Shown piece by piece: positions 1 through 64,000 of a stretch of DNA of 64,000 nucleotides. Both the position numbers and the translations under genes were made by a program. The notes under the pieces were generated by a model. The model saw only the letters and a program-made list of their open reading frames with translations. It searched no databases and was not told where the DNA came from. The DNA is from Neptunomonas concharum (GTDB taxonomy: Bacteria; Pseudomonadota; Gammaproteobacteria; Pseudomonadales; Balneatricaceae), in the NCBI RefSeq assembly GCF_008630635.1, contig NZ_CP043869.1, forward strand, positions 2,603,160 to 2,667,159. Direction: 5' to 3'. Position 1 is the stretch's first letter. Every line of letters starts with the position of its first letter.

Positions 1-1272
1 CTTTTGGTCTTTGGTACCCTCTCTTTTTGGTTACGAGAGGCAGGCATCGAACGAAGCTTAATTACCTACTTCTCATGGGTCGGTTTAGCATATGGCTTTA
101 AGTGGCTGTGGTCACCATTAGTGGATCGAATTCAGCTGCCGCTTTTAGGGCGCTGGTTGGGCCGAAGACGAAGCTGGCTGTTCTTATCTCAAACGATGCT
201 AATTGCCAGCTTATCGGCACTCGCCTTTTCTGATCCGTTAAATGATATTGAGTTAATGGCGATATTGGCATTAGCGGTGGCCTTTAGCTCTGCGACACAG
301 GATATCGTGATAGATGCATACCGAATCGAGTCAGCCGGTGAGCGTTTACAAGCGGCGATGGCTGCCACTTATATGGCAGGGTATCGGCTTGCCATGATAG
401 TTGCGGGCGCAGGTGCCCTGGCTATTGCAGCTTGGGTTGCCCCGGATGCCACTCTCTATTCGCAAACTTCGTGGAAAGTAGCGTATCTATCCATGGCCGC
501 ACTGCTGGGCACAGGGCTAATTACTACATTGCTCATATCAGAACCTCAGATACCCGATCAGGACGCCGAGCTAACGCAGCAACGTGAGCGTATCCTTGCA
601 TTTACAGAAAACTATGCGCATCTTCCCAAAAGTTTAGCCCACTTAATTGCTTGGGCTTATATAGCTATCATCAGCCCATTTGCTGACTTTATTCGGCGCT
701 ACGGCCTGCAAGCGATCATCATTCTAGCCCTGATTGGCACGTATCGAATATCCGATGTCATTTTGGGCATTGTCGCCAATGTATTTTATGTGGATATGGG
801 ATTCACCAAGCAGGAGATCGCGCAGATCATCAAAGTGTTTGGTGTCGTGATGACGATCATAGGCGCCGGCATTGGCGGGATTTTAGTCAACCGCTTAGGC
901 GTTATGAAGATCCTCTTTGCTGGCGCCCTTCTGGTCGCGTTAACTAATTTGCTGTTTGCATGGTTAGCGACGTTAGGACATAACGTATTGGCGCTCACTC
1001 TGGTCATTTCACTGGACAATCTTAGTGGTGGTATAGCAACAGCAGCCTTTGTGGCTTACCTATCTAGTCTGACCAATATTCAATATTCGGCCACTCAATA
1101 TGCTTTATTCAGCTCCATAATGCTGCTATTCCCTAAATTTTTGGGAGGATTTTCTGGCGGCGTTGTTGATGATGTCGGCTATGTTGTTTTCTTCTGCGGC
1201 GTCGCACTCATTGGGTTGCCAGTACTCTTTCTTGTTTGGTTAGCAGCTAAAAATCACACCAAACACGAATGA
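1..1272 (+). CDS. ampG: AmpG-like muropeptide MFS permease, 5' end cut off by window
   Basis: Inner-membrane permease of the AmpG branch of the major facilitator superfamily, which brings anhydro-muropeptides into the cytoplasm for cell-wall recycling. The reading frame is open from the first base with no convincing start; AmpG proteins normally have some extra N-terminal residues before the GTLSFWLREAG segment seen at the very start, so the gene is truncated by the window edge. Roughly 11-12 hydrophobic helices are visible, with a basic loop GRRRSW after helix 2 and the AmpG hallmark SSATQDIVIDAYRIE near residue 100. The stop codon lies inside a Fur box that serves the next gene. The family is secure; transport of muropeptides specifically is inferred from family. 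Confidence 0.85.
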   Translation, partial: LLVFGTLSFWLREAGIERSLITYFSWVGLAYGFKWLWSPLVDRIQLPLLGRWLGRRRSWLFLSQTMLIASLSALAFSDPLNDIELMAILALAVAFSSATQDIVIDAYRIESAGERLQAAMAATYMAGYRLAMIVAGAGALAIAAWVAPDATLYSQTSWKVAYLSMAALLGTGLITTLLISEPQIPDQDAELTQQRERILAFTENYAHLPKSLAHLIAWAYIAIISPFADFIRRYGLQAIIILALIGTYRISDVILGIVANVFYVDMGFTKQEIAQIIKVFGVVMTIIGAGIGGILVNRLGVMKILFAGALLVALTNLLFAWLATLGHNVLALTLVISLDNLSGGIATAAFVAYLSSLTNIQYSATQYALFSSIMLLFPKFLGGFSGGVVDDVGYVVFFCGVALIGLPVLFLVWLAAKNHTKHE

Positions 1273-1286
1273 TAATAATTATCATT
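1268..1286. promoter_or_regulatory. Fur box, perfect 9-1-9 palindrome
   Basis: AATGATAATAATTATCATT is a perfect inverted repeat containing the 7-1-7 Fur core TGATAATnATTATCA. It overlaps the stop codon of the ampG-like gene and lies about 50 bases before the next small gene, just upstream of a TATATA-like -10 element near 1292-1297. Binding by ferric Fur is inferred from the match to the consensus. Confidence 0.8.
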
Positions 1287-1338
1287 TACTTTATATAGAG
1301 TTAAAGTTATTCTCATTTAACTGAAAAGGAGAATGACT

Positions 1339-1572
1339 ATGACTTACATGATAGATGCTTGGTTAGAACGCTCTGATCCGTATATTCGCGTAATCCACAA
1401 AGAGCGCAAGATTCCTGTGCTGGAATGGAAAGGTCAGCAAGTTAACGAAATGATCGCTTCAGGCGCCCTCTGCCCCTTTGATTTCTCAACATCAAATATT
1501 AATACCCAAGAGTTAGTTAAAGAACTCTTCATACTTTCATGCCTAGAAGAAAGCACTAGCACAGTTATGTGA
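1339..1572 (+). CDS. Small unknown protein under a Fur box
   Basis: Encodes 77 residues starting MTYMIDAWLERSD. I do not recognise the family. Two in-frame ATGs exist; the one at 1333 lies one base after the AAGGAG ribosome site (1326-1331) and so is too close, whereas the ATG at 1339 has a 7-base spacer and is preferred. The protein is soluble, mildly acidic, with no signal peptide or membrane helix; it has two cysteines (in ALCPFDF and LSCLEES) and a probable C-terminal helix. The Fur box directly upstream suggests induction under iron limitation. The inverted repeat AGTTAAA/TTTAACT (1299-1322) lies in its leader. The function is not known. Confidence 0.7.
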   Translation: MTYMIDAWLERSDPYIRVIHKERKIPVLEWKGQQVNEMIASGALCPFDFSTSNINTQELVKELFILSCLEESTSTVM

Positions 1573-1706
1573 ACTTTTTGTTAAAGCCTTGCTTAAGGAG
1601 AATGCACTCTGTAAAGTAAAACGTATATACAAACGATATACCTTAGATAGCCAATTCATATGTTTTTTGATATCTATTGACCATATCTTTCTTAGGATCC
1701 GAAAGT

Positions 1707-1910
1707 ATGAGCAACAAAAAGAAGGCAAAAAACAGTCAGCTGGTCGTCCGTATTAATGATCAGGAGAGAGATGCATTTGTCTCTCTTTGTGAAGAATTAG
1801 ATACCAGTGCGGCACGTGAAGTACGTCGTTTTATACGTAGTTTTATTTTGGAGCACGGTGATGAAAACACCGGTGTTTCAGACAGTGCTAAAGACAGCAC
1901 GTTAAAGTGA
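1707..1910 (+). CDS. Small ribbon-helix-helix-like protein
   Basis: Encodes 67 residues from the ATG at 1707, preceded by AGGA at 1694-1697; a longer in-frame start at 1677 has no better ribosome site. The body has the pattern of a ribbon-helix-helix (MetJ/Arc) DNA-binding fold: a short strand SQLVVRIND, then helix one (QERDAFVSLCEELD) and helix two (SAAREVRRFIRSFILEHG), with a lysine-rich N-terminus. It may be a small transcription factor or antitoxin-like protein, but no toxin gene lies next to it. The next gene is a 38-residue lysine-rich protein 37 bases downstream, so the two may be co-transcribed. The fold call is from pattern only. Confidence 0.6.
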   Translation: MSNKKKAKNSQLVVRINDQERDAFVSLCEELDTSAAREVRRFIRSFILEHGDENTGVSDSAKDSTLK

Positions 1911-1947
1911 CCACTGTTGGTCAAGTAATCTCAAGGAGAAGTTAGAA

Positions 1948-2064
1948 ATGGCTAAGTCAAACGCAAAATCTATCAAAAAAGATATCAAAGCACGCAAAGC
2001 AAAAATCGCTAAGCACGAAGGCAAGCTGAAAGCACTGAAAAAGCTGCTGAAAAAAGCGAAGTAA
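1948..2064 (+). CDS. 38-residue lysine-rich small protein
   Basis: A short open frame with ATG at 1948, an excellent ribosome site AAGGAGAA (1934-1941) and TAA at 2062-2064, followed within ten bases by a strong hairpin terminator. The peptide begins MAKSNAKSIKKDIKARK and ends KALKKLLKKAK; by my count 15 of 38 residues are lysine, it has no cysteine or aromatic residue, and it should form one amphipathic helix. It could bind nucleic acid or another acidic polymer. Translation is likely given the ribosome site, clean codon use and terminator, but the function is unknown. Confidence 0.65.
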   Translation: MAKSNAKSIKKDIKARKAKIAKHEGKLKALKKLLKKAK

Positions 2065-2072
2065 GCTTGATA

Positions 2073-2105
2073 GGGGGTGGTTCTACAGCCACCCCGTGTT
2101 TTTCG
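2073..2105 (+). terminator. Hairpin terminator, probably bidirectional
   Basis: GGGGTGG (2074-2080) pairs with CCACCCC (2089-2095) around an 8-base loop and is followed by GTGTTTTT. It lies between the 38-residue gene on the plus strand and yajQ on the minus strand and may serve both. Confidence 0.7.
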
Positions 2106-2109
2106 CGAG

Positions 2110-2592
2110 TTAATCGCGGAAATTATTAAACTGTAGTGGCATTTCGATTTCTGCGTCTTTTAGTAGCGCAATAGCCTGTTGCAGATCGTCACGTTTTTTA
2201 CCCGTTACACGCACTTTCTCGCCTTGTATCTGCGCCTGTACTTTAAGCTTCGCGTCTTTAATCTGCTTAGTGATTTTCTTACAGGTCGGTTGATCCAGAC
2301 CTTGTTTTAGCATTAGCTCCTGACGGGCTTTAACACCGGATAGTTCTGGGTCCTTCTCTTCTAGGCATTTAATATCAATACCCCGTGATATCAGCTTAGC
2401 TCTAAGCACCTCAATCATCTGCTTGAGCTGAAAATCCACATCCGCTTCCATTTGAACACTATCGCCATTTAGCTCAAATTTGGCAGCGACACCTTTAAAA
2501 TCATAACGAGACTGAACCTCTCGATTTGCCTGATCAACGGCATTGGTTACTTCATGTTTATCCAGTTCAGATACAATATCAAATGATGGCAT
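2110..2592 (-). CDS. yajQ: YajQ-family nucleotide-binding protein
   Basis: Encodes 160 residues, the full length of the YajQ/UPF0234 family, beginning MPSFDIVSELDKHEVTNAVD, which is the family signature, and ending MPLQFNNFRD. The fold is two RRM-like domains (about residues 1-85 and 90-160). Xanthomonas and Pseudomonas members bind cyclic di-GMP and act as transcriptional co-effectors; others bind nucleic acids or tRNA. The start is supported by GAGGA upstream. It stands alone on the minus strand between two plus-strand genes. Family assignment is secure; the ligand in this organism is not established. Confidence 0.95.
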   Translation of the reverse strand: MPSFDIVSELDKHEVTNAVDQANREVQSRYDFKGVAAKFELNGDSVQMEADVDFQLKQMIEVLRAKLISRGIDIKCLEEKDPELSGVKARQELMLKQGLDQPTCKKITKQIKDAKLKVQAQIQGEKVRVTGKKRDDLQQAIALLKDAEIEMPLQFNNFRD

Positions 2593-2687
2593 TCGTAAGT
2601 CCTCATAAATTTAGTACCATTTTAACCAAGCTATCGAGGCTTTTCACCCTCGTAGACTGACAATCCTAGTGAGCAAGGAACATCTTA

Positions 2688-3602
2688 ATGCATTGGCATA
2701 TTCTTGGCGTAGGCGCAATTGGTTCCGTTTGGGCGGCGCAGCTTCATTTAGCCGGTTATCAAGTGACGCTGTTATTACGCAATAAACAGAAACTCCTAAC
2801 CTATCAACAGCAGGGATTAGTCTACGAATCGGATAAACTAGGTAGACATCAGCTTAATATCGATGCAGAACTTATAGATGCCCACTCGCCTATTGAAAAC
2901 CTATTGGTCGTGACCAAGGCATTTGCCTCTCTTGAAGCCCTAAACAGCGTTGCAGAGCGCTTAACACCTCATAGCCAAGTGGTTATGCTACAAAATGGCA
3001 TGGGGCCACAACAGCAAGCAGCGGCACAATACCCCCACCTCTCCATCTGGGCTGCGACAACGACGGATGGCGCTTATCTTAAAAAGCCGTTCCATGTGAT
3101 TCGTGCGGGCTATGGAGAAACCCTCTATGGGCCTCTCAACCAAAGCGCAACGGGGTTTACTGATACTCTTTTTCCTCAAGTTTTCCCAGAACTTCAGATA
3201 AATCAGACGCCCGATATTTTGCACAAACTTTGGTGTAAGGTGGCTATTAATGCGGCCATTAACCCTTTAACCGCTCTTTATCAATGTAAGAATGGCGAGT
3301 TACTCAATACAGTTGAACGGCGTAATACCGTGGCAGACCTTTGCGATGAAATCAGTCGCGTTGCCAACGCATGTGATCAACCGCTTTTTGAACAACCCCT
3401 TTTTGACGTTGTCGCACACGTTGCCAAGCAAACGGCTGGCAACTTCTCATCGATGCATCAAGATATACTCCACCAGCGGCCAACAGAGATTGAACAAATC
3501 ACAGGTTTCATCTGCGATGAGGCAACCCGACACGGTATAGCCACACCTATCAATGAAGCGTTACGTCATGAGATCCAAGCACTCTCTGAGCGCTCGAAGT
3601 AA
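2688..3602 (+). CDS. panE: 2-dehydropantoate 2-reductase (ketopantoate reductase)
   Basis: Reduces ketopantoate to pantoate with NADPH in the pantothenate/coenzyme A pathway, in the cytoplasm. The N-terminal Rossmann motif GVGAIG is at residues 7-12, a VVTKAF segment follows, and the C-terminal helical domain contains LHKLWCKVAINAAINPLTAL with the lysine and asparagine expected for catalysis. The length of 304 residues is typical of PanE/ApbA. The start has AAGGAA upstream. It is monocistronic here; no other pantothenate gene is adjacent. Because the PanE superfamily has paralogues, the exact substrate is a family-level inference. Confidence 0.9.
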   Translation: MHWHILGVGAIGSVWAAQLHLAGYQVTLLLRNKQKLLTYQQQGLVYESDKLGRHQLNIDAELIDAHSPIENLLVVTKAFASLEALNSVAERLTPHSQVVMLQNGMGPQQQAAAQYPHLSIWAATTTDGAYLKKPFHVIRAGYGETLYGPLNQSATGFTDTLFPQVFPELQINQTPDILHKLWCKVAINAAINPLTALYQCKNGELLNTVERRNTVADLCDEISRVANACDQPLFEQPLFDVVAHVAKQTAGNFSSMHQDILHQRPTEIEQITGFICDEATRHGIATPINEALRHEIQALSERSK

Positions 3603-3732
3603 TGGAATATGGCTTAAAACGCCTATTTGAAGATTTAATGACAACAGACCCAAAAAAGCATGACCTGAGTCAAAGGTAACAAGGTTTAACAGGAGGATAA
3701 TCAATCACAACAACCCTTAAAAGGAGATGCGT

Positions 3733-4626
3733 ATGGAGCATGAAAATCAGGCCGTTTTACAAGAAGCAGCAGAAACAAATCAGACCGCTTCGTCACTGAT
3801 TGATTTGCCGACCTCCGATGAAAACAACAGCAACTACCCCTACCAAGACAAAATCTCTAGAGATGAGTACGAGAAGCGCAAAAAAGAGCTTCAGATTGAG
3901 CTGCTAAAAATGCACAACTGGGTTCGAGAAACCGGAGAGCGCGTAGTCATCCTGTTTGAGGGACGAGACGCAGCGGGTAAAGGCGGCACCATCAAGCGAT
4001 TTATGGAACATATGAACCCCCGTGGTGCAAAAGTTATCGCGCTCGAAAAGCCTACCGAAGTAGAAAAAGGCCAGTGGTATTACCAACGCTATATTGAGCA
4101 CCTACCCACCAAAGGCGAGATCGTTTTATTTGACCGCTCTTGGTACAACCGGGCCGGTGTCGAACGAGTTATGAATTTTTGTACACCTGCGGAATATCTC
4201 GAATTCATGCGTCAAACACCCGACTTTGAACGTATGTTGGTTCGTAGTGGCATTCGACTCTTTAAGCTATGGTTCTCTGTCAGCCGGGATGAGCAGTTCC
4301 GTCGTTTTCAGGCACGCAAAGTTGATCCACTCAAACAATGGAAACTTTCCCCAATTGACTTAGCCTCATTAGATAAGTGGGATTCGTATACCGAGTCGAA
4401 AGAAGCGATGTTCTTTTACACAGATACCGCTGATGCACCTTGGACTGTGATTAAGTCAGACGATAAAAAACGTGCTCGTATCAACGCCATGCGCCATATT
4501 TTGAATTCACTTCCATACCCTAATAAAAATACGGACATTCTCCTTGAGCCAGATCCGTTAATTGTGGGTAATGCGCGGGATATTCACGAGCAGGATGAAC
4601 ATATTTTACTGCCGGATAATCAGTAA
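3733..4626 (+). CDS. ppk2: Polyphosphate kinase 2, class I
   Basis: Transfers phosphate between polyphosphate and nucleoside diphosphates, usually favouring nucleotide formation. From the preferred start the Walker A-like segment GRDAAGKGGT lies near residues 77-86 and the Walker B/lid region DRSWYNRAGVERVM near 135-150; a single PPK2 domain follows an acidic, low-complexity N-terminus of about 35 residues. An in-frame ATG at 3727 touches the AAGGAG ribosome site, so the ATG at 3733 with a 6-base spacer is chosen. A 75-residue gene follows closely and a terminator ends the unit. The family is certain; nucleotide preference (ADP or GDP) cannot be read from the sequence. Confidence 0.93.
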   Translation: MEHENQAVLQEAAETNQTASSLIDLPTSDENNSNYPYQDKISRDEYEKRKKELQIELLKMHNWVRETGERVVILFEGRDAAGKGGTIKRFMEHMNPRGAKVIALEKPTEVEKGQWYYQRYIEHLPTKGEIVLFDRSWYNRAGVERVMNFCTPAEYLEFMRQTPDFERMLVRSGIRLFKLWFSVSRDEQFRRFQARKVDPLKQWKLSPIDLASLDKWDSYTESKEAMFFYTDTADAPWTVIKSDDKKRARINAMRHILNSLPYPNKNTDILLEPDPLIVGNARDIHEQDEHILLPDNQ

Positions 4627-4647
4627 TTAGGCATAGAGGGAAAACAA

Positions 4648-4875
4648 ATGTCTCAAAAACAAACACAACACTCTCAACAAGTCGTCGCAACCTTTAGAAA
4701 CAAACTCCCTGCGGCACTGGTCTCCCAACTGGGTGATGAAAATTTTGCGATGCTGGAACTATTGGTTGAATCAGCAATGAGCACAGCAGTGCTAGAGGAA
4801 CTAGAAAAAGCTGCTGATCGTGTAGAAAAACTATCTCACGAAATCCGCAATTTCGCTGAGCATTACGACGCATAA
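4648..4875 (+). CDS. Small helical protein of unknown function after ppk2
   Basis: Encodes 75 residues beginning MSQKQTQHSQQVV. I do not recognise it. The sequence predicts mostly helix, with an acidic C-terminal half (LEELEKAADRVEKLSHEIRNF) of heptad character that could form a coiled coil; no signal peptide, no cysteines. It starts 21 bases after ppk2 with GAGGGA upstream and is followed by a strong terminator, so it is almost surely in the ppk2 transcript. A role with polyphosphate metabolism is guessed only from position. Confidence 0.7.
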   Translation: MSQKQTQHSQQVVATFRNKLPAALVSQLGDENFAMLELLVESAMSTAVLEELEKAADRVEKLSHEIRNFAEHYDA

Positions 4876-4883
4876 GCCGTTCT

Positions 4884-4918
4884 ACCGCCCACCATCATCG
4901 GTGGGCGGTTTCTGATTT
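4884..4918 (+). terminator. Strong hairpin terminator after ppk2 unit
   Basis: ACCGCCCACC (4884-4893) pairs perfectly with GGTGGGCGGT (4900-4909) around ATCATC, followed by TTCTGATTT. The stem is strong although the T run is interrupted. Confidence 0.75.
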
Positions 4919-4991
4919 GCCACTCATATCACTCAACAGTACACTCCCTTCCATAGCCCAACCTCCACTCTGTTATAGGGATCTATCTATT

Positions 4992-5552
4992 ATGGCGAAT
5001 CGCCTTACACGAATTTACACCCGCAGCGGCGATAAAGGCACAACAGGATTAGCCGATGGCAGCCGTATCTCGAAAACATCAGACAGAATCGAAGCGTTAG
5101 GTGACATTGATGAACTGAATGCGGTTTTAGGTGTTCTCCTACAACATATAAAACAAGATGATGCTTTAATTACCCTACTATCTCTCATTCAAAATGATCT
5201 GTTTGATTTAGGGGGTGAGCTGGCAATGGCTTCAGAAGAATATCAAGCAATTGACCAATCTATGATTGATCACTTGGAAACGGAGCTAGATAAACTCAAC
5301 GCTAACCTTCCTCCGCTGACGGAATTCATTTTACCCGGAGGTAATTTAGCAGCTGCATATTGCCATCAGGCCAGAACCCTCTGCCGTCGTGCAGAACGAC
5401 AGCTGATTCGCCTTCACGAACAACAACCCCAGAACTTGCTAAGTATCAGTTATCTTAATCGTTTATCTGATCTTTTATTCGTTTGCGCAAGAACGCTGGC
5501 TCGCCAAGATGGGCAGGCCGAAGTGTATTGGCAACCTCGTCACAAAAGATAG
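4992..5552 (+). CDS. PduO-type cob(I)alamin adenosyltransferase
   Basis: Adenosylates cob(I)alamin with ATP to make coenzyme B12. The N-terminus RIYTRSGDKGTTGLADG is the ATP-binding signature of the PduO-type family, and RTLCRRAERQLIRL plus YLNRLSDLLFVCAR are the conserved C-terminal helices; 186 residues is the normal length. A longer frame opens at 4917, but the ATG at 4992 gives the conserved N-terminus MANRLTRIYTR and has AGGGA about ten bases upstream. The gene ends two bases before the convergent HDOD gene. A periplasmic B12-binding protein gene lies about 1.6 kb downstream, which fits a local cobalamin theme. Confidence 0.92.
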   Translation: MANRLTRIYTRSGDKGTTGLADGSRISKTSDRIEALGDIDELNAVLGVLLQHIKQDDALITLLSLIQNDLFDLGGELAMASEEYQAIDQSMIDHLETELDKLNANLPPLTEFILPGGNLAAAYCHQARTLCRRAERQLIRLHEQQPQNLLSISYLNRLSDLLFVCARTLARQDGQAEVYWQPRHKR

Positions 5553-5554
5553 CT

Positions 5555-7066
5555 CTACCCCGGGTGAGCCAGCGCAATACGCGCTTGCGTAGCAAATTGA
5601 TTGAAACAAGCAAAGTCCTCATCTTTGATGGCACGATGATGGCAATCTGCATACAAAAGGCCTATTGGCTTTTTCCTGACCCGAATGGGTGCCATGACCA
5701 TACCTGAGGGCTTAACTTGTTCCATGAACAAAGAGGGCAAACGCTCTAACCATCCCGGCTCTTGCACATCCGTAACCAGAAGGGTCATATCTTTTTGTAA
5801 GATTTGATAGAACAAACGTAATGAGTCCTCATGTGTAGCTGGGGTAAAGAAACGCTCTAAAGCCGTTAAATCACTCCCCTCACCTATTTTAAACACGAGT
5901 GATCTGGGTTCTGTTCGAAACAGACAAAACACGACACGATCAAACGCGGTACAGGCCTGAATCCCCTCAACCACCAGTGCCAAAATATCATGCGGGCTGC
6001 CTTTTTGGGCTGTTAGTTCAGATAAACGGGACAAGTAATTTAGTTGCTTCGTGGGGTCAGATACTACCGTAGTAGGCTGAATCACATTGGTTTTATCTTG
6101 TGATAGCTCTTTACGGGAATGGAAGAAGTAAGCGGCCCTTCGGATGGCATCATCAATGGAAAGGTTACCGGTTTCCTGTAATTTAGGGACGAGCGTTGAC
6201 ATATTGAGGCCATATTCATCTGTCATGTCCGCTGTCAGTTTGCAGGCCACTTCAAAACTTTGCTCCAATGCCTCATTGGCAATAGGTAAAGATTTTTGCA
6301 ACACCTCGGTTAGTTGCTCTATAGAGCAATGCTGGTGCTGTTCAGCATAAATCGTTTCTATCAATTGATGACTAACAGACACAATATGGTGCTGATGGCG
6401 AACCTGTATGGGTGACTCATCAGCAGTCATCTCATCCATTGTCCGTACCACTGAGCTTGGGAAGCCCCAGCTTTGCGCAAGATCCTGTCCAATATCACTG
6501 AACTGCCCGCCCAGCGCTTCTAGCTGTATGTTGTTCCAGCTTTTCTTTCCGTTTTGCCTTGCTGTCCGCATCTGCTCATAGGTTTCGGGAAGACAACATG
6601 CCACGCATACCTCGCCCAAACTAAACAGCAATCCGCATAGGAAAGTTTCTTCAATATCCCTAAGGCCCGCTTTCGCAGCTAACTCTCGGGCCATTGACGC
6701 ATTAAGAAAAGCCCTTAGCAGGAGTTTCTCAATACCTGATTCTGGATAGGCAACAGTAAAACTCTCGATGAGTTTAAGTGTAATCGAGAGGTTTTTAATG
6801 CGTTCAAAGCCAAGTAGCACTACCGCCCTTGAAATTACCCGAATCTCCCCTACCCCTCGATTAAACTCCGGTGTATTAGAAATTTTCAGCACCTTCGCTG
6901 AAAGGCTGACATCCTTCATGATCGCCATAGCTAATGCCATCGCGTCACTTTCAGGTGAGCTGCTAATCTCACGGATACGATTTAAGGTCGCACTAAAGAC
7001 AGGCAGATCGCCCGTCTTACGCAACTGAGTGTTAATCTGAGAAAGAGTGACTTGATACTTAACCAC
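5555..7066 (-). CDS. HDOD-GAF signalling protein
   Basis: Encodes 503 residues. Residues about 15-220 form an HDOD domain (start segment LPVFSATLNRIREISSSPE, then MKDVSLSAKVLKISN and a conserved LLGFERIKNL); residues about 350-500 form a GAF-like sensory domain (SPHDILALVVEGIQACTAFDRVVFCLFR to KPIGLLYADCHH). No output domain such as GGDEF follows. HDOD proteins are noncatalytic relatives of HD phosphohydrolases used as signalling scaffolds. The start is GTG, with AGG seven bases upstream. It lies between the adenosyltransferase and btuF; whether it has any link to cobalamin is unknown. Confidence 0.9.
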   Translation of the reverse strand: MVKYQVTLSQINTQLRKTGDLPVFSATLNRIREISSSPESDAMALAMAIMKDVSLSAKVLKISNTPEFNRGVGEIRVISRAVVLLGFERIKNLSITLKLIESFTVAYPESGIEKLLLRAFLNASMARELAAKAGLRDIEETFLCGLLFSLGEVCVACCLPETYEQMRTARQNGKKSWNNIQLEALGGQFSDIGQDLAQSWGFPSSVVRTMDEMTADESPIQVRHQHHIVSVSHQLIETIYAEQHQHCSIEQLTEVLQKSLPIANEALEQSFEVACKLTADMTDEYGLNMSTLVPKLQETGNLSIDDAIRRAAYFFHSRKELSQDKTNVIQPTTVVSDPTKQLNYLSRLSELTAQKGSPHDILALVVEGIQACTAFDRVVFCLFRTEPRSLVFKIGEGSDLTALERFFTPATHEDSLRLFYQILQKDMTLLVTDVQEPGWLERLPSLFMEQVKPSGMVMAPIRVRKKPIGLLYADCHHRAIKDEDFACFNQFATQARIALAHPG

Positions 7067-7128
7067 GATACGCCTGTCGTTAGTAACTACACTCTTAAAA
7101 GGTAGACAATGGAACGCAGAATTGACAG

Positions 7129-8004
7129 TTATCGTGAAAGTTTTGTTCGCGCATTATCCAACAGCTTACACAGCTGGCGAGCCCCCTCTAGTACACGAAC
7201 CGTTGGACGACTCACCAAATCAGCATCTAGGGTATAGAGTGTTTCGTGCTTAACCGCAGGAATCTCGGGCCAAGCTAGCCATGTTTGCTTCCAGTCCGCA
7301 GGCGTGCCTTGCGTTGGCGCTAAAATCACATCAGGCCCCAGTAGAACGACACTCTCTACACTGGTTTTTGGGACAGCCTCAGGCCGATTTGCAAACACAT
7401 TGTCACCTGCGCACAGCTCTATCATCTGGCTCACTAATAGGGATCGATTAGCCGTCATGAGGGGTTGGCTCCAAAGCTGATAGAATACCGAAACTCTAGG
7501 GGCTGATTGGTATTGCATCTGCAGCTCAGATAGCGCTTGGCGGTAATCTTGAACAATCTCATCTGACCTTTCTACGGCACCAGTCAGTTTCCCTAAACGC
7601 TGTACAGTATCGGCGATATCCTTGAGAGATTTTGCTGAAGAGCGATACACCACAAGCCCTAACCTTTCCAATTGCGCCAATAGCTCAGGGGGATTCCCCC
7701 CGTGCCAAGCGATCACCAAGTCGGGGCTCATTGCGTAGATCTTTTCTACACTGATAGCGTCAGCCCCTCCTAAACGAGGGATCGATAAAGCAGCTTTAGG
7801 ATAATCACTGTGCTCCACCGTCGCCACAATACGCTCGCCTACACCCAATGCATACAAGTGCTCAGTGGCATGAGGCGCCAGTGTTATAATTCGCATCGCA
7901 GGCTGGCCAACCGTAACTACGCGACCACTATCATCTTCTACCGATAGTGCCCATGCCATGTTTGAGAACACCATAATCAACAAAATAACCCTGCAAACAA
8001 TCAT
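7129..8004 (-). CDS. btuF: Periplasmic cobalamin-binding protein, BtuF-like
   Basis: Substrate-binding protein of a B12-type ABC importer. It has a signal peptide (residues 1 to about 19, hydrophobic MIVCRVILLIMVFSNMAWA), then the class III binding-protein pattern RIITLAPHATEHLYALG, the conserved ALSIPRLGGADAISVEKI and PDLVIAWHGGNP. Length 291 residues fits BtuF (about 266 in Escherichia coli). Ribosome site AGAGGCA precedes the start. No btuC or btuD gene is next to it and no cobalamin riboswitch was recognised in the 80-base gap upstream, so partners must be elsewhere. A related haem or siderophore binder is possible but less likely. Confidence 0.85.
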   Translation of the reverse strand: MIVCRVILLIMVFSNMAWALSVEDDSGRVVTVGQPAMRIITLAPHATEHLYALGVGERIVATVEHSDYPKAALSIPRLGGADAISVEKIYAMSPDLVIAWHGGNPPELLAQLERLGLVVYRSSAKSLKDIADTVQRLGKLTGAVERSDEIVQDYRQALSELQMQYQSAPRVSVFYQLWSQPLMTANRSLLVSQMIELCAGDNVFANRPEAVPKTSVESVVLLGPDVILAPTQGTPADWKQTWLAWPEIPAVKHETLYTLDADLVSRPTVRVLEGARQLCKLLDNARTKLSR

Positions 8005-8040
8005 ACGCTGCCTCTATGAAAAACTTCCCATCAATCATAA

Positions 8041-8065
8041 CGAAAAAGCCACCCGAAGGTGGCTT
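8041..8065 (-). terminator. Terminator of acuI
   Basis: On the minus strand AAGCCACC pairs with GGTGGCTT around TTCG (positions 8046-8065) and runs into TTTTTCG. It lies 20 bases after the acuI stop and separates it from btuF. Confidence 0.85.
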
Positions 8066-8084
8066 AAATCAACAAACGAATGGG

Positions 8085-9068
8085 TTACTTTTTAAGATCA
8101 ACAATGGTTCGGCCTTGCACCTGCCCTTTAATGATCTTATCTGCATATTCAGGGACTTCTTCCAAAGAGATTACCTGGCCGATTTCACCTATTAACTGCT
8201 CCGGCAACTCATTTTGTAAGCGCTGCCAAGCTTGCGAACGACGCTCATAGGGGCACATCACCGAATCAACCCCTTGAAGCCGAACATTACGCAAAATAAA
8301 AGGCATCACCGTGGTAGGAAGCTTATAACCACCCGCCAAACCGCACGCGGCTACCGTACCACTGTAATCCATTTCTGCGAGTATCCGTGACAAAATAACA
8401 TCACCAACGGTATCAATAGCACCTGACCAACGTTGCTTTTCCAGTGGCCGGGGAGACTCGCTCATCTCTTCGCGTGTCAAGATATGCTTAGCCCCTAATT
8501 CCTTCAGATAAGGAGCCGTTTCCTCACGACCCGTGATAGCTGCAACCTCATACCCTAAACGAGCCAGTAAAGCGACCGCGACTGAACCCACACCACCAGC
8601 GGCACCTGACACCACAACGGTTCCTTTATCCGGTGTAACACCACCCTCTTCCAGCGCCATCACGCATAACATGGCCGTTAAACCTGCCGTACCAATTGCC
8701 ATGGCAGTTTTAGGCGCCATTCCTTCAGGCAAAGGCACAAGCCACTCTGCTTTCATACGCGCTTGCTGAGATAATCCCCCCCAAAAGCGCTCACCTACAC
8801 TCCAGCCTGTCATAATCACTTTTTCACCAACGGAAAACTGTGATGACTCAGACGCTAAAACCGTACCTACCAAATCAATACCAGGCACCATAGGAAACTT
8901 ATGGACAATTTTCCCGCTGCCGGTAATAGCCAACCCATCTTTGAAATTAATAGAAGAGTAGTCCACTTCAATTAACACATCTTCATTCGGTAAGTCTGAC
9001 ACATTGAGTGTTTTAATCTCTGAGACCGTTTTCCCATCGACTTGATCTAGTACGAGCGCCTTGAACAT
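8085..9068 (-). CDS. acuI: Acrylyl-CoA reductase / YhdH-type oxidoreductase
   Basis: Zinc-free medium-chain dehydrogenase of the YhdH/AcuI family, which reduces acryloyl-CoA to propionyl-CoA with NADPH. Visible motifs are SSINFKDGLAITGSGKI, PMVPGIDLVGTV and the nucleotide-binding segment VVSGAAGGVGSVAVALLARLGYEVAAITGR (about residues 150-180). Length 327 is typical. In marine bacteria AcuI detoxifies acrylate produced from DMSP and serves 3-hydroxypropionate metabolism. A GntR/FCD regulator is encoded divergently, and a palindrome lies in the acuI leader. No DMSP lyase gene is in the window. Family is certain; the acryloyl-CoA role is inferred. Confidence 0.88.
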   Translation of the reverse strand: MFKALVLDQVDGKTVSEIKTLNVSDLPNEDVLIEVDYSSINFKDGLAITGSGKIVHKFPMVPGIDLVGTVLASESSQFSVGEKVIMTGWSVGERFWGGLSQQARMKAEWLVPLPEGMAPKTAMAIGTAGLTAMLCVMALEEGGVTPDKGTVVVSGAAGGVGSVAVALLARLGYEVAAITGREETAPYLKELGAKHILTREEMSESPRPLEKQRWSGAIDTVGDVILSRILAEMDYSGTVAACGLAGGYKLPTTVMPFILRNVRLQGVDSVMCPYERRSQAWQRLQNELPEQLIGEIGQVISLEEVPEYADKIIKGQVQGRTIVDLKK

Positions 9069-9080
9069 GATTATTTACCT

Positions 9081-9095
9081 ATTTGTATGACAAAT
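9081..9095. promoter_or_regulatory. Palindromic operator candidate for the GntR/FCD regulator
   Basis: ATTTGTATGACAAAT is a perfect 6-3-6 inverted repeat containing TTGTATGACAA, which fits the FadR-subfamily operator pattern TnGTnnnACnA. It sits 12 bases before the acuI start codon, in the divergent acuI-gntR gap, and would overlap the acuI transcription start region. No second copy was seen in the gap. Confidence 0.6.
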
Positions 9096-9236
9096 ATTTA
9101 AATACATAATTACTTTTAAATTCTCCTCTGTCAAGCTAAGCTAATCCTCTAGTCTAAGATTTGACGCTTTCCCCTAAAATCAAAGGTGCGTTCGTTTTTA
9201 CAAGCGATCTAAAGCAGCTATTCAAGAGAGTGATTT

Positions 9237-9968
9237 GTGAAGTCCATTGCATTTGAACCGATTCACCAACAAAGCTTATCCAGGCAGATTGCTGATCAAA
9301 TCCGTCAGGCTATTGTCGATGGGTCTCTCGAGGCGGACGACCGTCTACCTACCGAAGAGGAGCTAGCCGTTCGTTTCAATGTTTCGCGCCCCACCATACG
9401 TGAAGCACTCAAGCGGCTAGCTGCACAAAATCTCGTGCGCTCTAAACGTGGCCCAAGCGGAGGGACTTTTGTCAATCGCCCCAGTGTCAGAGAGTTAAGT
9501 GAGTCTCTTGCGGGGGCAACAACACTTTTGGTGGGCCTAGAAAGTTTCTCGCTGGATGAAATCACCCAAACCAGACTAAGCTTAGAAACTCTATGCTGTC
9601 GCCTTGCTGCCGAGCACCGTACTGATAGCGACTTAGATAACCTGCAAAAAGAGTTAACTATCCAGTCCAACCCCGACCTTACCGCCGAAGAACTCTGTGC
9701 GTCTGATGTAAGGTTCCATCGCGCCATCACCGATGCCACTGGCAACCGGATGATAAGCTTTATCATGTATGCCGTCATTGAAGCACTACAGCCGGTTGCC
9801 AATATGGTGGCTCATCGTTTTCGTGAAAGAGAAATTATTTACCGCCAACATCAGCAAATCTTTGAGGCTATTAGCTCTAAAAATGCCGAGTTAGCTGAAC
9901 ACTTCATGAAAGAACAGATTCTCTATTTAAGCGATCTCTATCAAGCTGTCGCTGATAGCAGACCCTGA
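9237..9968 (+). CDS. GntR family transcriptional regulator, FCD (FadR) subfamily
   Basis: Encodes 243 residues: an N-terminal winged helix (about 10-75; SRQIADQIRQAIVDGSL, then LPTEEELAVRFNVSRPTIREALKRLAAQNLVRSKRG in parts) and a C-terminal FCD ligand-binding domain (about 95-235) with DVRFHRAITDATGN as the metal/ligand helix and HQQIFEAI. The start codon is GTG with AGAGAG six bases upstream. It is transcribed divergently from acuI and probably controls it; the effector may be an acyl-CoA or carboxylic acid, but this cannot be read from sequence. An alternative is that it only regulates itself. Confidence 0.9.
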   Translation: MKSIAFEPIHQQSLSRQIADQIRQAIVDGSLEADDRLPTEEELAVRFNVSRPTIREALKRLAAQNLVRSKRGPSGGTFVNRPSVRELSESLAGATTLLVGLESFSLDEITQTRLSLETLCCRLAAEHRTDSDLDNLQKELTIQSNPDLTAEELCASDVRFHRAITDATGNRMISFIMYAVIEALQPVANMVAHRFREREIIYRQHQQIFEAISSKNAELAEHFMKEQILYLSDLYQAVADSRP

Positions 9969-9989
9969 AAAAAATTTCATGATAAATAC

Positions 9990-10018
9990 AACCTTCTTGA
10001 TGAAGGTTAATAGGTTTT
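9990..10018 (+). terminator. Weak hairpin after the GntR gene
   Basis: AACCTTC (9990-9996) pairs with GAAGGTT (10002-10008) around TTGAT, followed by AATAGGTTTT. The stem is short and the T run delayed, so termination is only probable. Confidence 0.45.
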
Positions 10019-10079
10019 AATTACGCTTTCCTTTATTCTATGGGCTACAAAATAAACATTCAGGCAGTGAGGAGTAACT

Positions 10080-10610
10080 GTGGAAGAAAGTAATATCTGG
10101 ATCATCGGGATCGTTGCATTGGCTATAGGTGCATTGATTGGCTACCTGTTAGGTCGTGCAGGAGCCGATAATAGTGAAGAGCAGCAGAAACTTGAAGACG
10201 TTCAGAAAGAGCTCGACTCCTACAAAGCGCAGGTAGCCGGCCACTTTGAAGAAACCGCTGAGCTGGTCAATAAAATGACAGAATCCTATCGCGAAGTTTA
10301 CGCAAAACTCGCTACAGGTGCTCAAGTACTGTGTGATGCAGAAACGGCTCGCTCCATTGAGTCAACCATGACTCCTCAGCTCACTGTCCAAAAGGATGTT
10401 GAAGAAGCTCCAGTAGCCGATGAAACAACCACTGAGGAGCCAGAAGTTGAAGCACCTATCGAGCCCCCTCGTGACTATGCTCCAAAGAAAGCAGATGAAG
10501 CGGGAGCCCTATCTGAAGAATATGGGCTAAAAGATAGAAATAAGGCAGAAGCCGATACTGACGCTGTAAGCCCTGAAACCGAAAAAGAAGTCACTGAGAA
10601 AAAAGCTTAG
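10080..10610 (+). CDS. YhcB/ZapG-like membrane-anchored envelope protein (DUF1043)
   Basis: Encodes 176 residues. An N-terminal membrane helix (about residues 7-25, IIGIVALAIGALIGYLLGR) is followed by a coiled coil (about 33-75) and the family motif HFEETAELVNKMTESYREVYAKLATGAQVLC. The C-terminal 80 residues are acidic and low in complexity. YhcB in enterobacteria links cell division with envelope growth, and it is anchored to the inner membrane facing the cytoplasm. GTG start with GAGGAG upstream. In many gammaproteobacteria yhcB sits next to degQ or degS; here degS lies one gene away, across nif3 on the opposite strand. Confidence 0.88.
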   Translation: MEESNIWIIGIVALAIGALIGYLLGRAGADNSEEQQKLEDVQKELDSYKAQVAGHFEETAELVNKMTESYREVYAKLATGAQVLCDAETARSIESTMTPQLTVQKDVEEAPVADETTTEEPEVEAPIEPPRDYAPKKADEAGALSEEYGLKDRNKAEADTDAVSPETEKEVTEKKA

Positions 10611-10623
10611 TCTGACTTTTAAC

Positions 10624-10664
10624 GTGTCGATCTGGTGAGATGAAAATAGCACCAGATCGAACAC
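10624..10664. repeat. Long inverted repeat between convergent genes
   Basis: CGATCTGGTG (10628-10637) pairs perfectly with CACCAGATCG (10650-10659), extended by GTGT/ACAC with a one-base bulge, around a 12-base loop. It lies between the yhcB-like and nif3 genes. No T run follows on either strand, so it is not a standard intrinsic terminator. Confidence 0.6.
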
Positions 10665-10686
10665 GCTCTTGACGATGGGGCTGCCC

Positions 10687-11448
10687 CTATACAGGGTTAT
10701 CGATATCGATAAATTGGTGCTCTACACCAAAGTGGTTTTTCAGGTGCTCTCCAAGCGCTTGCACACCATACCTTTCTGTCGCGTGATGCCCTGCTGCGAT
10801 GTAATCTATCCCTGCCTCTCTGGCAAAATGCACCGTTGGCTCTGATATCTCACCAGATATAAACAGATCTGCTCCAGCCGCGTGGGCTTTTTCTATATAG
10901 CTTTGTGCAGCACCCGTACACCAGGCAATCTTTTTCACTGGCCGATTCACACCCTGAATATACTGCACAGGGCGGCCCAACACCGTAGATATTTGTTTCC
11001 CTAGCTCATTCCCTGACATCTCCTGATTCAATTGTCCTAACATACCAATCGCGCGACCTAGCTCGCCCTCTAAACCGGCTTGTATTTGCCATCCCATTTT
11101 TTTAGCAAGCTGGGCGTTGTTACCTAACTCGGGGTGGGCATCTAACGGTAAATGATATGCCAGCAATCCCATATTACTCGTAAGTAATGTCTGCAGTCGG
11201 CGTTTTTTAATACCGGTGACACATGCGTTTTCGCCTTTCCAAAAATAACCATGATGAACCAATACTAAGTCGGCACCAAGGCTCACCGCTTCATCTAACA
11301 GTGCCTGTGATGCCGTGACACCCGAGACAATGCGTTTAACCTCTTTACGACCCTCTACTTGCAAGCCGTTAGGGCAGTAATCTTTAAACCACCCCACACT
11401 TAACAAATCTTCACAATATTTTTCCAAATCTGACGACAAAACTGTCAT
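10687..11448 (-). CDS. Nif3-family dinuclear metal-binding protein (YbgI type)
   Basis: Encodes 253 residues of the Nif3/YbgI family, toroid-forming proteins with a dinuclear metal centre and no firmly known reaction; some databases call them GTP cyclohydrolase I type 2 homologues. Metal ligands are visible as VLVHHGYFW near residue 64, HLPLDAHPELGNN near 100, and GHHATERYGV near 220. The short form without an insert is complete. It is transcribed divergently from degS with a shared 119-base promoter gap. Confidence 0.9.
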   Translation of the reverse strand: MTVLSSDLEKYCEDLLSVGWFKDYCPNGLQVEGRKEVKRIVSGVTASQALLDEAVSLGADLVLVHHGYFWKGENACVTGIKKRRLQTLLTSNMGLLAYHLPLDAHPELGNNAQLAKKMGWQIQAGLEGELGRAIGMLGQLNQEMSGNELGKQISTVLGRPVQYIQGVNRPVKKIAWCTGAAQSYIEKAHAAGADLFISGEISEPTVHFAREAGIDYIAAGHHATERYGVQALGEHLKNHFGVEHQFIDIDNPV

Positions 11449-11463
11449 AAAATAGCCCTTGTA

Positions 11464-11493
11464 TTAGCAACCGCTTTACAGTAACCGTATAAT
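11464..11493 (+). promoter_or_regulatory. Predicted promoter for degS
   Basis: A consensus -10 TATAAT at 11488-11493 lies 18 bases after TTAGCA (11464-11469), a 4 of 6 match to the -35 consensus. It is about 75 bases before the degS start. Confidence 0.45.
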
Positions 11494-11567
11494 TCTACGG
11501 TGTTAATTAATATTCACCAACGCTCTTAGAGCATCCGTTAATTTTTTGGTACATTTTTGGAGCCTTA

Positions 11568-12710
11568 ATGCGAAAACTCAGCTTTTTAGTATGGCCCATT
11601 ATTACTGGAGTGCTACTGGCCGTTATCTTGCTTCAGTATTTCCCCAGCTTACTCTCCCCTCCAGCAACCACCGTTGAGATAAAAGAAACATCGGCCCCCA
11701 AGCAACTAGGGAATGGGCCTGTTTCCTATGCCGATGCCGTGGCCGTCGCAGCTCCATCTGTCGTCAACATTTATACCCGCACTTTGGTTAAAGAGAAACG
11801 CCATCCGCTAATTGATGATCCCCTTTTCCGGCGATTTTTTGATCTAGGGGATATGCCCCAACGAGAGCGTATTCAGTCCAGCTTAGGGTCTGGGGTCATT
11901 ATCAGCGAGCAAGGCTACATTGTTACCAATAACCACGTTATTGCAACGGCCGATAGTATTGTTGTCGCACTCAGAGATGGTCGTGAAGCACCGGCTACAG
12001 TGGTAGGTACAGACCCTGAAACAGATTTGGCCATCCTGAAAATTTCGATGCCTAATTTACCAAGCATTACTCTCTCATCTTCTGAGCTATTACGTGTTGG
12101 CGATGTCGTTTTGGCGATAGGTAACCCTTTCGGCGTTGGGCAAACTGTTACCATGGGGATTGTCAGCGCTACCGGACGAAACCGTTTGGGATTAAACACC
12201 TATGAAGATTTTTTGCAAACAGATGCAGCGATAAACCCCGGAAACTCGGGGGGAGCTTTGGTAGATGCCCTTGGTAATCTCATTGGCATTAATACAGCGA
12301 TCTTCTCGAAATCTGGCGGTTCTCAGGGAATTGGATTTGCGATTCCTTCTAACCTAGCAAAAAAAGTCTTAGCTGACCTTATTGAGCATGGTCGTGTTAT
12401 TCGAGGGTGGTTAGGCATCGAAGTGCAAGAATTAACACCGACCCTAGCTGAGTCTTTCGGGTTAACCGATATGAACGGACTCATTATTGCGGGTATATAC
12501 CGTGAAGGGCCTGCCCATAAAGCGGGTCTACAGCCAGGGGATATCATGCTATCGCTTAATGGTAAGGCTGTGGATGGAAAGCAATCGATGATCAGTATTG
12601 CCGATATTAAGCCTGGTGAGACGCTGCGAATTGAGTTCCTCAGAAATGGCCAAGCCTTGACAGCAGACGTTATTATCGGCGAACGCCCTCAATCACGTCC
12701 AGCTCGCTAA
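11568..12710 (+). CDS. degS: Periplasmic serine protease DegS/AlgW (HtrA family)
   Basis: Membrane-anchored site-1 protease that senses misfolded outer-membrane proteins through its PDZ domain and cuts the anti-sigma factor RseA/MucA to start the envelope stress response. An N-terminal anchor (about residues 5-25) is followed by the trypsin-like domain with the triad His123 (NNHVI), Asp153 (PETDLAIL) and Ser227 (GNSGG). A single C-terminal PDZ domain (about 280-370) separates it from the two-PDZ DegP/DegQ. Length 380 fits DegS (355) and AlgW (389). A strong terminator follows, shared with convergent hisD. Confidence 0.92.
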   Translation: MRKLSFLVWPIITGVLLAVILLQYFPSLLSPPATTVEIKETSAPKQLGNGPVSYADAVAVAAPSVVNIYTRTLVKEKRHPLIDDPLFRRFFDLGDMPQRERIQSSLGSGVIISEQGYIVTNNHVIATADSIVVALRDGREAPATVVGTDPETDLAILKISMPNLPSITLSSSELLRVGDVVLAIGNPFGVGQTVTMGIVSATGRNRLGLNTYEDFLQTDAAINPGNSGGALVDALGNLIGINTAIFSKSGGSQGIGFAIPSNLAKKVLADLIEHGRVIRGWLGIEVQELTPTLAESFGLTDMNGLIIAGIYREGPAHKAGLQPGDIMLSLNGKAVDGKQSMISIADIKPGETLRIEFLRNGQALTADVIIGERPQSRPAR

Positions 12711-12735
12711 AAAACTCTCTAATATTACAATCGAT

Positions 12736-12764
12736 AAAAAAGGCTGATTAAATCAGCCTTTTTT
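12736..12764. terminator. Bidirectional terminator between degS and hisD
   Basis: AAAAAAGGCTGATT pairs with AAATCAGCCTTTTTT; the stem is flanked by an A run and a T run, the classic form for a terminator that works on both strands between convergent genes. Confidence 0.9.
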
Positions 12765-12785
12765 ATGTACGCAGACTAGGTGCTC

Positions 12786-14099
12786 TTATGTATCAGACTT
12801 AATACGATACTCAGCCGAGCGAGCGTGAGCCGTCAGGCTTTCCCCTCTAGCTAACACAGAAGCAATTTTACCTGTCTCTGATGCGCCTTCTGCCGAGAAC
12901 ATGATGAGCGAAGAGCGTTTCTGAAAGTCATAAACACCTAGAGGTGAGGAGAAACGCGCCGTACCCGACGTAGGGAGAACATGGTTCGGCCCTGCACAGT
13001 AATCACCTAACGCTTCTGCTGTGTAGCGACCCATAAAAATAGCGCCAGCATGACGTATCGAGGGAAGAAGCGCCTCAGGGTTATCAACCGAGAGTTCCAA
13101 GTGTTCTGGCGCGATACGGTTGCTCACCTCTATCGCCTCATCCATATCGTTAACATGGATGAGTGCCGCACGGTTACGCAATGAAACCTCTATAATCTCT
13201 CGACGCTCCATTGTCGGCAGCAGTTTTCGAATACTCGCTTCTACCTGCTCGATATAGTCAGCATCGGGTGTGATCAGAATAGGCTGAGCATCTTCGTCGT
13301 GCTCAGCTTGAGAAAACAGATCCATAGCGACCCAGTCAGGATCCGTTTTACCATCACAAATCACTAATATCTCGGAAGGGCCAGCAATCATGTCAATGCC
13401 AACCGCACCAAACACAGCCCGCTTAGCCGTCGCAACAAAAATATTTCCGGGGCCTACAATTTTATCAACCTTCGGTACTGATTCCGTGCCATACGCTAAT
13501 GCTGCAACGGCTTGGGCACCGCCAATCGTGAAAACACGATCTACGCCCGCTAAAGATGCCGCCGCAAGTACCAATTCATTGAGCTCGCCACCCGGCGTAG
13601 GTACCACCATGATAATCTCTTGAACGCCTGCAACATGGGCAGGTATCGCGTTCATTAGTACAGATGAGGGGTAAGCAGCTTTTCCACCTGGAACATACAA
13701 ACCAACACGATCCATAGGTGTAACTTTTTGACCGAGCATAGTGCCGTCCGCTTCGGTGTACTGCCAAGAATCACTTTTCTGCTTCTCATGATACTGTCGA
13801 ATACGAACTGCAGCCTGCTCTAAGGCAGCTCTTTGCTCTGTCGGCAATCCATCAAGTGCTTGCTTTAGTCGATCCGAACTAAGCTCCAATTGTGACATAG
13901 TACTGGCCACTGTGCGGTCGAAGCGATTCGTATACTCAACAACAGCAGCATCGCCCTGTTGCTTTACCGCATCCAGAATTTCATCAACAATCTGGTTTAC
14001 CTTTTTATCAGAAACACTCTCCCACGCCAGTAGCTGATCAAGCCGCGCATTAAAATCTGCTTGACGTGTTGTTAAGCGGGCAATCGTTAAATCATCCAT
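12786..14099 (-). CDS. hisD: Histidinol dehydrogenase
   Basis: Catalyses the last two steps of histidine synthesis, oxidising L-histidinol to L-histidine with two NAD. Encodes 437 residues, full length. Visible signatures are [15 protein letters not shown], the family signature [15 protein letters not shown] with neighbouring [11 protein letters not shown] (zinc and substrate ligands), EHLELS, and [19 protein letters not shown]. It starts four bases after hisG and both follow murA, the arrangement known from Pseudomonas. The remaining his genes are not in the window. Confidence 0.97.
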
Positions 14100-14103
14100 C
14101 GCT

Positions 14104-14754
14104 TTATGCCTCTCGTTGTTTGTCGACTGCTGCGGACATCATGTCTAAGATTGGTTGAATCTGTCGATGCTTCATTTTCATTGCCGCCTGCCCTACTACC
14201 AAGCGTGAGCTGATATCAGCAATAAAATCCATCGGCTCTAACCCATTAGCCCGTAATGTGTTGCCCGTATCTACAATATCAACGATACGATCCGCCAACC
14301 CCATAATCGGTGCTAACTCCATTGCACCATAGAGTTTGACAATATCGACCTGCTTGCCTTGCTGAGCAAAGTACTGACGTGCCACATTGACAAATTTAGT
14401 CGCGATTCTCATGCGACCTTCGACGGCTGGCGCATCCTTCAAACCAGCCACCATCAACTTACAGCGAGAGATATTCAAATCCAGCGGCTCATACAAGCCT
14501 TCTCCGCCATGTTCCATCAATACGTCTTTACCAGCGATACCCATATCAGCGCCGCCATACTCAACGTAGGTGGGAACATCAGTAGCACGGATAACAACCA
14601 GTTTGATATTTTCATGGTTGGTATCGAAAATCAGCTTACGGCTCTTAAAAATATTCTCAGCCGGTACTATGTTGGCAGCCTCTAAAAGAGGCAGTGTTTC
14701 TTCAAGAATTCGCCCTTTAGAGAGCGCAATCGTAAGCTGTTGTTTTTTCATCAT
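14104..14754 (-). CDS. hisG: ATP phosphoribosyltransferase, short form
   Basis: First enzyme of histidine synthesis: condenses ATP and PRPP. Encodes 216 residues, which is the short HisG form lacking the C-terminal regulatory domain; such enzymes work only with the HisZ regulatory subunit. Motifs are [15 protein letters not shown] at the N-terminus, [13 protein letters not shown], and the PRPP-binding [16 protein letters not shown]. It lies between murA (8 bases away) and hisD. hisZ is not in the window; in related bacteria it is near purA. Confidence 0.96.
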
Positions 14755-14762
14755 GCCTTCAC

Positions 14763-16046
<1,284 letters not shown>

Positions 16047-16289
16047 TTAACCCTGCAATGCTTGCCACTGCGCAGGTGTATAAGTTTTGATTGTCACGGC
16101 ATGGATTGTACCGTTTGCTATGTACTCATTTAGGCACTGGTAGACCAACTGCTGCTTTTTCACAGGCATCAGCCCGTTAAACTGCTCACTAATAACAGTG
16201 ACTTGAAAATCACAACCTTCACCAGCCGTTATTACTTGGGAGTTTTCGAGTTGAGATTCAATAATTTCTTTTACTTCTTCAGCGTGCAT
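16047..16289 (-). CDS. ibaG: BolA-family protein IbaG (YrbA)
   Basis: Encodes 80 residues of the short BolA family, beginning MHAEEVKEIIESQL with the second motif VYQCLNEYIANGTIHAVTIKTYTPAQW typical of IbaG. BolA proteins pair with monothiol glutaredoxins to carry or sense 2Fe-2S clusters; IbaG has been tied to acid stress and envelope homeostasis. The position directly before murA and after mlaB is the conserved one. The 92-base gap to mlaB may carry a promoter. Confidence 0.93.
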   Translation of the reverse strand: MHAEEVKEIIESQLENSQVITAGEGCDFQVTVISEQFNGLMPVKKQQLVYQCLNEYIANGTIHAVTIKTYTPAQWQALQG

Positions 16290-16381
16290 GAAGCGCTCCG
16301 GGACGAGTCATGTTTACAATATAGGGGCGGAATGATACCGAATTAGCCATTAAAAGGCGAAATTAAAAGGCCGCAGTTTAA

Positions 16382-16669
16382 TTAGCTATATGGGCTTAGG
16401 TCCAATCCAACTAAACGGGCGATACCCAATAGCTCTTCAGGCAAACCCGATAGGTTAATGGTTATCTTTTGCGCGGCCGCAAAACGAATGCAGCAAAGAC
16501 ATACCGATAGTGCAGAGCTATCGACTCGTTTAACATCCTTAAAATCAATAATACACAAGCCTGAACTACGTTTTATTGACGCTTCCAGTTGGCTTCGCAA
16601 ATCAACCGCATCAGGAAACAGCATATCTCCTGTCAGCTTGATGCGGTCGCCATCAGTAGCTAGCTGCAT
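16382..16669 (-). CDS. mlaB: STAS-domain protein MlaB
   Basis: Cytoplasmic STAS-domain subunit that binds the MlaF ATPase and stabilises the MlaFEDB phospholipid transporter. Encodes 95 residues with the STAS core IDFKDVKRVDSSALSVCLCCIRFA, where Ser and Ala of the VDSSALS loop match the interface residue region. It begins 3 bases after mlaC. Sequence similarity among STAS proteins is low, but operon position makes the call firm. Confidence 0.9.
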   Translation of the reverse strand: MQLATDGDRIKLTGDMLFPDAVDLRSQLEASIKRSSGLCIIDFKDVKRVDSSALSVCLCCIRFAAAQKITINLSGLPEELLGIARLVGLDLSPYS

Positions 16670-16672
16670 TCA

Positions 16673-17302
16673 CTACTCCTGAACAGGCTTTTCATCAATT
16701 TGAGCTTTCCAGTTATCAATAACTGCACCTACATCGTACTTCGTGCGCTGCATCATATCCGCAAATTGATTCTTGAAGGTGATTCTCAGATTTATGCCAT
16801 TAATCATCACATTCACCAACTTCCATTTGTCCTTTTTCTTAACCATATAGTTCACTATGGTGTAGCTGGTACCCGTTTTAGAGGTAACGTTCACAGAGAC
16901 TATCTGTTTGTCCTCTTCAGGGCTTTCAGCTGCTGGGGCAGCAATGTCATATTTTTCGATATCAAACTCTAACAGCGACTTCGCATAAGTACGGATCAGC
17001 GTTTGCTTAAACACTTGGGCAAATTGACTTCTCTGTGCAGCCGTTGCCTGGCGGTAGTATTTCCCCATAACCCAATTAGAGATGTACTGAAAGTCGACGT
17101 CACGATTGACAATCATCTCTATTTCAGAAGATACCTCATCAATATCGACGGTTTCTTTACCGCTATGTCGATCAATGACCGCTATCATATCTTGGATTGT
17201 TTGTTCTACTTGTAGCGATGCCTCTTGCCAATTAGCCGACACCGTTAATGGGGACATCATCAGTCCCAAAGCTAACAAAAAACGTATCATCAACTGTTTC
17301 AT
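16673..17302 (-). CDS. mlaC: Periplasmic phospholipid-binding protein MlaC
   Basis: Carries phospholipids across the periplasm between the outer-membrane MlaA complex and MlaFEDB, keeping the outer leaflet lipid-asymmetric. A signal peptide is visible (MKQLMIRFLLALGLMMSPLTVSA). The ATG at 17302, with AGGAG upstream, is preferred over the GTG at 17323, which would put a charged MSRRDSH stretch before the signal peptide. The mature part has the Tgt2/MlaC pattern including DFQYISNWVMGKYYRQATAAQRSQF. From this start it has 209 residues. Confidence 0.93.
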   Translation of the reverse strand: MKQLMIRFLLALGLMMSPLTVSANWQEASLQVEQTIQDMIAVIDRHSGKETVDIDEVSSEIEMIVNRDVDFQYISNWVMGKYYRQATAAQRSQFAQVFKQTLIRTYAKSLLEFDIEKYDIAAPAAESPEEDKQIVSVNVTSKTGTSYTIVNYMVKKKDKWKLVNVMINGINLRITFKNQFADMMQRTKYDVGAVIDNWKAQIDEKPVQE

Positions 17303-17315
17303 GTGCGAGTCTCTC

Positions 17316-17774
17316 CTACTCACTCACTTTATTAAAAAGGAATTTACCAATCAGGTCTTCCAAAACCATAGCTGACTGGGTATCCGCGATGTAGTCGCCA
17401 TCTTTGAGCACGTCCTCTTCGAAGCCGACAGATAAACCAATGTACTGCTCTCCAAGCAACCCTGAAGTCAATATTTGCGCAGACGTATCCGCTGATAGGT
17501 AATCTACATCAGCATTTATCGATAGCTCTACCACAGCCATCAACCTTTGCTTATCAATACTGATCGACTTCACTTCGCCAATCTGCACACCGGATAAGGA
17601 GACCTTTGATCGTGGTGTCAGCCCTCCAATGTTCTCGAATCGCGCAAATAAGGAATAATCATCCTGTGCATCTGACAATTTGAGGCCACTTACGTTCAAT
17701 GCAAGGCCTATCAATGCCAGTAGTCCTAGCACCATGAAAAAGCCCACCATTATCTCTACCCAGCGCATACGCAT
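17316..17774 (-). CDS. mlaD: MCE-domain protein MlaD
   Basis: Membrane-anchored, hexameric MCE-ring subunit of the Mla transporter, which binds phospholipid in the periplasm. One N-terminal transmembrane helix (about residues 8-30) is followed by a single MCE domain (about 38-118) with RFENIGGLTPRSKVSLSGVQIGEV. The 152-residue length matches the family. It begins two bases after mlaE and ends just before mlaC, in the standard order. Confidence 0.95.
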   Translation of the reverse strand: MRMRWVEIMVGFFMVLGLLALIGLALNVSGLKLSDAQDDYSLFARFENIGGLTPRSKVSLSGVQIGEVKSISIDKQRLMAVVELSINADVDYLSADTSAQILTSGLLGEQYIGLSVGFEEDVLKDGDYIADTQSAMVLEDLIGKFLFNKVSE

Positions 17775-17776
17775 CC

Positions 17777-18559
17777 TTACAAATCTCCAAACATCAATGC
17801 GGTTAACACAAAATCCAACCCCAATACAGCTAAGGAGGAGTAAACAACCGTTCGTGTGGTTGCTTGACTAATCCCTTCTGAAGTGGGCAAACAATCATAC
17901 CCTTGAAATACTGCAATCCAGGTTACAACGACGCCAAACACAAAGGATTTGATAATGCCATTGACGACATCTTCCTGAAAATCCACCGAGTTCTGCATAT
18001 TGGCCCAAAAAGATCCTTCAAAGATGCCCAACCATTCGACACTTACCAAAGCACCGCCCCAGATGCCGACCATGGCAAAGATAATCGACAAAATTGGCAT
18101 GGTAATAAACCCTGCCCATAACCGCGGCGCTATGATTCGTCGTAATGGGTCTACGCCAATCATCTCTAAACTTGAAAGTTGCTCGGTAGCTTTCATCAAA
18201 CCGATCTCTGCGGTCAGTGCCGATCCAGCTCGCCCAGCAAACAGCAAAGCAGTCACTACGGGAGCCATCTCCCTTACCAAGCTCAGTGCAACCATTTGAC
18301 CTACAGCTTGCTCAGATCCGTAGTCCACTAAAATGGTATAACCTTGTAGCCCTAGCACCATGCCGATAAACAGCCCGGATACCACGATAATAACCAGCGA
18401 TAGCACACCAACAAAATAGATCTGCTTCATTAACAAAGGAAACATCACTATGGGTGTAGGCTTGGCAACTAACGACTGGAATATCAGGGCTCCAGCCCGA
18501 CCTGTTGCCGCAATACGATCAAACAGCGTGCGTCCCAATCGAGCCAGAAAGTCAGTCAT
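17777..18559 (-). CDS. mlaE: Mla ABC permease MlaE
   Basis: Integral membrane permease of the Mla phospholipid transporter, 260 residues with five or six hydrophobic segments. The MlaE-family signature region [41 protein letters not shown] is clear (coordinates about residues 110-155). Its start overlaps the mlaF stop by four bases, indicating translational coupling. Confidence 0.96.
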
Positions 18560-19377
18560 ACTCGAGCCTCTCCGATCAGCTCATCCATCATCACATCATC
18601 CGAAAAATGAAAAGGAACCGGTCCATCCGGTAATCCATGCATAAATTGTTTCACTTGCTCTGTTTGATTTGCTTTTAATTCATCGGGAGAACCTGAGGCA
18701 ATCACCATACCATCTGACAGCAAAAAGATATGATCAGCGATCCCCATCGTTTCTTGTATATCGTGGGATACGATAATGCTGGTATGGCCCAAAGCCTTGT
18801 TCATACGTTTAATCAGATTGACCAACACACCCATCGCAATAGGGTCTTGCCCGGTAAAGGGCTCATCATACATCACAATAGCCGGATCAAGCGCTATAGC
18901 TCTTGCCAATGCGACACGACGTGCCATGCCACCAGATAACTCACTCGGCATCAGATCTTTCGCTCCACGCAGACCAACTGCCTGAAGTTTGAGCAGTACC
19001 ACATCCCGAATCATATCATCGGGCAGGTCGGTATGTACGCGAATAGGAAAGGCCACATTCTCAAATACACTCATGTCCGTGAACAAAGCACCGCTTTGAA
19101 ACAACATTCCCATTTTTTCTCGTAAGGTAAATAGCGCTGTGCGGGAAATTTGATGTACGTTTTGTCCATCAATAAGCACGTTTCCACTATCTGGGCGCAG
19201 TTGCCCACCTATCAGTTTCAATAATGTCGTTTTCCCTGTGCCCGACGGCCCCATGATGGCAGTCACCCGCCCACGCGGAATTTGCATATTGATATCACGG
19301 AAAATTTTTCGGCCACTGCGGCTGAAACTGAGTCCTTGTATATCAATGATAGGGGTGTCGTGTTCATGAGTTGACAT
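18556..19377 (-). CDS. mlaF: Mla ABC ATPase MlaF
   Basis: ATPase of the Mla phospholipid transporter. Walker [10 protein letters not shown], signature [15 protein letters not shown] and Walker [14 protein letters not shown] followed by SHDIQE are all intact. A longer frame with GTG at 19416 is possible; the ATG at 19377 gives 273 residues, close to the Escherichia coli protein, but neither start has a clear ribosome site, so the choice is by length. It is the first gene of the minus-strand Mla unit and is divergent from the yrbG-like gene. Confidence 0.93.
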
Positions 19378-19573
19378 GATTTCTGGCCCATTCCCTGACT
19401 CTGAGTACAACATCACCAGTCTGTAAGACTTACCGGCTAGTGCAAGGGTTGAAATTAAGGCGCCAACTATACCATCAGGCGCTTAAAACATGAACAGATC
19501 CTGTATTTAACTTGCACCTGTTTTTGGTTCTGTTTTAATAGGCGCCTTCTTATTAACAGGTTTATTGTCTGCC

Positions 19574-20530
19574 ATGCTATTTCCGATCCTATCTATACTT
19601 GCTGGGCTTGTCGTTTTAGTCTGGAGCGCCGATCGTTTTGTTATCGGCGCCGCAGCTACTGCCAAAAACTCCGGCATGTCGCCACTACTCATTGGCTTAA
19701 CCATTGTGTCTTTTGGTACCTCAGCTCCGGAAATATTAGTCTCTCTGATGGCATCGCTAAGCGGGTCAGGCAATCTCGCCGTGGGTAATGCAGTAGGCTC
19801 TAATATCGCCAACATAGCGCTTGTTCTGGGTATTACTGCGATGATCGCTCCATTACCTGTCAAATCCGCTGTACTAAAGAAAGAGATCCCTTTGCTCGTA
19901 GGTGTCACCCTGTTAGCTGGTGCGCTGTTATACGATCTCCATCTATCTTTGACGGACGGTATAATCCTCGTTACCGCTTTGTTGTTTTGTCTCGTACTGT
20001 TCGCCAAATTTCAGCAAAGCAGCGACCCGGACGATCACTTAAATGATGAGGCCGAAGAGATCCCTGAGATGGCCACAAAAACAGCTATTTTTTGGCTCGT
20101 TCTCGGCCTTACCCTGCTTATCATAAGCTCTAGAATGCTCGTTTGGGGCGCAGTTGAAGTTGCCACTCAAATGGGTGTGTCTGAGCTAGTAATAGGATTA
20201 ACAATCGTCGCGATTGGTACCAGTTTGCCTGAGCTAGCCGCCTCGGTCGCGAGTGCTTTAAAAAAGCATCACGACATTGCATTAGGCAACGTTGTAGGCT
20301 CTAACATCTTCAACTTAGCAGCCGTCATGGCGATCCCCGGTTTTGTTAACCCCATTACTATGGATGCAGTAGCTTTCAATCGAGACTATCTTGTCATGCT
20401 AGCTGTCACCATTACCCTGGTTATTTTTTGCCTGATTCAAAAGCCTGCAAGGATCAATCGTTTAGAAGGCGGGCTACTGGCTGCAGCTTATGCCGGTTAT
20501 ATGTTTGTGCTGTACACTATGTCGATCTGA
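19574..20530 (+). CDS. yrbG: Calcium/sodium antiporter, CaxA/YrbG family
   Basis: Ten-helix membrane exchanger of the Ca2+:cation antiporter superfamily. The two inverted alpha repeats show GTSAPEILVSLMASLSGSGNLAVGNAVGSNIANIALVLG in pieces (about residues 45-85) and GTSLPELAASVASALKKHHDIALGNVVGSNIFNL (about 215-250). The TTG at 19565 is an alternative start four bases from ACAGG; the ATG at 19574 is chosen because the peptide then begins directly with the first helix. It heads the kds-lpt-rpoN run and is divergent from mlaF, as in Escherichia coli. The transported ion is inferred from family. Confidence 0.9.
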   Translation: MLFPILSILAGLVVLVWSADRFVIGAAATAKNSGMSPLLIGLTIVSFGTSAPEILVSLMASLSGSGNLAVGNAVGSNIANIALVLGITAMIAPLPVKSAVLKKEIPLLVGVTLLAGALLYDLHLSLTDGIILVTALLFCLVLFAKFQQSSDPDDHLNDEAEEIPEMATKTAIFWLVLGLTLLIISSRMLVWGAVEVATQMGVSELVIGLTIVAIGTSLPELAASVASALKKHHDIALGNVVGSNIFNLAAVMAIPGFVNPITMDAVAFNRDYLVMLAVTITLVIFCLIQKPARINRLEGGLLAAAYAGYMFVLYTMSI

Positions 20531-20547
20531 TAAAAAAGGCGAGCATC

Positions 20548-21522
20548 ATGGATACAATCAAATCCTTTTTAGACTCTGCTATCCGCACTATTAAACTTGA
20601 AGCAGAGGCGGTTAGCGATCTACTAAATCACCTTGATGGCGACTTTGAAGCTGCATGTGACGCAATGATAAATTGCCGGGGTCGTATTATTGTTACCGGC
20701 ATGGGAAAATCAGGGCATATTGGCAACAAAATAGCGGCTACACTGGCCAGTACCGGGACACCTTCATTCTTTGTTCACCCTGCTGAAGCCAGCCATGGGG
20801 ATATGGGTATGTTTACGGCTGATGACGTTGTACTAGCCCTTTCAAATTCTGGAGAAACCGCAGAAATTGTCACTATTTTGCCCTTAATCAAACGGCTGGC
20901 AATTCCTTTGATTAGTATTACCGCCAATCCTAACTCCACCCTCTCTCAAGAAGCCGACGCCAACTTGCACATTGGTGTAGAAAAAGAAGCCTGTCCTCTC
21001 GGCTTAGCCCCCACATCCAGCACAACTACCCAATTAGTACTTGGCGATGCGTTAGCGATAGCACTTTTAGAAGCCAGAGGCTTTAGTGCAGAAGATTTCG
21101 CGTTTTCACACCCAGGTGGCAGCTTAGGGAGAAAGCTACTTCTCAAAGTCAAAGATATTATGCACAGCGGCGAAGATGTCCCTCGTGTATCTTCCGGCAC
21201 ACCTATCCACGAAAGTCTATTAGAAGTAACAGACAAGCGCTTAGGTATGACCACGGTAACGAACACACAAGGGCAACTCATTGGTATATTTACCGACGGT
21301 GACCTTCGTCGAACCTTGGATCAAGAACTCAACCTAAAAAATACAAGTATTGATCAAGTGATGACTCAACATTGTACGACCGTTTCAGGGGAACTATTAG
21401 CGGCTGAAGCGTTACAAATAATGCAATCAAAAAAGATCAATGCGCTAATCGTCTGCGACCAAGAGAACCGCCCTGTTGGGGCACTAAATATGCACGACAT
21501 GCTGAAGGCAGGGGTCATTTAA
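20548..21522 (+). CDS. kdsD: D-arabinose 5-phosphate isomerase
   Basis: Interconverts ribulose 5-phosphate and arabinose 5-phosphate, the first committed step to Kdo for lipopolysaccharide. An N-terminal SIS domain (about residues 40-175; VTGMGKSGHIGNKIAATLASTGTPSFFVHPAEASHGD in parts) is followed by two CBS motifs (about 200-324). From the ATG at 20548 the protein has 324 residues, matching KdsD; a longer frame open upstream lies within yrbG. Its stop overlaps the kdsC start (TAATG). Confidence 0.96.
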   Translation: MDTIKSFLDSAIRTIKLEAEAVSDLLNHLDGDFEAACDAMINCRGRIIVTGMGKSGHIGNKIAATLASTGTPSFFVHPAEASHGDMGMFTADDVVLALSNSGETAEIVTILPLIKRLAIPLISITANPNSTLSQEADANLHIGVEKEACPLGLAPTSSTTTQLVLGDALAIALLEARGFSAEDFAFSHPGGSLGRKLLLKVKDIMHSGEDVPRVSSGTPIHESLLEVTDKRLGMTTVTNTQGQLIGIFTDGDLRRTLDQELNLKNTSIDQVMTQHCTTVSGELLAAEALQIMQSKKINALIVCDQENRPVGALNMHDMLKAGVI

Positions 21523-22058
21523 TGAAACGAATAGAGACGCCAGCACTTAAAGAGAAAGCCGCTAAGATTAAATTAGCAGTCTTCGATGTAGATGGCATTA
21601 TGACAGATGGTAGCCTTCACTTTTTACCCGATGGTCGTGAAGTCAAGATGTTCAATACGTTAGACGGCCTAGGTCTGAAAATGTTACACCAAGCCGGCAT
21701 CGAAACCGCTATCATTACAGGCAGGCGCTCACCACAAGTCGAAATTCGCGCACAAGCGCTGAATATCTCCTACTTACGTCAAGGGAGAGATGATAAGTTA
21801 GCCGCACTTGAGGAGCTATGGACGATGACCGGCCACAGCGCGCAAGACACCGCTTATATTGGCGACGACTTACCTGACCTCTCTGCTATTAAAGCGGTAG
21901 CTTTTGGGTGCACTGTGCCAAATGCACACCCCTTTGTAAGGGAACACGCTGATTGGTGCACGGAAAGAACCGGTGGATATGGCGCCGCAAGGGAATTCTG
22001 CGAAGCTATCCTTGAGGCGAAAGCCTTACTCGAAAAAGCCTACCAAGACTTTTTATAA
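21522..22058 (+). CDS. kdsC: Kdo 8-phosphate phosphatase
   Basis: HAD-superfamily phosphatase that releases Kdo from Kdo 8-phosphate. The nucleophile motif FDVDGIMTDG is at about residues 20-29, the second motif IITGRRS near 65, and YIGDDLPDL near 113. 178 residues is the normal length for a C0-type tetrameric HAD. It is coupled to kdsD and lptC by one-base TAATG overlaps on both sides. Confidence 0.96.
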   Translation: MKRIETPALKEKAAKIKLAVFDVDGIMTDGSLHFLPDGREVKMFNTLDGLGLKMLHQAGIETAIITGRRSPQVEIRAQALNISYLRQGRDDKLAALEELWTMTGHSAQDTAYIGDDLPDLSAIKAVAFGCTVPNAHPFVREHADWCTERTGGYGAAREFCEAILEAKALLEKAYQDFL

Positions 22059-22633
22059 TGTTGCCTCTGAACCGTAACCAAACCCAGCTATTTCTCGCAA
22101 TTGCGTTACTGGTGCCTGTGTTCATGTATTGGATTCTACAAACAGACGCAGACCAAGGCTCATCCGACATGCCACCAATAACCAGTGGTGTGGACTATTT
22201 TATGAAGGACGTCAACGTTAGAGAGTTTAGCGCCACAGGACACCTAGTACGCACGCTCAACGCTAGTGAATTAAACCACTTCCCTGAGAAGCAAGGCTCC
22301 GCTCTGACTACGCCCAAAATAGCGTTACATCGGCCAGGTGCTAGCCGCATTAACTTTCAAAGCAATAAAGGCTTTAGTTCAGACACAACTCAATCATTGC
22401 AGCTTGATGAAGCGGTAGTCGTCACGCATAATTCCACCAATGAAGCGCCGACTGAGCTAACCACGTCATCATTAACCCTGCTTCACCTTGAAGGCATAGC
22501 AAAAACAGATGCGCCTATCGAGATCCGTCAAAAAGGACACACTACTACAGCGACGGGTATGATTATCAACTACAACACAGGTGTATCTGAGCTTTTATCA
22601 GATGTGAAAGGTACTTTTTATGCAGACCAATAA
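22058..22633 (+). CDS. lptC: LPS export protein LptC
   Basis: Bitopic inner-membrane protein that passes lipopolysaccharide from LptB2FG to LptA. One N-terminal helix (about residues 10-26) is followed by a periplasmic beta-jellyroll with the typical DVNVREFSATGHLVRTLNASELNHFPE. 191 residues. Overlaps kdsC by one base and lptA by 14 bases. Confidence 0.94.
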   Translation: MLPLNRNQTQLFLAIALLVPVFMYWILQTDADQGSSDMPPITSGVDYFMKDVNVREFSATGHLVRTLNASELNHFPEKQGSALTTPKIALHRPGASRINFQSNKGFSSDTTQSLQLDEAVVVTHNSTNEAPTELTTSSLTLLHLEGIAKTDAPIEIRQKGHTTTATGMIINYNTGVSELLSDVKGTFYADQ

Positions 22634-23141
22634 ACGCTCATATCATACTCTACTGAGCATTCTAGGAGCTTACTTCTTAGGATTAACCTCCTTCGCTTAC
22701 GCACTCCCTTCAGATAAGCATCAGCCGATTCACATCAGTGCTGACGCAGCACAGATCAATGAAAAAACAGGCACCACAACCTACACCGGCAATGTACTCA
22801 TGAAACAAGGTTCAATGGAGATCAAAGCGGCCCGTATTGATCTCTATCGTGAAAAAGACAGCGTTAGCCGCATTATTGCAAACGGTTCCCCCGCTAATTT
22901 CCGACAGCAAGCAGCTGAAGATAAGCCTATTACGGATGCCTTTGGCGAAAAGCTTGATTATTTAATCGCCAAACAGACCATTACGATCACAGGCAATGCA
23001 AAAGTCCAACAAGAAAGCGACCAGTTTACCGGTAGTAAAATTGTTTATCAGATGGACAAAGCCATCGTAAATGCCTATAGCGGCGAAGGTAAAACCGGGC
23101 AGCGCGTCCAGATGGTTATTCAACCTAAGGCTAAGCCCTAA
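22620..23141 (+). CDS. lptA: Periplasmic LPS bridge protein LptA
   Basis: Forms the periplasmic bridge that carries lipopolysaccharide to LptDE. A signal peptide (about residues 1-29, cleavage near SFAYA) is followed by the OstA-type jellyroll with [33 protein letters not shown] in parts. 173 residues. It lies between lptC and lptB with 2 bases to lptB, all in one operon. Confidence 0.95.
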
Positions 23142-23143
23142 TT

Positions 23144-23872
23144 ATGAGTAAATTGCTTCAAGCTCTGCACTTGGCCAAAGCCTATAAGAAACGCCAGGTT
23201 GTTCGCGATGTCTCCTTAGAAGTAAATAGCGGGGAAATTGTAGGGTTGCTGGGTCCAAATGGAGCTGGAAAAACAACCTGTTTTTATATGATTGTAGGCT
23301 TAATTCAAGCCAATGATGGAGCCATCCGCATTGGCGATGATGACGTAACCCGTGATCCTATGCACCTTCGTGCAAGGAAAGGGATTGGCTACCTGCCACA
23401 AGAAGCGTCTATTTTTCGAAAGCTAAGCGTCAAGGATAACCTGATGGGTATTCTAGAGATGCGAAAAGAGCTGACGCCCTCCCAAAGGGAAACGAAACTC
23501 GAAACCTTACTTGAAGAATTCCATATCTCTCATTTGCGAGAAAGCCTAGGTATGAGCTTATCCGGCGGTGAGCGCCGAAGAGTGGAAATCGCACGAGCTC
23601 TAGCTTCTGAACCCTCCTTCATTTTGTTAGATGAACCCTTTGCGGGCGTAGATCCAATCTCAGTAAATGATATCAAACAGACTATAAAGCACCTACAATC
23701 TAAAGGCATAGGCATATTAATCACAGACCATAATGTTAGAGAAACACTCGATATTTGTGAAAAAGCCTATATTGTAAGTGAAGGGGTAATTTTAGCCCAA
23801 GGCACTCCCGCAGAGATACTCGCCAACGATCAGGTGAAAGCGGCCTATTTGGGTGATACCTTCAAACTTTGA
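23144..23872 (+). CDS. lptB: LPS export ABC ATPase LptB
   Basis: ATPase of the LptB2FGC transporter. Walker [10 protein letters not shown] at residues 37-45, signature [15 protein letters not shown], Walker [14 protein letters not shown], and H-loop TDHNVRETL. 242 residues, full length. It is followed 37 bases later by rpoN. Confidence 0.97.
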
Positions 23873-23909
23873 GTAGATTGATACCGCTTAGGAGTATTGT
23901 TGTAATTTT

Positions 23910-25475
23910 ATGAAGCAGTCATTACAACTTAAAATGGGTCAGCACCTAACAATGCCCCCTCAATTGCAGCAGGCTATTCGCTTACTGCAATTATCGACGC
24001 TTGATCTCCAGCAAGAGATCCAAGAAGCGCTCGACAGCAACCCTATGCTTGAGACATCAGAAGAAGCGGATGAGCTTCATGAACAAAGCCAGCCAGAACA
24101 GGCGGATAACGCCACTCAATCAGCTGAGCCCGAAACAACCTCTTCGAAAGAGCATACTGATAGCGCTTATGAGGAACCTAGCAACAGCCAAAACGATTCA
24201 CTTGATGAGTATCAAGAGACAGAAGACTCTTTTGACGATCAGTGGAATGATCGCATCCCAGAAGAGCTTGCTACGGACTCATCATGGGATGATACCTTTC
24301 AAGCATCTACCAATTCTGGCAGCACAACCCATAGGGATGAAGACTTGCCCTTTGAGTCCAATGATAGTGCAGAAGAAACCCTTCAGGACCACTTGCTCTG
24401 GCAGCTTAATCTTACGCCAATGAGCCCTACGGATCAGATGATCGCCGAGGCGATTATTGACGGTATCGATACCGAAGGCTATCTACGTATTTCATTAGAT
24501 GAGCTGCTTGAGCATTTCGTCCAAGAAGAATCTGAACTTTTTCAGGATGCTGAATTGGATGAGCTTGAGGCTGTACTGCACCGCATTCAGCAATTTGATC
24601 CGCCAGGTGTTGCAGCACGCGATTTAGGTGAGTGCCTGAGCATACAGCTACAGCAATTACCTCCTGACACGCCCCTTTTGAAGCAATCAGTGATGCTTTG
24701 TCGCCAATATATACACCTGCTAGGTAGCCGAGACTATAAGCAGTTGATGCGTAAACTGAGGCTAAAAGAGCCGCAACTTCAAGCCATCATTACGCTGATT
24801 CAATCGTTAAATCCGCATCCAGGATCTTTTATATCGAACAGTAAAGCCGAGTATGTCATTCCAGATGTATATGTAGAGAAAATTCGTGGTGTATGGACTG
24901 TACGACTTAACTCGGAAGCCTCACCTAACTTACAGATAAACACCCGTTATGCAGACCTCATCAGGCGAGCAGACAACAGTGCAGACAATACCTACCTCAA
25001 GAGTCATCTGCAGGAAGCTCGCTGGTTTATCAAAAGTTTACAAAGCCGTAATGAAACTTTGTTGAAGGTTTCAAGCCAAATCATTGAAAGACAGTCTGAC
25101 TTTCTAGACTTCGGCCCAGAAGCGATGAAACCCATGGTTTTACATGACATCGCGGAGGCGGTAGAGATGCATGAATCTACGATATCTCGTGTAACCACTC
25201 AAAAATATATGCATACACCTAGAGGGATTTTTGAGCTTAAGTACTTCTTCTCCAGCCACGTTAGCACAAGTGACGGAGGGGCTGCGTCATCCACAGCCAT
25301 ACGCGCAGTCATCAAAAAACTGATAGCCGCTGAAAATCCAACTAAACCTTTAAGTGATAATAAAATAGCCCAACTATTAGATGAAGAAGGTATACAGGTC
25401 GCACGGCGAACCATCGCCAAATACCGGGAAGCAATGGGAATTGCGCCTTCAAATGAGAGAAAGCGTCTGATTTAA
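23910..25475 (+). CDS. rpoN: RNA polymerase sigma-54 factor
   Basis: Sigma factor for -24/-12 promoters, used with enhancer-binding activators. Residues 1 to about 50 form the glutamine/leucine-rich activator-interacting region ([16 protein letters not shown]), residues about 50-145 are an acidic spacer that is longer than in enterobacteria, then come the core-binding domain, a helix-turn-helix, and the diagnostic RpoN box [10 protein letters not shown] near residue 503. 521 residues. Its stop codon overlaps the longer frame of hpf, and the hpf-ptsN-rapZ-ptsO genes follow as in most gammaproteobacteria. Confidence 0.97.
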
Positions 25476-25519
25476 TGAACACACTACGACATACCTGTCG
25501 TGTCAAAAGGAGACTTAAT

Positions 25520-25810
25520 ATGCAAATCAATATCACTGGCCACCATGTAGAACTGACAGAAGCTTTATCTGAATACGTACACACTAAATTTGAAAAGCTG
25601 GAACGCCACTTTGATAACATCACAAACGTTCAAGTGACACTAAGTGTAGATAAATTACGTCAAAAAGCTGAAGCCGATATGCATATTGCAGGTGGGGAAG
25701 TATTTGCCACCAGTGAACACGAAGATATGTATGCTGCTATCGACGGTCTCACTGACAAACTCGATCGCCAGATCATCAAGCACAAAGAAAAACTGAAAAG
25801 TCACAAATAA
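25520..25810 (+). CDS. hpf: Short ribosome hibernation promoting factor
   Basis: Binds the 30S decoding region and promotes 100S ribosome dimers in stationary phase. From the ATG at 25520, with AAAGGAG at 25506-25512, it has 96 residues: MQINITGHHVELTEALSEYV is the family start. A longer frame beginning at 25475 lacks this ribosome site and adds a non-conserved leader. Residues EHEDMYAAIDGLTDKLDRQI are typical. It lacks the C-terminal domain of long HPF. Confidence 0.95.
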   Translation: MQINITGHHVELTEALSEYVHTKFEKLERHFDNITNVQVTLSVDKLRQKAEADMHIAGGEVFATSEHEDMYAAIDGLTDKLDRQIIKHKEKLKSHK

Positions 25811-25830
25811 CCATTAGATTTATAGCACAC

Positions 25831-26286
25831 ATGTCCATTATATCTTTGCTATCACCCGAACGAACGCTTCAACATATTGAAGGCGGCAGTAAAAAGCGCA
25901 TTCTGGAGTTTGTAAGTAACATCATTGCAGAATCAAACGGCAGTATTGTCGCAGAAGATTTATTTAGTGGATTGATAAGCAGAGAAAGGCTGGGCAGCAC
26001 CGGCATTGGCGAAGGTGTGGCGATCCCACATTGCCGCCTTGCCGGTATTACCGAAGCGATCGGTGCGCTGATCCATTTATCTGAACCCATTGATTTTGAT
26101 GCGATAGACAATCGCCCCGTAGACCTACTCTTCTTTTTGCTTGTTCCTGAAGAAGCCTGTGAAGAACATCTAAATATTTTAGGGAAACTCGCTGAGTCCT
26201 TTAGTCAAGAAGCGATTAGAGAACAACTAAGAAAAGCTGACTCCAATACTCATCTGTTGCAAGTGGCTTCAGAAGTTTTTAACTAA
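25831..26286 (+). CDS. ptsN: Nitrogen PTS EIIA protein
   Basis: Phosphoryl acceptor of the nitrogen phosphotransferase system, which regulates potassium transport and other targets by its phosphorylation state. The phosphorylated residue is His67 in GVAIPHCRL. 151 residues, full length. The gene lies 20 bases after hpf and 14 before rapZ; NPr, its phospho-donor, is encoded two genes on. Confidence 0.96.
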   Translation: MSIISLLSPERTLQHIEGGSKKRILEFVSNIIAESNGSIVAEDLFSGLISRERLGSTGIGEGVAIPHCRLAGITEAIGALIHLSEPIDFDAIDNRPVDLLFFLLVPEEACEEHLNILGKLAESFSQEAIREQLRKADSNTHLLQVASEVFN

Positions 26287-26300
26287 ACAGCAGAGTAACA

Positions 26301-27158
26301 ATGAAACTCATCATTATCAGTGGCCGCTCAGGTTCAGGTAAAAGTACAGCCCTTCAGGCACTGGAAGATGTCGGATATTATTGTATCGACAACTTACCTG
26401 CCATGCTGATGCCCGATTTAGTCACTCACATGCTAAATGATGATGCGCAGCTCAATAAAATTGCGGTCTGCATTGATGCACGCAACCTGTCCAGCAATCT
26501 GGAAAAGGTGCCGCAGATGTGGACATATTTTCGCCAATATCCAGAAATTTCCGTAGAGCTTGTCTACCTAGACGCCTCATACGAAACACTGCTGCAACGT
26601 TATAGTTCCACGCGGCGCAGACACCCCATGGCAGAAAGAGTCAGTAATCTTCCTGATGCGATAGAATATGAAAGGAAGTTACTAGAACCTATTACGGACC
26701 TTGCTAATATCAGGATAGATACTACCCGTTTATCTATCTATGAACTGAGAGACGCCATTAAGCTACGCGTTGCGGACCGTGCGGAGCAATCACTCTCTCT
26801 GCAATTTGAGTCGTTTGGTTTTAAACATGGCGTCCCATTGGATGCAGACATTGTATTTGATATGCGGGTTCTGCCAAACCCTTACTGGGTGACTGAATTA
26901 AGACAGTACACAGGGCTAGACCAACCTGTCCAAACATTTCTCAGTGCTGCACCTGAAGTCACCGAGATGATCCATGACATCCAACACTACATTGAAAAGT
27001 GGTTACCTCACTTTATCAAGAATAACCGTAGTTATATGACGGTCGGTATAGGATGCACAGGTGGTCATCACCGCTCTGTTTATGTTTCAGAGCAACTAGC
27101 TAGTTATTTCAAAGAACATATGGATAATGTCAATGTACGTCATAGAGAGTTACATTGA
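26301..27158 (+). CDS. rapZ: RNase adapter protein RapZ
   Basis: Nucleotide-binding protein that in enterobacteria guides RNase E to the GlmZ small RNA and so controls glucosamine-6-phosphate synthase. Walker A GRSGSGKST is at residues 8-16, followed by YYCIDNLPAML; the C-terminal RNA-binding half has the conserved GCTGGHHRSVYVSEQLA. 285 residues. Target RNAs in this organism are not known. Confidence 0.95.
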   Translation: MKLIIISGRSGSGKSTALQALEDVGYYCIDNLPAMLMPDLVTHMLNDDAQLNKIAVCIDARNLSSNLEKVPQMWTYFRQYPEISVELVYLDASYETLLQRYSSTRRRHPMAERVSNLPDAIEYERKLLEPITDLANIRIDTTRLSIYELRDAIKLRVADRAEQSLSLQFESFGFKHGVPLDADIVFDMRVLPNPYWVTELRQYTGLDQPVQTFLSAAPEVTEMIHDIQHYIEKWLPHFIKNNRSYMTVGIGCTGGHHRSVYVSEQLASYFKEHMDNVNVRHRELH

Positions 27159-27184
27159 GCTAAGACCAAGAAGCGGATATAGCA

Positions 27185-27454
27185 ATGCTTGAAAAGAAGA
27201 TAACGATTATTAATAAACTGGGGTTGCATGCCAGAGCAGCAGCCAAGTTAATTGGCACAACCAGCCGCTTTTCAGCTGACATCCGTCTCGAAAAAGATGG
27301 CCGCGAAGTCGATGGTAAGAGTATTATGTCAGTTATGATGCTTGCCGCTAGCAAAGGGACAGAACTTACCATCAAAACTGATGGTGAAGACCAAACAGAA
27401 GCGATGCAGGCCATAGAGACGATCATTAATAACCGCTTCGACGAAGACGAATAA
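27185..27454 (+). CDS. ptsO: Nitrogen PTS phosphocarrier NPr
   Basis: HPr-like phosphocarrier that passes phosphate from EI-Ntr to PtsN. The active site is His15 in NKLGLHARAAAKL, and the second conserved stretch VDGKSIMSVMMLAASKG is complete. 89 residues. It ends the rpoN-linked group; the next gene mgtE appears to have its own promoter. Confidence 0.95.
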   Translation: MLEKKITIINKLGLHARAAAKLIGTTSRFSADIRLEKDGREVDGKSIMSVMMLAASKGTELTIKTDGEDQTEAMQAIETIINNRFDEDE

Positions 27455-27471
27455 TTTTTAACGCCCTACCA

Positions 27472-27500
27472 CTGAAGCTATTAACGCATTCCGCTATACT
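27472..27500 (+). promoter_or_regulatory. Predicted promoter for mgtE
   Basis: TATACT (27495-27500) is a good -10 element, spaced 17 bases from CTGAAG (27472-27477), a weak -35. It lies 55 bases before the mgtE start and after the ptsO stop. Confidence 0.4.
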
Positions 27501-27554
27501 AATCCGCAATTTTTAGCAACATTGACCCCTCTTTGGGCATCAGCAAGGGATATC

Positions 27555-28907
27555 ATGACAACCCGTGAAGAAACCACAGCACTAGACAAGCTTAACCGTG
27601 CTTTAGAAAGCGGCGCGCTTCAGCAGGTACGCTTCACGTTGAACACTTCGCTTCGTCCGGTGGAAGTGGCACACCTGCTAGAGAAATCTCCACCCAAAGA
27701 ACGTCAAATTCTCTGGAATCTCATTAAAGAAGAGAATGAAGGTAAAGTACTCCAGTATTTGCCTGATGATATCCAGGCAGACATTCTCAGCACCATGGAT
27801 ACAGACCGTGTTTTAGCGGTTACTGAGAGCCTTGATACAGATGATGTCGCAGACATATTACAGCAGCTCCCAGAACGGGTAACCAAAGAGCTGCTACAAA
27901 TCATGGACCAGCAAAACCGGGAACGCTTAGAAGAGATTCTGGGCTATCCGGAAGATACCGCTGGTGGCTTGATGAACACCGATACGGTGACGATCCGCCC
28001 AGACATCACCGTAGAAACCGTATTACGTTATATACGCAGGCATAATGAAATCCCTGAGATGACTGACAGCTTATTCGTTGTGAGTCGAAAGAAAGAGTCC
28101 TATATCGGCATCCTGCCACTCACAAAGCTATTGGTTTCAGACCCTAATATTACGGTTAGGGAGATAATGAATACCGATATTGACCCAATTCCTGCCGACA
28201 TGCCGGATGACGAAGTTGCTAAACTGTTTGAAAAGCATGACTTAGTTTCAGCACCGGTGGTCAATACTGAAGGGCGACTTCTCGGCCGTATCACCATTGA
28301 TGACGTGGTTGACGTTATTCGTGAAGACGCTGACCACTCATTAATGAGCATGGCGGGCTTGGATGAAGATGAGGATACTTTTGCCCCTTTAATGAAGACC
28401 ACACGCCGTCGTGCTGTTTGGTTGGGTATCAATCTGATTACAGCCCTGACCGCCTCGGCTGTGATTGGTATTTTTCAAGACACCATAGATAAAGTGGTCG
28501 CTTTAGCGGTACTGATGCCCATTGTCGCGTCCATGGGTGGGATCGCAGGTAGCCAGACTCTGACATTGGTCATTCGCGGCCAGGCACTAGGTCATGTAGA
28601 GCGCTCCAATGCTGGCTGGTTACTGAATCGAGAGTTGTTGGTAGGCGGCTTAAATGGCTTATTATGGGCACTGGTGGTGGCAGGTGTGTCCATTTTTTGG
28701 TTCGAAGACACGACCATCGGATTAGTCATTGGTTTAGCCATTATCATCAACCTGATTGCCGGTGCGCTGTCCGGGACACTACTACCATTGATTTTAAAGA
28801 ATTGGGGTATAGACCCCGCATTAGCTGGCAGCGTCCTGCTAACAACGATTACAGATGTGGTAGGTTTTTTTGCCTTCCTGGGTCTGGCAACCTACTTCTA
28901 CGGATAA
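27555..28907 (+). CDS. mgtE: Magnesium transporter MgtE
   Basis: Magnesium channel gated by cytoplasmic magnesium. It has an N domain (to about residue 125, with DDVADILQQLP repeats), the linker LEEILGYPEDTAGGLMNTD, two CBS motifs (about 130-250) and five C-terminal membrane helices with PIVASMGGIAGSQTLTLVIRG, the ion-pore region. The ATG at 27555, after AGGGA, gives 450 residues; the in-frame ATG at 27522 adds a weakly supported leader. No magnesium riboswitch was recognised upstream. Confidence 0.95.
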   Translation: MTTREETTALDKLNRALESGALQQVRFTLNTSLRPVEVAHLLEKSPPKERQILWNLIKEENEGKVLQYLPDDIQADILSTMDTDRVLAVTESLDTDDVADILQQLPERVTKELLQIMDQQNRERLEEILGYPEDTAGGLMNTDTVTIRPDITVETVLRYIRRHNEIPEMTDSLFVVSRKKESYIGILPLTKLLVSDPNITVREIMNTDIDPIPADMPDDEVAKLFEKHDLVSAPVVNTEGRLLGRITIDDVVDVIREDADHSLMSMAGLDEDEDTFAPLMKTTRRRAVWLGINLITALTASAVIGIFQDTIDKVVALAVLMPIVASMGGIAGSQTLTLVIRGQALGHVERSNAGWLLNRELLVGGLNGLLWALVVAGVSIFWFEDTTIGLVIGLAIIINLIAGALSGTLLPLILKNWGIDPALAGSVLLTTITDVVGFFAFLGLATYFYG

Positions 28908-28911
28908 CAGC

Positions 28912-29433
28912 ATGAATGAAGATAATTTCGACAACCTTGAATATGACGATGAAAACTGGGTCAGCCGCTCGCAGAAGAAACGAGACGTCGAGGCATTGCA
29001 AGATATTGGCGTAAGACTGGTCGAGCTAAAACCCGATCAACTTGAAAAAATAGACATTAGCGATACCCTTCGTGATGCGGTCATCGAGGCAAAGCGTCTG
29101 ACTTCACGCAGCGCTATCCGCCGACATATGCAATATATCGGTAAACTCATGCGCAATGAAGATGGCGAAGAGATACAAGCGGCCATTGACCGCTTTGATG
29201 TCACAACCCAGGCGCATAATCAGGTTTTTCATAAGTTGGAAAAGTGGCGGGACCGGCTCATTAATAATGAGAAAGGGATGTTGGATGTTATTTTAACGGA
29301 ATACCCACAGACTGATATGCAACACCTAAGACAGTTAGTACGAAACGCTCAGAAAGAGCAGAGTCAAAATAAACCACCGGCAGCCACCCGCAAATTATTT
29401 AAATATTTGCGGGAGCTTGAAGAGACTCGTTAG
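28912..29433 (+). CDS. darP: Ribosome-associated protein DarP (YjgA family)
   Basis: Binds late 50S precursors and helps peptidyl transferase centre maturation in Escherichia coli. The start at 28912, four bases after the mgtE stop, gives 173 residues beginning MNEDNFDNLEYDDENWVSRS, then KRDVEALQDIGVRLVEL and SRSAIRRHMQYIGKLMR, all typical of the family. The longer frame that opens at 28870 lies inside mgtE. It ends overlapping the convergent nit gene by four bases. Confidence 0.93.
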   Translation: MNEDNFDNLEYDDENWVSRSQKKRDVEALQDIGVRLVELKPDQLEKIDISDTLRDAVIEAKRLTSRSAIRRHMQYIGKLMRNEDGEEIQAAIDRFDVTTQAHNQVFHKLEKWRDRLINNEKGMLDVILTEYPQTDMQHLRQLVRNAQKEQSQNKPPAATRKLFKYLRELEETR

Positions 29434-30245
29434 ACGGATCGCCTGTGCTGAAGCACAGGCATCTTCTGCCTGATACACCTTAACAGTTCCTGATCGATCT
29501 CGGCAACAGCGACCCCTTCCCCTCTCGTCAAGCGGCTGGCAACACCCCCCCATGGATCGACAATCATAGACTGCCCGGACGTTTCTCTCGCTTCATCGTG
29601 ACGTCCACCTTGATTAGCACCTATAATATAGCACTGCGTTTCTATCGCCCGAGCTCGTAGCAACACCTCCCAATGCGCCTCACCGGTAACCCGCGTAAAC
29701 GCAGAGGGGACAACAATGATATCCGCGCCTCGCTCTCTCAACGCCCAGAAATGATGGGGGAAACGCAAGTCATAACAGATGCTTAAACCAACGCCACCCA
29801 GCGGCGTATCCACAACTACTAAGTGATCACCAGGCTCTACAAAATGGGACTCACGATAGCTACCCTGCCCATCGGATACATCCACATCGAAAAGGTGGCG
29901 TTTATCATAGCGAGCAACTTGCTCACCCTTATCCGAAAACACCACGAGTGAAGAACGTACCCGCGTCGACTGCGGTGTCGAGGTTAATACCGGGAAGGAA
30001 CCTGCAAATATCCAAACCGCTAGCTCTCGAGCTAACTCGCTAAGCCAATGAAAAACGCTACCCGTTTTTTCTTCATCCTTAGCAAGCTCGTATAAATTTT
30101 GACTATTAAATAAGGCAAAGTTTTCAGGCAATAGCAACAAGTTTGCGCCCTGAGCTGCCGCTTCACGGAGCAATCGCTCTGCCTGCTTTAAGTTAGAGAT
30201 GACTGTCGCTCCAGAAACCATCTGGATCGCCGCTACTTTACTCAT
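29430..30245 (-). CDS. Carbon-nitrogen hydrolase, Nit2/YafV-like (nitrilase superfamily)
   Basis: Cytoplasmic amidase of the nitrilase superfamily; related bacterial Nit proteins remove deaminated glutathione or act as omega-amidases. The catalytic triad is Glu41 (LLLPENF), Lys115 (YDKRHLFD) and Cys157 (SICYDLRFP). 271 residues. Its start overlaps the yhdP stop by four bases, so it is in the mreB-yhdP transcription unit. The particular substrate is inferred only from the close similarity in motif spacing to Nit1/Nit2. Confidence 0.88.
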   Translation of the reverse strand: MSKVAAIQMVSGATVISNLKQAERLLREAAAQGANLLLLPENFALFNSQNLYELAKDEEKTGSVFHWLSELARELAVWIFAGSFPVLTSTPQSTRVRSSLVVFSDKGEQVARYDKRHLFDVDVSDGQGSYRESHFVEPGDHLVVVDTPLGGVGLSICYDLRFPHHFWALRERGADIIVVPSAFTRVTGEAHWEVLLRARAIETQCYIIGANQGGRHDEARETSGQSMIVDPWGGVASRLTRGEGVAVAEIDQELLRCIRQKMPVLQHRRSV

Positions 30246-33200
30246 TGTGCTCCCCCTGGCTGCAAATCACTCTGCTGTTCATCAGGTTTATTTACCAACG
30301 ATTTAATAGAGGGCTCTCCCCATGGACCTGAAAGCTCATAACTCAAGGTAGATACTTTCTCCAGCTTATCCCCCATGAGCTTATCTATGAGAAAAACAGC
30401 ACCGGCTATCTGTGGTGCACCCAACAATACAGCTGCAATGGGTAGATTTCCTGTGACAGGAAGCACCACTTCCATTCGACTATCCAAAGTCTGATTTGCG
30501 ATATCTAGACTTCCTGAGAGTTCAACATTGGCAGATGGCCCTGAAAGCTCCAGTGGCTTTTGACTTTGTGCAACCCCATTGGTAAGCACGTAGTCCGCAC
30601 TTAATCGATCGAAAGCAACACCCTTTTCAACCAAGTCTGAAAAATTCAAGCTTAAGCGGCGTGCTAGGGTATTAAGATTGAGAATGCCAAAAATACGTAA
30701 AATATTACTGGTTTCCCCTGTCTCAACCAAACGCCCTTTTTTTAATAACATTGTGAAAGGGCCATTTAAACTCGACGCTTGAAAATGCCAAGGATAGCCT
30801 GTCCAAAAAAGCTTGCTCTCAAAGAAACTCTGTTGCGACTCCAATACATTGCTATACCCAAAGGTTGACAGTAATTGCCCAAAATCCTTGCCTTCCAACG
30901 TTCCCTCAAAGAAACTAACTGGCTGTTGCTGGCGTATTTCCCAACCAGCGCTACCTTTGAACTGAAAATCCAATAAACTACCTTGTAGATTCTTTAGCGA
31001 CATAGCTCCTTTGTCTAAAGTCTCTATCGTAGCGCTCCACTGACCTAACGGCGTCCCTTTCCACACTAACTGATCAATCGCCAGATCAACACTAGGCCAA
31101 CCTGATAAATCATAAACTTCAGATTTGGGCGTGGTCAGCTGCTCCAATGAACTCATTGAGTCTGATTCAACCTTAAGGTGCTTAAGCTTCAGGGAGTATA
31201 CGCCGCGAGTGTTAGGCACCAGTTCACCATTCACCTGCGGGCTGGCAACAGCCAAAGAGAAACCTTCGATGGACTCTCGATATTTCAAATCTAGGTCGTT
31301 GATTGCCACATCACCCATTTTAAGTTGCCCAATGGACATTGCTATTTGCATGGGTACTTTAGGTGCTTCTGTAGCTGTCTTTTGATTTTTTGCCTGAGAA
31401 GCGTCCCATATCTCATTCCTTTGTAGAAAGTGATATACCTCCTGTGCATTCACGGCCTCTAGTGCCCCATCAATCGTAAACCCGCTCTCGGTAGGCTCGT
31501 TAGGGCGATCTCCCCCAAACCGAAGCCGCGTCCATGATACTCCCTCGTTATTCTCCTTGGTCACTCCTCTTAGCTTATCGCTCAAGTTATAACGCCAAAC
31601 AGAAGCCGTATTACCTAGCTGTCCAACCACCTGTAGCGAAGACGTATTACCAGCCTCTTTCCCCAAAGGAGCAGGTGCTTCTATGACAGTCCCGCGAAGA
31701 TCAGAGTCCACCACTAACTTATTGCATAGTGCAGACCCTGAACAAAGATCAAGCCGTGCATTTAGCGGTATATCTCCTGACACGCTGTTCACTAAAGGGA
31801 GAGATAGCCAGCTCATAATCGCTGACGCATCAGCTACACTGCTAAGATAAATACGCGAAAGCTGAGGCAACTCTTTAGTAGCTGGCACCGTTTCTATGCG
31901 AGCATTAACCGGCCGCCCTAAGAACTGCCCGGTAATTTTTTTCGAAGCCAACCCTCGTGCTGAGGTGTAATCAAGCTCACCCGAGACACGAGTAAATGAA
32001 ATATTGCTTTTACTATCCGTGAGCTGCACATTATTCAGCTGACCATGCACCTTAATATCAGGGTTTTGCTTACCTTGAAGCGGTAAATTAACCCGCACCT
32101 CTGTTTGGTGACGCCCCGAAAGTTCCCACGCTTCGAACCCCTCCCCCACGCTCTCTTTTAAGCTCGTGGTTAGTAAAGTTTGGATATCACTCGCACTACC
32201 AGAAAGGCGAGTTTCAACCGTGAGAAGGTCGGAGTCTGATGGAAGACTTACTGACACATATTCAGCCTGGCTAGATAGTAACGTCGCTTGCCTACTTTCA
32301 ATCTGCAAGTCACCTTGATCGAAGCTGAGAAGAAGGTCTACTTGAGTAACTTCAGGCCAATCCGGCTGGAATTTTACGGTAGCATCTTCAACATCAAAAA
32401 ATAATTGAACGGTAGGGGGCGCCCTTCCTTCCATAATCCGTGTGCCTGTTCTTAGCAACAGCATCCCGTCATTCACTCGCCCGCCTTTTATCCCCTCTTT
32501 TACCCATTGCCATAAGCCTTCGCCCACCTCTTGCGGCGGCATATAGGAAGCAGCCTGAAGACCATCTGCATCCTTAAGAGCGATGAGTAACACTAGCTCA
32601 GTTTGATGGCGCCGATCGATTGGTAAAAACATACTGAAACGACCCGCAGCGGTCAGCGATGAGTTTTTCAGATTAAGCAAATTACTACTGACCGTTACGA
32701 CAGGCCGTTCATGTCCCTCTCGGGCTTCAATGTTCCAGCTTACACGCCCCTGCGCCTGATCATAATGCCAATTTTCAGCAAACAGATCAGGAAATCCCAT
32801 GACAAAATCCGTAGTATGTAAGTCGATTGAACCGCCATCGGGCCGAATAGTTAAGCGCCCTGAAACATTCCCGAGATGAGGTGCCCCGTAGTAGTCCTGA
32901 ACCGTAACCTGATCCAGGTCAGCCGCACCAGAAAACTGGCTAAGCTCTTCTGGACTCTCCCAAGACAACAGTAAGTTTTTCACTTTACCTGTGGGTTTAA
33001 GCGTCACCAATGCATCCTGAATCTCTTCATGAACATAAGGTTTGTTTTTGAACCAGTCAGACAACTGCAAAAGATCAAGCTCCGTAGCACCCACGCTTAG
33101 CAATTGAGGCGTGCCTGATTTCCATCGAAAATTCACAAACTGCTTAGGCAACAATAACTGCTGATTGACTGTAGACAGCAGCATATCCGAGATCACTAGT

Positions 33201-34135
33201 TGGTACTGTTCATGTTGTGTAGGCTGCAAGGAAAAGTTCAGTCGGCTTGCTTGTAGCGTATCCAGCCCTTCTTCTTGAAACTCCAGTTGGCTTAATTCCA
33301 CATCACCTTGTAAGGCAGTAATGCGCCCTTTATCGAAGGTTGCCCATACTTCAGTATCCAACTCCAACCGAGTGGGAGTGATGGGTAATTCAATTGCCTT
33401 CAACTCAAGTAGATGCTGCCCTAGATTTTTAGCACGCGCATAAAAACTAATGGCGCCCTCTAATGGCTGTTCTTCAGGTAAACGACCAGCCTCAATAGCA
33501 AACTCGAAGTCCGATGTTCCCGTTGGCAGGTGGATAACTGCCGAACCATATATGCGATGCTGATCTCTAGCATTATTTAAAGAAAACACCATTGGAGAGA
33601 TATATCTGACATCTCCAGTTTCAGGGTGCAATAACAGACTGATATTTTCAAACGAGGCTTCGGGTTGGCGTATCAGGGTTTGAATCAGACGTTTAGAGAA
33701 ATCCAGCTGCTCAGAACTATTTTTAGTCTCACCAGAGTCAACAGCTACCCATCTGCCCTCTTGCTGCCACAGTGCTATTTCTGCTTGCGCTATTTTCAGG
33801 CTCGCAAAAATTGGCGCCCACTCATATACAGATGCAAAGAAATCAAACTTAGCTTCGAGTTTATGAATTTTGAGGTGCCTGACAGGCCCTTGTTCAGAGT
33901 CGGAGGTGCTCTCCAGATCGGATATGATAAGTGTGGGATACAGCTGCTCCCAGCTTGCTTTGATAGAGCCTATTTGAATGCGCGTCCCTGTTTGGCTCGA
34001 CAGGTAAGATTCAATTTTTGTTTTTTGCGTGCCAATTGCAGGAAACGCGTACTTCAAAGCCGCCACAGCGATAGCTGATAGTAAAATCAGCGATAGTGCT
34101 ACCCAGCCTAACCCGCTATCGATACGTCTTAGCAT
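30242..34135 (-). CDS. yhdP: YhdP-family AsmA-like lipid-transfer protein
   Basis: Very large (1297 residues) inner-membrane-anchored periplasmic protein of the YhdP/AsmA-like family, thought with TamB and YdbH to carry phospholipids to the outer membrane through a long beta-groove. One N-terminal helix (about residues 10-30) is followed by beta-rich repeats, and the AsmA C-terminal region (about 1080-1270) has FGILNLNTLARRLSLNFSDL, a family signature, and LPVTGNLPIAAVLLGAPQIAGAVFL. It lies between rng and nit as in many proteobacteria. Lipid transfer is known from Escherichia coli work, not shown here. Confidence 0.93.
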   Translation of the reverse strand: MLRRIDSGLGWVALSLILLSAIAVAALKYAFPAIGTQKTKIESYLSSQTGTRIQIGSIKASWEQLYPTLIISDLESTSDSEQGPVRHLKIHKLEAKFDFFASVYEWAPIFASLKIAQAEIALWQQEGRWVAVDSGETKNSSEQLDFSKRLIQTLIRQPEASFENISLLLHPETGDVRYISPMVFSLNNARDQHRIYGSAVIHLPTGTSDFEFAIEAGRLPEEQPLEGAISFYARAKNLGQHLLELKAIELPITPTRLELDTEVWATFDKGRITALQGDVELSQLEFQEEGLDTLQASRLNFSLQPTQHEQYQLVISDMLLSTVNQQLLLPKQFVNFRWKSGTPQLLSVGATELDLLQLSDWFKNKPYVHEEIQDALVTLKPTGKVKNLLLSWESPEELSQFSGAADLDQVTVQDYYGAPHLGNVSGRLTIRPDGGSIDLHTTDFVMGFPDLFAENWHYDQAQGRVSWNIEAREGHERPVVTVSSNLLNLKNSSLTAAGRFSMFLPIDRRHQTELVLLIALKDADGLQAASYMPPQEVGEGLWQWVKEGIKGGRVNDGMLLLRTGTRIMEGRAPPTVQLFFDVEDATVKFQPDWPEVTQVDLLLSFDQGDLQIESRQATLLSSQAEYVSVSLPSDSDLLTVETRLSGSASDIQTLLTTSLKESVGEGFEAWELSGRHQTEVRVNLPLQGKQNPDIKVHGQLNNVQLTDSKSNISFTRVSGELDYTSARGLASKKITGQFLGRPVNARIETVPATKELPQLSRIYLSSVADASAIMSWLSLPLVNSVSGDIPLNARLDLCSGSALCNKLVVDSDLRGTVIEAPAPLGKEAGNTSSLQVVGQLGNTASVWRYNLSDKLRGVTKENNEGVSWTRLRFGGDRPNEPTESGFTIDGALEAVNAQEVYHFLQRNEIWDASQAKNQKTATEAPKVPMQIAMSIGQLKMGDVAINDLDLKYRESIEGFSLAVASPQVNGELVPNTRGVYSLKLKHLKVESDSMSSLEQLTTPKSEVYDLSGWPSVDLAIDQLVWKGTPLGQWSATIETLDKGAMSLKNLQGSLLDFQFKGSAGWEIRQQQPVSFFEGTLEGKDFGQLLSTFGYSNVLESQQSFFESKLFWTGYPWHFQASSLNGPFTMLLKKGRLVETGETSNILRIFGILNLNTLARRLSLNFSDLVEKGVAFDRLSADYVLTNGVAQSQKPLELSGPSANVELSGSLDIANQTLDSRMEVVLPVTGNLPIAAVLLGAPQIAGAVFLIDKLMGDKLEKVSTLSYELSGPWGEPSIKSLVNKPDEQQSDLQPGGAQ

Positions 34136-34157
34136 TGATTTTTTCCAATCTGCACAA

Positions 34158-35642
34158 TCAGCGCAGTACTACATCATACTGCTCAGGACTGTACATCGCT
34201 TCCACTTGGAAACGAATCGTTTTATTAATAAAGGCTTCTAGTTCAGCCACATGATCAGACGCATCATCTGTCAAATACTCAACAACGGCAGAGGATGCTA
34301 AGACTAAATACGTTTCCGTGTCATAAGCACGGTGCTGACGAAGAATCTCTCTAAAAATCTCATAACAGACGGTTTCTGGCGTTTTAATCGAACCTCGCCC
34401 CTGACACTGATTACAAGGTTCGCACAGTATGTGCTCCAAGCTTTCACGTGTGCGCTTTCGAGTCATTTCAACCAGACCCAGCTCTGAAACCCCCGTAACC
34501 TTGCACTTAGCATGATCCCGTTCTAAAACTCTTTCCAGCGTACGCAACACCTGCCGCTGATGCTCCTGCAACTCCATATCAATGAAGTCGATGATAATAA
34601 TACCACCTAAGTTTCTTAATCTAAGCTGTCTACCTATCGCCGTTGCAGCTTCCAAGTTGGTTTTAAAGATGGTCTCTTCAAGATTTCGGTGGCCAACAAA
34701 TGCCCCCGTGTTAACATCCACAGTGGTCATCGCTTCTGTTTGATCAAAGATCAAATAACCACCTGATTTGAGGTCTACTTTGCGCCCGAGCGCCTTTTGC
34801 ATCTCATCTTCTACATTGTACATATCGAAGATTGGACGCTCTCCGGGGTAATACTCCAACCGATCACGAATTTCAGGAACTAGAGCTTGTGCAAACTCCT
34901 CAGCTTTTTGGAAGGTTTCTCTGGAGTCGATACGAATACGTTCTATACCGCTATGCGCCATATCCCGTAGTGCACGCATATTTAACGGTAGATCTTCATA
35001 CACAATACTGGGCACGGGCGCCGTTGTTAGCTTGCGCTCAATCGCCTTCCATAAGCGCTGTAAGAACTGCACATCTGCCTGAAGCTCCGCCTCTGCGGCA
35101 CCTTCAGCAACCGTTCGTAGAATAAAACCCGCTTGGTCAATTTCGTCTGATTTTTCTTCTACACAGCTTTGTAAGGCATTACGTAAGCGTTCACGCTCCT
35201 CAGCATCCTCTATACGCTGTGATACACCAATATGGCTATTGGCTGGCATATAAACCAAGTAACGAGATGGGATGGAGATATGTGTGGTTAATCTAGCACC
35301 CTTGGTGCCGATAGGGTCTTTAGTCACTTGAACAACTAAAGATTGCCCTTCTCTGAGTACTTGAGAGATAGATGTACTATTTTTCTCTTCGCTACTCGAC
35401 TGCTGTGGCAAAACATCCTCAACATGGATAAAGGCTGCACGCTCCAAGCCTATTTCAACAAAAGCCGCTTGCATACCTGGCAATACCCTGACCACTTTCC
35501 CTTGGTAGATATTCCCAACAATACCTCGCCGTGCAGATCGCTCGACATAAATTTCCTGAGGCATTCCATTCTCTATTACAGCCACCCGCGTTTCCATGGG
35601 TGTGAAGTTGATGAGTATCTCTTCACCGATGCTTGTTGCCAC
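34158..35642 (-). CDS. rng: Ribonuclease G
   Basis: Endoribonuclease of the RNase E/G family, needed for 16S rRNA 5' maturation and mRNA decay. The S1 domain (about residues 25-120) starts at RGIVGNIYQGKV, the DNase I-like catalytic region has TVDVNTGAFVGHRNLEET and IIIIDFIDM (metal-binding Asp residues), and CEPCNQCQGRG is the zinc-link. A GTG at 35642 with AGGAAGGT just upstream gives 494 residues, close to the 489 of Escherichia coli; an ATG at 35690 within maf is less likely. Length shows it is RNase G rather than RNase E. Confidence 0.94.
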   Translation of the reverse strand: MATSIGEEILINFTPMETRVAVIENGMPQEIYVERSARRGIVGNIYQGKVVRVLPGMQAAFVEIGLERAAFIHVEDVLPQQSSSEEKNSTSISQVLREGQSLVVQVTKDPIGTKGARLTTHISIPSRYLVYMPANSHIGVSQRIEDAEERERLRNALQSCVEEKSDEIDQAGFILRTVAEGAAEAELQADVQFLQRLWKAIERKLTTAPVPSIVYEDLPLNMRALRDMAHSGIERIRIDSRETFQKAEEFAQALVPEIRDRLEYYPGERPIFDMYNVEDEMQKALGRKVDLKSGGYLIFDQTEAMTTVDVNTGAFVGHRNLEETIFKTNLEAATAIGRQLRLRNLGGIIIIDFIDMELQEHQRQVLRTLERVLERDHAKCKVTGVSELGLVEMTRKRTRESLEHILCEPCNQCQGRGSIKTPETVCYEIFREILRQHRAYDTETYLVLASSAVVEYLTDDASDHVAELEAFINKTIRFQVEAMYSPEQYDVVLR

Positions 35643-35667
35643 AGGTACCTTCCTGTTTTTTAGGTCG

Positions 35668-36249
35668 TTATGTCCAATATTGGATTCCATTTTCTTCTAG
35701 GAGTTCAGCCGTTTCGGCTAAGGGTAAGCCCACCACCGATGAATAACTCCCTTCTATCTTATCAACAAAAACAGCACCCAATCCTTGGATACCATACCCT
35801 CCGGCTTTATCCTGAGGCTCACCGGTCAACCAGTAACGACGACACTGCGCCTCATTCAGGGTTTTAAACGTCACTTTTGTTGAAACAACCAGTCCTTTGG
35901 TTTCTCCAAGTATAGTCAATGCAACGCCAGTTATAACGTCATGTGTTTTACCCGACAACCGCATCAACATCGATACGGCTTCCTCTTCATTCTCGGGCTT
36001 TCCCAAAATCGCGCCATTAATAACAACACTGGTATCGGAGCCAAGCACTCCCACAGACGGAGAATCAGCAAAACGCTCATGACCAACCTTTGATTTTTCA
36101 CAAGCTAAACGGAGCACATACGTCTCAGGCGTTTCATTGGGGAGTACGCTCTCGTCGATATCGACACTCACTTGCGTAAAACGAACACCTATTTGCTGTA
36201 AAAGCTCTTTTCGGCGGGGAGAAGCAGAAGCGAGTATCAACGATTTCAT
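35668..36249 (-). CDS. maf: Maf/YhdE nucleoside triphosphate pyrophosphatase
   Basis: House-cleaning pyrophosphatase hydrolysing dTTP, UTP and modified forms. 193 residues: LILASASPRRKELLQQIG at the start, then DETPETYVLR-like PNETPETYVLRLACEK, LGSDTSVVINGAILGKP and DKAGGYGIQG. The last motif is that of the YhdE-type dTTPase branch. Position between mreD and rng is conserved. Confidence 0.93.
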   Translation of the reverse strand: MKSLILASASPRRKELLQQIGVRFTQVSVDIDESVLPNETPETYVLRLACEKSKVGHERFADSPSVGVLGSDTSVVINGAILGKPENEEEAVSMLMRLSGKTHDVITGVALTILGETKGLVVSTKVTFKTLNEAQCRRYWLTGEPQDKAGGYGIQGLGAVFVDKIEGSYSSVVGLPLAETAELLEENGIQYWT

Positions 36250-36285
36250 AAATTCACAGAAGAACTCTTTAAAATTAACATCAAA

Positions 36286-36774
36286 TTAGTTAACACGAAA
36301 CGTGCGACGGATACCCCGAAGTAAAACAAACACCCATGGCCACAACAACGCGCTGACTAAAGCTGGCAGCAAAAATACAAGGGTGTCACCAGTGGTACCG
36401 ACAAAAGACTGGATCCAGTGGAAGATCAACTGATTGATACCCACCAGCACAAAAACCATCATTGCTTGCTGCCATAGCGGGTACATACGCAAACGCTTAT
36501 GAAGCACCAGTGTAATGAACGCAACAATCGTCAATGACAAGGCATTCATACCTAACAGACTACCTTTAATCACATCCAACGCTAAGCCTGACACCCAAGC
36601 TGAGCCTATACCAAAACGGTGCGGCAAGGCCATTACCCAATAAATGACGATCATGGCAACCCATTCAGGGCGCCACCAAACCAGCATATCAGGCAGAGGC
36701 ATCTGACTTAACACAAACCCCACTATTAAGGTTCCTACAACAATCAGAACGCCACCAGGGTGCTGATCAGCCAT
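36286..36774 (-). CDS. mreD: Rod shape protein MreD
   Basis: Integral membrane partner of MreC in the elongasome. 162 residues with five or six hydrophobic helices and the family pattern MPLPDMLVWWRPEWVAMIVIYWVMALPHRFGIG in parts. Its start overlaps the mreC end by eight bases, so the two are coupled. Confidence 0.94.
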   Translation of the reverse strand: MADQHPGGVLIVVGTLIVGFVLSQMPLPDMLVWWRPEWVAMIVIYWVMALPHRFGIGSAWVSGLALDVIKGSLLGMNALSLTIVAFITLVLHKRLRMYPLWQQAMMVFVLVGINQLIFHWIQSFVGTTGDTLVFLLPALVSALLWPWVFVLLRGIRRTFRVN

Positions 36775-37651
36775 CGGACACCGCTTCCTCTGTCGAAGGT
36801 TGATCCGTGTTTTCAGCAGGGTCTTGGATAGGTTTTTCTAAATCGTTTACAAGCAATAGATGACGGCTCTTATCGAGTCTTGCGGCAGGCTGCGCTTTCA
36901 CGATAGAAAATGGACGACCCGGATCTCTGACCACACTGGTCACAGTTGCTACTGGGTAACCATAAGGGAAGCGTCCTCCCAAACCGGAAGAGACCAAAAG
37001 ATCTCCCACACGTACATCTGCAGTATCAGGAACATGTTCCAACTCTATCTCATCTAAGACCCCCTTACCTAGAGCGATAGCGCGTAGACCGTTACGATTA
37101 ATCTCGACAGGTAAAGCATGGCGGGCATCCGTAATCAGCATAACCCGACATGTATAGTGGGATGTATCAACCACTTGCCCTAATACACCGCGTGAGTCCA
37201 ATACAGGCTGACCAATAAAAACTCCATCTTCACTACCCTTTCCTAGAATAATTTGATGTTGAAATGGGTCTGGATTAACACCAATAAGTTCAGCTAGTTG
37301 AATCTCATTTTCGATACGCTCACGGCCATTTAGCAACTCTCTTAGACGTACATTTTCTGCAATCAAGGAAGCCATCTGTTGAACTTGCTGCTCTAACAGA
37401 ATCATTTCTGAGCGTAATTGATTGTTCTCTTTCACCAATGCCCGGCGGCTAACAAGCACCCCTGATAAATCATCAGCGACTCGCGAGGGAAGATCCACCA
37501 ACCACTGAATCGGTGTCAAAACCAACGACAAAACGCCACGGGCTTCTTTTGTGCGCGACTGATTGACATCACTAATCATGAACGCGATGGCCAAGATAAC
37601 GAGGATAACGAAAAAAAGGCGGGGAATACCGCCTCTAAATATAGGATTCAT
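36767..37651 (-). CDS. mreC: Rod shape protein MreC
   Basis: Periplasmic elongasome scaffold that activates PBP2-RodA. One N-terminal helix (about residues 10-30), a coiled coil (about 68-110; ENNQLRSEMILLEQQVQQM) and a double beta-barrel domain with QPVLDSRGVLGQVVDTS and GDLLVSSGLGGRFPYGYPVATV. 294 residues; the last 25 are polar and variable. It follows mreB by 58 bases. Confidence 0.95.
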   Translation of the reverse strand: MNPIFRGGIPRLFFVILVILAIAFMISDVNQSRTKEARGVLSLVLTPIQWLVDLPSRVADDLSGVLVSRRALVKENNQLRSEMILLEQQVQQMASLIAENVRLRELLNGRERIENEIQLAELIGVNPDPFQHQIILGKGSEDGVFIGQPVLDSRGVLGQVVDTSHYTCRVMLITDARHALPVEINRNGLRAIALGKGVLDEIELEHVPDTADVRVGDLLVSSGLGGRFPYGYPVATVTSVVRDPGRPFSIVKAQPAARLDKSRHLLLVNDLEKPIQDPAENTDQPSTEEAVSDG

Positions 37652-37709
37652 AGCACCGCTCTCCTAGCAGGAAAGCGGGTGTATTTAAGACATTCCACGA
37701 CAACCGCCG

Positions 37710-38768
<1,059 letters not shown>

Positions 38769-38890
38769 TTACGGGTATAGCCGAAGTATTGTAAAAACAC
38801 GTAACTCTAACAATGGCGGGGATTTAGAGCAAGGAACAAATATGTTAAGTTACCCCTTTTCGCCACAACTGAGACGTCAGTGAGATAAAT

Positions 38891-39178
38891 ATGGCTCTAG
38901 ATAGAACCGATGTAGAAAAAATCGCCCATCTGGCTCGTCTGCAGATCGATGATAATGATGTGCCTGAATATGCCCGAAATTTGTCCAACATTTTGGACTT
39001 AGTAGATCAGATGCAATCTGTCGACACAGATGGAGTCACTCCCCTTGCTCACCCACTTGATGCAGTTCAGCGTCTAAGAGCTGATCAGGTCAGCGAACAG
39101 AACCAACGTGAGCAGCTGCAAGCTGTATCACCTGCTGTAGAAAACGGCCTGTTCCTTGTGCCTAAAGTCATTGAATAA
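38891..39178 (+). CDS. gatC: Aspartyl/glutamyl-tRNA amidotransferase subunit C
   Basis: Small stabilising subunit of the GatCAB complex that converts Glu-tRNA(Gln) and/or Asp-tRNA(Asn) to the amidated form. 95 residues: [13 protein letters not shown] at the start and [16 protein letters not shown], both typical. It begins the gatCAB operon. Confidence 0.95.
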
Positions 39179-39207
39179 TACAGATGCCAGACGATTCAGG
39201 AAAAACC

Positions 39208-40659
39208 ATGTTAAATAAAACACTCGCCGAGCTGGCCAAAGGTCTTGATCAAGGTGAATTCAGTAGCGTTGAACTCACTCAAGCCTATCTTGATCGCATT
39301 AATAAAGAAGATAGCCGTTACAATAGTTTTATCACGGTAACTGATGAACTCGCACTTCGTCAGGCGGCTGATGCTGATGCCATGCGTGCTGCCGGCCAAG
39401 CCACTGCAATGACAGGATTACCGTTAGCCCACAAAGATATTTTTTGTACCCAAGGCGTCCGTACCAGCGCAGGTTCCAAGATGCTGGATAACTTTGTATC
39501 GCCTTACGATGCCACGATCATTCGAAAATTCAATGCAGCAGGCACGGTCAGCTTAGGCAAAACTAATATGGATGAGTTCGCCATGGGCTCATCGAATGAA
39601 TCCAGCTTCTACGGTGCCTGCAAAAACCCTTGGGATCTAGACCGTGTACCTGGCGGGTCATCAGGGGGGTCAGCAGCCGCAATTGCCGCAGGCCTTACAC
39701 CCGCCGCGACGGGCACCGATACTGGCGGCTCTATCCGCCAACCAGCAGCCTTTTGCAACTTAACCGGACTCAAACCGACTTACGGTCGCGTATCACGTTA
39801 CGGAATGATTGCTTATGCATCTTCGCTGGACCAAGGTGGCCCAATGGCACTCACCGCCGAAGACGCCGCTATGATGATGAATGTTATGGCGGGATTGGAC
39901 CCGCTGGACTCCACCAGTACAGATAAAGCGGTACCGGATTATACAGCCTCTTTGGATCAACCTCTTAGCGGCCTGAAGATCGGCTTGCCTAAAGAGTTTT
40001 TTGCCGAGCAACTTAATCCCGAAATCGCCGCCACCGTCCAGGCCGCTATTAAGGAATATGAAGCCTTAGGTGCTACCGTAAAAGAGGTCAGCTTACCCAA
40101 TACAGCGTTATCTGTACCAGCTTACTACATCATTGCCCCCTCAGAAGCCTCTTCCAACCTGTCACGCTTTGATGGTGTTCGCTATGGCTACCGCTGTGAA
40201 GAGCCTAAAGACCTAGAAGATATGTACAAGCGTACCCGTGGTGAAGGCTTCGGCACAGAAGTAAAGCGCCGTATCATGGTCGGCACTTATGCTCTTTCAG
40301 AAGGCTTCTATGACGCCTACTATAAGAAAGCACAGCAGATTCGCCGACTCATCCAGCAGGATTTTGTACGCGTACTCTCTGAAGTCGATGTCATTATGGG
40401 GCCAACGACACCCACAACCGCATTTAAGCTGGGCGAAAAAACCTCCGACCCAGTCGAAATGTATATGGAAGATATCTTCACGCTATCACTCAACTTGGCG
40501 GGCTTACCCGGCATGTCGATTCCTTGCGGATTCAGTAATGGCCTACCTGTAGGCTTGCAGATCATTGGCAACTATTTTGCTGAAGAAAAGCTGCTGAATG
40601 TAGCTCATAAATTCCAGCAGGCAACTGACTGGCATACCCGCAAGCCCGAAGGTATCTGA
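39208..40659 (+). CDS. gatA: Aspartyl/glutamyl-tRNA amidotransferase subunit A
   Basis: Amidase subunit that releases ammonia from glutamine. The amidase signature is complete: Lys76 in [10 protein letters not shown], the glycine/serine stretch [14 protein letters not shown] and [11 protein letters not shown] carry the Ser-cisSer-Lys triad. The ATG at 39208, eight bases after AGG, gives 483 residues and the family-typical start MLNKTLAEL; an upstream ATG at 39184 adds an unconserved leader. It lies between gatC and gatB. Confidence 0.96.
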
Positions 40660-40671
40660 GAGGACATATAG

Positions 40672-42123
40672 ATGGAATGGGAAACAGTGATCGGGCTTGA
40701 AATTCACGCTCAGCTCGCAACAAACACTAAAATTTTCTCGGGTGCCAGTACCGCTTTTGGTGCAGAACCCAACACTCAAGCATGTGCAGTCGATTTAGCA
40801 CTACCGGGTACACTCCCTGTATTTAATGAAAGCGCGCTGCGCATGGCGGTAATGTTTGGTACCGCCATTGACGCAGAAATTGGGAAAGTATCTGTTTTTG
40901 ATCGTAAAAACTACTTTTACCCTGATCTACCGAAAGGCTATCAAACCAGCCAGCTTTTTTACCCTATTGTCGGCAAAGGGCATGTAGATATTGAACTTGC
41001 TGATGGCTCTACAAAGCGCATTGGTGTAACCCGCGCCCACCTAGAAGAAGATGCCGGCAAATCTCTTCACGAAGACTTTGCCAACATGACAGGGATCGAT
41101 CTTAACCGTGCAGGCACACCACTATTAGAAATCGTATCAGAACCTGATATGCGCTCTGCCGAAGAAGCCGTTGCATACGTTAAAAAGATACACTCGCTTG
41201 TGACCAACTTAGGTATTTGCGATGGCAACATGGCAGAAGGCTCCTTCCGATGCGACTGTAACGTTTCAGTTCGATACAAAGGAGAGGAGAAATTCGGGAA
41301 TCGTACAGAAACCAAAAACATCAACTCTTTCCGCTTTATCGAAAAAGCGATTAAAGGTGAAGTTGAACGCCAGATCGATATTCTTGAAGATGGCGGCAGC
41401 ATCACTCAAGAAACTCGCCTGTACGATGCGGATAAAGATGAAACGCGCTCCATGCGTAGCAAAGAGGAAGCTAATGACTACCGTTACTTCCCTTGCCCCG
41501 ACCTTCTACCCATTGTGATCGATGATGAGTATATCGATACAATCCGCCAATCGCTCCCAGAACTGCCGGATGCTCGCCAGGCACGCTTTATCGAAGCCTA
41601 CAGCCTGTCTGAATACGATGCTGGCGTTATTTCTGCTTACAAACCCATGTCCGACTTTTTCGAAACGGTTGTACAAGTATCAGGAGATGCCAAGCTATCC
41701 GCTAACTGGGTCATGGGCGAATTAGCTAAGCATCTCAATCAGAATGATACAGATATCAGCGTAAGCCCTGTCACGGCAGATCAGCTGGGTGGACTGCTAC
41801 TTCGCATTAAAGACAATACTATTTCGGGCAATATTGCTAAGAAAGTCTTTGAGACGATGTGGTCAGAGGGCGGAACCGCTGATGAAATCATCGAAGCCAA
41901 AGGACTGAAGCAAGTAACCGACAGCGGCGCTATCGAAAAGATCGTCGACGAAGTCATCGCTGCTAATCAGAAGCAGGTTGAACAATATATCGCGGCAGAG
42001 CCTGATAAACGCGGAAAAATGATCGGTTTCTTCATGGGGCAAGTAATGAAAGCCTCGGGTGGCAAAGCCAACCCTGGCCAAGTTCAAGGCGTAATGAAGA
42101 AAAAACTAGACTCGCTATGTTAA
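40672..42123 (+). CDS. gatB: Aspartyl/glutamyl-tRNA amidotransferase subunit B
   Basis: Kinase/amidotransferase subunit that activates the tRNA-bound carboxylate with ATP and recognises tRNA by its C-terminal YqeY-like tail. 483 residues; [30 protein letters not shown] and [13 protein letters not shown] are the family hallmarks. It is the last gene of gatCAB and is followed by a terminator. Confidence 0.97.
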
Positions 42124-42148
42124 GCGCTTAGTTACCCCCCCCTACTCC

Positions 42149-42172
42149 AAGCCGGCACCTGTCGGCTTTTTT
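42149..42172 (+). terminator. Terminator of gatCAB
   Basis: AAGCCG (42149-42154) pairs with CGGCTT (42163-42168) around an 8-base loop, followed directly by a T run. Confidence 0.8.
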
Positions 42173-42337
42173 GTAGCATTTTAAAAACACTCAACAGCCT
42201 AAAGTAGATTTGGCCTATCGAAATACCAATATCACTGAAAGTTCAGCCGTGATTCACCAAATAAAGTGATAATAAAACACTTCTGAGTTAATCTAAAACT
42301 GCCTCTAATTCATACCACACTGTAGAAAAGGAAGTTC

Positions 42338-43336
42338 ATGAAATCTTACAAAGTGCTCTTTGTGGGCTCTCCCGGTTCGGGTAAAACGACCGCTATTCGT
42401 GCTATCAGTGAAGTGGATGTTGTAGACACAGATACTAAAGTGTCGGACTCTACTATTAAAAGAAAGCGTACCACCACGGTGGGTATGGATTACGGTAAAC
42501 TTACTTTAAGTGATGACGCAGTTTTGCACTTATATGGTACCCCCGGCCAAGAACGATTTAAGTTCATGTGGGACCTGATGGTAAGCGACTTAGCGAATGA
42601 TGCCTCAGCGCTTATCCTGCTGGTCGACAACACCCGTAACTACCCCTTTAAAGATATTGATTACTACCTGAGCGAGTTCTGGGATTACATCGTTAAACGA
42701 CATTTTGTGATTGCCGTTACCCGCTCTGATCTCCAAAACGAACCGACTGAAGCAGACTACCAACAGCAATTGAAGAACAAAGGGATTATTGCCCCTATCA
42801 TCTTTATTGATGCCCGGCAGTCTATTCAAGTCCTTGACCTCGTGTCATCTGCGTTAAGCCAAGAGACGCATAATATCAACTGGACAGAGGTTTCCCACCG
42901 GGTCGCAAAAACAGAGATCAGCAAACGCAATCCTGACCCTAACTCCCCCCAATTTGAGTGGATGAGAAAAACGCGGGACGTACCCAAGATATCGATTATC
43001 GAAGCGGCAACTCAAGTAAGAGGGATACTGGGCGCTACACATATTAATGCTCAGAAAGAGGTGACGGAAACGTCTGTTAACGAGAAAAAATATAATGATC
43101 TTTTCTGCTCACTCTCTAAAATAGCAGACACTGTCGAAGGTAAACTGCCAGAGACTGAATTAATTAAGAGTATCTCCTTATATGGCCCCTACCAAGACTC
43201 CATATCTGTTTTTCGAGAGCACGATCAGTCTTTAGGTCTAATCACAAAGCAAACAATGACTCATCAACAAATACGCCAGCAGGCCGATGACCTGCTACAG
43301 TGGAGCGACAATGTCAAAGATTCTAACGAAGCTTGA
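42338..43336 (+). CDS. Rab/MglA/CvnD-like small GTPase with C-terminal extension
   Basis: Encodes 332 residues. Residues about 1-180 form a Ras-like GTPase: P-loop GSPGSGKTT at 10-18, switch region TTVGMDYGKLTL, and the G3 motif YGTPGQERFKFMW, where GTPGQ resembles bacterial CvnD and MglA-type proteins. The G4 motif reads TRSD instead of NKxD, a departure that could loosen guanine specificity. Residues about 180-332 are a polar extension of unknown fold. The gene overlaps a second gene by 26 bases that appears to encode a Roadblock-fold partner, the usual companion of such GTPases. Likely a polarity, motility or signalling switch; its target is unknown. Confidence 0.82.
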   Translation: MKSYKVLFVGSPGSGKTTAIRAISEVDVVDTDTKVSDSTIKRKRTTTVGMDYGKLTLSDDAVLHLYGTPGQERFKFMWDLMVSDLANDASALILLVDNTRNYPFKDIDYYLSEFWDYIVKRHFVIAVTRSDLQNEPTEADYQQQLKNKGIIAPIIFIDARQSIQVLDLVSSALSQETHNINWTEVSHRVAKTEISKRNPDPNSPQFEWMRKTRDVPKISIIEAATQVRGILGATHINAQKEVTETSVNEKKYNDLFCSLSKIADTVEGKLPETELIKSISLYGPYQDSISVFREHDQSLGLITKQTMTHQQIRQQADDLLQWSDNVKDSNEA

Positions 43337-43661
43337 ATCCTTGGCAGGAACACAATGCAGTGTTCTTTACTCGCAAGGACAATCCGCTTTCTCTACGTTC
43401 CCGGTGGAGAAAAGCCGTTATGCAAAACTGGCTTACCAAGCTTTTCATCATATTTTCAAACATGCCCATCGTGTTAATACGAAATATGATGAAGCTCACC
43501 TTCAGATAGGAAACGAGCGTTATATTTGCTTTCAAGTAGCACAAGAGTGTTTTTATATCAGCTTACTACCGCCCAAGAGTGATATAAATAAGGCTCAAAA
43601 AGTGATTCGTGGTGCGCATAAAGTGCTCACGAAGCTACATAACTCGACCGCCCCAACATAA
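43311..43661 (+). CDS. Probable Roadblock/LC7-like partner of the GTPase
   Basis: Encodes 116 residues from the ATG at 43311, with GGAG five bases upstream. The secondary-structure pattern, helix (ILTKLESLAG), strands (CSVLYSQGQSAFSTFP), long helix (RYAKLAYQAFHHIFKHAH), strands (EAHLQIGNERYICFQVAQECFYISLLPP), helix, fits a Roadblock/LC7 domain, and such proteins (MglB, CvnB) are regulators of Ras-like GTPases encoded beside them. The call rests on pattern and neighbourhood, not on recognised family sequence. The start overlaps the GTPase gene by 26 bases, and the 3' end overlaps the convergent regulator gene by 35 bases. Confidence 0.55.
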   Translation: MSKILTKLESLAGTQCSVLYSQGQSAFSTFPVEKSRYAKLAYQAFHHIFKHAHRVNTKYDEAHLQIGNERYICFQVAQECFYISLLPPKSDINKAQKVIRGAHKVLTKLHNSTAPT

Positions 43662-44667
43662 CCGGCTCACTGTCAGGATTAGATTCTACATCCCGCTTAC
43701 GCTCTTCCCTTGGGGTAATTCCATAATGATTACGGTATGCAGTGCTAAAATAGGAAGCACTTGAAAAGCCACAAGCCAGCCCTACCTGCAGAATCGTTTT
43801 ATCACTCTGTCGTAATAGTTGCCGTGCCTGCTCAAGCCGTAAATCCAGATAATATTTAGAGGGTACGGTTTGCAGGTGCTTTTTAAACAGCCGCTCTAAA
43901 TGGCGTCGGGATACGCCTACATGATGCGCTAAATCATCAGTGGACAAAGGCTCCTCTATGTTCATCTCCATCAAGGTAACCGCCTCTATCAATTTAGGCT
44001 GGCTGGCTCCGATTCGTGCTTTCAAAGGGATTCTCTGCTGCTCTTCTGAAGTGCGCATCCGCTCATAGACAAACTGCTCTGAAATGGAGGCTGCCAAGTC
44101 CATCCCATGCTCTTTGCCAATCAAAAATAACATCATATCCATCGCCGCAGTGCCACCACTGCACGTGTAGCGATTACCGTCAATCTCAAATAAATTATTC
44201 GTCACTTGCGTATTGGGGAAATCTTCTTTGAGACTCGCTATATCCCACCAGTGAATAGTGGCCCGATAATTATTCAAGAGACCTGCACAGGCAAGTAGAT
44301 AAGACCCAGTACCTATGCCACCCAGTGCAATATTTGCGTGGCGCTGTTTTCTCAACCAACCAATGACTGCCTCGTTACCCGTACGTGCCACAGGGCTTGC
44401 ACCACAGACAAAAAGCGCATCTAAAGTCGGCATATCATTCAAACTGCAATCAACCAGTGTTTGCACACCAAAGCTACTCGCCACCGCTTCACCATCATGA
44501 CTGATCAGTAAGGTTTCATAGCACTCATCCCCCGTTACCCAATTAGCCATTCTTAAGGGCTCAATAGCGGATGAGAACGCAATCAACGAAAAGTTAGGTA
44601 GCAATAAAAAGCCGAATCTTTTGGGTCCGGTTTTTTTTTCTTCTATGGTCTGTTTAACCATTGCCAA
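43627..44667 (-). CDS. GlxA/ArgR-like AraC-family transcriptional regulator
   Basis: Encodes 346 residues: an N-terminal DJ-1/PfpI (amidase-like) domain (about 18-195; FGFLLLPNFSLIAFSSAIEPLRMAN) and a C-terminal AraC double helix-turn-helix (about 225-325; HHVGVSRRHLERLFKKHL and LACGFSSASYFSTAYRNHYG). This architecture is shared by ArgR, GbdR and CdhR of Pseudomonas. Because it is divergent from aruC and near the aru operon, an ArgR-type arginine regulator is the best guess; the N-terminus itself also resembles the betaine/carnitine regulators. The start may be TTG at 44667 (7 bases from AGAGGT) or ATG at 44661. Confidence 0.82.
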   Translation of the reverse strand: MAMVKQTIEEKKTGPKRFGFLLLPNFSLIAFSSAIEPLRMANWVTGDECYETLLISHDGEAVASSFGVQTLVDCSLNDMPTLDALFVCGASPVARTGNEAVIGWLRKQRHANIALGGIGTGSYLLACAGLLNNYRATIHWWDIASLKEDFPNTQVTNNLFEIDGNRYTCSGGTAAMDMMLFLIGKEHGMDLAASISEQFVYERMRTSEEQQRIPLKARIGASQPKLIEAVTLMEMNIEEPLSTDDLAHHVGVSRRHLERLFKKHLQTVPSKYYLDLRLEQARQLLRQSDKTILQVGLACGFSSASYFSTAYRNHYGITPREERKRDVESNPDSEPVMLGRSSYVAS

Positions 44668-44776
44668 GTGACAAACCTCTTAATATTCTTCTTATATCGG
44701 GTCGAGCGAAAGAATACTGATCTTTTTTAACCAATTCCTTAGCCTCACTTCTAAATGTCAGCTTAGCGCAACTTCG

Positions 44777-44818
44777 TGTCGCGCTACAGAAATTAGAGAC
44801 CTGTTTTCTAAAACGTTT
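44777..44818 (+). promoter_or_regulatory. Candidate ArgR-type operator before aruC
   Basis: TGTCGC at 44777-44782 is followed eight bases later by AA (44791-44792), matching the Pseudomonas ArgR half-site TGTCGC-N8-AA-N5. The next 21 bases keep AA at the right place but not TGTCGC, so only one half is strong. It lies in the 272-base gap between the regulator gene and aruC. Confidence 0.4.
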
Positions 44819-44927
44819 TTTAAAGATACTGAATAAACAGATTCAGACAGCGCTTTCTATAAGTAAATCGAAGCGTCTGTCACGGGCATGTGCGGACGCC
44901 CGCCATTAAGATCCGTATCAAGAATGA

Positions 44928-46163
<1,236 letters not shown>

Positions 46164-46175
46164 GCTAAATCACAC

Positions 46176-46217
46176 CCTGCCATACTCGTTATAGTATGGC
46201 AGGTTCCCCCTTTCTTT
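46176..46217 (+). terminator. Terminator of aruC
   Basis: CCTGCCATACT (46176-46186) pairs perfectly with AGTATGGCAGG (46193-46203) around CGTTAT, followed by a pyrimidine-rich stretch with T runs. Confidence 0.75.
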
Positions 46218-46324
46218 TCTCCTAAATCTAAATAAACACCGCTCTAATACCTATGTTGGCCTGAATTCTTTAATATCCTGCACTAAACTGACAGTTATAC
46301 ATTAGCTGAATTGATAGGGCTCTT

Positions 46325-47461
46325 ATGAGAATTTTCCAAAGCCAGTTTATAAATGGGCAATGGAGCCAAGTCCTCCCTTGCCAAAACGATGCCCAGTGGG
46401 TACTAATCTTCGGAGACAGAGAGCTAATACAATCAAGCACCATACAAGCACAACTCTCCTCTGCTTTCCCTTTTGCACAAACAGTAGGCTGTACCACCAG
46501 TGGCGAGATCTCGGATATCGAGATTTACGATAACACTTTAGTCCTCACCGCCATCTCATTTGAGAGCAGTTCAATCCAAGCTGTGAGTTGTAATATCAAC
46601 GCTTTTTCATCTAGCTTTGAGGCGGGTGTTCATCTTACTGATCAATTACCTAAAGAAAACCTCAAGCATTTATTTGTTCTCTCTGATGGCCAGCTTGTGA
46701 ATGGAACCGAGCTAGTCAATGGGATTACTCGCGATCTAGATACACACATTATGCTCAGCGGCGGAATGGCTGGAGATGCAGATCGTTTTGAAGAGACCTT
46801 GGTATGGCATAACAAGAAAGTCGAATCAGGCCTAATTGTTCTTATAGGCTTCTATGGAGAGCATTTAAATATTGGATACGGCTCTTTAGGAGGGTGGGAT
46901 ACGTTTGGCCCTGACAGACTCATTACCCGCTCCAAAGGCAATGTTTTATATGAAATGGATGACCAACCAGCCTTAGATCTCTATAAAAAATATTTAGCTG
47001 ATCATGCCTCAAAATTACCCGCATCAGCTTTGCGCTTCCCATTACGGGTTCGGAATATTGAGGATAATCAAAGCGTTGTAAGAACCATTCTTAGCGTCAA
47101 TGAGGAAGATAAAAGCATGACCTTTGCAGGAGATGTTCCTCAGGGGGCTTACGCTAGATTAATGATGGCTAATCTTGACCGCCTTATCGATGGTGCTCAA
47201 GGGGCTGCTCAAAAAGCGCTTCAATCCGCCAATCAAGAAGCAGAGTTTGCAATTCTTATCAGCTGTGTCGGGCGTCGCCTTGTTCTCCAGCAAAATACGG
47301 AAGCTGAGCTAGAAAGTGCAAAAGATGTCCTATCTGAGCGCTGCAAAATTACGGGCTTTTACTCTTATGGCGAAATTTCACCCATAGAGGGAGCAACTGT
47401 CTGCGGGCTACACAATCAGACCATGACAATTACAACCTTCTCAGAGTCCCAGCATGCATAA
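46325..47461 (+). CDS. FIST-domain sensory protein (NosP-like)
   Basis: Encodes 378 residues with an N-terminal FIST domain (about 30-215; AQTVGCTTSGEIS, LSGGMAGDADRFEETLVWHN) and a FIST_C domain (about 225-365; YARLMMANLDRLIDGA, GFYSYGEISP). No membrane helix. FIST proteins bind small molecules; the NosP subgroup binds haem, senses nitric oxide and is often encoded beside c-di-GMP enzymes or kinases. The middle region GFYGEHLNIGYGSLGGWDTFGP resembles NosP-type sequences. The gene overlaps the next by eight bases, so it probably controls that GGDEF-EAL enzyme. Haem binding is inferred. Confidence 0.85.
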   Translation: MRIFQSQFINGQWSQVLPCQNDAQWVLIFGDRELIQSSTIQAQLSSAFPFAQTVGCTTSGEISDIEIYDNTLVLTAISFESSSIQAVSCNINAFSSSFEAGVHLTDQLPKENLKHLFVLSDGQLVNGTELVNGITRDLDTHIMLSGGMAGDADRFEETLVWHNKKVESGLIVLIGFYGEHLNIGYGSLGGWDTFGPDRLITRSKGNVLYEMDDQPALDLYKKYLADHASKLPASALRFPLRVRNIEDNQSVVRTILSVNEEDKSMTFAGDVPQGAYARLMMANLDRLIDGAQGAAQKALQSANQEAEFAILISCVGRRLVLQQNTEAELESAKDVLSERCKITGFYSYGEISPIEGATVCGLHNQTMTITTFSESQHA

Positions 47462-49388
47462 GCTTTTACAACGGCAATTGAGGCGCCACCTAAAAGACGC
47501 GCTTCCTGCCGAGTCGCTCTCTGACTTCCTAAATGCTGTAGATGATGCTTATCAACAGTCGGATCAAGATCGCGCACTCATTGAAAGATCCTTAGAGCTC
47601 ACTTCACTTGAGCTGAATGAGCGCAATGCGTTGTTACGTGCTCAAATTAATGAGCTAGAAGACACGCATATTAAGCTTGAACAGTCCATCTCAACCCTTA
47701 GTGCTATTTTTGACTCCACAGGCGAGGCCATACTCTCATTCGATGCCCATGGAAAACTGATAAAATGTAATGACATGGCCTCATCTTTGTTATCCATCCC
47801 TATTTGCGAAGGTACTGATACTCTCCATAGCTTTCTAGTAAAAATTTACCGTTTGGTTGATAACCCCAGCACCATCATTCATGACCTGCAACATTTGAAA
47901 AGCACCCCAAAAAAACATTGCTTTGGAATACTTCATCTCAAAAACAACCAAATTTATGAATATCACTCCTCCCCGCAACTACAAGGAAACAACCTATTAG
48001 GTCGCGTATGGTGTTTTAGAAATATATCCGATGTGAAAAAAAATGAAGCACTACTGATCCACCAAGCTCACCATGATCAGTTAACCAACCTCCCCAATCG
48101 AACGCTTCTCGAAGATAGGCTTAAACACGCACTAAATCTGGCTGATGGCACCAATAAAAGCACGGCTATACTTTACATTGACTTAGATAACTTCAAGAAG
48201 GTCAATGACACCTCTGGGCACCAAGCTGGGGATCAACTACTCATTGAGGTAGCAAGCCGCACACAAAACTGCTTAAGAGAACAAGATACGCTAGCACGAG
48301 TCGGAGGGGATGAATTCATCATCCTGCTGGAAAACATCCAAAATAATACATTAGCTACCATTGTGAGCAACCGTATTATTCAGGCTCTAAAAGAACCATT
48401 CTTATTAGAAAATGAGCAATATTTTATCTCCTGTAGTATTGGCATCAGTTTATCACCACGGGATGGGACAACCTCTGAACTACTGCTCAAAAAAGCGGAT
48501 ATGGCGATGTACCACGCAAAATCCCAAGGCCGCTCCAATTTCCAACACTTTGATCCCGCATTGGAGCAGTTTGCGCTGCAATACCTATCCATAGAAAACA
48601 AACTAAGGGAAGCGCTTGAGCAGAGTCATTTAGAAATACACTTCCAGCCACAAGTCAATTTATCTAACCTCGAATTTAGTTCTGTCGAAGCACTTATTCG
48701 TTGGAAAGATGACAACGGGAAATACATTTCCCCGATGACGTTTATTCCTGTTGCCGAACAAGCAGGTTTAATCAATGAAATTAGTAACTGGGTATTCCAC
48801 CAAAGCTGCCAGCAAATTGTATACTGGCGAAGCCTAGGCCTTTCACCTGTTACGATCTCTATTAACTTATCGCCAAGGGAGCTGCTTGATACCCATTTGC
48901 CACAGCGTCTCCAGCATATACTCCAAGAGTATGGAATTTCAGGTGAGCACTTCGAGCTAGAAATTACCGAAACTATGTTTTTGGAAGATATAAAGTTTGT
49001 AAAGAAAGTACTATCACGTATCCGAGCACTCAACATCAGCATTGCTATTGATGATTTCGGAACCGGTTACTCCTCTCTGCGCTATCTACAACAGCTCCCG
49101 ATAGATACACTAAAAATTGATAAGTCGTTTGTTTTGCACTTAATGGATAATCCACAAGATGCAGCCATTGCTAACTCCATCATATCCTTAGGAAAAAACC
49201 TAGGTATCAAAGTCGTAGCAGAAGGCGTTGAAAACTTATCTACATCCTTATATCTTAAGGAACAAGGATGTGACCTTGCACAAGGTTTCTTTTATCATCG
49301 CCCAACGTGTGCTGAAAAAATAACTTCACTTTTACTCCATCAACATTCGGCAAATAACACTCATATACAAGGAATGCTTGCAGAATGA
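47454..49388 (+). CDS. PAS-GGDEF-EAL c-di-GMP enzyme
   Basis: Encodes 644 residues without membrane helices: an N-terminal helical region ending in a coiled coil (about 35-85), a PAS domain (about 85-195), GGDEF (about 205-365) and EAL (about 380-630). GGDEF at 284-288 is intact and preceded by REQD five residues earlier, matching the inhibitory RxxD site. The EAL motif is at 412-414, with NLSPRE, EITETMFLED, DDFGTGYSSL, KIDKSFV and EGVEN all present, so both synthase and phosphodiesterase activities look possible. Overlaps the FIST gene upstream (8 bases) and the pilin-like gene downstream (4 bases). Confidence 0.95.
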   Translation: MHKLLQRQLRRHLKDALPAESLSDFLNAVDDAYQQSDQDRALIERSLELTSLELNERNALLRAQINELEDTHIKLEQSISTLSAIFDSTGEAILSFDAHGKLIKCNDMASSLLSIPICEGTDTLHSFLVKIYRLVDNPSTIIHDLQHLKSTPKKHCFGILHLKNNQIYEYHSSPQLQGNNLLGRVWCFRNISDVKKNEALLIHQAHHDQLTNLPNRTLLEDRLKHALNLADGTNKSTAILYIDLDNFKKVNDTSGHQAGDQLLIEVASRTQNCLREQDTLARVGGDEFIILLENIQNNTLATIVSNRIIQALKEPFLLENEQYFISCSIGISLSPRDGTTSELLLKKADMAMYHAKSQGRSNFQHFDPALEQFALQYLSIENKLREALEQSHLEIHFQPQVNLSNLEFSSVEALIRWKDDNGKYISPMTFIPVAEQAGLINEISNWVFHQSCQQIVYWRSLGLSPVTISINLSPRELLDTHLPQRLQHILQEYGISGEHFELEITETMFLEDIKFVKKVLSRIRALNISIAIDDFGTGYSSLRYLQQLPIDTLKIDKSFVLHLMDNPQDAAIANSIISLGKNLGIKVVAEGVENLSTSLYLKEQGCDLAQGFFYHRPTCAEKITSLLLHQHSANNTHIQGMLAE

Positions 49389-49813
49389 GCTTACTCATCC
49401 GCTGGACTATGGTTGCCGTCATTATTTTGGGCGGGCTTCAATTATTCCAACTCAAAAGAACCGCGCACTACATTAACGCAAGCTTTGTCGCGGAAGGCTT
49501 AGCCAGTGCAACTCGCCTTAAAGTGATGGTCGCACAGCATTATTATATGCAAGGTGAGCTACCCTCCTCTCATGAAGAAGCCAATATACCTCCCCCTGAA
49601 TCATTCGCCACCAAAGCGCTAAAAAGTGCAACAATCATGGGTAAAGGGACAATCAAACTCTTATATAACGAGAAATCAGGCATCGATGGGGGAAGTATTT
49701 TACTGATACCCAACCAAGCGGACGCCATGACGGATCTGACTTGGCGCTGTGTCAGCTTTAGCTTTAAAGGTATCGAGAAAATAGCACCACAGTGCTCTTA
49801 TCAGGGTGAATAA
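49385..49813 (+). CDS. Orphan pilin-like protein without prepilin motif
   Basis: Encodes 142 residues: an N-terminal hydrophobic helix (about 6-22) continuing into an amphipathic helix, then a globular part ending in TWRCVSFSFKGIEKIAPQC. The late Trp-Arg-Cys122 and Pro-Gln-Cys137 pair copies the C-terminal disulfide loop of type IVa major pilins, and QHYYMQGELPSSHEEANIP matches the pilin alpha-beta loop region. There is no prepilin peptidase motif (Gly followed by Phe-x-x-x-Glu) at the N-terminus, so the helix is probably a plain membrane anchor. The start overlaps the GGDEF-EAL stop by ATGA. No pilus assembly genes are near. Confidence 0.7.
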   Translation: MSLLIRWTMVAVIILGGLQLFQLKRTAHYINASFVAEGLASATRLKVMVAQHYYMQGELPSSHEEANIPPPESFATKALKSATIMGKGTIKLLYNEKSGIDGGSILLIPNQADAMTDLTWRCVSFSFKGIEKIAPQCSYQGE

Positions 49814-49820
49814 CCCTCGC

Positions 49821-50765
49821 TTAAAAATGCCAGGCCAAAAAACGGCTTTGTTTTTGGCCTTGAGCCATATTTACCGTGCGTACTTGCACGGCGTTTATGT
49901 GTTTAAGCTGCTGACGCAACGGCGCAAGGTTTTCTTTTTTTGAGACCAGTGTTGTAAACCAGCCTACCTGTTGACTGTAGTTCTGACTTTCTTCGATCAT
50001 TCGCTGAATAAAAAGCCTCTCTCCACCTTCACACCATAACTCGTTACTTTGCCCACCAAAATTCAGAGTAGGCATCTGCCCCGCTATATCCTTAGCGGAT
50101 TGGCCTAGGTTCCGTAACTTTCGCTTTGTTCCCTTAGAAGCTTCTTTAGCCGATGTGTGAAATGGCGGGTTGCATAGTGTGAAATGGTAATAATCCTTAG
50201 CACCGATGACACCATCAAAAATATGACGGGCTTCAGCTTGCAGCTTAAACGCCAGATTTTTCTTCAGTGCAGGATTAGATTGGGCAATCAATGTAGCTGC
50301 TTTGATAGCAACACTATCTATATCCGTGCCGGTAAATGACCAACCATATTCAGAACAACCAATGATAGGATAGATACCGTTAGCCCCCGTCCCGATATCT
50401 AACCCCCTAACACCCCGCCCCGTTGGCACTATGCCTCCATGCGATTCCGCCAGTAGATCAGCCAGGTGATGGACATAATCAGACCGCCCAGGTATGGGTG
50501 GGCACAAATAACCTTCAGGTAAATCCCAAAAGTTAATGGCATATGCCTGCTTTAGCAGTGCTTGATTTAATAATTTAACAGCCACAGGATTGCTAAAATC
50601 AACCGAAGGGTTGCCGGAAGGCGCAATGACAAGCCATGCTTTCAAATCGGGTAACAGCTGACATAGAGCGTCAAAATCATATCCAAAACGATGCTTATTA
50701 CGAGGGTGTAACCCTTTCTTTACACGCTGACTCTCTTGCTTTTTATCTTTTCTCACATCAACCAT
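49821..50765 (-). CDS. rlmF: 23S rRNA m6A1618 methyltransferase
   Basis: Methylates N6 of A1618 in 23S rRNA using S-adenosylmethionine. The core is LHPRNKHRFGYDFDALCQLLP, SAM site GLDIGTGANGIYPIIG, and catalytic FTLCNPPFH. The ATG at 50765, eight bases after AGGTG, gives 314 residues (308 in Escherichia coli); the longer TTG start at 50795 is weaker. It stands alone on the minus strand between the FIST unit and the ast operon. Confidence 0.95.
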   Translation of the reverse strand: MVDVRKDKKQESQRVKKGLHPRNKHRFGYDFDALCQLLPDLKAWLVIAPSGNPSVDFSNPVAVKLLNQALLKQAYAINFWDLPEGYLCPPIPGRSDYVHHLADLLAESHGGIVPTGRGVRGLDIGTGANGIYPIIGCSEYGWSFTGTDIDSVAIKAATLIAQSNPALKKNLAFKLQAEARHIFDGVIGAKDYYHFTLCNPPFHTSAKEASKGTKRKLRNLGQSAKDIAGQMPTLNFGGQSNELWCEGGERLFIQRMIEESQNYSQQVGWFTTLVSKKENLAPLRQQLKHINAVQVRTVNMAQGQKQSRFLAWHF

Positions 50766-50945
50766 ACAACATTCACCTACCCACTGAGTAGGCAAGTGTA
50801 CTCCTTCATTTGCTTTGTAAACACTGTCATCTTCATTGGCTTAACATGCTCCTCAGGGCGCAATACTGAAAATCAGGTCGCATAGACGACAGAAACTTTT
50901 CTGATAGTCGCTAATAATGAGAAGATCAGAAAAAGGATTATGAAC

Positions 50946-52187
50946 ATGACATTTGATTACACGCCTTGGTTAGATTGGTTAGATACACAACAAGATTTGA
51001 TGCTGCAGCGCACTCTTGAGCTGTCACTCATCAATTCTGGCACGTTAAATGCCGAAGGCGTCAATCACGTTCGCCAGACCCTCAGCGATTATTGCGAATC
51101 GCTAGGCGGTACAATCGAAGTCATACCTGTTCCTGATTATGAATATGTCGCCACCAATGGCGTTGTAGAAACCACCCCGCTAGGTGATGCTCTACGTATT
51201 AAAAAACGCCCTGACGCTCCTTTACAGATATTTTTCTGCGGCCATATGGATACCGTATTCCCTATTGACCATCCTTTTCAAAACGTGACATGGCTGGATG
51301 ACAACACACTCAATGGTCCAGGTGTCGCCGATCTTAAAGGTGGGCTGTTAGTCATGCTAAAAGCTATTGAAGCCCTAGAGCGCAGTCCATGGGCAGATAA
51401 AATCGGCTGGGAGATTCTCTTTAATCCCGATGAAGAGATAGGTTCTCCAGGTTCTGCTCCATTGATAGCCGATGCGGCTACACGCGTTGACTTAGGCATG
51501 ATCTACGAACCTTGTATGCCCGATGGTACGTTGGCTGGAGCCCGTAAAGGCAGTGGTAATTTCAGCGTTGTGGTCCGGGGTAAGGCTGCCCATGCAGGGA
51601 GAGAACACCATCTTGGCCGTAACGCAATTCGGGCAATGAGCGATTTTATTTCAGCCCTAGATGACCTCAATGGGCAGCGAGAAGGCGTGACGATTAACCC
51701 AGGTTTTATTGAAGGGGGCGGCGCTGTCAATATCGTTCCTGAGCTGTGCATCTCGCGTTTCAATATCCGACTAGAGCAACCAGAAGATGAGCAGTGGTGT
51801 TTAGATCACATCAATCAGTTAATTCAGAATCTGAATGGCCGTGATGGCATACAAGCACAACTGCACGGAGGTTTTGGTCGCAAGCCCAAAGTGTTATCAC
51901 CCGCTAACCAAAGGCTTTTTGAATTGGCACGCGATTGTGGCAGTGAACTGGGTATGCCCATTCGCTGGCAAGCAACGGGGGGTTGTTGTGATGGGAATAA
52001 TCTTGCAGCGGCAGGTATCCCCAACATAGACACATTAGGTGTCCAAGGCGGGAAAATACACTCATCAGAGGAGTATATGCTCGTCAGCAGCTTGGTAGAA
52101 AGAGCCAAACTCAGTGCCTTATTACTCATGAAACTGGCTACTACAGAAGACCTGGGCTGGCTCAAGGAGAACCCCGAATGCTGTTAA
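50946..52187 (+). CDS. M20-family metallo-hydrolase in the ast operon
   Basis: Zinc-dependent amidohydrolase of the M20 (ArgE/DapE/CPG2) family. Metal ligands are visible: His100 and Asp102 (GHMDTVFP), Asp129 (GVADLKGG), and catalytic Glu163/Glu164 (PDEEIGSPGS); GGCCDGNN and GGKIHSSEEYM complete it. The ATG at 50946 is 7 bases after AAGGAT and is preferred to that at 50940. Its stop overlaps the aruF start by 10 bases, so it belongs to the arginine operon. The usual AstE (M14-type) is absent from the operon, so this protein might cleave N-succinylglutamate or an N-acyl arginine; substrate unproven. Confidence 0.85.
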   Translation: MTFDYTPWLDWLDTQQDLMLQRTLELSLINSGTLNAEGVNHVRQTLSDYCESLGGTIEVIPVPDYEYVATNGVVETTPLGDALRIKKRPDAPLQIFFCGHMDTVFPIDHPFQNVTWLDDNTLNGPGVADLKGGLLVMLKAIEALERSPWADKIGWEILFNPDEEIGSPGSAPLIADAATRVDLGMIYEPCMPDGTLAGARKGSGNFSVVVRGKAAHAGREHHLGRNAIRAMSDFISALDDLNGQREGVTINPGFIEGGGAVNIVPELCISRFNIRLEQPEDEQWCLDHINQLIQNLNGRDGIQAQLHGGFGRKPKVLSPANQRLFELARDCGSELGMPIRWQATGGCCDGNNLAAAGIPNIDTLGVQGGKIHSSEEYMLVSSLVERAKLSALLLMKLATTEDLGWLKENPECC

Positions 52188-53191
52188 TTCGCCCCCTTAC
52201 CTTTGCTGATCTTCAAGGTTTAGAGAGGCTAGCTGTCATCTCTGGTGGTAAAATGACCACCTTACCAGCCAACCGAGATCACTTAAGCGAACTGATTAGC
52301 AAAACTCAGCGATCTCTCAAGAAAACAATAGACCGCTACAGTGATGAGAGTTATCACTTCGCCCTCGAAGACCTTGAGCGAGGCGAGATCGTAGGCGTCT
52401 GTGGTATCGATGCCAGCGTCGGATTAAACACGCCCTTCTATAGCTACCGCATAGATGAGGTGGTTCATGCATCTAACGAACTACAGATCCATAATCGCAT
52501 ACCCGCGCTACACCTTTGCCAAGACTATACCGGTGCCGCTCGCTTATGTACGCTGTTTCTGGACAAAGCCTATCGTAATGAGGCTAACCTTAATCTGCTA
52601 TCCCGCAGCCGTATGCTCTTTATCGCCCAGAACCCTGAGCGCTTCTCAAGCCGTCTTATAGCTGAACTACAAGGCGTTGCTGATGATCAAAACCGCTCCC
52701 CTTTCTGGGAGTGTTTAGGGCGGCACTTTTTTAATATGGACTTCACAAAAGCCAATTACCTTACGGGGATAAACTCCAGAGGCTTCATTGCAGATTTGAT
52801 GCCCCACTACCCTGTATACGTTCCACTACTGTCGGCAGAAGCACAAGCGGCGTTGGGCAAACCCAGACCGGATATGTCTACAGTAGAGTCGTTACTCCTT
52901 TGCGAAGGCTTTAATTTTAAAGGTTACGTCGACATCTTTGATGCAGGACCAACACTGGAAACTCGCACGCTGGATGTTCGCTCTGTCGTGCAAAGCCAGT
53001 TAAAGACCATACAGATTGGCGAACCTGTCGAAAATGGGGACCTGCAGCCTGCATTAATCAGTAATCTGAGTCGAGAAGCATTTCGCTGTGTGTCAGCTTC
53101 AATCAATATCACTCAGCCCACGCTGACTCAGGAGGTTGCTGACTTACTGAACCTACGCCAAGGTGATCAGGCTCGCATTATCCCACTCTGA
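52178..53191 (+). CDS. aruF: Arginine N-succinyltransferase, alpha subunit
   Basis: One subunit of the succinyl-CoA:arginine (and ornithine) succinyltransferase, the first step of the AST pathway. 337 residues with MLLIRPLTFADL, YSYRIDEVVHAS, LCTLFLDKAYRN and SPFWECLGRHFFNMDF, all typical of AstA-family proteins. As in Pseudomonas there are two homologous genes in tandem, expected to form a heteromer. The first gene is AruF by order. Confidence 0.93.
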   Translation: MLLIRPLTFADLQGLERLAVISGGKMTTLPANRDHLSELISKTQRSLKKTIDRYSDESYHFALEDLERGEIVGVCGIDASVGLNTPFYSYRIDEVVHASNELQIHNRIPALHLCQDYTGAARLCTLFLDKAYRNEANLNLLSRSRMLFIAQNPERFSSRLIAELQGVADDQNRSPFWECLGRHFFNMDFTKANYLTGINSRGFIADLMPHYPVYVPLLSAEAQAALGKPRPDMSTVESLLLCEGFNFKGYVDIFDAGPTLETRTLDVRSVVQSQLKTIQIGEPVENGDLQPALISNLSREAFRCVSASINITQPTLTQEVADLLNLRQGDQARIIPL

Positions 53192-53240
53192 ATTAAGCTA
53201 GTCGGCAATTAGTACCGTGAGAACAGGAGAGATTTAAACA

Positions 53241-54269
53241 ATGATGGTAGTCCGCCCAATACAGGCAGAAGATTACACAGCACTGAGAGAGCTGGCTCGC
53301 AAAACAGGCCCAGGCTTTACCTCGCTTCAGGATAACGATACTCAGGTTGCTGCAAAGCTGGAAGCCGGTTTAGCCGCATTTTCCGCCTCCCCCCCTCTGG
53401 CAGAGGCTTTATATCTGTTTGTCATGGAAGAAACGGAGACCAATGAAGTCGTTGGCATATGCGGTATTGAGTCGGCTGTTGGCCTGTCTGAACCGTGGTA
53501 CAACTATCGCGTTGGTACGTTAGTACACGCCTCACGCGAACTAAAAGTTTATAACCAGATCAATACGCTCACAATAACCAATGACCATACCGGCTATTCT
53601 GAGCTGTGCACCCTATTTTTAAGTCCTGATGCACGCCATAGTAAAAATGGATCGTTACTGTCGAAATCGCGTTTTATGTTTTTGGCAGAGTTCCCGCAAC
53701 GCTTCAATGAACATCTCATCGCTGAAATGCGAGGCTACTCCGATGAAAACGGCATTTCACCCTTTTGGGAGGGGCTCGGACGGCACTTTTTCTCACTCGA
53801 TTTTACAGAAGCAGACCGGCACTCATCCATGAACAAAGTTTTCATTGCCGAGCTTATGCCTAAAAATACGATTTATACCAATCTGCTCCCCAAAGAAGCC
53901 CAAGAAGCGATTGGTAAAACCCACGAAGCCACAACTCCCGCCCGCCGTTTACTCGAAAATGAAGGGATGCGATACACCGGCTACGTCGATATCTTTGATG
54001 GTGGCCCAACACTCGAAGCACGTATACACGACATTCGAGCCGTGCAAGAGAGTCAATATGTCAAAGCGCATATTGCCGATCTACCATCCGAAGGTGAACT
54101 CTATCTGATCAGCACGACGGAATTTTCAAATTTCCGCTGTTGCATGTCACCCATTACACGCGTCAGCAAAAACTTGGTCACCGTCAGCCCAGACGTGGCA
54201 AGTGCCCTAAATATCAATGAAGGCAGCACGATCCGTATTGTACCGCTGTCTTCTGGAAGGAGATTTTAA
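53241..54269 (+). CDS. aruG: Arginine N-succinyltransferase, beta subunit
   Basis: Second AstA-family subunit, 342 residues, homologous to the preceding gene throughout (MMVVRPIQAEDY, YNYRVGTLVHAS, LCTLFLSPDAR, SPFWEGLGRHFFSLDF, GYVDIFDGGPTLEA). AGGAGA lies nine bases before the start. It abuts astD with no spacer. The pair aruF-aruG points to the Pseudomonas-type two-subunit enzyme rather than the single AstA of Escherichia coli. Confidence 0.94.
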   Translation: MMVVRPIQAEDYTALRELARKTGPGFTSLQDNDTQVAAKLEAGLAAFSASPPLAEALYLFVMEETETNEVVGICGIESAVGLSEPWYNYRVGTLVHASRELKVYNQINTLTITNDHTGYSELCTLFLSPDARHSKNGSLLSKSRFMFLAEFPQRFNEHLIAEMRGYSDENGISPFWEGLGRHFFSLDFTEADRHSSMNKVFIAELMPKNTIYTNLLPKEAQEAIGKTHEATTPARRLLENEGMRYTGYVDIFDGGPTLEARIHDIRAVQESQYVKAHIADLPSEGELYLISTTEFSNFRCCMSPITRVSKNLVTVSPDVASALNINEGSTIRIVPLSSGRRF

Positions 54270-55739
<1,470 letters not shown>

Positions 55740-55747
55740 GGGATACT

Positions 55748-57082
55748 ATGAACGCCGTAGAAGCAAATTTTGACGGGCTCGTAGGCCCAACGCACAACTA
55801 TGCAGGACTGTCATTCGGCAATGTCGCCTCCGAGAACAATATTGCTCAGGCGTCAAACCCTAAACTCGCGGCGCTGCAAGGTCTTGCTAAAATGAAAGCC
55901 CTACACGATCTGGGGATGACCCAAGGGGTATTGGCGCCTCAGGAGCGTCCAGATCTGAACACGCTTCGGCGACTGGGGTTTAGCGGTAGCGATGCAGATG
56001 TGCTCGCTGCTGCTGCAAAACAAGCACCACGCCTTCTGGCCGCCTGTTGTTCAGCCTCCAGTATGTGGACGGCCAACGCGGCCACGGTATCACCGAGCGC
56101 CGATACACGCGATGGCAAAGTCCACTTTACGCCAGCCAATTTAACTAACAAATTTCATCGTTCTATTGAGCACGAAGTCACAGGGCGTATTCTGCAAGCC
56201 ACCTTTGCTGATGAAAAACATTTTGCTCATCACAGCGCCCTCCCCGGCGTCGAGCACTTTGGTGATGAAGGTGCCGCAAACCATACCCGTTTCTGCCATG
56301 ACTACGGTAAAGCAGGCGTTGAATTTTTCGTCTTTGGCCGCTATGCATTTGATGGTAGTAAGCCAGCTCCGCAACGCTATCCGGCACGCCACACCTATGA
56401 AGCCTCCGAAGCAGTCGCACGGTTACATGGATTACGCCAAGAAGGTGTCGTTTATGCCCAACAAAACCCCGTTGTTATCGACAAAGGGGTCTTCCACAAC
56501 GATGTTATCGCTGTAGGCAACCGCGATCTTTTGTTTTGCCATGAAGAAGCATTCCTCAATCAAGCAGAGGTGAAAAATCAACTCAGTAGAGCAATGCAGG
56601 ATCAATTTCATGTAATCGAAGTGCCTTCTCATCGTGTTTCTGTTGAGGATGCCGTAAAAAGCTATTTGTTTAACAGCCAGTTACTTAACGTTAAGGGTAA
56701 AACGGTATTGGTCATTCCTGAAGAGTGTCAGCAAATACCCAACGTTTGGGCTTACCTTAACGAGCTGCAAAGTGGTACTGCCCCTATTGATGAGCTCAAA
56801 GTGTTCGACCTCAAGCAAAGTATGAGTAACGGCGGCGGCCCGGCTTGCCTGCGCCTACGGGTAGTACTCAATGAGCAGGAAAAAGCAGCTTGTAACGCGC
56901 ACACCTTGATGAGCGAAGCTTTATATAGCCAGCTAACTACTTGGGTAGAAAATCACTACCGCGACCGTTTGCTAGAAAGTGACTTAGCTGACCCCTTACT
57001 GCTTAATGAGTCGCGCAGTGCCTTGGATGAGCTAACCCAGATTCTCAACTTGGGTTCCGTGTACCCATTCCAACGCGTTTAG
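55748..57082 (+). CDS. astB: N-succinylarginine dihydrolase
   Basis: Hydrolyses N2-succinylarginine to succinylornithine, CO2 and two ammonia, the second AST step. 444 residues, full length, with [40 protein letters not shown] and [16 protein letters not shown]; His and Cys of the last two motifs belong to the amidinotransferase-fold catalytic triad. Last gene of the aruFGDB unit; a strong terminator follows. astE is not found after it. Confidence 0.96.
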
Positions 57083-57117
57083 CTCCAGTTACTTATGTTT
57101 CGAGTTGTTCTTCTGTC

Positions 57118-57141
57118 ACCGGGCGCAAGCCCGGTTTTTTT
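57118..57141. terminator. Terminator of the ast operon
   Basis: ACCGGGC (57118-57124) pairs with GCCCGGT (57129-57135) around GCAA, followed by seven T. It also touches the end of the convergent LysR gene. Confidence 0.88.
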
Positions 57142-58076
57142 CACTCCAACATGCTTTCAAACAATCCAAGGCTACTTATCTGCAACTGCTTAAGTTCTTT
57201 ACGCATCAGCTTTACGAAGGACAACGTCATGGCTGATTTAGTTTTATGGGCAGGAAAAATCAAGTTGTAGCGGTAAGCAATACGGGGCTCAAAGCGTTTA
57301 ACCACAACCCCTAGCTTTTGATAATGCAGTGCTGTGATAGGCTCAACTAAAGAAACCCCGCTACCCGCTAACACCAATGCGCACGCGCTGTAGGCTAATT
57401 GCGTGTCCACTAATAACTGCCGACTTACCCCTGCCGAATCAAAAACGCTGTCAATCTTATGGCGAATACTCTGCTCAGTGCCTAAAGAGATAAACGCTTC
57501 CCCTTCCAAATCGGCGGGTGAAATATAACTTTTGGCTGCCAAACGATGACCTGGTGGCAAAATACACACCAAGCGGCTCTCAGCCAGAGGCTCCATTTCT
57601 ATCGAAGCATCCGCTAAGGGAATAGCGGACACAACGCCTAGATCATATTGCTGACTAGCCACTAAGTCCGCCACTTGCTGAGTACTACGTACTTGCAATG
57701 AAAAAGAGACTTCAGGATGAGCTTGGCTAAATAGTTGTGTCACCTTTGGAATAAACTCTACGGAAACCGCCGGCATTGAGGCTACACGTAATGAACCTAT
57801 ATGGCAGGCACGTAAATCATCGGCTGCACGGGCCAATGTTTCAATAGAGACAAATGAGCGTTCGACCTCGGCATAAAATACATGTGCTTCGGGGGTTGGA
57901 ATCAGACGCTTCTTGTGGCGCTCGAACATCTGCACGCCCACTTCTTCTTCAAAATCGCTTAATAGGCGACTGACCGCCGGTTGGGAGACACACAAAATAC
58001 CGGCGGCTCCGCTGGTTGTTCCGCTAATCATCACCGCCCGAAATGCCTCAATTTGCCGGTAGGTTAAACGTGCCAT
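57141..58076 (-). CDS. LysR-family regulator, OccR/NocR-like
   Basis: Encodes 311 residues: an N-terminal winged helix (TYRQIEAFRAVMISGTTSGAAGILCVSQPAVSRLLSDFEEEVG in pieces, residues 4-50) and a LysR substrate domain (about 92-300). The start RQIEAFRAVM and the SQPAVSRLLSDFE helix match the OccR/NocR opine-regulator branch. It is divergent from the TRAP/oxidase operon, the usual LysR arrangement, and lies between that operon and the arginine operon. The inducer is predicted to be an opine or related imino acid; not shown by the sequence. Confidence 0.85.
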   Translation of the reverse strand: MARLTYRQIEAFRAVMISGTTSGAAGILCVSQPAVSRLLSDFEEEVGVQMFERHKKRLIPTPEAHVFYAEVERSFVSIETLARAADDLRACHIGSLRVASMPAVSVEFIPKVTQLFSQAHPEVSFSLQVRSTQQVADLVASQQYDLGVVSAIPLADASIEMEPLAESRLVCILPPGHRLAAKSYISPADLEGEAFISLGTEQSIRHKIDSVFDSAGVSRQLLVDTQLAYSACALVLAGSGVSLVEPITALHYQKLGVVVKRFEPRIAYRYNLIFPAHKTKSAMTLSFVKLMRKELKQLQISSLGLFESMLE

Positions 58077-58090
58077 CCTCTACTCCACTT

Positions 58091-58138
58091 AATAACAAAA
58101 TATTATCAAGTGATACTAATAAACGATTTGATGTTATT
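58091..58138. promoter_or_regulatory. Candidate LysR operator region
   Basis: Within the 126-base divergent gap, TATCA-AG-TGATA (58104-58115) is an inverted repeat, flanked by AATAAC (58091) and GTTATT (58133-58138) as an outer pair. Such A/T-rich dyads are usual in LysR-controlled gaps. Binding is inferred only. Confidence 0.35.
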
Positions 58139-58202
58139 TATGCAACTCTTCATTATTAATCAAACATTCACCTCATTTACACAATAACAATGCGAGGTCT
58201 CA

Positions 58203-58766
58203 ATGGAACAACTGTTTCGTTATGTACTTACAGCACTGATCAGTACGGTTGCCGCCTGCCAATTCATTCAGGTGATTACCCGCTATGTGTTCGAGACGCC
58301 TATCATGGGGCTCGAAGAAGCTGCATTAATTCCGACCATCTGGCTTTATATTTTAGGTAGTGTTAACGCTTCCCGAGAAGATACACAGATACGCGCCAAT
58401 GTATTAGAAATCTTTCTGAAAACCCCAAAAGCCAAACTGATCCTACACACCTTATCTGAAGCCATTAGCATCGTGATATCGATCTGGCTGACATGGTGGG
58501 CCTGGAAATATTTCAGCTACGCCTTACGCGTTTGGAAAGAGTCTCCCACCCTTTATATACCCACCTTTGTCTACGAATCAGCGCTGTTTATCGGCCTACT
58601 ACTCATGACGTTATTTACCCTATGGCACCTCTATCGCCATCTGCAGTACTTGTTTGGTTTCAAAGCAATTCCAGAAGATCTGTTTGGTGATCCAGAGATC
58701 GCATCAACCCCGGAATTAGATGAAATGCAATTATTGGCTGATCGTAACAAAGGACAAGCATCATGA
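58203..58766 (+). CDS. dctQ: TRAP transporter small permease (DctQ type)
   Basis: Four-helix small membrane subunit of a TRAP transporter. 187 residues with YVFETPIMGLEEAALIPTIWLYILGSV as the DctQ signature. The C-terminal 30 residues are acidic and cytoplasmic. Its stop overlaps the dctM start (ATGA). First gene of the TRAP/oxidase operon, divergent from the LysR gene. Confidence 0.93.
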   Translation: MEQLFRYVLTALISTVAACQFIQVITRYVFETPIMGLEEAALIPTIWLYILGSVNASREDTQIRANVLEIFLKTPKAKLILHTLSEAISIVISIWLTWWAWKYFSYALRVWKESPTLYIPTFVYESALFIGLLLMTLFTLWHLYRHLQYLFGFKAIPEDLFGDPEIASTPELDEMQLLADRNKGQAS

Positions 58767-60061
58767 TAGAGATCGCTATTCTCGCTTTTGCTGTACTCGT
58801 AGTTTTGTTAACGCTAGGCGTCCCGCTGCCTTACTGCTTTGGCGCAGGGTTAATGGTCATGACATTGGTCGGCGAAGCCACTATGCGCGGCATGATGCTG
58901 TGGGGGTTTAGTCAGCTTACCAACCCCGTACTGTTAGCTATTCCTTTGTTTGTCTTTGCCGGAACCATCATGAGCGTCAGTGGCATTGCTGCCAGTTTGC
59001 TCAAGTTTGTTAACATCTTTGTAGGCAGGGTTCGCGGGGGATTAGGCGTTGTCGCAACAGTTAGTTGCGCCATTATCGGCGCAATATCCGGGAGCGGACT
59101 CACCGGTGTAGCAGCGATTGGCCCTTTACTGATTCCTGAAATGGAAAGTAAAGGGTACCCAAGGGCCTATGCCACGGCGCTGGTCGCTAACTCTTCAATC
59201 CTTGGTCTGCTGATTCCCCCAAGCGTAACCATGATTGTTTATGGCTGGGTGACCGACACCTCAATTCTGGCAAGCTTCCTCGCCACTCTGGGTCCTGGCC
59301 TGCTGATTATGCTGAACTTTTCCATCGTCAATATGATAATGGCACGTAAGTTTCCGTTAGTGCTCGATGAGCCGATGGATACCGCAGCACTGATGAAACA
59401 TGCCAGTAAGCGTACTATCAATGCGATCCCTGCGTTACTGATGCCGGTGATTATTCTAGGTGGTATCTACGGCGGCATTATGACGCCCACCGAGGCCGCC
59501 GCTGTTTCTGTGATCTACGCATTGCCTGTTGGTTTTATGATTTACAAGGGGCTGACATTCCGCACGTTACTGGATGCTGGTAAAGAGTCTGCTTCTGCTG
59601 TCGGTGCAATCCTCATCATGATTTTGTTCAGTCTAATGCTGAGTCAAATCTACGTTATGGAGGATATTCCTCAGGCACTGGTGGACAAAATCTTTGAGTT
59701 CACCGATAACAAAGTGCTGTTACTTATTATGATCAATCTGTTCCTGTTTGGGATCGGTATGATCGTGAACGACATCACCGCTATCATTCTAACAGCTCCC
59801 CTATTGCTTCCTTTGATGACAGCGCTTGGCGTTAGCCCTGTTCAATTCGCTGCCATTATGGGTGTTAACACCGCGATGGGAGGCGTTACTCCACCTTATG
59901 CCAGCATTCTCTACCTAGGGGCGCGTATCGGTAAAGTGAAATTCACTGAAGTCGTTAAGCCCGCCATGATTTTGCTGATTTTTGGTTACATTCCTGTCGT
60001 GATTTTGGTCTCTGTCTGGCCTGATCTCTCGGAATATATTCCACGTGCCTTTGGCTATTAA
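58763..60061 (+). CDS. dctM: TRAP transporter large permease (DctM type)
   Basis: Large membrane subunit that couples sodium flow to solute uptake. 432 residues with about 12 hydrophobic segments; GAISGSGLTGVAAIGPLLIPEM, LIPPSVTMIVYGWVTDTSI and GIYGGIMTPTEAAAVSVIYAL are DctM signatures. The substrate is not defined by this subunit. Overlaps dctQ by four bases. Confidence 0.95.
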   Translation: MIEIAILAFAVLVVLLTLGVPLPYCFGAGLMVMTLVGEATMRGMMLWGFSQLTNPVLLAIPLFVFAGTIMSVSGIAASLLKFVNIFVGRVRGGLGVVATVSCAIIGAISGSGLTGVAAIGPLLIPEMESKGYPRAYATALVANSSILGLLIPPSVTMIVYGWVTDTSILASFLATLGPGLLIMLNFSIVNMIMARKFPLVLDEPMDTAALMKHASKRTINAIPALLMPVIILGGIYGGIMTPTEAAAVSVIYALPVGFMIYKGLTFRTLLDAGKESASAVGAILIMILFSLMLSQIYVMEDIPQALVDKIFEFTDNKVLLLIMINLFLFGIGMIVNDITAIILTAPLLLPLMTALGVSPVQFAAIMGVNTAMGGVTPPYASILYLGARIGKVKFTEVVKPAMILLIFGYIPVVILVSVWPDLSEYIPRAFGY

Positions 60062-60094
60062 ACCCTGCTCATCCTAAATACTCGGGAGAAAACA

Positions 60095-61093
60095 ATGAAA
60101 ACAAACCTGGTAAAAAAACTTGCGCTGGCTGTCGCCATCTCCGCTTCTATGAGCGCTATTGCACAAGCTGCGACACTTAAATTGTCCCATGTGCGCCCTC
60201 AAGAGACGGCCATCGATGTGGATGCTAAACGCTTTGCAGCAGATGTTGCTGAAGCGACAGAAGGCAAAGTAAAAATCAAAATTTATCCTGCCAGCTCACT
60301 CGGTGATTACACCGTGGTACAAGAGCGTGTTGGCTTGGGTGCAATTGATATGGCCGTCCAACCACCCGCATCCAGCGCCGATAAGCGCTTCCAAGTGGTG
60401 TATATGCCTTATCTGGTAAAAACCTGGGACGACGCTCAAAAGGTGTTTGCCAAAGGCTCACCTATGCGACAAACCGTTGCTGACCTGTATGGTGCTCAGG
60501 GAATTAAGGTACTCGGCGCGTGGCCAGTTTATTTTGGGGGTATCTCGCTAAACAAAGAGATCGACAATGCCGCTGATCCAACGGTAATGAAAGGTGCAAA
60601 ACTGCGTGTTCCACCGATCAAAACATTCCAGCTGACAGCAGACAATATCGGCTTTATCGGCTCCCCTCTACCGTTCTCGGAAGCCTTCACTGCGGTTCAA
60701 ACCGGTGTTGTTGATGGCGTCATGGGCTCAGGTGCAGAAGGCTACTACGCATCGTTCCGTGATGTAACGAAAAGCTACCTGCCTATCAACACCCACTTTG
60801 AAATGTGGTACCTGATTATCAGTGATGAAGTCTTCTCTGAGCTTGATGGAAAACACCAAGAAAAACTGATGGCAGCCGCCGAAAAGTTCGAAAACAGCCG
60901 CTGGGAAACCGCACGTGCGGATCAATCAAAAAATGAGCAGCTTCTGGCCAAAGCCGGTGCCACCATCGTTCCGGTTTCTGATGAGCAAATTGAAGCTACC
61001 GCTAAAATCGTTCGCGAGAAAGTCTGGCCGGAAGTGATCAACGATATTGGCGCAGAATGGGCTCAAGGCGTATTGGATAAAGCCCTGCAATAA
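60095..61093 (+). CDS. dctP: TRAP substrate-binding protein (DctP type)
   Basis: Periplasmic solute receptor with a signal peptide (residues 1-26, ending IAQAA). 332 residues; LKLSHVRPQETAIDVDAKRFAADVAEATEGKVKI at the start and GAKLRVPPIKTFQLTADNIGFIGSPLPFSEAFTAVQTGVVDGVMGSGAEG in the middle are DctP features, and the arginine in LRVPP is the usual carboxylate anchor of TRAP receptors. So the substrate has a carboxylate. It is followed by a terminator before the oxidase genes, suggesting higher expression of the receptor. Confidence 0.94.
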   Translation: MKTNLVKKLALAVAISASMSAIAQAATLKLSHVRPQETAIDVDAKRFAADVAEATEGKVKIKIYPASSLGDYTVVQERVGLGAIDMAVQPPASSADKRFQVVYMPYLVKTWDDAQKVFAKGSPMRQTVADLYGAQGIKVLGAWPVYFGGISLNKEIDNAADPTVMKGAKLRVPPIKTFQLTADNIGFIGSPLPFSEAFTAVQTGVVDGVMGSGAEGYYASFRDVTKSYLPINTHFEMWYLIISDEVFSELDGKHQEKLMAAAEKFENSRWETARADQSKNEQLLAKAGATIVPVSDEQIEATAKIVREKVWPEVINDIGAEWAQGVLDKALQ

Positions 61094-61116
61094 GCGTTTC
61101 TACCCTTGTCTCATTT

Positions 61117-61146
61117 GTCCGGCGCTACGGCGTCGGGCTTTTTTAA
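61117..61146 (+). terminator. Terminator or attenuator after dctP
   Basis: GTCCGGCGC (61117-61125) pairs with GCGTCGGGC (61130-61138) with two G-T pairs around TACG, followed by six T. Partial read-through to the oxidase genes is likely because those have no other clear promoter. Confidence 0.7.
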
Positions 61147-61169
61147 TCTTACAGGACATTGTCTGACTT

Positions 61170-62288
61170 ATGCGTTTAACTGAAAGCCAACACGGCACAG
61201 ATATCTGTGTGCTGGGAGGAGGCATCGTCGGTCTAGCCATCGCTCTGGGTCTGCTTCGTAATGGTCATCAGGTCACTCTTTTAGATGAAGGTGATATTGC
61301 ACTGCGCGCGTCCCGCGGAAATTTTGGTCTTGTCTGGGTTCAGGGAAAAGGAGATACCTTACCTGAATATGCAGCAATCAGCCGACAATCCGCCAAACTA
61401 TGGGGCACCTTAGCCGAGCGCTTACAGGCATCTACGGGAATTGATATACAGCTTCAGCAACGGGGAGGCTTATACGTTTGCCTACACGAAGATGAGCTTA
61501 AAAAGCGCCAAACCATGCTCATGACAATGCAACAAGCTGCCGGCGGGGATTATCCATTTAAAACACTGGATCTGGCAGAAGTTCGCGAATTTTTTCCACA
61601 GATTGGTCCTGAAGTCGCAGGCGCAACTTGGTGCCCTGAAGACGGCCACCTCAATCCACTGCTGTACCTGCGCGCTATGACCGAAGCGTTTAGCCAACAA
61701 GGTGGGATACTGGTCACAGGTAGCCGAGTCGACAAAATAATCCCTCAATCGACTGGCTTTAAAGTCGAGACAGAAACTCACACTGTTCATTGTGACAAAG
61801 TCGTCTTAACAGCAGGCTTAGGTAACCGTGATCTAGCGCCGATGGTGGGGCTGTCTGCTCCCGTTGTTCCGAATCGCGGACAAGTACTGATCAGCGAGCG
61901 ACTCGACCCGTTTATCCATTATCCTACGGGTCATGTTCGTCAAACGGCAGAGGGTACTGTACAGATCGGTGACTCTAAAGAAGATGTCGGCTTTGACAGC
62001 GGTACCACCCTTGATGTTATGGCCAAGATTGCCGCCCGCGCCCGAAAAATGTTCCCTATTTTAGATAAAGCTCGTTTAGTCAGAGCTTGGGGAGCACTTA
62101 GGGTAATGACACCCGATGGCTACCCCATCTATGAACAATCCACCCAATATCCGGGCGCTTACTTAGTTACCTGTCATAGCGGTGTGACATTGGGAGCACT
62201 TCACGAAGGCCCCTTAGCCGATTGGATATCGAGCGGCCAAACCCAACTACCTCTGGAGGTGTTTCATGCCAAACGCTTCGAGCTTTAA
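61170..62288 (+). CDS. FAD-dependent oxidoreductase, DAO family (opine oxidase beta-like)
   Basis: Encodes 372 residues of the D-amino acid oxidase (DadA/HcnC/OoxB) family. FAD motif GGGIVGLAIALGLL is at residues 16-29, ASRGNFGLVWVQGKGD and CPEDGHLNPLLYLRAM are characteristic, and HSGVTLGALHEGPLADWI closes the FAD site. In opine oxidases and hydrogen cyanide synthase this subunit holds the imino/amino acid active site. It overlaps the 2Fe-2S gene by 23 bases, so the three enzyme genes form a coupled set. Exact substrate unknown: an N-carboxyalkyl amino acid or D-amino acid are the options. Confidence 0.88.
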   Translation: MRLTESQHGTDICVLGGGIVGLAIALGLLRNGHQVTLLDEGDIALRASRGNFGLVWVQGKGDTLPEYAAISRQSAKLWGTLAERLQASTGIDIQLQQRGGLYVCLHEDELKKRQTMLMTMQQAAGGDYPFKTLDLAEVREFFPQIGPEVAGATWCPEDGHLNPLLYLRAMTEAFSQQGGILVTGSRVDKIIPQSTGFKVETETHTVHCDKVVLTAGLGNRDLAPMVGLSAPVVPNRGQVLISERLDPFIHYPTGHVRQTAEGTVQIGDSKEDVGFDSGTTLDVMAKIAARARKMFPILDKARLVRAWGALRVMTPDGYPIYEQSTQYPGAYLVTCHSGVTLGALHEGPLADWISSGQTQLPLEVFHAKRFEL

Positions 62289-62601
62289 TCGCCTCCCGAC
62301 TCACGACGGTCATTGGGTTACCGTGTGGGTTGAAGGGCAAGCGATCAAAGTACGCTCTCATGACTCAGCCGCAGCTGCGGTATTAGCCGCAGGATTGAAC
62401 GCCAGCCGCACCAGCGCGGTAAGCGGCAGCGCTCGTGCGCCCTATTGCATGATGGGCGTATGTTTTGAATGTCTGCTCGAAATAAACGGAGAAGAGAACG
62501 TGCAAGGGTGCATGACCCAGGTTTCGGAAGGGATGCACATACGCCGCCAACAGCGAGCACGCCATTTGGTCGATGATTTATCAGTAGAGGTTAAATCATG
62601 A
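62266..62601 (+). CDS. Small 2Fe-2S subunit (HcnA/OoxC-like)
   Basis: Encodes 111 residues of the plant-ferredoxin-like family. Cluster ligands are Cys61, Cys66, Cys69 and Cys82 (C-x4-C-x2-C-x12-C, in PYCMMGVCFECLLEI and QGCM). Ribosome site GGAGGTG lies before the ATG at 62266 although it is within the DAO gene. Comparable small subunits pass electrons between the two flavin subunits of heteromeric opine, D-hydroxyproline and cyanide-forming dehydrogenases. It overlaps the next gene by ATGA. Confidence 0.9.
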   Translation: MPNASSFNRLPTHDGHWVTVWVEGQAIKVRSHDSAAAAVLAAGLNASRTSAVSGSARAPYCMMGVCFECLLEINGEENVQGCMTQVSEGMHIRRQQRARHLVDDLSVEVKS

Positions 62602-63986
62602 AAAGTGACATCTATGACCTAATCATTATCGGTGCAGGCCCAGCGGGTATGGCGGCGGCTGCCACAGCGGCACAAAAAAAACTGCGCGTAGCCATACTCG
62701 ATGAGCAACAGACACCCGGCGGGCAGATTTATCGTAGTATAAAACAGCCTGCCCCAGCGGATGAGCACATCCTTGGGCCTGATTACTATTATGGCCGTCA
62801 TCTCTTAGAAGGGTTAGAAAATGCGCCTGTGACTTACCTACCCGGCACCATGGTTTGGTCGATTGATGATGATCTAAACATCGCGTTTAGTCGCAACGGT
62901 TGCAGTGAAAAACTACAAGCTAAACGTATCTTACTAGCCACGGGCGCAATGGAACGACCGGTTCCCTTCGTGGGTTGGACAACCCCCGGGGTTATGACCT
63001 GTGGGTCCGCACAAATCCTGCTAAAAACCAGTGGGCTAACACCTGCATTGCCTTTAGTACTGGCAGGAAGCGGGCCTTTATTGCTATTGATCGCCGTACA
63101 GCTGCACCGAGCGGGTGTACCCATTAGCGCCATTTTAGATACCACCCCAAAAGGCCGCTATCGCAGTGCATTGCGTTATCTCCCTAATGCGTTAAAAAAC
63201 ACCCCACTACTCCTGAAAGGGGTGGGACTGTTACTGACACTGAAAAAAGCAGGCATTCGTTATATTAACCACGTGACTGACCTGACCGCTATCGAAGGCA
63301 ATAATGGCCATATAGAACAGGTTTTATTTTCGAGCGCTAAGGGGCAGGAAAGCCTTACCTGCACGACCCTGTTAGTACACCAAGGCGTGGTGCCTAACAC
63401 CCAGCTGAGTCGCGCTTTACAGCTCAAGCATCAGTGGGATGAACTCCAACAATGCTGGCGTCCCGAGCGAGATCGTTGGGGCGAAACATCTAAACGAGGT
63501 ATCTTTATTGCCGGCGATGGTGGCGGTATTGCAGGAGCCAAAGCCGCTGAGTATCAAGGTCAGCTCAGCGCCCTTAAAATTGCAACGCAACTTAATGCAT
63601 CATCAACTGATAGTTTGCAAAAAGAAGCGTCGGGTATAGAAAAACGCCTGCAACAGCAGTTATCTGTCCGCCCATTTTTGGATCACTTATACCAACCGGC
63701 AAACTCCTTTCTGTTACCGCCTGATGAAACCATCGTATGTCGGTGCGAAGAAGTCACCGCCGGAGAAATTCGCAACATTGCTAAACTGGGTTGTACCGGC
63801 CCCAACCAGACAAAATCCTTTTGCCGTTCAGGCATGGGGCCTTGCCAAGGGCGTTTATGTGGACTCACTGTCGCTAATCTGATTGCGGACGTTCACCAAC
63901 TACCCGTGAATGAGGTAGGCTACTACCGAATTCGCACACCGATCAAACCATTAACCATCGGTGAGCTAGCCGATTTAGCTGAATAG
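62598..63986 (+). CDS. FAD/NAD(P)-dependent oxidoreductase, alpha subunit (OoxA/HcnB-like)
   Basis: Encodes 462 residues. The first Rossmann motif GAGPAG is at 12-17, the second near 150-165 (VLAGSGPLLLLIAVQL), and the C-terminal BFD-type cluster site has Cys381, Cys383, Cys416 and Cys421 (CxC-x32-CxxxxC). This is the alpha subunit of the opine oxidase/HcnB/D-hydroxyproline dehydrogenase family; it passes electrons to the quinone or another acceptor. It is the last gene visible; only 14 bases remain in the window, so further operon genes cannot be excluded. Confidence 0.9.
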   Translation: MKSDIYDLIIIGAGPAGMAAAATAAQKKLRVAILDEQQTPGGQIYRSIKQPAPADEHILGPDYYYGRHLLEGLENAPVTYLPGTMVWSIDDDLNIAFSRNGCSEKLQAKRILLATGAMERPVPFVGWTTPGVMTCGSAQILLKTSGLTPALPLVLAGSGPLLLLIAVQLHRAGVPISAILDTTPKGRYRSALRYLPNALKNTPLLLKGVGLLLTLKKAGIRYINHVTDLTAIEGNNGHIEQVLFSSAKGQESLTCTTLLVHQGVVPNTQLSRALQLKHQWDELQQCWRPERDRWGETSKRGIFIAGDGGGIAGAKAAEYQGQLSALKIATQLNASSTDSLQKEASGIEKRLQQQLSVRPFLDHLYQPANSFLLPPDETIVCRCEEVTAGEIRNIAKLGCTGPNQTKSFCRSGMGPCQGRLCGLTVANLIADVHQLPVNEVGYYRIRTPIKPLTIGELADLAE

Positions 63987-64000
63987 GCCCAAACACTAGG

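Follow-up and report, generated by a model that had tools for sequence, protein, structure and literature searches.

Gene content of the locus

Near its right-hand end, the window (the whole 64,000-nucleotide stretch of Neptunomonas concharum DNA that was analysed) carries an AST cluster followed by a module for transport and oxidation. All genes named in the initial annotation proved to be intact open reading frames (ORFs) at the positions it had assigned to them. The families of ten genes of the block, which extends from an M20 hydrolase to the alpha flavoprotein, were checked against Pfam and NCBIfam, and dctQ and dctM were assigned by homology. On the forward strand, the M20 hydrolase gene, not named in the initial annotation (50940..52187; NCBIfam NF005602, 558 bits, cut-off 357), is followed by genes for an aruF/astA-type arginine N-succinyltransferase subunit (52178..53191; Pfam AstA, 9.8e-122; TIGR03243 and TIGR03244 above cut-off), an aruG/astA subunit of this enzyme (53241..54269; TIGR03244, 444 bits, cut-off 391), succinylglutamate-semialdehyde dehydrogenase (astD, 54270..55739; TIGR03240, 799 bits, cut-off 579) and succinylarginine dihydrolase (astB, 55748..57082; TIGR03241, 764 bits, cut-off 538). 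Two ORFs further upstream resemble, by eye only, astC (44940-46163) and an ArgR-type AraC regulator (43627-44667).

A LysR-type regulator gene on the reverse strand (57141..58076; Pfam HTH_1 and LysR_substrate) ends 58 bases from the stop of astB. Between it and the divergent dctQ lies a candidate two-site LysR-type operator, ATAA-N7-TTAT-N18-RATTTGA (58092..58131, forward strand). The operon itself, entirely on the forward strand, opens with a complete TRAP set consisting of the small permease subunit gene dctQ (58203..58766; 61% identity to the annotated small permease of locus L085), the large permease subunit gene dctM (58763..60061; 83% identity to the annotated large permease of the same locus) and the solute-binding protein gene dctP, identified by profile (60095..61093; Pfam DctP, 6.9e-43). 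It continues with a DAO-family beta subunit of the OoxB/NoxB type, predicted to be the catalytic FAD subunit (61170..62288; Pfam DAO, 5.9e-65), a 2Fe-2S gamma subunit with the pattern C-X4-C-X2-C-X12-C (62266..62601; Pfam Fer2_4, 2.3e-23) and an OoxA/NoxA-type alpha subunit, a flavoprotein with FAD and a BFD-type 2Fe-2S domain (62598..63986; Pfam Pyr_redox_2, SO_alpha_A3 and Fer2_BFD). The next gene lies past the end of the window and encodes a protein with 78% identity to an annotated RidA family protein (9168-9521 of locus record L002, equivalent to window positions 64008-64361).

A three-subunit enzyme of the opine dehydrogenase type

The beta and gamma genes overlap by 23 bases and the gamma and alpha genes by 4, and the order beta-gamma-alpha with overlapping genes is that of type-1 flavin-containing opine dehydrogenase. 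The beta subunit shares 41% identity with each of OoxB and NoxB, which are 38% identical to one another, compared with 25% for LhpB of D-hydroxyproline dehydrogenase and 24% for SacH. Identities of the alpha subunit are 45% to OoxA and 42% to NoxA, and the cysteine pattern of gamma aligns with those of OoxC, NoxC and SacF. The nucleotide-binding, RxW and 2Fe-2S cysteine motifs are all present in alignments with OoxABC, NoxABC and SacEFG; the RxW and Cys motifs are among the features that PMC4575208 describes for opine dehydrogenase.

In a quick beta-subunit tree (140 rows, midpoint root), the protein falls inside a clade bracketed by OoxB, NoxB and SacE (98 rows, SH-aLRT 98), and LhpB falls outside. 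Phylogeny against OoxB and D-hydroxyproline dehydrogenase had been set beforehand as a test of the initial assignment as an opine oxidase; this grouping with OoxB, apart from LhpB, as well as the identities, places the enzyme in the Oox/Nox (type-1) clade. Two rows of the tree, L085_10442 and L120_9780, received their TRAP label from proximity only and are not type-1 beta subunits, so the number of TRAP changes counted on the tree was inflated and was discarded. The clade also contains uncharacterised modules in different gene settings, such as rhizobial racemase/ALDH clusters, and may therefore not be restricted to opines. All 59 aligned proteins retain two arginines of the beta subunit, R257 and R311; in the reference alignment, LhpB has Q and SacH has K at the R257 position.

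Regulator and operator

The initial annotation had described the LysR protein as OccR/NocR-like. Its kinship with OccR holds at the level of the clade, as it is contained in a group of 47 rows with OccR and SacR (SH-aLRT 97, in a sample composed mostly of LysR genes from such loci), but the identities are just 31% to OccR and 34% to SacR. No NocR was identified among the collected sequences. One candidate, a LysR gene located close to nocM on C58-type plasmids, was dropped because it is only 22% identical to SacR, compared with the 33% reported between SacR and NocR (PMC6733357).

The operator motif has a single match in the window and none in 100 shuffles. Its spacing is shared by 26 of 148 loci, both octopine operons among them; of the 41 named TRAP loci, 20 lack the exact motif, and it was not found in the examined A. 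vitis, Leisingera, Raoultella, Thalassospira and succinamopine regions. Among 57 relatives, seven of 18 sites lie at the module and 11 elsewhere; nine of these 11 resemble one another in sequence, and the three of the nine that were inspected (L149, L153 and L155) all adjoin another LysR gene. The same applies to three of the five sites detected in 201 genomes, the other two being located at the module. Since such sites also occur near unrelated LysR genes, the operator was ruled out as an opine-specific mark.

The TRAP importer and its distribution

Six residues of DctP (R34, D71, R171, E215, H234 and E236) are invariant in all 47 DctP proteins of this type. The best match among solved structures is 4mco (E 2.9e-21), and no close solved relative was found. 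The protein has in common with solved TRAP binding proteins the DctP family and a conserved arginine, here R171, whereas in place of R34, E215 and E236, 4mco shows F, S and A when aligned, and the one unrelated DctP compared differs there too. DctM is 75–91% identical across the TRAP modules (69% in L120).

The initial annotation had seen the importer and the enzyme in one block, and their linkage in one operon held across many genera: the layout LysR-dctQMP-beta-gamma-alpha-RidA recurs in marine gammaproteobacteria and in roseobacters, with LysR upstream in 39 and RidA downstream in 37 of the 41 named TRAP loci. In different lineages, the same enzyme clade is linked either to TRAP or to Occ-, Pot- or Opp-type ABC importers. 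L120 is only suggestive of a replacement of Pot by TRAP, because its TRAP genes are encoded on the other strand and a further DAO-like ORF intervenes.

Among known systems, the octopine operon of Ti plasmids (OccR, OccQMPT, OoxB-2Fe-2S-OoxA, RidA and ocd) resembles the module in its divergent LysR gene and in the succession of importer, beta-gamma-alpha and RidA. Enzyme and regulator belong to the same clades, and the operator spacing is identical. The octopine operon, however, employs an ABC importer instead of dctQMP, is plasmid-borne, whereas the module is part of the genome's single 3.56-Mb contig and not of a plasmid record, and includes ocd, whereas neither an arginase nor an ornithine cyclodeaminase gene was seen in the module. 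OdhABC of Pseudomonas putida and Bradyrhizobium (PMC4575208) is likewise composed of three subunits with B-C-A order, overlapping genes and the same cofactor motifs, but is reported to be linked to ABC-type transporter genes. Clusters combining a type-1 enzyme with a Pot-type ABC importer are found on A. vitis pTi, in Azospirillum and in genomes of Pseudomonas and of the family of genome G073. Their beta subunits are 47–54% identical to that of the module, a LysR gene adjoins the Pot genes in most of them (divergent in some, in the same direction in others) and RidA is present in 19 of 26 loci; they differ by the PotABCD-type importer and usually by a second, type-2 beta subunit.

Proposed function and alternatives

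We consider it likely that the operon serves to import an opine, i.e., an N-carboxyalkyl amino acid (iminodiacid), and to cleave it oxidatively. The core of this reading, an opine and a TRAP importer, appears well supported by the family, gene order, motifs, phylogeny and conserved TRAP linkage, all established by sequence. From these we infer the substrate class, the energetics of transport, the electron path and the role of RidA. The LysR protein would sense the opine and activate the divergent operon via the two-site operator. In the periplasm, the opine would be bound by DctP, and DctQM would carry it into the cell, driven by a cation gradient. Dehydrogenation of its secondary amine by the three-subunit flavoprotein would follow, with electrons passing via FAD, FMN and 2Fe-2S centres into the respiratory chain, and hydrolysis of the imine, perhaps aided by RidA, would release a keto acid along with the parent amino acid.

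It is doubtful that the operon takes up an arginine opine (octopine or nopaline) whose arginine is passed on to the adjacent AST pathway, as the initial annotation had proposed. The adjacency itself was confirmed, as the stops of astB and the LysR gene almost meet and the module lies within 12 kb of astB in all four module-bearing Neptunomonas genomes. Among the Occ-type relatives, moreover, a Raoultella plasmid has a succinylornithine transaminase gene nearby and in L128 a partial astB lies some 6 kb from the gene for beta, and the Halomonas TRAP loci L012 and L017 contain a weak arginase-family match (26%). However, astB was seen within 12 kb of the beta match in none of eight genomes outside the genus (in three of these, the two lie on separate contigs). 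The genus also includes four genomes without the module, and in each of them asnC and the third AstA-like gene come after astB, so this neighbourhood is independent of the module; astB and asnC also adjoin each other where the module is present. Neither arginase (rocF) nor ocd was found in the operon or among the genes that follow it, as read from the ORFs of L002, in contrast to the Ti operons. After these counts, the position next to the AST genes was set aside as strong evidence for an arginine substrate; the link to arginine is weak, and a small marine iminodiacid of the alanopine/strombine class is at least as likely a substrate as octopine or another arginine opine.

RidA proteins act on imines of primary amines, and a RidA gene in the operon could thus point to an enzyme that dehydrogenates D-amino acids or N-alkyl amino acids other than opines, its substrate being imported by TRAP and the resulting imine removed by RidA. 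The enzyme is also a DAO-family protein, and the solved structures closest to beta are glycine oxidases. We regard this explanation as unlikely, because octopine operons contain RidA too, Ti-plasmid opine enzymes bracket the beta clade and the heteromeric D-hydroxyproline dehydrogenase is distant from it. For the same reason, and since the TRAP loci contain no match to 4-hydroxyproline epimerase, a D-hydroxyproline dehydrogenase is highly improbable. So is a hydrogen cyanide synthase: the genes of hcnABC are arranged gamma-alpha-beta, as opposed to beta-gamma-alpha here, and the matches to OoxB in 59 Pseudomonas genomes comprise ten at 40–44% identity and others at no more than 31%, although no HcnC was identified either among these or among the other sequences collected. 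What speaks for these two enzymes is their identical three-subunit architecture, as given in PMC4575208.

The recurrence of the predicted opine operon suggests that opine-like compounds serve many marine bacteria as food. Marine invertebrates form opines as end products of their anaerobic metabolism. More tentatively, the TRAP-based system may be a widespread one in marine gammaproteobacteria and roseobacters that is dedicated to scavenging the anoxia opines of invertebrates (alanopine, strombine and octopine), and the octopine and nopaline operons of Ti plasmids may be derived forms of a general module for scavenging opines in the environment, with a freely swapped importer (TRAP, Occ, Pot or Opp). 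If the reading as an opine operon is right, one operon type would explain the use of nitrogen-rich opine carbon by many marine bacteria, the opine genes of Ti plasmids would fall inside a broad environmental family, and TRAP importers would gain a new substrate class; none of the papers listed by literature searches deals with TRAP uptake of an opine.

The M20 hydrolase of the AST cluster

A separate observation concerns the AST cluster. Listings from literature searches contained nothing on an M20 substitute for AstE. The M20 hydrolase probably takes the place of AstE in this pathway; the two are mutually exclusive among 34 astB-bearing genomes.

A Predicted TRAP-Linked Opine Dehydrogenase Module

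The gene list of the initial annotation was confirmed, with ten proteins assigned by Pfam and NCBIfam, and dctQ and dctM by their identity to annotated TRAP permeases. On the single 3.56-Mb contig of this genome, the arginine succinyltransferase (AST) cluster, which consists of an M20 hydrolase gene, aruF, aruG, astD, and astB, ends at position 57082 and is convergent with a LysR gene on the minus strand (57141–58076). After a gap of 126 bases follow dctQ, dctM, dctP, and the β (DAO), γ (2Fe-2S), and α (flavoprotein with BFD domain) subunit genes, the last ending at 63986. Directly past the window end, α is followed by a RidA family gene (78% identity to an annotated RidA family protein) and by a convergent gene that by eye resembles AsnC/Lrp regulators, beyond which lies a third AstA-like gene (38% to aruF; 10227–11285 of L002, the window's own extended locus).

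The β subunit shares 41% identity each with OoxB of the octopine and NoxB of the nopaline system, which are themselves 38% identical, 38% with SacE of the succinamopine system, 25% with the D-hydroxyproline dehydrogenase LhpB, and 24% with SacH. A quick maximum-likelihood tree of 140 rows (199 before dereplication), rooted at the midpoint, containing long branches, and supported by SH-aLRT only, places it inside a 98-row clade (SH-aLRT 98) with OoxB, NoxB, SacE, and an A. vitis protein. LhpB and SacH are placed outside, which supports the proposed affiliation with opine rather than D-hydroxyproline enzymes. The gammaproteobacterial TRAP-linked β proteins form a 30-row clade (support 100), near which a separate three-row TRAP clade (two roseobacters and locus L105) is found in a branching order left unsettled by the tree. 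Alignments of the γ and α subunits with OoxC/OoxA and NoxC/NoxA cover the 2Fe-2S cysteines. Two arginines of β are invariant in all 59 aligned proteins: Arg311 is aligned with an arginine of glycine oxidase that binds the substrate carboxylate, and Arg257, replaced by Gln in LhpB and Lys in SacH, may provide the contact for a second carboxylate that an iminodiacid would require. The protein also contains the RxW motif, which PMC4575208 ascribes to FMN binding. In the plasmid locus L089, a predicted resistance gene (poxtA, 7025–7339) is placed by the plasmid database exactly over the gene for the 2Fe-2S subunit in a cluster resembling those for opine dehydrogenase, which looks like an annotation error.

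On octopine-type plasmids, occR is divergent from occQ-occM-occP-occT-ooxB-2Fe-2S-ooxA-RidA, followed by ocd, with RidA directly after ooxA (L091, 8865–9209; L094, 7865–8209); an arginase is annotated as well in the A. vitis octopine-type copy. The window has the same order, but TRAP genes replace the ABC genes, and rocF and ocd are absent from its operon. Nopaline-type plasmids, on which RidA is not annotated, carry β-γ-α, arginase, an NAD-type opine dehydrogenase, and ocd. The succinamopine plasmid (PMC6733357) has β-γ-α plus a second β and ABC genes labeled here as Opp-type, and an A. vitis Ti plasmid has LysR-PotDABC-β-γ-α adjoining traR, with a β 48% identical to that of the window.

In a scan for β relatives (one genome per species), 37 of the best 80 of 94 loci were TRAP-linked (L003–L037, L047, L077), among them Neptunomonas, Marinomonas, Marinobacterium, Oceanospirillum, Halomonas, Vreelandella, Amphritea, Motiliproteus, Zobellella, Oceanisphaera, Neptuniibacter, Pontibacterium, and Pseudomonas. 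Together with four plasmid records (Oceanisphaera, Sulfitobacter, and two Leisingera that are near copies) these make up 41 named TRAP loci. LysR lies upstream of the module in 39 of them (downstream in L008, none seen in L030), and RidA follows the enzyme genes in 37; it was not found in L005, L031, L036, or L021, and the L021 locus stops inside the module. With the own genome counted, β matches occur in 12 of 57 relatives (E-value limit 1e-70) and in 6 of 194 genomes of the same order (1e-40). In Motiliproteus coralliicola (L032, start to LysR), the module is adjoined by another set of dctQMP genes that has a separate LysR, and this extra LysR clusters with those of two roseobacters and L105.

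The finding in the window is real, and both phylogeny and synteny give good support to the predicted core, an opine enzyme combined with a TRAP transporter. Among the papers listed in literature searches on octopine and marine opines, which included PMC10745273 and left most subscription journals outside, none concerns import of an opine by a TRAP system. PMC9870897 and PMC4334477 mention opine-annotated ABC genes, and the TRAP systems they mention serve other compounds.

Regulator and Operator

In a tree built on 58 of 120 LysR proteins, the window LysR groups with OccR and SacR in a 47-row clade (SH-aLRT 97), in agreement with the proposed OccR-type regulator; as the sample was mostly drawn from opine-dehydrogenase-type loci, the tree is not a test of the LysR family as a whole. 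Some of the 11 rows outside this clade are likewise LysR genes situated at most 6.5 kb from an enzyme gene (e.g., L009, L064, L086).

Between LysR and dctQ, the motif ATAA-N7-TTAT-N18-RATTTGA (58092–58131) matches once in the window vs. never in 100 shuffles. Of 148 loci, 26 contain it a single time at the same spacing, namely the window's own, 22 other TRAP loci (L121 being a second copy of the genome of L014), both octopine operons, and one from Azospirillum. The exact motif is present in 21 of the 41 named TRAP loci and absent from the other 20, as well as from the A. vitis, Leisingera, Raoultella, Thalassospira, and succinamopine regions examined. Genome-wide, 7 of 18 sites in the 57 relatives and 2 of 5 in 201 genomes from a different family in the same order were at the module, and all six off-module sites opened in the two controls lie beside other LysR genes. 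ATAA-n7-TTAT repeats have also been reported for CynR (PMC5002191). Therefore, the element is a LysR-type operator that the window has in common with occ, and it does not mark opine genes. A two-site operator of the same type separates a different LysR gene from an unrelated gene (L149, 6530–6569; G000:C1:138529–138568), close to ALDH-like and weakly RidA-like ORFs, and similar sites exist in other genomes of the genus.

Substrate and the Arginine Link

In DctP, R34, D71, R171, E215, H234, and E236 are invariant in all 47 proteins of this type, roseobacters included, while the best-scoring solved DctP (4mco) is without R34, E215, and E236. Judged from the sequence, a zwitterionic diacid would be a fitting ligand if these arginines and acidic residues line the pocket.

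The initial annotation had further proposed that this substrate is an arginine opine such as octopine, with the released arginine degraded by the adjoining AST genes. All eight sampled genomes of the genus contain astB and four the module, with astB-to-β gaps of 4.1, 4.3, 4.7, and 11.2 kb. In all four module-less genomes, asnC and the third AstA-like gene come after astB, either directly or behind other genes. One of these genomes (G452) has a lone RidA (84% identical; L158, 2640–2990) in the astB-asnC gap, which suggests that the module was lost there. Outside the genus, eight genomes have a β match, five at 63–72% and three at 42–43% identity, one of the latter (L107) having been opened and found to carry Occ-type ABC genes; astB within 12 kb of β was seen in none of the eight, the genes being on different contigs in three. 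Since the astB neighborhood persists without the module and no adjacency was seen outside the genus, the adjacency belongs to a single locus of a single genus; the cell may still profit from it, but an arginine-made opine cannot be inferred from it. AST-type genes near two Occ-type relatives (a Raoultella plasmid and L128) and a weak arginase-family match in two Halomonas TRAP loci speak for arginine. No amino-acid pathway recurs in the operon across genera, which is consistent with an opine that yields products feeding straight into central metabolism, such as alanopine or strombine. The octopine and arginine part of the proposal is weaker than first stated.

An M20 Hydrolase Probably in Place of AstE

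The AST cluster includes an M20 hydrolase gene (NF005602; 50940–52187). Among the 34 of 57 relatives that contain astB, 30 encode the M20 protein (E-value ≤1e-90) and match the AstE profile (TIGR03242, cut-off 305.65) with at most 37 bits, and the other four score 196–342 bits for AstE, with one of them under the cut-off, and lack M20 at 1e-90, counts that come from related genomes and are not independent events. M20 is absent from all 23 genomes that lack astB, two of which have AstE above the cut-off. In 27 of the 30 genomes the M20 gene is at most 5 kb away from astB; in the other three it is on a different contig. Because M20 and AstE are mutually exclusive among the astB-bearing relatives, the M20 protein is probably the succinylglutamate desuccinylase of these bacteria, unrelated to AstE.
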